Part shown: piece after piece, positions 1-17,801 of the stretch
Layout: each line of letters begins with the position of its first letter
Position numbering within the stretch: position 1 is the first letter of the stretch
Assembly: GCA_000997405.1 (NCBI GenBank)
Contig: LCBU01000002.1
Location: forward strand, 1,918 to 19,718
Direction of reading: 5' to 3'
Origin: Candidatus Woesebacteria bacterium GW2011_GWA1_41_7
GTDB lineage: Bacteria; Patescibacteriota; Microgenomatia; UBA8517
DNA length: 17,801 nt
Program-made: the position numbers and the translations under genes
Notes under the pieces: generated by a model
Database searches by the model: none
What the model was told of the DNA's origin: nothing
What the model saw: the letters and a program-made list of their open reading frames with translations, nothing else

Positions 1-1569
1 AATATACTTTCCTCTGTACCTTAGAGGGACTCTTTTATCTGTAATGTAGCCCTTGTCGTCAATATTGACACCCGAATGTGTAATGTAATGATCTTCCTCA
101 TCATCTGCGGTCAAATAAACTATTTCGTCGGTAACCCTGGCTTTTTTACCGTCTTTTACAACTTTTTTATACAAAGTCTCAATAAAACCGAACTCATCGA
201 CTTTTGCATATAGTGCCAAATATGTGACAAGTCCGATATTTGGTCCTTCCGGAGATCTGATCGGGTCTATTCTTCCGTATTGGGATGCGTTAACGTCACG
301 GATTGAGAAACTTGCCCTCTCCCTATTGATACCACCTGTACCCAAAACAGAAACACGCCTAAGGTTATCAACCTCACTTAAGGGGTTCGTGTCGTCCAAT
401 ATAGTAGAAAGTTGGTTGCTTCTGAAAAACTCGTTCAATGATGCAATCAAAGGTCTGGCATTAATCAAAGTTGCCGGAAGAGGCTTATCGTCTGGTGAAA
501 TCAAACTCATTTTTTCTTTGACGCTTCGTTCTAATCTTAAAAGACCTACTCTGAAGGCGTTAACGGCAACAAGTTCTCCGACACGTCGAAGTCTGCGGTT
601 ACTTAAATGGTCGATGTCGTCGAGCTTACCTGCACCGTTTTGCAAACCAATGAGATAAGTAACGACTGCGACTGCGTCCTGCCTTGTCAGTACCCATGTG
701 GATTTTTCATTGGGAAGACTTAGGCCCAATTTTTTATTTATCTTAAATCTCCCGACCTTCCCCAAGTCGTAGCGTCTGCCGTCAGTAAACAAGCTTGCAA
801 AAAGCCCCTCTGCATTTTCCAAAACAGCGGGTTCTCCCGGCCTCATTTTCCTGTAAATCTCAACTAAGGCTTCTTCTCTTGTTTTTGTTGAGTCTTTGGC
901 CAATGTTGCTGTGATATATTGATGATCTTTGTCTTTGTCGATATTCTTAAAAGAATCAATCATCATCTGATCAGACTCAACTCCTAAAGCCCTCAAGAAT
1001 GTGGTTGCCAAAACTTTTCTGCGCCTATCGATTCTGGCGTAAATCAGGTCTCCTCTCGTGACTTCAAACTCCAACCAACTTCCATGAAGTGGTCGTACCT
1101 CGGCACGGTAAAGAATGCGTCCCGAAGAAGGATCAAGCTCTCCCGAGAAATAAGCACCGGGGGATCTGACAATTTGGTTAATAACAGCTCTTTCAATTCC
1201 GTTGATAATAAATGTCCCGGCAGATGTCATTTGGGGTATATCTCCCAAAAACACATCTTGAGTAACTTCCTGGCCTGTTCTTTTGTTAACTAGGGTTGCG
1301 CGAATTTTAAGTGGAGATGAAAAACTAATTCCTTTTTTCTGAGCAAGTCTTGGGGAAATGGTGGGAAGTCCTAAGGAGTGATCACCTAAAAATAGTTGCC
1401 AATTTTTGCCTGTAAAATCATCGATCGGAGAAACTGTAACCAACTCTTCCTTAATTCCCTCTCCTAAAAACCATTGCCAGCTTTCACTTTGAACCTGGCT
1501 TAAGTTTATTTTTGGTAATTTTTTTTCTTCCTTACCAAAATTTCGACGAAATGATTTTTGAGATGACAT
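1..1569 (-). CDS. rpoB: RNA polymerase beta subunit, N-terminal part (cut by window edge)
   Basis: This is the N-terminal 523 residues of the beta subunit of RNA polymerase. The frame is open to base 1, so the gene runs off the left edge. It starts at the ATG at 1569, about 75 bases after the predicted transcription start, with no Shine-Dalgarno sequence. The N-terminus is short (MSSQKSFRRNFGK) compared with E. coli RpoB. Recognisable beta-subunit blocks are GTFIINGIERAVINQ, SPGAYF, the rifampicin cluster around residues 384-413 and the IRSPEGPNIGL block near 440. In the rifampicin cluster, the positions equivalent to E. coli Q513, H526 and K527 are Thr389, Asn402 and Leu403, whereas D516, R529 and S531 are kept. 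It is expressed from its own strong promoter, not simply read through from mltG, because no other ribosomal or polymerase gene lies just upstream. Family assignment is certain. Confidence 0.97.
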   Translation of the reverse strand, partial: MSSQKSFRRNFGKEEKKLPKINLSQVQSESWQWFLGEGIKEELVTVSPIDDFTGKNWQLFLGDHSLGLPTISPRLAQKKGISFSSPLKIRATLVNKRTGQEVTQDVFLGDIPQMTSAGTFIINGIERAVINQIVRSPGAYFSGELDPSSGRILYRAEVRPLHGSWLEFEVTRGDLIYARIDRRRKVLATTFLRALGVESDQMMIDSFKNIDKDKDHQYITATLAKDSTKTREEALVEIYRKMRPGEPAVLENAEGLFASLFTDGRRYDLGKVGRFKINKKLGLSLPNEKSTWVLTRQDAVAVVTYLIGLQNGAGKLDDIDHLSNRRLRRVGELVAVNAFRVGLLRLERSVKEKMSLISPDDKPLPATLINARPLIASLNEFFRSNQLSTILDDTNPLSEVDNLRRVSVLGTGGINRERASFSIRDVNASQYGRIDPIRSPEGPNIGLVTYLALYAKVDEFGFIETLYKKVVKDGKKARVTDEIVYLTADDEEDHYITHSGVNIDDKGYITDKRVPLRYRGKYI

Positions 1570-1597
1570 TATTCTTGGTAGTTATTAACACTATAAG

Positions 1598-1641
1598 ACC
1601 CGCCAGTATGAAGCGAGACGGGCGTACCATTCATGTACGCC
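1598..1641 (-). promoter_or_regulatory. rpoB 5' leader with two overlapping hairpins
   Basis: Read on the minus strand, the leader begins just after the promoter with a perfect 7-bp stem, GGCGTAC/GTACGCC (1641-1635 with 1627-1621), around a 7-base loop. A second 7-bp stem, GCCCGTC/GGCGGGT with two G-U pairs (1623-1617 with 1604-1598), encloses a 12-base loop. The two share bases 1621-1623, so they cannot both form fully. No U-tract follows either, so this is not an ordinary intrinsic terminator. A regulatory role is inference only. Confidence 0.4.
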
Positions 1642-1650
1642 TAAGATCGG

Positions 1651-1678
1651 ATTATACCCACAATTAACCCTATGTCAA
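1651..1678 (-). promoter_or_regulatory. Consensus sigma-70 promoter of rpoB
   Basis: On the minus strand a perfect -35 TTGACA (1678-1673) and a perfect -10 TATAAT (1656-1651) are separated by 16 bases. The predicted start is near 1644, giving a leader of about 75 bases. The -35 begins only 8 bases after the mltG stop codon, with no terminator between them. This is the only promoter in the window with both hexamers perfect, which fits a gene needing strong, separate expression. Confidence 0.88.
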
Positions 1679-1686
1679 TAAGTAAA

Positions 1687-2637
1687 TTATTTACCCAGAT
1701 ACCTAGCTATGTTGGTATTGTGCTCTTCCAGCGTCTCGGCATAATGAATCTGTCCTTTTGTGTCATGAATATAATACCAATATTCACTCTCTGTTGGATT
1801 TAAAACCCCCCTAATAGAGGAGAGGCCGGGGCTGGCGATCGGTGTAGGTGGAAGACCTTGATATTTATAGGTATTGTACGGGGATCCCGCTGATAGGTTA
1901 TCCAAGGTTAAAATCGGCCACCATTCTTTTGATGTTCCAACCGCATACTGGACTGCCGCATCCGTTTGGAGAGGCCAACCGGAGTTTAATCTTTTAATAA
2001 GTATTCCCGATACAACCGGACGTTCCTGGTCAGTTTTAGTTTCCCGTTCAATGATGGAGGCCAAAACAATTGCTTTCTCAAAGGAAAGTCCGGATCTATT
2101 TTCTAAATCTTCGGTTTTTGAGTCAAAAGTATCCGTCATTCTTTTTACAACAGTTGGCGCGGCCACGTCTCTCGGAAAAAGATATGTGTCAGGGAAAAGA
2201 TAACCCTCTTCTCCTTCAGATGCCTGCAAAAAGTCTACAATGAAAGAATTATCCTTATCCAGTGATGCAGCTATTTTCTGAGCGATCTCTTCCCGTCTTA
2301 AGCCCTCGGGGATTGTGACCCAAAGTTCAATCGGACCTTTAAAAAGAGAGTCTACCGTTTGGAAAAGTGAATGTGAAGGCGTCAATCTAAACTCACCCGT
2401 CTGGAGCTTTCCCGATTGTCCTGTGAACTGTACGTACAACTTAAAGGCTAAGGCACTTTTAATGAGTCCCGCACTTTCAAGCTTGTTTCCTATTTGGGAG
2501 GCTGATGCGCCTTTGGCAATTATGAAATACTCCAATTTTTCCGATTCCGAAACCGGTCCTGAGTTTTTATAAAACCAGGACGCTACCGCAACCACCACTA
2601 AAGCTAAAACAAAGGGTATGAGTAGCAATCTTTTCAT
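1687..2637 (-). CDS. mltG: Endolytic transglycosylase MltG (YceG family)
   Basis: MltG cleaves glycan strands of nascent peptidoglycan at the outer face of the cytoplasmic membrane and is thought to set strand length. The protein has 316 residues, near the usual length. It has an N-terminal signal anchor (about residues 3-23), then a LysM-like segment (about 35-85), then the YceG domain. Visible family motifs are GYLFPDTYLFP (145-155), ASIIERET (193-200) with Glu197 in the position of the catalytic glutamate, LQTDAAVQYAVG (223-234) and SPYNTY...GLPPTPIASPG (252-271). The start ATG lies 11 bases after the stop of the zinc-ribbon gene, with no -10 element or Shine-Dalgarno sequence close to it. 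It is therefore probably expressed from the promoter of that gene. It is the only peptidoglycan-cutting enzyme in the window. Confidence 0.95.
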   Translation of the reverse strand: MKRLLLIPFVLALVVVAVASWFYKNSGPVSESEKLEYFIIAKGASASQIGNKLESAGLIKSALAFKLYVQFTGQSGKLQTGEFRLTPSHSLFQTVDSLFKGPIELWVTIPEGLRREEIAQKIAASLDKDNSFIVDFLQASEGEEGYLFPDTYLFPRDVAAPTVVKRMTDTFDSKTEDLENRSGLSFEKAIVLASIIERETKTDQERPVVSGILIKRLNSGWPLQTDAAVQYAVGTSKEWWPILTLDNLSAGSPYNTYKYQGLPPTPIASPGLSSIRGVLNPTESEYWYYIHDTKGQIHYAETLEEHNTNIARYLGK

Positions 2638-2648
2638 AAAAGAATCGG

Positions 2649-2855
2649 CTAGGAAACCTCTTCGAGGAGAGCCCTTCGATATTTACTCGTTTTGAGGTTA
2701 TGGATAAAAATTCTTCCACACTTTACACATGTTATCTGTTCTCCGTATTTTGTCTTTTTAACCTTGCCATCAATTAGAGGTGTTCCACAACCCACACATC
2801 TTCCTTGCGAAAGCAACCAAGCCTGCATTGGAGCGATAATACTTTTAAACATCAT
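2649..2855 (-). CDS. Small zinc-ribbon protein of unknown function
   Basis: This 68-residue protein has two CxxC knuckles, C20-VG-C23 and C43-VK-C46, spaced as in a rubredoxin or zinc-ribbon fold. A basic C-terminus (KTSKYRRALLEEVS) follows. I do not recognise a named family; it could bind nucleic acid or act as a small zinc-bound adaptor. The frame can be extended to a TTG at 2891, but the double ATG at 2855/2852 is the better start: the upstream stretch contains an extended -10 promoter, and the extra residues look unlike protein. With that promoter the mRNA would begin 2-5 bases before the ATG. mltG follows 11 bases downstream, probably in the same transcript. Confidence 0.7.
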   Translation of the reverse strand: MMFKSIIAPMQAWLLSQGRCVGCGTPLIDGKVKKTKYGEQITCVKCGRIFIHNLKTSKYRRALLEEVS

Positions 2856-2864
2856 GTTATATAA

Positions 2865-2891
2865 AGTATAGCATGAAAGTCGTGTAGTCAA
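2865..2891 (-). promoter_or_regulatory. Extended -10 promoter for the zinc-ribbon gene and mltG
   Basis: On the minus strand, TGC-TATACT (-10 at 2870-2865) is preceded by TTGACT (2891-2886) with a short 15-base spacer. The -10 ends 9 bases before the ATG at 2855, so the predicted transcript is leaderless or nearly so. It overlaps the end of the short gap after ruvX. Confidence 0.65.
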
Positions 2892-2892
2892 G

Positions 2893-3255
2893 CTAGCTAT
2901 CCAACCAGTTTTGAAGCATTATTGCAGCTGCGTAAGCGTCCTCCATGTCGTGGCGTTTCTTTTGGCCAATTCCAGCCTCACGGGAAAGAATTTGTGCATC
3001 TTTTGTAGAAAGAGTCTCATCAAAAGTTTCCGCACCTATTCCCTTTGCAAATCTTTCCGATTCTTTTCCCATTTCTCCTTCTGAAACACCGACTACTACT
3101 TTTTCAATTTTTTCACTATCTATAATCTGTTTTATTTTTTCGTCAAGCATTCCGGCATTGGTGTATCTAATAACCCGCCACGGCTCCGCCAAGGGGCCTT
3201 CGGCTATTGCCAAACCCACCTTACTTCTTCCGTAATCAATTCCAAGCGTTTTCAT
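2893..3255 (-). CDS. ruvX: RuvX/YqgF-type RNase H-fold nuclease (pre-16S rRNA processing)
   Basis: YqgF-family proteins carry an RNase H-like fold and are implicated in maturing the 5' end of 16S rRNA; an older name links them to Holliday junction resolution. Starting from the ATG at 3255 the protein has 120 residues, shorter than the usual 135-150. Three acidic sites are present: Asp7 in GIDYGR, Glu80 in FDETLST and Asp106 in MEDAYAA. The VVVGVSEGEMG strand-loop (53-63) is shortened: the usual LP-DG-G loop is reduced to SEGEMG. An upstream in-frame TTG at 3270 is less likely, as it adds only five residues before the conserved MKTLGIDYG start. It lies 17 bases after the sortase stop and is probably cotranscribed with it. 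No Shine-Dalgarno sequence is visible. Confidence 0.9.
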   Translation of the reverse strand: MKTLGIDYGRSKVGLAIAEGPLAEPWRVIRYTNAGMLDEKIKQIIDSEKIEKVVVGVSEGEMGKESERFAKGIGAETFDETLSTKDAQILSREAGIGQKKRHDMEDAYAAAIMLQNWLDS

Positions 3256-3272
3256 AAAAAATACCAACAAAG

Positions 3273-3977
3273 TCAGTTAATAATAGCATTTTGGTCGGGA
3301 GGAACTACCCTTGCCCTAACCACCAATCTTTTTGGCTTTCTGGGATCACCCGGAGGTACGCAGGTTACAAGGGTAACAAAAGAGTCGCTGTCGTCCTGAT
3401 CCAAAACCTGGAGATCTGTCGGAAGTACCTCAAACATTTCTTCCACTTTATATGTATAAGACACCCCGTCGTAATTTATGTATATCGGATCTCCTTTTTT
3501 CAAGGTCGGAAGCATTGTAAAAATTGAGATGTAATTTTTGGGATTATTGAAAATAGGTAGTATTGAGTGACCGAAAATCGCGGCGTTTCCCCTTTTCCCG
3601 GGAAGCGCAGTCCCCGGATATTGGATTAAGCTTTTTGAAAGATCTTCGCCCCCAATTGCCACAGTTGCCGAATTAATTTTTAGCTTTGGAATACTGATTT
3701 CATAATAGGAAATAGTCGGTGCAGAAAAATCTTCTTCTTTTGCCCCACCTGTAAACCAGGTACTTGCTCTTGTGGTGTCGGATGTTCCCTTAGTTGGTGC
3801 AGTCAAAAATTCCTGGACCTGACTATCGGGATCGGCCAGAGGGGACACGAGTTTGGTATATTTCTGAGAATAGACCGAATCGTAACTCACAATCGGATAA
3901 ATAACCCCTATTAAAATTACTATGCCTGAAAGGCCTGATACAATGGCCGACAGGCGTAATACCGTTCTTTGCGTCAT
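3273..3977 (-). CDS. Sortase family transpeptidase
   Basis: Sortases cleave a C-terminal sorting signal of exported proteins and join them to the cell envelope or to each other. This 234-residue protein has an N-terminal membrane anchor (about residues 10-31), a linker, and a sortase beta-barrel from about 88. The catalytic triad is visible: His137 in AIFGHSI, Cys206 in TLVTCVPPG and Arg217 in KRLVVRAR. The TLxTC motif followed by a proline-rich stretch resembles class D/E enzymes more than class A or B, but I cannot fix the class. No LPXTG-type substrate is encoded in this window, so its targets must lie elsewhere. The ATG at 3977 follows a TAAAAT element by 7 bases. The gene ends with TGA, which supports the standard genetic code here. 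Confidence 0.93.
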   Translation of the reverse strand: MTQRTVLRLSAIVSGLSGIVILIGVIYPIVSYDSVYSQKYTKLVSPLADPDSQVQEFLTAPTKGTSDTTRASTWFTGGAKEEDFSAPTISYYEISIPKLKINSATVAIGGEDLSKSLIQYPGTALPGKRGNAAIFGHSILPIFNNPKNYISIFTMLPTLKKGDPIYINYDGVSYTYKVEEMFEVLPTDLQVLDQDDSDSFVTLVTCVPPGDPRKPKRLVVRARVVPPDQNAIIN

Positions 3978-3984
3978 GTCATCA

Positions 3985-3990
3985 ATTTTA
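3985..3990 (-). promoter_or_regulatory. Possible -10 element before the sortase start
   Basis: TAAAAT (5 of 6 to consensus) ends 7 bases before the ATG at 3977, in the 30-base gap after the previous gene. There is no TGN extension and no clear -35, so on its own this could be chance. It is listed because the spacing matches the stronger examples in the window. Confidence 0.35.
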
Positions 3991-4007
3991 CTATAAAAAG
4001 TGGAGCT

Positions 4008-6218
4008 TTATTCGGGCCTAATCATAATTAGGATATTTTTGGAAATCCGCGGAATGGTTTTAAGAGGTGGTGGGAACTTAATTTTTAGAGAAACATCAGC
4101 GTGATCAAATCCGGGAATTGCGTTAAGATGTTCCATAGCAACCGAACTGTTTTTGCCGATAATTGTGCTTTTAATTTTTTCTATATCTACATTCGGTAAG
4201 AAATTTCCTCCTACAACTACATCGTAGGTATATTTACCGTCCTCTTCGCTTACAAAAGTAAACTTGAAATCTATTTGTTCAGAAGAAAGCGAATAGTCTG
4301 TGGGGGCCTTGCTATTCAACATATTTTTCGCATAGTCCAATAATTTAGTTCTATCCGCAGCAAGCCCGGTTGCTCCAAGCTCAAGCGAAAGTTTAAGACT
4401 GTCAGCCTGGTCTCCTTCGTTACGATCATAGTTTTCTCTTGTAGGCTCAAGAGCGACCAGATCATCTACAAACACCTCACTCTCTGAAACTTTTCCTGAA
4501 AGGATCGTCTTCACATTCAGACTAAGCTCATTTGTTAGGTCTTCTTCCAATCTTGCCATATCATCTTTACTTACTGCCGAAATTTGCTGACTGCTTCCTC
4601 CGCCAAAATCCCCCGTTGAAGTCGCTGCAACCAGTGCCTTTGAATAATTTCCGACACTAAATACTTCGCCTTTGGCAAGATTATAGGCAGATCCAATATC
4701 AAATGCCGTAACATTTATTGTTGCTGTCCCGGGTGAACCCGGCAATAGCTGTCCGGAGACAGAGGCTTCTTTATCTGTCACAAATTTGAATCCGGAGGCC
4801 GAGGTTAAAATCGTACCCGAGGAGAGATTAATTGCGGTTCCATTTCCGTTGGCAATTTGCACACTTCCCGTTGCTTTGTTACCGATTAGTCTTGTGCCTG
4901 TTGTGGATTTTGTTTTTTCACCAGACACACTATCAGTCACAAGCCTTGCAGGGATAATACCACTACCCTGATCAAACTGACCGTTGCTATCAAAGATTAT
5001 CTGTACGTTTTCCTGGGTTCTTCTTGGGGTTACAAAAATAGTTATCTGGGCCGCCTGCACAAACCACCACAAAATTATGATCACCACAAGCACGGATCCT
5101 AATATGGCCAAAATTGCCGTCAAACCCTTGTTTTTGTTATAGGTACCGGTGCTTTTTCTCGAAAATATCTTAGAAAATGAATGAAATAAATTTTTTAACT
5201 TAGCTAAAAAGCCGGATGCCATGTTCATTGGCTTGATACTTGGTGCACCAACCATTTGCGGCCGGACAGACTGGGGGGAAAAGTCCGGAGCGCTTTGAAC
5301 AGGCGATACATTTTGGATATCCTCTTTTTTCATAGAAGAAACATCCTCGCCAACCGAGAAACCCAATGTTTCCGCAGAAGGAGGTTTCTGGGTTATCTGT
5401 CCCTCCTCGTCTTGTTTTTCTTCAAGATCCACCTCCTCTTCTTCACCCTCCTGACTTTTTACAACAGTCGTAACGTTTCCCATCTCAGCCCCACCCGCCA
5501 GGGCTGTTGCTAATACTTTTTTTTCGGTACTTAACACTTCGACCTGTGGTGTATGTAAAAAATTTATTTTCCCATCAGACCAATTTGTTTGGATCAACGT
5601 TTGTTTTACGTCTTCCAACTCTCCCTCTTTGCCGTCATAAACTATAAACCTTGTAGGAAGGGGGGAAACACCCTGGAACCTGGAAAGACCTTCAATCACA
5701 TCGTCAGACAAAGATACGCTTCTTGAAACTTCAGTTGTACCAACCAGCTCTCCAAGTTTAAATACGGAGAGTTCCAGGTTTTCGTTGCCGGACTTTAGAA
5801 CTATACCATTGAGCGGTGCACCTTCCTCGGATTTATAAAGATGGGCAATAGCCTCCGGCAGTACTACAAATCCAACAGGAGTTAGGGAAAGTTCTGCACA
5901 AAGTTTTTTTATCTTGCCCAAATTTTCAGAAGAAATCTCTCCATCTTTTACCCAAGACGTAGATACTCCAAAAACAGTTTTTTGAGGTTCGGGATAACTC
6001 TCGGGTAACTTTTGAATTGCTGACGACAAAGCGGCATCTGTTGCCTCTATCAACTCATCTTCGCTTTCCCAGGGAATACCGGCCCCAATTCCCAGAACTT
6101 CCGCTACCGAATCGCCAATATACCAAATTCCAGACTGAACCAATCCCTTTTCGATAACAAGCGCCCAAAAAAGTTCGGGGGGGTTTTCTTTACTTATTAA
6201 TAAATCTTTAATGTTCAT
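4008..6218 (-). CDS. Actin/PilM-like cytoplasmic domain joined by one membrane helix to a baseplate-J-like outer domain
   Basis: This is a 736-residue bitopic protein of unknown function. Residues 1-250 look like an actin-fold domain of the PilM/FtsA type: GVSTSWVKDGEI near 84-95, TPVGFVVLPEAIAHLYK near 113-129, then LPTRFIVYDG near 187-196 and ALAGGAEMG at the end. An acidic linker (255-274) and a basic amphipathic stretch (337-364) lead to one strong membrane helix (about 366-388). The outer part (390-736) includes a segment resembling the baseplate J/gp47 family (TGTRLIGNKATGSV...LSSGTIL, 440-471) and then mixed alpha/beta sequence without cysteines. It sits 23 bases after alaS with no promoter-like -10 or Shine-Dalgarno sequence near the ATG, so it is probably cotranscribed with alaS. 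By orientation the actin-like part would be cytoplasmic. I recall similar proteins being annotated only as baseplate J-like in CPR genomes. Domain assignments are from pattern memory; fusion to type IV pilus machinery is a guess. Confidence 0.75.
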   Translation of the reverse strand: MNIKDLLISKENPPELFWALVIEKGLVQSGIWYIGDSVAEVLGIGAGIPWESEDELIEATDAALSSAIQKLPESYPEPQKTVFGVSTSWVKDGEISSENLGKIKKLCAELSLTPVGFVVLPEAIAHLYKSEEGAPLNGIVLKSGNENLELSVFKLGELVGTTEVSRSVSLSDDVIEGLSRFQGVSPLPTRFIVYDGKEGELEDVKQTLIQTNWSDGKINFLHTPQVEVLSTEKKVLATALAGGAEMGNVTTVVKSQEGEEEEVDLEEKQDEEGQITQKPPSAETLGFSVGEDVSSMKKEDIQNVSPVQSAPDFSPQSVRPQMVGAPSIKPMNMASGFLAKLKNLFHSFSKIFSRKSTGTYNKNKGLTAILAILGSVLVVIIILWWFVQAAQITIFVTPRRTQENVQIIFDSNGQFDQGSGIIPARLVTDSVSGEKTKSTTGTRLIGNKATGSVQIANGNGTAINLSSGTILTSASGFKFVTDKEASVSGQLLPGSPGTATINVTAFDIGSAYNLAKGEVFSVGNYSKALVAATSTGDFGGGSSQQISAVSKDDMARLEEDLTNELSLNVKTILSGKVSESEVFVDDLVALEPTRENYDRNEGDQADSLKLSLELGATGLAADRTKLLDYAKNMLNSKAPTDYSLSSEQIDFKFTFVSEEDGKYTYDVVVGGNFLPNVDIEKIKSTIIGKNSSVAMEHLNAIPGFDHADVSLKIKFPPPLKTIPRISKNILIMIRPE

Positions 6219-6241
6219 TGTGGCAAGAAATTCAACAAACT

Positions 6242-8050
6242 TTATTTGATTGTTGCGTATAATCTGATAATTCCTGATCCTATTTTTTCCTGTTTAATTA
6301 TTTTAACACCACCGATCTCCCCTGTGTGCGTCACATGAGGTCCTCCGCATACTTCTTTTGAAAACCAAATCCCTTTTGGATCACCAACTGTATAAACCTT
6401 AACCTCTTGTCCGTACTTTTCGGCAAAAAAATGCATTGCCCCGGAGGCAATCGCATCAGGCAAACTCATCACAGAAAAAGTAACCGGTAAGTCTTCCGCT
6501 ATTTTCAAATTAATTAAATCCTCAATCTGACCGATTTCTTTGTCTGACAACTTTTGCTGGTTTGAAAAATCAAAACGTAGTCTTTCGTTTGTTATATGAC
6601 TGCCTTTTTGGCCAACGTGCTCTCCTAATACTTGTCTTAGGGCGGCGTGTAAAACATGTGTAGCCGTATGAAGTTTTGTGGTAATTTCAGATGCTTCTGC
6701 AAGTCCTCCTTTAAACATTCCCGCAGATGCCGAGCGTGAAGCGCTTTTGTGCTTTTCAAATTCTTCTTCAAAGGAGTTTTTCTCATCGCGTGTAAAATTC
6801 ATTCCATTTTGCTTTAGAATTTCCATGCTAAGTTCGAGTGGAAATCCTTCTGTTTGGTAAAGATCGAATGCAAATTTACCATCTATTTCCACACCTTCCG
6901 AAACTGCCCTGGTAAGCTTTGCCAAACCTCTTTTGAGAGCTGCTTCAAAACGTGTAGCCTCAGCGGTTAAATTTTCGTCGATAAACTGCCAGTTTTTGTC
7001 AACGTTCGGATAATATTTTCGGTACTCCTCCGCAATGTGAGAAACCGCACTTCCTGAAATTCCCGAACCCAAAAGATGAAAATGGAACATTGCTCTTCTA
7101 ACAAGTCTTCTTAGAACATATCCATGAAGTTTGTTTCCCGGAATTACACCTTCGGCCAATAAGTTTACAGCAGCCCTAAGATGATCAGCAATCACTCTAT
7201 AACTAACATCCTTAGAAATATCCGACCCGTAAAGCCGTCCCGTTTCTTTTTCAATTTTTCCGATAACACCCGAGAAAATATCAATTGCAAAAATGTCCGG
7301 ATTATTAAGAAGCGCTGCGGAAACTCTTTCAAGACCCCCTCCGAAATCGACATTCTTTTGGGGAAGATCAATCAGTTTGCCATCATCAGTTTTCTGATAC
7401 TGCATAAAAACGGAGTTACCTATTTCCAAAAACTTTCCACAATCACAATTAGGATGACAAAATGAACCAAACTCCGGACGGTGTGCTATGTCCTCAAACT
7501 CATAAAAAATTTCGCTATCCGGTCCGCCAATTTCCCCGGGGGGCATTTCCTGAGGGATACCGGCTCTACTCCACCAATTCTTTTTAGCATCGTAAAAATG
7601 AATGTGATTTTCGGGAACTCCTATTTTTTTCCAAATTTCAAACGATTCCGTATCTTTAGGAACTTCACCGTCTCCCTCAAATACGCTTACATGTAGTCTC
7701 TCGGAGCTAATACCAAGTTCCTCGGTATAGAATTTCCAAATCCATTTTAGCTGCTCCTCTTTAAAGTAATCTCCAAGACTCCAGTTCCCTAACATTTCGA
7801 AAAAAGTTGTATGACGGTTATCTCCAACTTCTTCCAAATCCTGCAAACGGAGTGACGGTTGAGAGTCGGCTAATCTTTTACCCTTTGGATGTTTTTCCCC
7901 TTTAAGATAAGGCACCAACTGTTGCATACCGCTACTTGTAAAAAGTGTCGTGGGATCGGAATCTATAACCAAAGGGGATGGTGTAATTTCAGCATGGTCG
8001 TTCTTTTTAAAGAAGTTTAAGTATTTTTCCCTAATTTCTTCCGTGCTCAT
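6242..8050 (-). CDS. alaS: Alanyl-tRNA synthetase, short form lacking the C-terminal domain
   Basis: AlaS charges tRNA-Ala with alanine and hydrolyses mischarged Ser/Gly-tRNA. At 602 residues it is much shorter than the usual roughly 870. The class II core is intact: TSSGMQQ near 38-44, motif 2 RHTTFFEMLGNWSLGDYF (79-96) and motif 3 GGGLERV (237-243), which replaces the more usual GMGLER. A Cys/His cluster at 198-204 precedes FLEIGNSVFMQ. The editing domain keeps its zinc motifs: His461-xxx-His465 and Cys568-GGP-His572. The protein ends about 30 residues later, so the DHHA1/C-Ala domain is missing; there is no sign of a frameshift, as the stop is followed closely by the next gene. The ATG at 8050 lies 6 bases after an extended -10 element. 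Confidence 0.97.
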   Translation of the reverse strand: MSTEEIREKYLNFFKKNDHAEITPSPLVIDSDPTTLFTSSGMQQLVPYLKGEKHPKGKRLADSQPSLRLQDLEEVGDNRHTTFFEMLGNWSLGDYFKEEQLKWIWKFYTEELGISSERLHVSVFEGDGEVPKDTESFEIWKKIGVPENHIHFYDAKKNWWSRAGIPQEMPPGEIGGPDSEIFYEFEDIAHRPEFGSFCHPNCDCGKFLEIGNSVFMQYQKTDDGKLIDLPQKNVDFGGGLERVSAALLNNPDIFAIDIFSGVIGKIEKETGRLYGSDISKDVSYRVIADHLRAAVNLLAEGVIPGNKLHGYVLRRLVRRAMFHFHLLGSGISGSAVSHIAEEYRKYYPNVDKNWQFIDENLTAEATRFEAALKRGLAKLTRAVSEGVEIDGKFAFDLYQTEGFPLELSMEILKQNGMNFTRDEKNSFEEEFEKHKSASRSASAGMFKGGLAEASEITTKLHTATHVLHAALRQVLGEHVGQKGSHITNERLRFDFSNQQKLSDKEIGQIEDLINLKIAEDLPVTFSVMSLPDAIASGAMHFFAEKYGQEVKVYTVGDPKGIWFSKEVCGGPHVTHTGEIGGVKIIKQEKIGSGIIRLYATIK

Positions 8051-8056
8051 GGCTAA

Positions 8057-8065
8057 AGTATATCA
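8057..8065 (-). promoter_or_regulatory. Extended -10 promoter directly upstream of alaS
   Basis: TGA-TATACT on the minus strand (TGA at 8065-8063, hexamer 8062-8057) ends 6 bases before the alaS ATG. It overlaps the region just before the stop of the upstream gene. No -35 is visible, as expected for an extended -10 promoter. Initiation would fall at or within a base or two of the start codon, so the mRNA is predicted to be leaderless. Confidence 0.6.
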
Positions 8066-8068
8066 TTT

Positions 8069-8302
8069 TTAGCCACCGTGGGTTTCGAGTTTCTTTCCTT
8101 TGTGGAGAATTTCCATAACTGAAGTAAGTTTATCCGGACGAATCAGTCCGCCACCCAAGATCGAATCTTCTAAAAGGCTATTTAGCCTTTTAACTGCGCG
8201 TCTGAGATCGATAATAATAAGCATAACTTGAAATCCAACCACAATAAGCAAGAAGGTAAGACTAATGACAACTACGATCAAAAGTGTTTGAACGGAATCC
8301 AT
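8069..8302 (-). CDS. Small single-pass membrane protein of unknown function
   Basis: This 77-residue protein has one long hydrophobic helix (about residues 6-31) followed by a basic amphipathic segment, DLRRAVKRLNSLLEDS (32-47). A short tail GGGLIRPDKLTSVMEILHKGKK follows. It has no cysteines and no catalytic-looking motif. The shape is similar to short DUF948-like proteins, but I do not assign it to that family. The ATG at 8302 follows an extended TGT-TATAAT element by 9 bases. The stop lies 18 bases before alaS. The compact placement and good hydrophobic pattern argue that it is a real gene. Confidence 0.7.
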   Translation of the reverse strand: MDSVQTLLIVVVISLTFLLIVVGFQVMLIIIDLRRAVKRLNSLLEDSILGGGLIRPDKLTSVMEILHKGKKLETHGG

Positions 8303-8311
8303 ATTCTAATT

Positions 8312-8320
8312 ATTATAACA
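8312..8320 (-). promoter_or_regulatory. Extended -10 promoter directly upstream of the small membrane protein gene
   Basis: TGT-TATAAT on the minus strand (TGT at 8320-8318, perfect hexamer 8317-8312) ends 9 bases before the ATG at 8302. The expected start site is 2-4 bases before the ATG. No good -35 hexamer is seen at 16-18 bases. Confidence 0.68.
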
Positions 8321-8375
8321 GCATTCAAAATCCTGAAATGTATTAAAAGTGAACTGAACTCTACGACTGACAATT

Positions 8376-8392
8376 AACAAATTAAATTTGTT
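8376..8392. repeat. Short AT-rich inverted repeat at the end of the RodZ-like gene
   Basis: AACAAATT (8376-8383) and AATTTGTT (8385-8392) are perfect inverted arms around one base, spanning the stop codon of the HTH gene. It could fold at the 3' end of the mRNA, but it has no GC in the stem beyond one pair and no U-tract, so it is a poor terminator. The 79-base gap that follows (8303-8381) otherwise holds only the promoter of the next gene. Confidence 0.35.
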
Positions 8393-9008
8393 GGATGCTA
8401 ATCTTGCGTACTATTGTTGTTTCCTTGCCCGAACGGGAAATAGCTTTAATAACAACTTCGGTTGCCTCCGATGAAATTTCTATATCAGTGGAGAATTTTC
8501 CCTCTTCATCAACCAATACCGGTTGGTTGTCCACTGTTATTTTTACGTCCATATCCGTCGAACCAAAAACCAAAACAGAATTCCCGTTTACAACTTGCCC
8601 CTCAGTCGGACTTACCAAATCAACTTTTGGCGGTAATGTAAATTTTATGTACTGAAAAGTCAAATATCCCAATATTACAACCGCCACTGATACAATTCCC
8701 AAAATAAAGGTTAGTTTTGGGTTCCAAGCTGGTTTCGAAGAGATATCCGGCTTTGGATTTATATTCAACTTCTTGGGAGGATAGTCGCGTCTCAAAACCG
8801 CAATTGTCATTTTCTCATCAATATCCAATGCCGAAGAAATACTTTTAATAAAACCCAATACGGTTGGAAAAGAAGGCAGAGACTGCCAATCTTCTTTTTC
8901 GATTGCCGTTAAGAAAGATGATTTTATTTTTGTAATTTCCTCAAGCTCCCCGTAGGAATATTTTTTCTCTTTACGGGCGTCTTCCATGATCTGACCTATT
9001 TTTTTCAT
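8382..9008 (-). CDS. RodZ-like HTH membrane protein
   Basis: This 208-residue protein has the layout of RodZ. It starts with an HTH_25-type domain (about residues 2-75, with IGQIMEDARKEKKYSYGELEEITKI and LPSFPTVLGFIKSIS). A linker and one membrane helix (about 99-122) follow, then an extracytoplasmic beta domain (about 128-208) of Ig/bacterial-filler type (PTEGQVVNGNSVLVFGST, NQPVLVDEEGKFSTDI). RodZ links MreB to the elongation machinery; no mreB is in the window, so the cell-shape role is inferred only from architecture and from the neighbouring ftsK. The outer domain looks more like a glucodextranase-B or Big domain than the classical RodZ DUF4115. The ATG at 9008 has no Shine-Dalgarno sequence and lies 11 bases after an extended -10 element. 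Confidence 0.82.
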   Translation of the reverse strand: MKKIGQIMEDARKEKKYSYGELEEITKIKSSFLTAIEKEDWQSLPSFPTVLGFIKSISSALDIDEKMTIAVLRRDYPPKKLNINPKPDISSKPAWNPKLTFILGIVSVAVVILGYLTFQYIKFTLPPKVDLVSPTEGQVVNGNSVLVFGSTDMDVKITVDNQPVLVDEEGKFSTDIEISSEATEVVIKAISRSGKETTIVRKISIQQI

Positions 9009-9019
9009 TGATTATCTAT

Positions 9020-9028
9020 ATGATAACA
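9020..9028 (-). promoter_or_regulatory. Extended -10 promoter upstream of the RodZ-like gene
   Basis: TGT-TATCAT on the minus strand (TGT 9028-9026, hexamer 9025-9020) ends 11 bases before the ATG at 9008, giving a predicted leader of about 4-5 bases. It sits in the 55-base gap after ftsK. No -35 match is seen. Confidence 0.5.
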
Positions 9029-9063
9029 GAGAGAGCAATTCTAGCTGCAGCTTTCATAAAAGT

Positions 9064-11172
9064 CTACTCAGTTTGAGGGTTGCCGAAAGAGGCTAAAAAC
9101 TCGTCAGCATTTTGTACCAACACCTCACGGGGTTTACTTCCCCCCTCTGACGCAGCAATTACTCCGGCGGCTTCAAGCTGGTCAACAATCCTTGCCGCAC
9201 GCGCGTATCCAATAGAAAGTCTTCGCTGAAGAAGCGACGCACTTGCCCTGTCATATTGGCAAACAACTCTAACCGCATCTTTAAACAGATCATCCACCGC
9301 CCCGTCTATACCCGGAACCGAAACTGTACCTGCTTTGGCCATTGTTGTTACTTCGTCCGTATACTGCGGATTCACACCTTGGTTCTTAAGAAAAGCTGTG
9401 AGCGCTGCAACTTCTTTGTCGCCAATAAATGCGCCCTGAATTCTCAGAGGTTTTGCCTGTTCAGGAGGAAGGTAAAGCATATCTCCTTTACCTAATAATT
9501 TCTCTGCACCCTGGGTGTCTAAAATAACTCTGGAGTCAACTTGAGATGCCACCGCAAAAGCAATTCTACTTGGAACATTTGCCTTGATAAGTCCGGTAAT
9601 AACATCCACAGAAGGTCTTTGTGTGGCTAAAACCATGTGTATACCTGTAGCACGGCTCATTTGGGCAATTCTCGTAATCGAGTCCTCTACTTCAACCGGC
9701 GAGAAAAGCATAATATCGGCAAGTTCATCAATAAAAAGAACTATATAAGGAAGTGCTTGGAAACCCGACATTTCGTTATAAGATTCGATATTCCTCGCCC
9801 CCGCCTGCGCAAAAAGTTTGTAGCGCCTATCCATTTCCGCCATTATCCAACGAAGCGCTGATAAAACCTTATCCGGTTCAACTATGACCGGAGAAAGCAG
9901 ATGGGGAAGCCCACCGTAACGAGTCAACTCGACCCTCTTGGGGTCAACTAATATAAGTTTTACTTCGGTTGGAGCAGCTCTAAAAAGAAGTGATATTAAA
10001 AAGGCATTTATACATACCGACTTACCTGAACCTGTCTGACCTGCAATTAACACATGTGGCATTTTTCCGATGTCTGCAACAATGGGTTTACCTGACACAT
10101 CCAGTCCCAAAGCAACCTGAAGTTTGGATTTTGCTCCCTGCATTTCCTGAGATTCCATGATTTTTCTGAGCGGTACAAATTCTGCTGACCGGTTGGGGAG
10201 TTCTATTCCCACAAGATTGCGTCCAGGAATCGGGGCTTCAATTCTGATGGTACCTGTAGGGGCCGAAAGCGCGAGTGCTAAATCACGTTCAAGTGATGTA
10301 ATTTTGGAAAGTTTTGTACCGAGTGCCACCTCGATAGCGTATTGGGTTACAGCAGGACCCAGGTTAACCTCAACAACATTTGCAGTTATTCCAAAAGACT
10401 CAAGAGTTTTTTCAATTGTTGCGGCATTGCCTTTTATATCGCCGCGTTCTGCATGTCCACCATCAACCTCTCCCAAAAGATCAATTGTCGGATATCTCCA
10501 AACAGTCTCTTCTCCGGGAATATTGCTGACAAGTTTTTGTTCCAACGGTTCTTTGGGAGCTGCCGGGGCACCCACCGTCGACTTGGCGTTTCCGGGAGAA
10601 GAAAAGTTTCCACCCGAAACTTTCATTTGACCCTTTGGCATTACCATGCCACCAACTTTTATCTGAGTTTTGTCACCATGTATGTAAACACCCGCTTGTC
10701 TGATAAATTCCTGAAATACTTTGTAAACCTGATCAATCGAAGTATTGAACAAAATGATTAGTCCGATCATCCCCACTCCCGTAAAGACAATTCCGGCTCC
10801 AACTCCCATTATAAGCTCAGCTATCGATCCCCAAACAATTTGTCCTGCTTCCCCTGCGCGTCCGAGCGCCATAACTGAAATAAAGAAAAGGAGTCCTCCA
10901 ACCACCACATTGGGTTGCCCTAAAATAAATTTAACCTTGGAAAGTAAAAGCGCAAATGAAAGAAAAATAAAGGGGAGAAAAATTGATGACCAGGAGAAAT
11001 ACTTCAAAAGAAAGTCGTTAAATTTAATAAAAATCATCCCCTGGCGGGAAAATGAGACTAAAATCAAGCCTGCAAAAATCACGAAGATTATTTGGGAAAT
11101 CGAGAACATCGACTCCTTCTTTAATTTCAACTTAAATGATCTTTTCGTGAATCTTCTTCTCTTCTTTGCCAT
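9064..11172 (-). CDS. ftsK: DNA translocase FtsK/SpoIIIE
   Basis: FtsK pumps DNA through the closing septum and acts with division and chromosome dimer resolution. Starting at the ATG at 11172 (MAKKRRRFTKR) it has 702 residues. Four to five membrane helices fill about residues 25-145. A short linker (about 165-225), the alpha/beta motor domain and a C-terminal gamma winged helix (about 625-690, with RASASLLQRRLSIGYARAARIVDQL) follow. Walker A is GQTGSGKS (378-385) and Walker B is IVLFIDELAD (about 477-486). The short linker is typical of SpoIIIE-like and CPR forms, unlike the long E. coli linker. The frame extends to a TTG at 11217 that would overlap RNase J, but the basic MAKKRRR start and a -10 element 9 bases before the ATG favour 11172. 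Confidence 0.96.
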   Translation of the reverse strand: MAKKRRRFTKRSFKLKLKKESMFSISQIIFVIFAGLILVSFSRQGMIFIKFNDFLLKYFSWSSIFLPFIFLSFALLLSKVKFILGQPNVVVGGLLFFISVMALGRAGEAGQIVWGSIAELIMGVGAGIVFTGVGMIGLIILFNTSIDQVYKVFQEFIRQAGVYIHGDKTQIKVGGMVMPKGQMKVSGGNFSSPGNAKSTVGAPAAPKEPLEQKLVSNIPGEETVWRYPTIDLLGEVDGGHAERGDIKGNAATIEKTLESFGITANVVEVNLGPAVTQYAIEVALGTKLSKITSLERDLALALSAPTGTIRIEAPIPGRNLVGIELPNRSAEFVPLRKIMESQEMQGAKSKLQVALGLDVSGKPIVADIGKMPHVLIAGQTGSGKSVCINAFLISLLFRAAPTEVKLILVDPKRVELTRYGGLPHLLSPVIVEPDKVLSALRWIMAEMDRRYKLFAQAGARNIESYNEMSGFQALPYIVLFIDELADIMLFSPVEVEDSITRIAQMSRATGIHMVLATQRPSVDVITGLIKANVPSRIAFAVASQVDSRVILDTQGAEKLLGKGDMLYLPPEQAKPLRIQGAFIGDKEVAALTAFLKNQGVNPQYTDEVTTMAKAGTVSVPGIDGAVDDLFKDAVRVVCQYDRASASLLQRRLSIGYARAARIVDQLEAAGVIAASEGGSKPREVLVQNADEFLASFGNPQTE

Positions 11173-11181
11173 ATCGAAATC

Positions 11182-11211
11182 ATTGTATATCGAAGTCGCC
11201 TTAAACCTCAA
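11182..11211 (-). promoter_or_regulatory. Promoter for ftsK overlapping the 3' end of the RNase J gene
   Basis: On the minus strand TTGAGG (11211-11206) and TACAAT (11187-11182) are separated by 18 bases. The -10 ends 9 bases before the ftsK ATG at 11172. The -35 lies inside the last codons of the RNase J gene. The predicted leader is 0-4 bases. Confidence 0.5.
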
Positions 11212-12859
11212 CAACAACCGGAAGGATCATGGGACGTCGCCCGGTCTTTTGGTGGAAAAAACGCTCAAGGAAATCAATTGTAATATTTCTGACAACATTA
11301 GCATTAATTGATTTTTTCTTTTGCAAAGCACGCGCAAGCTCCCCCGATGCATCCTCCAAAACACTGCCGTATTTTTGTTCAAATACAAAACCCCTGCTCA
11401 TGATTTCCGGTTTTTGTATAAGTGAGCTTTCGTTTCGGTCAAATTGAATTATTGCAATTACAACCCCTTCTTTAGAAAGAATGTGTCTATCTCTCAAAAC
11501 AACATTCCCCACATCTCCAATTCCAAGTCCATCAACCAGCACCTCTTTTACTGAAATCTTCCCTGTTCGTTTGGCAAACTGATTACTAAATTCAACAATT
11601 TCACCGGGTAAGAGTTCTAAGACGTTTTCTTCGGGAGCCCCCATCCTCTGGGCTATAAGACCATAAGCTCTCATGTGCCTGATCGTTCCCCCGATTGGGA
11701 TAAAGTATTTGGGCTTCACGAGAGCAAAAAGCATCTCAATATCCCCAATACTTCCATGCCCAGAAACATGCAAGTCTTCCTGCATATCGTAGTAGTGTAC
11801 ATTTACGTCTGCCTCAATCAGTTTATCCACCAAAAAATCTACATTAGCCTTGCTTCCAGGCGGGGCAGGATCTGAAGAGAATATAACAACATCCCCTTTT
11901 CCAATCGTCAGAAAGTCGTGTTCACCCATACAAAGTCGATATAAAGCACTGCCCGGCTGACCATAACTTCCCGAAATAATATAAAAAAGCTTCTCCGGTG
12001 GTAACCTCCCTGCTTGTTTTGATTTAATAACTAAATCATTGGGGTAAAATAAATATCCCAAATCTTTTGCAATTTGTGCTTTTCTCTCAATTGAGCGGCC
12101 GATCAAAACCACTTTCCTACCAAGTTTTGCAGCAATATTGATAGTCTGCTGCATGCGACTAATGTTGCTGGAAATTGTCGTAAGATATATTTTTCCTTTT
12201 ACACCATTGGCAACCGCTTCAATTCTCCCTTCAAGTGATAGTTCGCTTTCTGTATAGCCGGGGGTGTTGGCGCCAAGAGCATCCGAAGCCAGAGCTAAAG
12301 TACCCTGTGACGCTAATGTGGCCACTTTAGCTATGTCAAACGGTCTCTTGTCTACCGGCGTCCAATCAAATTTATAATCAGGTATATGGAAAATTTTCCC
12401 CTCTGGTGTGTCTATGCAAAAACCAACAGCATCGGGAACAGAATGGCTTACCCTAAATGGAGTTATCTTAAAAACGCCAAGTGTCAGAACATCTTGTTCC
12501 GGATTAAAAACTGAGATCTTTGGATTTTTAATGTCATAATCTTCAAATTTGTCCTGAATAAAACCGGCAACGAGTTTCGTGGAATAAATCGTAGCATCAA
12601 CATCTTTAAGAAGAAAAGGAAGACCTCCAAGGTGGTCTTCGTGGCCATGAGAAATAATTATTCCACGCAATTTATTTATGTTTTGCTTAATGTAAGAAAA
12701 ATCCGGAATAACAAGATCCACCCCAAACATTTCGCTCTCGGGAAAACCCACGCCGCAATCGACAACTATCATGTCGTTGCCGTATTCGTAAACATAGAGA
12801 TTCTCGGTTACCCCCGTGGTACCCGATATGGCAATAAACTTTAATTTATTTTGTGACAT
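11201..12859 (-). CDS. Ribonuclease J-like metallo-beta-lactamase/beta-CASP protein with altered active site
   Basis: RNase J enzymes degrade and trim RNA from the 5' end and can cut internally. This 552-residue protein has the full family layout: beta-lactamase core, beta-CASP insert, return to the core (about 355-420) and a C-terminal domain ending RRPMILPVVVEV. Metal motifs present are HGHEDH (71-76), His139 in RVSHSVPDAVG and Asp161 in HIPDYKFD, and the HVSGHG motif (364-369). However, the usual PVHGE motif reads PIGGT (388-392), so the histidine that binds the second metal is Gly390. The TGSQGEP loop is SGSYGQP (296-302) and the PGNE loop is PGSK (334-337). It starts 16 bases after the UDG stop, probably in one transcript. 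It is surely of this family; full nuclease activity is uncertain. Confidence 0.92.
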   Translation of the reverse strand: MSQNKLKFIAISGTTGVTENLYVYEYGNDMIVVDCGVGFPESEMFGVDLVIPDFSYIKQNINKLRGIIISHGHEDHLGGLPFLLKDVDATIYSTKLVAGFIQDKFEDYDIKNPKISVFNPEQDVLTLGVFKITPFRVSHSVPDAVGFCIDTPEGKIFHIPDYKFDWTPVDKRPFDIAKVATLASQGTLALASDALGANTPGYTESELSLEGRIEAVANGVKGKIYLTTISSNISRMQQTINIAAKLGRKVVLIGRSIERKAQIAKDLGYLFYPNDLVIKSKQAGRLPPEKLFYIISGSYGQPGSALYRLCMGEHDFLTIGKGDVVIFSSDPAPPGSKANVDFLVDKLIEADVNVHYYDMQEDLHVSGHGSIGDIEMLFALVKPKYFIPIGGTIRHMRAYGLIAQRMGAPEENVLELLPGEIVEFSNQFAKRTGKISVKEVLVDGLGIGDVGNVVLRDRHILSKEGVVIAIIQFDRNESSLIQKPEIMSRGFVFEQKYGSVLEDASGELARALQKKKSINANVVRNITIDFLERFFHQKTGRRPMILPVVVEV

Positions 12860-12875
12860 TCTAAACGTTTAATAA

Positions 12876-13505
12876 TTAAACCAAATTCATCTGTTCCGAT
12901 TCCGGAATCACTTTCTCTTTATTATCTTTCATTCTACGTAATATTTCCTTTAATTGATAGAAGTCGTTCTTTTCCGATTCTAAAATATTTCCGTTTCTAA
13001 GTGATGCTGCAGGATGGTACATTGGAATAATTACTATATCCTTGCCATTCCGGGTAACTACATGTTTTTTTCCATGGACACCACTGATGAATACATTGGG
13101 CAAAAATTTTGCCATTGAAAAACGACCTAAAGTGAGAACTATTTCGGGATCAATTATCTCAATGATTTCATCCAGATACTTCCCATATGCCGAAATTTCA
13201 TTTGCTTCGGGATCCCTGTTATCGGGAGGTCTGTGATGAACAATATTTGTAATGAACACACTCTTGCGATCAAGATTCGCAAGAGATAAAAACTTATCCA
13301 ATAACTTCCCCGCCTGGCCGACAAAAGGAAGACCCGTTTGGTCTTCCGTTCTTCCTGGGCCTTCCCCGATGCAAAGAATTTTTGCTTCCGTATTTCCTGC
13401 ACCAAAAACAAGTTTTGTTGCACCTTTCTTTAAAGGAAGCGAATCGTCTTTCTCCATTTTATCTTTTAACTCATGAAGTAATTTATATTTATTTGTTTTA
13501 GTCAT
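12876..13505 (-). CDS. Family-4-like uracil-DNA glycosylase without Fe-S cluster cysteines
   Basis: This protein should remove uracil from DNA, starting base excision repair. The ATG at 13505 gives 209 residues, a normal family 4 length; the longer open frame to 13601 adds sequence inside the previous gene and is unlikely. Family 4 motifs are clear: GEGPGRTED (47-55), GLPFVGQAG (58-66), RPPDNRDP (92-99) and HPAASLR (164-170). Family 4 enzymes normally hold a 4Fe-4S cluster with four cysteines. Compared with the Thermotoga enzyme from memory, the positions are Asp20, Leu23, His91 and Tyr107 here, and the only cysteine is the unrelated Cys45. The start overlaps the end of the upstream phosphodiesterase by 8 bases, suggesting coupled translation. 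Confidence 0.88.
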   Translation of the reverse strand: MTKTNKYKLLHELKDKMEKDDSLPLKKGATKLVFGAGNTEAKILCIGEGPGRTEDQTGLPFVGQAGKLLDKFLSLANLDRKSVFITNIVHHRPPDNRDPEANEISAYGKYLDEIIEIIDPEIVLTLGRFSMAKFLPNVFISGVHGKKHVVTRNGKDIVIIPMYHPAASLRNGNILESEKNDFYQLKEILRRMKDNKEKVIPESEQMNLV

Positions 13506-13974
13506 ATTTTTCACTAATAAATTCAATGCTATTATTTTCCGTTTCATAGATTGCAAAATTAACACCGTTAATAACCGCTCCGGGACGAACAAATTTAACA
13601 AAATCTACCATTTTTTCTTCCTTTGAATGATAATGCCCGCTAATAAGCACATCCAAGCTCTCAAATCTTTTATCGTTTATTAATGCCTTGTGGATTATGC
13701 CAATCTTCCGCCCGTCAATTTCAATTTTCAAAAAATCGCGGTCAAAACCCTTTGTGTTGAGTGTTAAATATTCTTCCATTCCTTCGTCAATATCGGCATT
13801 TCCCATAACCGTATATAGAGGAACTCCAAACTCTAAAACAGTTTTAACTGATTCGATTGTATTCCAATCACCTGCATGAATTACGGCAGAGATGTCGTAT
13901 TTTTTTACAAAACCCATTATATGCTTCAGGTTTGCAATATGCCCATGTGAGTCAGATATGACAAGTGTCCGCAT
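13498..13974 (-). CDS. YfcE/MJ0936-type metallophosphoesterase
   Basis: This is a small calcineurin-like phosphodiesterase of 158 residues, the normal size for the YfcE/MJ0936 group. All metal motifs are visible: DSHG (8-11), HAGD (33-36), GNAD (58-61), His95 in GIIHK, and GHYH (113-116). The protein ends with the usual RPGAVINGVNFAIYE strand pair. These enzymes hydrolyse phosphodiesters in vitro, but their true substrate is often unknown; 2',3'-cyclic nucleotide or RNA ends are possible in this RNA-decay neighbourhood, though that is a guess. The ATG at 13974 follows a TAAAAT element by 5 bases. It heads a likely transcript with the UDG gene and RNase J. Confidence 0.9.
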   Translation of the reverse strand: MRTLVISDSHGHIANLKHIMGFVKKYDISAVIHAGDWNTIESVKTVLEFGVPLYTVMGNADIDEGMEEYLTLNTKGFDRDFLKIEIDGRKIGIIHKALINDKRFESLDVLISGHYHSKEEKMVDFVKFVRPGAVINGVNFAIYETENNSIEFISEKYD

Positions 13975-13979
13975 ATACT

Positions 13980-13985
13980 ATTTTA
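13980..13985 (-). promoter_or_regulatory. Possible -10 element before the phosphodiesterase gene
   Basis: TAAAAT ends 5 bases before the ATG at 13974, within the 35-base gap after the Lon-like gene. The spacing to the ATG is the shortest of the set and there is no TGN directly before it, so this is a weak example of the leaderless pattern. Confidence 0.3.
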
Positions 13986-14009
13986 ACTCATGTAGGCAAC
14001 GCCGGCACA

Positions 14010-15056
14010 TTATTGAGGCAGAAACTCCCTGACATTCTCTGAAGTAACATGAATCGACTGAGCTTTACCCTCAACTATTATTTTTGCGACCTTCCGAACG
14101 ACTCCGTCAATGTTGCGCTCAAGAGTCCTAATCCCGGCATCGTACCCCAAAGGGCGCACTATACTTACCCAAACATCATCATCAATTACCAAACTGCCAC
14201 TGGGAATTCCCGCAGCTTTCATTGATGCGGGAAGTGTATATTGTTGGGCAATCGTAATTTTCTCCTGATCAGTGTAGCTGGGCATAGAAATCGGTTCAAG
14301 CCTGTCCATTACAGCCGTCGCAATATTTGTGGTGTTGTTGGCGGTTGTAACAAACAGAGTTTCAGAAAGGTCGAATGGAAAATCAATATAATGATCGCTA
14401 AAAGCATGATTCTGTTTAGGGTCCAGCAGTTCCACCAAAACACCCATTATTGATGCACGCCCGGCATCGGTTACTCTGTCAATCTCATCAAGAAGAATAA
14501 CCGAGTTTTTGCTTTGAGTGTCTCTCAAAGACTTAATAATCTTTCCGGGTTCGGCCTCAGGGTGCATTCTACTTTGCCCACGAAGATCCAAGGGATCTCC
14601 CATTCCTCCGAAAGGTATTCTGGCGATGGGGCGCCCCAATGCTTGTGCAATCGAATAGGCAATCGTCGTTTTTCCGGTACCCACCAAACCCACAAAGCAA
14701 AGGATCGGTGCCCGGTAAATATCAGCTCCCTCACCTTTCTCCTGTTTAAGCTTCATGACAGACATATATTCCAAAATACGGGTTTTTATGTCAGTCAGAC
14801 CAAAGTGATTGGTTTCAAGAATTCTTTTAGCATTTTCGAGGTCAAGGGTATCCTGAGTTCTTTTATTCCAAGGGAGAACTGTAATCCAATCAATGTATTT
14901 TTCCATCCTATCAAACTCCGGTAAAAAGGATGGTGAATTTGTCAATTTTGAAAGCTGGTTAAGACGGACCAACACCCTTTCACGGAGTTTCTCCGGTAGG
15001 TCCACATTCTTAACTTTTTCTATCAAAGTAAGTATTTCTTGGGCAGCAGAATCCAT
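14010..15056 (-). CDS. Lon-type AAA+ ATPase lacking the protease and N-terminal substrate domains
   Basis: Residues 50-348 match the middle of Lon closely: YIDWITVLPWNK (54-65), NHFGLTDIKTRILEYMSV (83-100), PILCFVG-LVGTGKTT with Walker A at 123-131, VILLDEIDR (186-194), LLDPKQNHAFSDHYIDFPFDLSE, TTAN as sensor 1, DRLEPI with the arginine finger at 252, and a sensor 2 Arg310 in DAGIRTLERNI. The protein stops at REFLPQ, where Lon would continue into the Ser-Lys protease; no protease sequence lies in the 35 bases before the next gene. The N-terminal substrate-binding domain is also absent. In the pore loop, the usual RRTYIGAMPG reads SRMHPEAEPG (162-171), losing the aromatic residue. It is most likely an ATP-driven remodeller, not a protease. 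The ATG follows an extended -10 element by 6 bases. Confidence 0.9.
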   Translation of the reverse strand: MDSAAQEILTLIEKVKNVDLPEKLRERVLVRLNQLSKLTNSPSFLPEFDRMEKYIDWITVLPWNKRTQDTLDLENAKRILETNHFGLTDIKTRILEYMSVMKLKQEKGEGADIYRAPILCFVGLVGTGKTTIAYSIAQALGRPIARIPFGGMGDPLDLRGQSRMHPEAEPGKIIKSLRDTQSKNSVILLDEIDRVTDAGRASIMGVLVELLDPKQNHAFSDHYIDFPFDLSETLFVTTANNTTNIATAVMDRLEPISMPSYTDQEKITIAQQYTLPASMKAAGIPSGSLVIDDDVWVSIVRPLGYDAGIRTLERNIDGVVRKVAKIIVEGKAQSIHVTSENVREFLPQ

Positions 15057-15062
15057 AAATCT

Positions 15063-15071
15063 AGTGTATCA
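15063..15071 (-). promoter_or_regulatory. Extended -10 promoter directly upstream of the Lon-like gene
   Basis: TGA-TACACT on the minus strand (TGA 15071-15069, hexamer 15068-15063) ends 6 bases before the ATG at 15056, inside the 23-base gap after pnp. A transcript from here would be leaderless. Confidence 0.5.
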
Positions 15072-15079
15072 CGAAGTAT

Positions 15080-17386
15080 TTACCTATCGAAGCCTTTTTT
15101 CTCGTCTCCCATAAGTCGTGATGTGGGAAAATGAGGACCACCCGAGGAGCCTCGGTCCGGTCTGTCAAAATTGCGTCTCGGTCCTCCAAAACCTCTACTA
15201 CCACCACGGCTGAACCCGCCACGTCTGTCTCCTCCGCTAAAATTTCTACCACCACGTCTATCTCCTCCGAAACCGGTTCTTGGTCTTTCTTCCCTTGGCT
15301 TATCTTTTGATGGATCCATATTCATTGAAAGATTAATTCTTCCCTGATCATCAATTTCTTTAACTCTGACTTGAACTTTTTGCCCAATCTTAACCACATC
15401 ACCGGCATCTTTAACAAATCCGTCTTGACCCATATCCGTCACATGAACCATTCCGTCTTTTCCTGGCAAAATGTTAACAAAGGCTCCAAACGACATTAGT
15501 CTAACCACTTCTCCCTCGTAGATTTCTCCTGCTTTTACTTCTTTTGAAAAACCTTCAACCCAAGCAATTGCACTTTGCATTTTTTCAGGATCAACCCCCG
15601 AAACACTAACGCCTCCGTCATCATTTACGTCAATTTGTGTACCTGTATCGGCCATGAGTTTTTTAATATTTTTTCCACTGGGACCAATAAATTCACCAAT
15701 TCTATCTACCGGAATCTTTACGACCTTAATCTTTGGAGCATATTCCGAAACTGTCTTTCTTGATTCCGGAAGAGTTTCTAAAATCTTTTTCATGATCTGG
15801 GCACGAGCATCTTTAGCCTGAGCGAGTCCTTTTTCCAAAACGGGAGTGGTAATGTTCAACGCTTTACAATCCATCTGAAGTGCCGTGATACCTTTATCTG
15901 TTCCTGCAACTTTGAAATCCATATCACCGTTGAAGTCTTCGATTCCCATCAAGTCTGTTAGTACCGCAAAGTTTTTCTCATCCTCGATAATAAGTCCCAT
16001 GGCAATTCCTGCAACCGGGGCCTTAATTGGAACTCCTGCATCCATCAATGAAAGGGTAGATCCAACCACTGAAGCCATTGAGGTTGAACCGTTGCTGCTC
16101 AGCACCTCAGATACGATTCTTATTGCATAAGGAAATTCTTCTTGTGTAGGAATAACGGGTACCAAGGCTCTTTCGGCAAGCATTCCATGTCCAATTTCGC
16201 GTCTATTTGGAGACCCGACTCTTCCAGCTTCTCCTGTTGCATAAGGAGGCATGGAATAGTGATGCATGTAGTGTTTTTCTTCTTCTCCCTCTGCACTTTC
16301 CAAAAGTTGTCCCATAGATTCGGATCCAAGGGTAACAACTGAAAGAACTTGGGTTTGACCTCTGCTAAAAAGTGCGCTGCCGTGGGTTCTGGGCAAAATC
16401 CCAACAACACCGGTTAATTCTCGAAGTTCTGTTAATTTTCTACCGTCAGGTCTTATACCTTTTTTCAAAATTTGCTCACGAATGTAGTCTTTCTTCATAT
16501 GATCGACTATGTCCAAAACAAATTTTTTGTCTGTTTCTTTTTCAAACTGATCCTTTATCGCTGAAATAAATTCGGCGTATTCGTCAGATGGGCCTTCATG
16601 ATTGGCCATGTTTTTAACCAAACCAGCCATTTTATCCCCGACTAATTTCTTAACTTGGTTTTCTAACTCTGCCCCCGGTTTTTCTTCTTTATACACTTCA
16701 CGCTTAACATCTTTTTCATCAGCCATTTCTTCAATCAACTTAAGTACCGCCTTGCTTTCTTTCTGTGCAAACTCGATTCCCTTTATAATTTGGTCTTCGG
16801 TAACCTCTTTGGCTCCTGCCTCAACCATTAGGACTGCATCCTTGGTTGAAGATACAGTTAAGTCCATCGGAGAAACATCCAAATCTGAAGTTAAAGGATT
16901 AACTATATATTTTTCGTCTTTGATTCCAACAGTGAGTGGGGCAACTGGGCCTTTCCAGGGAAGGGTCGAAAGATGAATCGCAGTGCTGGCGGCAATTGCA
17001 CCCAAAATCTTCGGGTCGTTTTCTCCGTCAACCGAAAGAACCATAACAATGAGTTGAACCTCTTTTTTGTAAGTTTTTGGGAAAAGTGGTCTAATTGACC
17101 TATCGATAAGACGGGCTGCTAAAATTTCTTCATCGGTGGGACGTCCTTCACGTTTTACCCAACGACTTCCTTTTATACGTCCGCCTGCATAAAGACGCTC
17201 CTGATATTCAACCGAAAGGGGGAAGTAATCCATTTCCATCTTAAGTGGAGCCACCGCAACAGTAGCCAATACAACAGTATCACCCATTCTGGCTAACACT
17301 TCTCCGGCTGCTTGTTCTGCAAGGTTTCCGGTGGTTAATGTAAGAGTACGACCACCTAACTCTAAGGATTTCTCAACTTTTTTCAT
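15080..17386 (-). CDS. pnp: Polyribonucleotide nucleotidyltransferase (PNPase) with RGG-rich tail
   Basis: PNPase degrades RNA from the 3' end with phosphate and can add tails. At 768 residues it is about 60-70 longer than typical. In order: first RNase PH domain (about 13-145), helical linker (about 200-300), second RNase PH domain (about 326-540) with FSRGQTQ (340-346), SNGSTSMASVVG (431-442) and the catalytic GDMDFKVAG (487-495), then KH (553-600, with GPSGKNIKKL) and S1 (620-690). A tail of about 75 residues rich in Gly, Arg and Asp follows, with an 11-residue unit GGDRRGG repeated at 707-713 and 718-724. Such tails usually bind RNA. The gene begins 7 bases after the rpsO stop with no Shine-Dalgarno sequence and is surely cotranscribed with rpsO. 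Confidence 0.97.
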   Translation of the reverse strand: MKKVEKSLELGGRTLTLTTGNLAEQAAGEVLARMGDTVVLATVAVAPLKMEMDYFPLSVEYQERLYAGGRIKGSRWVKREGRPTDEEILAARLIDRSIRPLFPKTYKKEVQLIVMVLSVDGENDPKILGAIAASTAIHLSTLPWKGPVAPLTVGIKDEKYIVNPLTSDLDVSPMDLTVSSTKDAVLMVEAGAKEVTEDQIIKGIEFAQKESKAVLKLIEEMADEKDVKREVYKEEKPGAELENQVKKLVGDKMAGLVKNMANHEGPSDEYAEFISAIKDQFEKETDKKFVLDIVDHMKKDYIREQILKKGIRPDGRKLTELRELTGVVGILPRTHGSALFSRGQTQVLSVVTLGSESMGQLLESAEGEEEKHYMHHYSMPPYATGEAGRVGSPNRREIGHGMLAERALVPVIPTQEEFPYAIRIVSEVLSSNGSTSMASVVGSTLSLMDAGVPIKAPVAGIAMGLIIEDEKNFAVLTDLMGIEDFNGDMDFKVAGTDKGITALQMDCKALNITTPVLEKGLAQAKDARAQIMKKILETLPESRKTVSEYAPKIKVVKIPVDRIGEFIGPSGKNIKKLMADTGTQIDVNDDGGVSVSGVDPEKMQSAIAWVEGFSKEVKAGEIYEGEVVRLMSFGAFVNILPGKDGMVHVTDMGQDGFVKDAGDVVKIGQKVQVRVKEIDDQGRINLSMNMDPSKDKPREERPRTGFGGDRRGGRNFSGGDRRGGFSRGGSRGFGGPRRNFDRPDRGSSGGPHFPTSRLMGDEKKGFDR
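15220..15269 (-). repeat. 33-base direct repeat in the pnp tail
   Basis: A 17-base sequence (CACGTCTgTCTCCTCCG on the + strand) occurs at 15220-15236 and again, with one mismatch, at 15253-15269. The 33-base period equals 11 codons and encodes GGDRRGG twice in the RGG-rich tail of PNPase. The in-frame period suggests growth by local duplication. Confidence 0.7.
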
Positions 17387-17393
17387 TTAATAA

Positions 17394-17663
17394 TTATTTA
17401 TCTAGCTTTAACTCTGTGAGGAGTTTCTTGTAACGTTCCTCATCGCGTCTGTGTAAGTAGGAAAGGAGCCTTCTCCTTTTTGCTACCATTGAAAGCAAGC
17501 CTCTGCGCGAATGAACGTCTTTTTTATGTTCTTTAAGATGCAAAACCAATTTGTCGATTTTTATTGAAAGAAGCGCAATTTGAACCTCAGGAGAACCAGT
17601 ATCGCCTTTTTCTCGAGCAAATTTTTTTATTACGTCTACTTTTTCGTCTTTTGCTAATGCCAT
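17394..17663 (-). CDS. rpsO: 30S ribosomal protein S15
   Basis: S15 binds 16S rRNA early in 30S assembly, near the central three-way junction. The 89 residues match the usual length and carry the family core: GDTGSPEVQIALLSIKI (about 20-36), LKEHKKDVHSRRGLLSMVAKRRRLLSYL (about 43-70) and RYKKLL near the C-terminus. It is followed after 7 bases by pnp, the classic rpsO-pnp arrangement. The ATG at 17663 has no Shine-Dalgarno sequence; instead a hairpin ends 12 bases upstream. An out-of-frame ATG lies 8 bases upstream of the start and is not used for this frame. In other bacteria S15 often represses its own translation through its leader, which may apply here. Confidence 0.98.
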   Translation of the reverse strand: MALAKDEKVDVIKKFAREKGDTGSPEVQIALLSIKIDKLVLHLKEHKKDVHSRRGLLSMVAKRRRLLSYLHRRDEERYKKLLTELKLDK

Positions 17664-17675
17664 ATCGTCATGTGG

Positions 17676-17709
17676 AACAAAGTAGGCTCATCTCAGAGCA
17701 AACCTTGTT
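17676..17709 (-). promoter_or_regulatory. Hairpin in the rpsO leader, possible S15 operator
   Basis: On the minus strand, AACAAGG (17709-17703) pairs with CTTTGTT (17682-17676) with one G-U pair. After a 3x3 internal loop, GCTC (17699-17696) pairs with GAGC (17689-17686) around a 6-base loop. The whole leader is about 50 bases, and the hairpin ends 12 bases before the start codon, where a bound protein could block ribosomes. S15 autoregulation is known in several bacteria with unrelated leader folds; its presence here is inference. Confidence 0.45.
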
Positions 17710-17721
17710 AACATCCTGGGT

Positions 17722-17750
17722 ATCATACCACACCTGAGTTCAAAACGCAA
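17722..17750 (-). promoter_or_regulatory. Extended -10 promoter of rpsO-pnp
   Basis: On the minus strand TTGCGT (17750-17745), a 17-base spacer and TATGAT (17727-17722) are seen, with TGG just before the hexamer (an extended -10). The predicted start is near 17715, giving a leader of about 50 bases, one of only two clear leadered transcripts in the window. Confidence 0.65.
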
Positions 17751-17782
17751 AGACTAGCTTACGTTTGTCCCCTTAAATATCT

Positions 17783-17796
17783 TTGGCTGCAGCCAA
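17783..17796. repeat. 14-base perfect palindrome upstream of the rpsO promoter
   Basis: TTGGCTGCAGCCAA reads the same on both strands. It could form a 5-bp stem with a 4-base loop, or be a dimeric protein site about 35 bases upstream of the rpsO -35 hexamer. It may instead belong to the end of a gene beyond the right edge; no U-tract follows on either strand. The rest of 17751-17801 shows nothing recognisable. Confidence 0.3.
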
Positions 17797-17801
17797 TCCG
17801 A

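Follow-up and report, generated by a model that had tools for sequence, protein, structure and literature searches.

Extended -10 elements directly before start codons in a Woesebacteria genome and across CPR: predicted leaderless or near-leaderless initiation at leading genes

In a stretch of 17,801 nucleotides from Candidatus Woesebacteria bacterium GW2011_GWA1_41_7 (contig LCBU01000002.1, positions 1,918 to 19,718; hereafter the window), many genes carry a hexamer resembling a promoter -10 element only 5–11 nt before the ATG. Transcription is initiated about 7 nt downstream of a -10 hexamer, and the locus thus raises the question whether the mRNAs of these genes begin at, or a few nucleotides before, the start codon, as an earlier note on this DNA had predicted. 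When the window was re-read, all eight -10 hexamers were found exactly where they had been placed relative to the ATG, and the TGN extension described for five of them was present in each case. They are listed with a -35-like sequence and, for contrast, two candidate promoters of leadered mRNAs:

1590..1595, minus strand: TATAGT, rpoB, candidate leadered promoter (contrast), 20 nt before the ATG (A at 1569)
2865..2873, minus strand: extended -10 TGC-TATACT, zinc-ribbon gene, 9 nt before the ATG (A at 2855)
2886..2891, minus strand: TTGACT, -35-like (5/6), zinc-ribbon gene, 15 bp upstream of the -10
3985..3990, minus strand: -10 TAAAAT without TGN, sortase gene, 7 nt before the ATG (A at 3977)
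8057..8065, minus strand: extended -10 TGA-TATACT, alaS, 6 nt before the ATG (A at 8050)
8312..8320, minus strand: extended -10 TGT-TATAAT, small membrane gene, 9 nt before the ATG (A at 8302)
9020..9028, minus strand: extended -10 TGT-TATCAT, RodZ-like gene, 11 nt before the ATG (A at 9008)
11182..11187, minus strand: -10 TACAAT, ftsK, 9 nt before the ATG (A at 11172); TTGAGG 18 bp upstream
13980..13985, minus strand: -10 TAAAAT without TGN, phosphodiesterase gene, 5 nt before the ATG (A at 13974)
15063..15071, minus strand: extended -10 TGA-TACACT, Lon-like gene, 6 nt before the ATG (A at 15056)
17722..17730, minus strand: TGN-TATGAT, rpsO, candidate leadered promoter (contrast), 58 nt before the ATG (A at 17663); hexamer start -64

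The mRNAs of alaS and of the Lon-like gene are predicted to be strictly leaderless, that of the RodZ-like gene to have a short leader instead. The only good -35 in the window is that of the zinc-ribbon gene, and its spacing of 15 bp is non-optimal. rpoB (117-nt gap) and rpsO are without an ATG-adjacent element and have promoter-like hexamers farther upstream, rpoB also a second one (TATAAT, start at -87).

When hexamer starts from -17 to -11 were counted and compared with 1000 dinucleotide shuffles, near-consensus hexamers (at most one mismatch to TATAAT) were found at 7 of 16 window starts (shuffle mean 0.97, maximum 5) and TGN-preceded hexamers at 6 of 16 (mean 0.27, maximum 4). The one not among the five above, TAATTT at the UDG gene, lies within upstream coding sequence and is probably due to chance. 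The loose pattern TANNNT occurs at 9 of 16 starts, a number that some shuffle exceeds (mean 3.8, maximum 10). At the 279 other same-strand ATGs of the window TANNNT was found 32 times, a near-consensus hexamer 7 times and a TGN-preceded one once.

Among orthologues the elements are kept to different degrees. The alaS gene could be compared at 79 of 80 related loci (78 with ATG): TANNNT is present at -16 to -11 in 60 of the 79 versus 15 at -40 to -35. It is likewise found at -16 to -11 in 4/6 zinc-ribbon and 4/7 sortase orthologues, and the element is present in 6/7 orthologues of the Lon-like gene and 6/9 of ftsK, where 5/9 have TANNNT at -40 to -35 as well. In the Woesebacteria relative L024 the zinc-ribbon gene has the identical TTGACT-15 bp-TATACT layout, and the sole orthologue found of the phosphodiesterase gene, also in L024, has TATAAT 6 nt before the ATG. 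The element is poorly kept in the small membrane gene (1/4) and in the RodZ-like gene (3/10; none in L024).

For the genome-wide counts gene starts were taken from an in-house coding-score caller (5-mer model), which misplaced or missed several starts in the window; left out were genes that had no upstream neighbour, contained N or had less than 60–100 nt of upstream sequence. Leading genes were separated from internal ones by a gap of more than 15 nt in the comparison of TANNNT with background and in the near-consensus counts, and of more than 25 nt in the counts of in-frame ATGs, SD 4-mers and wider ATG controls (at least 25 nt in one further count), while the shuffle tests and the TATAAT/TAATAT comparison set gaps of at least 40 nt against gaps below 25 nt. 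The genome-wide TANNNT peak over controls that was to be expected from the earlier note is present both in the sample of the own genome (265 of 548 kb) and in relatives. In the own genome 49% of leading genes (n = 141) have TANNNT at -16 to -11 versus 16% in background windows, which lie partly inside upstream coding sequence; for internal genes (n = 72) the values are 15% versus 8%. Near-consensus elements precede 37/141 leading versus 4/72 internal genes, and among 41 peak elements 13 have TG at the extension position (1.4 expected) and 13 a TTGACA-like -35 at 16–18 bp (5.2 expected).

All 12 other genomes of the same class show an excess of the element (p < 0.05 in 11), as do 11 of 14 genomes of the same phylum outside the class (p < 0.05 in 7), and the excess recurs in the Paceibacteria-type loci. 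The latter belong to a set of 80 named loci, grouped by the names in their records (Microgenomates, Paceibacteria-type, Saccharibacteria), of which 73 were counted and seven on short contigs left out (L033, L046, L060, L061, L063, L064, L078). Near-consensus elements precede 129/577 leading versus 37/286 internal genes in the 12 same-class genomes, 203/802 versus 37/375 in the named loci and 108/614 versus 16/181 in the 14 same-phylum genomes. TG accompanies 52/166, 113/240 and 48/124 of the elements (8.4, 13.3 and 6.0 expected), and a -35 accompanies 49/166 in the class (24.4 expected) and 47/240 in the named loci (22.8 expected). TGN is thus a minority feature, present in 31–47% of near-consensus peak elements of the CPR sets. 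Among all exact A3T3 permutations TATAAT ranks first at -14 to -11 in all four CPR sets; TAATAT (up to one mismatch) also rises at -12 (40 versus 51 for TATAAT), because both share TAAAAT. Three genomes, G078, G077 and G068, show the pattern weakly or not at all, and stretches of G052 (coding 0.42, apparent GC 0.21) probably contain runs of N.

How far do the elements mark transcription units? The genes without an element had been said to sit directly behind another gene, and this is so (gaps of 7, 11, 16, 17 and 23 nt and one 50-nt overlap). Since the genes with an element also follow a same-strand gene, at gaps of 18–79 nt, the contrast within the window is a matter of degree. On the whole the claim is supported in part. 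In 13 pooled same-class genomes the element is found at 8% of overlapping genes, at 7% of those with 0–5-nt gaps and at 18–38% from 6 nt upward, and it is more frequent at leading than at internal genes in the four pooled CPR sets. Not every head gene has one, however, and single genomes differ: in G017, G043, G007 and G110 the TANNNT excess at internal genes is equal to or larger than that at leading genes.

What the sequences themselves show, then, is an element at a defined position, accompanied by TGN and -35, with a preference for leading genes in pooled sets and recurring across CPR. Very probably these are promoters of the sigmaA type, many with an extended -10 and some with a -35, and transcription would start at the start codon itself or up to about 5 nt from it. 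The predicted leaderless reading gains support from the peak, the TGN, the -35 at 16–18 bp and the first rank of TATAAT; the earlier judgement that TGN is hard to ascribe to AT-richness also stands, TGN, -35 and the rank of TATAAT being sigma-70 features not expected from AT-richness. Ten of 12 genomes have sigmaA region 3, whose HxxE is the extended -10 contact; G000 and G038 gave no match. Seven of 11 loci, those read on the correct strand, have IPVHM(V/I)E together with the region-4 C-terminus. In the own genome a partial region-2 match lies at a contig end.

Of the alternatives the one that survives best, though we consider it a good deal less probable, is that the elements are promoters from which RNA synthesis starts 2–5 nt ahead of the ATG or over a range of positions, which would give ultra-short leaders. 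Hexamer starts from -14 to -16 are indeed common (in the class set, n = 213: 39 at -14, 23 at -15 and 26 at -16), in the own genome near-consensus hexamers are as frequent at -14 (17) as at -12 (16), and the window elements at 9–11 nt would imply leaders of 2–5 nt if synthesis starts 7 nt after the hexamer. A pyrimidine at -1 and a preference for ATG, both expected for a start on A, did not separate element genes from others. Against ultra-short leaders, a hexamer start of -12 is the mode in three CPR sets (75/213, 100/243 and 42/85); it is also where TANNNT peaks in the own genome. Ultra-short leaders have no room for an SD sequence, so that the consequence for the ribosome would be much the same.

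That the motif is an A/T-rich signal for translation initiation (binding of bS1 or low structure at the start codon, both of them considered for non-SD genes in other cases) rather than a promoter appears improbable. The upstream regions of internal genes are A-rich too, S1-domain proteins are widespread, and in some genomes internal genes share in the excess; moreover, Nakagawa 2017 (PMC5397173), in its accessible text, was unable to tell the two apart where AT-rich biases are concerned. Yet the TGN stands at the exact sigma-70 position and the -35 box at 16–18 bp, and internal genes, which are equally in need of translation signals, score lower in the four pooled sets.

Among ATGs near starts the element is carried by 190/1132 in frame versus 15/584 out of frame in the class, and by 239/1276 versus 17/622 in the named loci; in the wider ATG count of the controls it was found at 1/96 in E. 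coli and, in L. salivarius, at 1/45 in frame and 4/38 out of frame. Chance, AT-richness or start-site choice can practically be dismissed, despite the small excess over shuffles in some single genomes (over the -20 to -1 dinucleotide shuffles of leading genes, 9 versus 7.1 in G041 and 18 versus 12.4 in G037) and despite window TANNNT counts that alone are within the shuffle range: the AT-rich, SD-using L. salivarius (33% GC) is negative (TANNNT 0.06 at the site versus 0.26 background), the CPR genome G073 with 62% GC is positive (0.43 versus 0.07), and the in-frame/out-of-frame ratio is about 6–7. In four non-CPR controls no near-consensus hexamer was found (0/131 leading, 0/50 internal genes).

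If synthesis starts about 7 nt past the hexamer, the mRNAs would begin with 5'-AUG or have a leader of 1–5 nt and could, with no need for SD pairing, be taken up by 70S ribosomes or by 30S subunits carrying IF2 and fMet-tRNA. For genes inside operons, mostly without element or clear SD, coupling or re-initiation might provide access. In the own genome SD-like motifs (AGGAGG-like, -16 to -4) are hardly above background (leading 0.04 versus 0.02; internal 0.21 versus 0.18); SD above background was found in E. coli, L. salivarius and the CPR genomes G096 and G064, not in the own genome. SD 4-mers occur in 0.9% of 213 element genes versus 15.9% of 863 others, which is partly mechanical, the hexamer filling half of the SD window.

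Relatives retain the anti-SD, S1-domain proteins and bS21. Loss of the anti-SD as a general cause was rejected: an exact GGNTCACCTCCTTT is present in 33/59 genomes, not each confirmed as a 16S end (most of the 8 matches in G089 belong to repeats of a different sequence). The 16S 3' region was matched in 17 of 34 further genomes, and of 10 ends that were read nine have CCTCC and one CCTCT (L233, G062); the assembly of the own genome has no 16S. Loss of bS21 was also rejected (bS21-like match with E ≤ 0.001 in 25/27 genomes, 22 of them above the curated cut-off; no match in G033 and G106), and so was loss of bS1, S1-domain matches being present in 27/27 genomes, in G052 only in a PNPase-sized frame and in the other 26 in frames of other size (370–487 aa; own genome 244 aa, at a contig end). 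Because relatives keep the SD apparatus and SD use is higher in some CPR genomes, the system would be a mixed one, with leaderless initiation as a major mode for first genes.

The layout is the TA-led leaderless type known from Deinococcus-Thermus, here in CPR. For Deinococcus-Thermus the accessible text of Zhong 2025 (PMC12340547) places TANNNT only a few bp ahead of ORFs, where it acts as the -10 for leaderless genes, at about 30% of ORFs by its own count and with an optional, enhancing -35; the domain-wide scan of the same source excluded species not clearly classified or symbiotic. In our pipeline stretches from Thermus and from the D. deserti plasmid likewise show a TANNNT excess, with a near-consensus hexamer in only 2/63. 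Unlike CPR, these stretches have TGN in neither of their only two near-consensus elements, and most CPR genomes make less use of SD at leading genes. Zheng 2011 (PMC3160421), as far as accessible, reports from 953 bacterial genomes, judged against dinucleotide shuffles, TA-led genes in which a Pribnow-like signal precedes the start codon by about 10 bp, with a link to operon-proximal genes. The CPR hexamer resembles this in its fixed short distance above shuffles and its concentration at operon-proximal genes; CPR seem not to be covered there, and TM7, "candidate" and "phyla" are absent from that accessible text. For Bacteroidetes and Cyanobacteria the available part of Nakagawa 2017 reports a small share of SD genes and, from about -20 to -10, a bias towards AT that was not assignable to promoter or S1 site; in CPR, unlike there, promoter companions (TGN, -35) are resolved. 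In searches of an open-access library no report of the TA-led leaderless layout in CPR was found.

Whether first genes in most of CPR by default use leaderless or near-leaderless initiation from an extended -10, a mode that may be ancestral there with SD secondary or regained in some families, we regard as evenly balanced. If true, few leaderless bacterial lineages would be as large as CPR, whose minimal cells keep the SD machinery, and CPR would be a natural test of small ribosomes starting on 5'-AUG mRNAs. Both the gene starts and the rules of expression in CPR genomes would then have to be read anew. A -10-to-ATG model would be called for when start sites are predicted in CPR MAGs, and tools for expression in CPR epibionts could rely on short TGnTATAAT-N6-ATG promoters instead of SD leaders. 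It would also bear on a possible ancient origin of leaderless initiation in bacteria.

The sequence patterns set out here make it very likely that in Candidatus Woesebacteria GW2011_GWA1_41_7 and in many of its CPR relatives sigmaA-type promoters stand directly before many genes, such that transcription would start on or just before the start codon (leaderless). The MAG holding the window comprises 548 kb in 54 contigs, and the 16 window genes followed, rpsO to rpoB, are located on the minus strand. Renewed inspection bore out what the earlier note had described for eight of them (zinc-ribbon, sortase, alaS, membrane gene, RodZ-like, ftsK, phosphodiesterase and Lon-like): each −10 element is present at the stated spacing, and five of them carry the TGN extension. 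Near-consensus hexamers (TANNNT with at most one mismatch to TATAAT) begin at −17..−11 relative to ATG at 7/16 starts, whereas 1000 dinucleotide shuffles average 0.97 and never exceed 5, and TGN-preceded hexamers are found at 6/16 (same shuffles: mean 0.27, maximum 4). Loose TANNNT, present at 9/16, exceeds the shuffle mean (3.8) but not the shuffle maximum (10). At the remaining 279 same-strand ATGs of the window, TANNNT occurs 32 times, near-consensus 7 times and a TGN-preceded hexamer once. The genes rpsO and rpoB, which from their upstream sequence are perhaps leadered and regulated, carry promoter-like hexamers as follows:

17722-17730, minus strand: promoter-like hexamer 58 nt upstream of rpsO; start-adjacent element absent
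1590-1595, minus strand: promoter-like hexamer 20 nt upstream of rpoB; start-adjacent element absent

The longest ORFs of the zinc-ribbon (2855-2891), ftsK (11172-11217) and UDG (13547-13601) genes begin with a TTG upstream of a likelier ATG. For zinc-ribbon and ftsK the −10 element lies between the two, so that a longest-ORF annotation puts the start codon upstream of the promoter. The Lon-like ORF (14010-15056) codes for only 348 aa, which is roughly the size of an AAA+ module.

Genome-wide, genes were called by coding score alone, and the choice of starts was therefore blind to upstream motifs. In the own-genome sample (the window and 20 of the 54 contigs, of which three were truncated at 20 kb; 265,250 bases in total, 227 starts) the start-adjacent TANNNT peak that the earlier note had proposed as a test is present, with its maximum at −12 (28 starts); near-consensus hexamers culminate at −14 and −12 (17 and 16 of 227), the counts upstream of −22 being 0–9. 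TANNNT at −16..−11 is found in 0.49 of the leading genes (more than 15 nt behind the preceding gene) vs. a background of 0.16 (n = 141), and in 0.15 of the internal genes, close behind another gene, vs. 0.08 (n = 72). When the last 20 bases were dinucleotide-shuffled, leading genes scored 45/115 vs. 23.2 ± 3.2, a test that taken alone is weak in some genomes (G041, 9 vs. 7.1; G037, 18 vs. 12.4).

All 12 other same-class genomes show a leading-gene excess (+0.15 to +0.35), with p < 0.05 in 11 and p = 0.056 in G052, which has much masked sequence; it should be noted that gene starts are predictions, that neither the genes of one genome nor related loci are independent of each other and that p-values are descriptive. 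Since start errors blur the peak, the excess of 15–39% in the class is probably a lower bound. In the named CPR loci the values are 0.43 vs. 0.11 background for the Paceibacteria type (n = 490), 0.59 vs. 0.20 for Microgenomates (n = 73) and 0.37 vs. 0.17 for Saccharibacteria (n = 19, two loci). Among the 14 other same-phylum genomes the excess is strong in G059, G073, G087, G100 and G106 (+0.28 to +0.37), modest in G080 (+0.15, p = 0.004), G096 (+0.11, p = 0.04) and in G064, G103, G110 and G093 (+0.10 to +0.12, p 0.05–0.09), and little or none in G068 (+0.06), G077 (+0.02) and G078 (−0.02); p < 0.05 was reached in only 7/14. Leading genes of E. coli and of plasmid stretches from L. salivarius, Thermomicrobium and Synechocystis showed no excess; plasmid stretches of Thermus and D. 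deserti gave a TANNNT excess of +0.20 and +0.11, respectively.

The hexamers have the properties of promoters. In the 13-genome class set, TG at the extended −10 position precedes 31% of the peak hexamers, as compared with 3–13% at neighbouring positions and 12% for distant hexamers. A TTGACA-like box (4 of 6) is found at a 17-bp spacer in 32/213, other spacers from 10 to 26 giving 6–18. The other sets agree (see table).

Promoter features of near-consensus elements (observed vs. expected)
Set; TG; −35 at 16–18 bp
Own genome; 13/41 vs. 1.4; 13 vs. 5.2
Named loci; 113/240 vs. 13.3; 47 vs. 22.8
14 same-phylum genomes; 48/124 vs. 6.0; 30 vs. 15.0

Of the exact A3T3 permutations TATAAT ranks top at −14..−11 in all four CPR sets (own genome 13 vs. 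0.6 background), followed by ATAATT, which is TATAAT shifted by one base (second in the three larger sets, joint second in the own genome). With one mismatch allowed, TAATAT is also raised at −12 (40 vs. 51 for TATAAT), and no rise there was seen for ATTATA and AATATT. The HxxE-type motif in region 3 of sigmaA has a role in TGN recognition. Seven of 11 loci show IPVHM(V/I)E plus the region-4 C-terminus of sigmaA, the remaining four not being readable on the strand used, and region 3 was matched in 10/12 genomes searched (not in G000 and G038); contig C47 of the own genome ends in a partial region-2 match, which may be a cut RpoD.

The modal hexamer start in three CPR sets is −12 (75/213, 100/243 and 42/85), i.e., 6 nt before ATG. 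As transcription usually starts about 7 nt after the hexamer, the A of ATG is predicted to be the first transcribed base. Near gene starts, in-frame ATGs carry the element more often than out-of-frame ones, both in the class (190/1132 vs. 15/584; Fisher p ~2e-21) and in the named loci, of which 73 out of 80 were used (239/1276 vs. 17/622; p ~3e-26). Neither a pyrimidine at −1 nor an ATG start is specific to element genes when compared with other genes. The proposal that the elements mark transcription units holds in part. In the 13 class genomes elements are scarce at overlaps and at gaps within 5 nt (8% and 7%; background 3%), the frequency from 6 nt up being 18–38% (background 3–7%), but in some genomes internal genes score as high as leading ones or higher: internal vs. 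leading TANNNT excess is +0.27 vs. +0.15 in G017, +0.21 vs. +0.18 in G043, +0.19 vs. +0.19 in G007 and +0.34 vs. +0.11 in G110, which counts against a simple operon-head picture. Such scores might result from internal promoters or from misassigned starts.

The window alaS shares 73% identity with its counterpart in Candidatus Woesebacteria CP066686; the next matches are from Gottesmanbacteria, Daviesbacteria and Woesebacteria, with mostly Parcubacteria-type and other CPR further down. Orthologues of alaS have TANNNT at −16..−11 in 60/79 vs. 15/79 at −40..−35. Near-consensus hexamers are found at −16..−10 in 23/78, including all eight Woese-, Gottesman-, Davies-, Roizman- and Levybacteria loci, and in the wider stretch −40..−25 in 9/78. 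TANNNT at −16..−11 is also kept for Lon-like (6/7), ftsK (6/9), zinc ribbon (4/6), sortase (4/7) and phosphodiesterase (1/1) and poorly for RodZ (3/10) and the membrane gene (1/4). Pooled without alaS, orthologues of element-bearing window genes score 25/44 vs. 12/39 for the element-free mltG, ruvX, baseplate-J-like, RNase J, UDG and pnp (p = 0.027), although baseplate-J-like orthologues have the element in 4/7; for rpoB and rpsO it is 4/9 and 0/2. The alaS product (6242-8050) has just 602 aa and 80 CPR relatives align over almost equal length; the E. coli enzyme has about 876 aa, and by this comparison CPR AlaRS look C-terminally shortened.

Shine-Dalgarno (SD) 4-mers are near background in the own genome (leading 0.04 vs. 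0.02, internal 0.21 vs. 0.18); for internal genes without SD, coupling would be the simplest route to translation. The exact anti-SD GGNTCACCTCCTTT is found in 33/59 genomes and CCTCC in 9/10 further readable 16S ends; in locus L233 (genome G062) the 16S 3′ end reads CCTCT instead, possibly a degenerate anti-SD in one CPR genome. With bS21-like matches in 25/27 genomes, own included, S1-domain proteins in 27/27 and IF3 in 57/59, the SD machinery is kept, with the predicted leaderless starts on top. G096 and G064 combine strong SD use (0.45 and 0.36 of leading genes) with a weaker leaderless signal, so that the initiation mode varies within CPR.

TA-led leaderless genes were defined earlier (Zheng, 2011; PMC3160421), and an ORF-adjacent −10 motif is reported from experiments to drive leaderless genes in Deinococcus, in a study whose domain scan left out species not clearly classified or symbiotic (Zhong, 2025; PMC12340547). 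Among the papers listed in searches of an open-access library, none deals with leaderless genes in CPR as judged by title and abstract, a negative that holds for this library; one of them mentions leaderless mRNA only with respect to YchF, and in two others the word occurs only in reference lists. The significance in only half of the phylum set and the high internal-gene scores of some genomes temper both the reading of start-adjacent promoters and a wider one, which these genomic patterns leave evenly balanced: that leaderless or near-leaderless initiation would be the default for first genes across most CPR, perhaps ancestral, with SD-led initiation secondary or regained.
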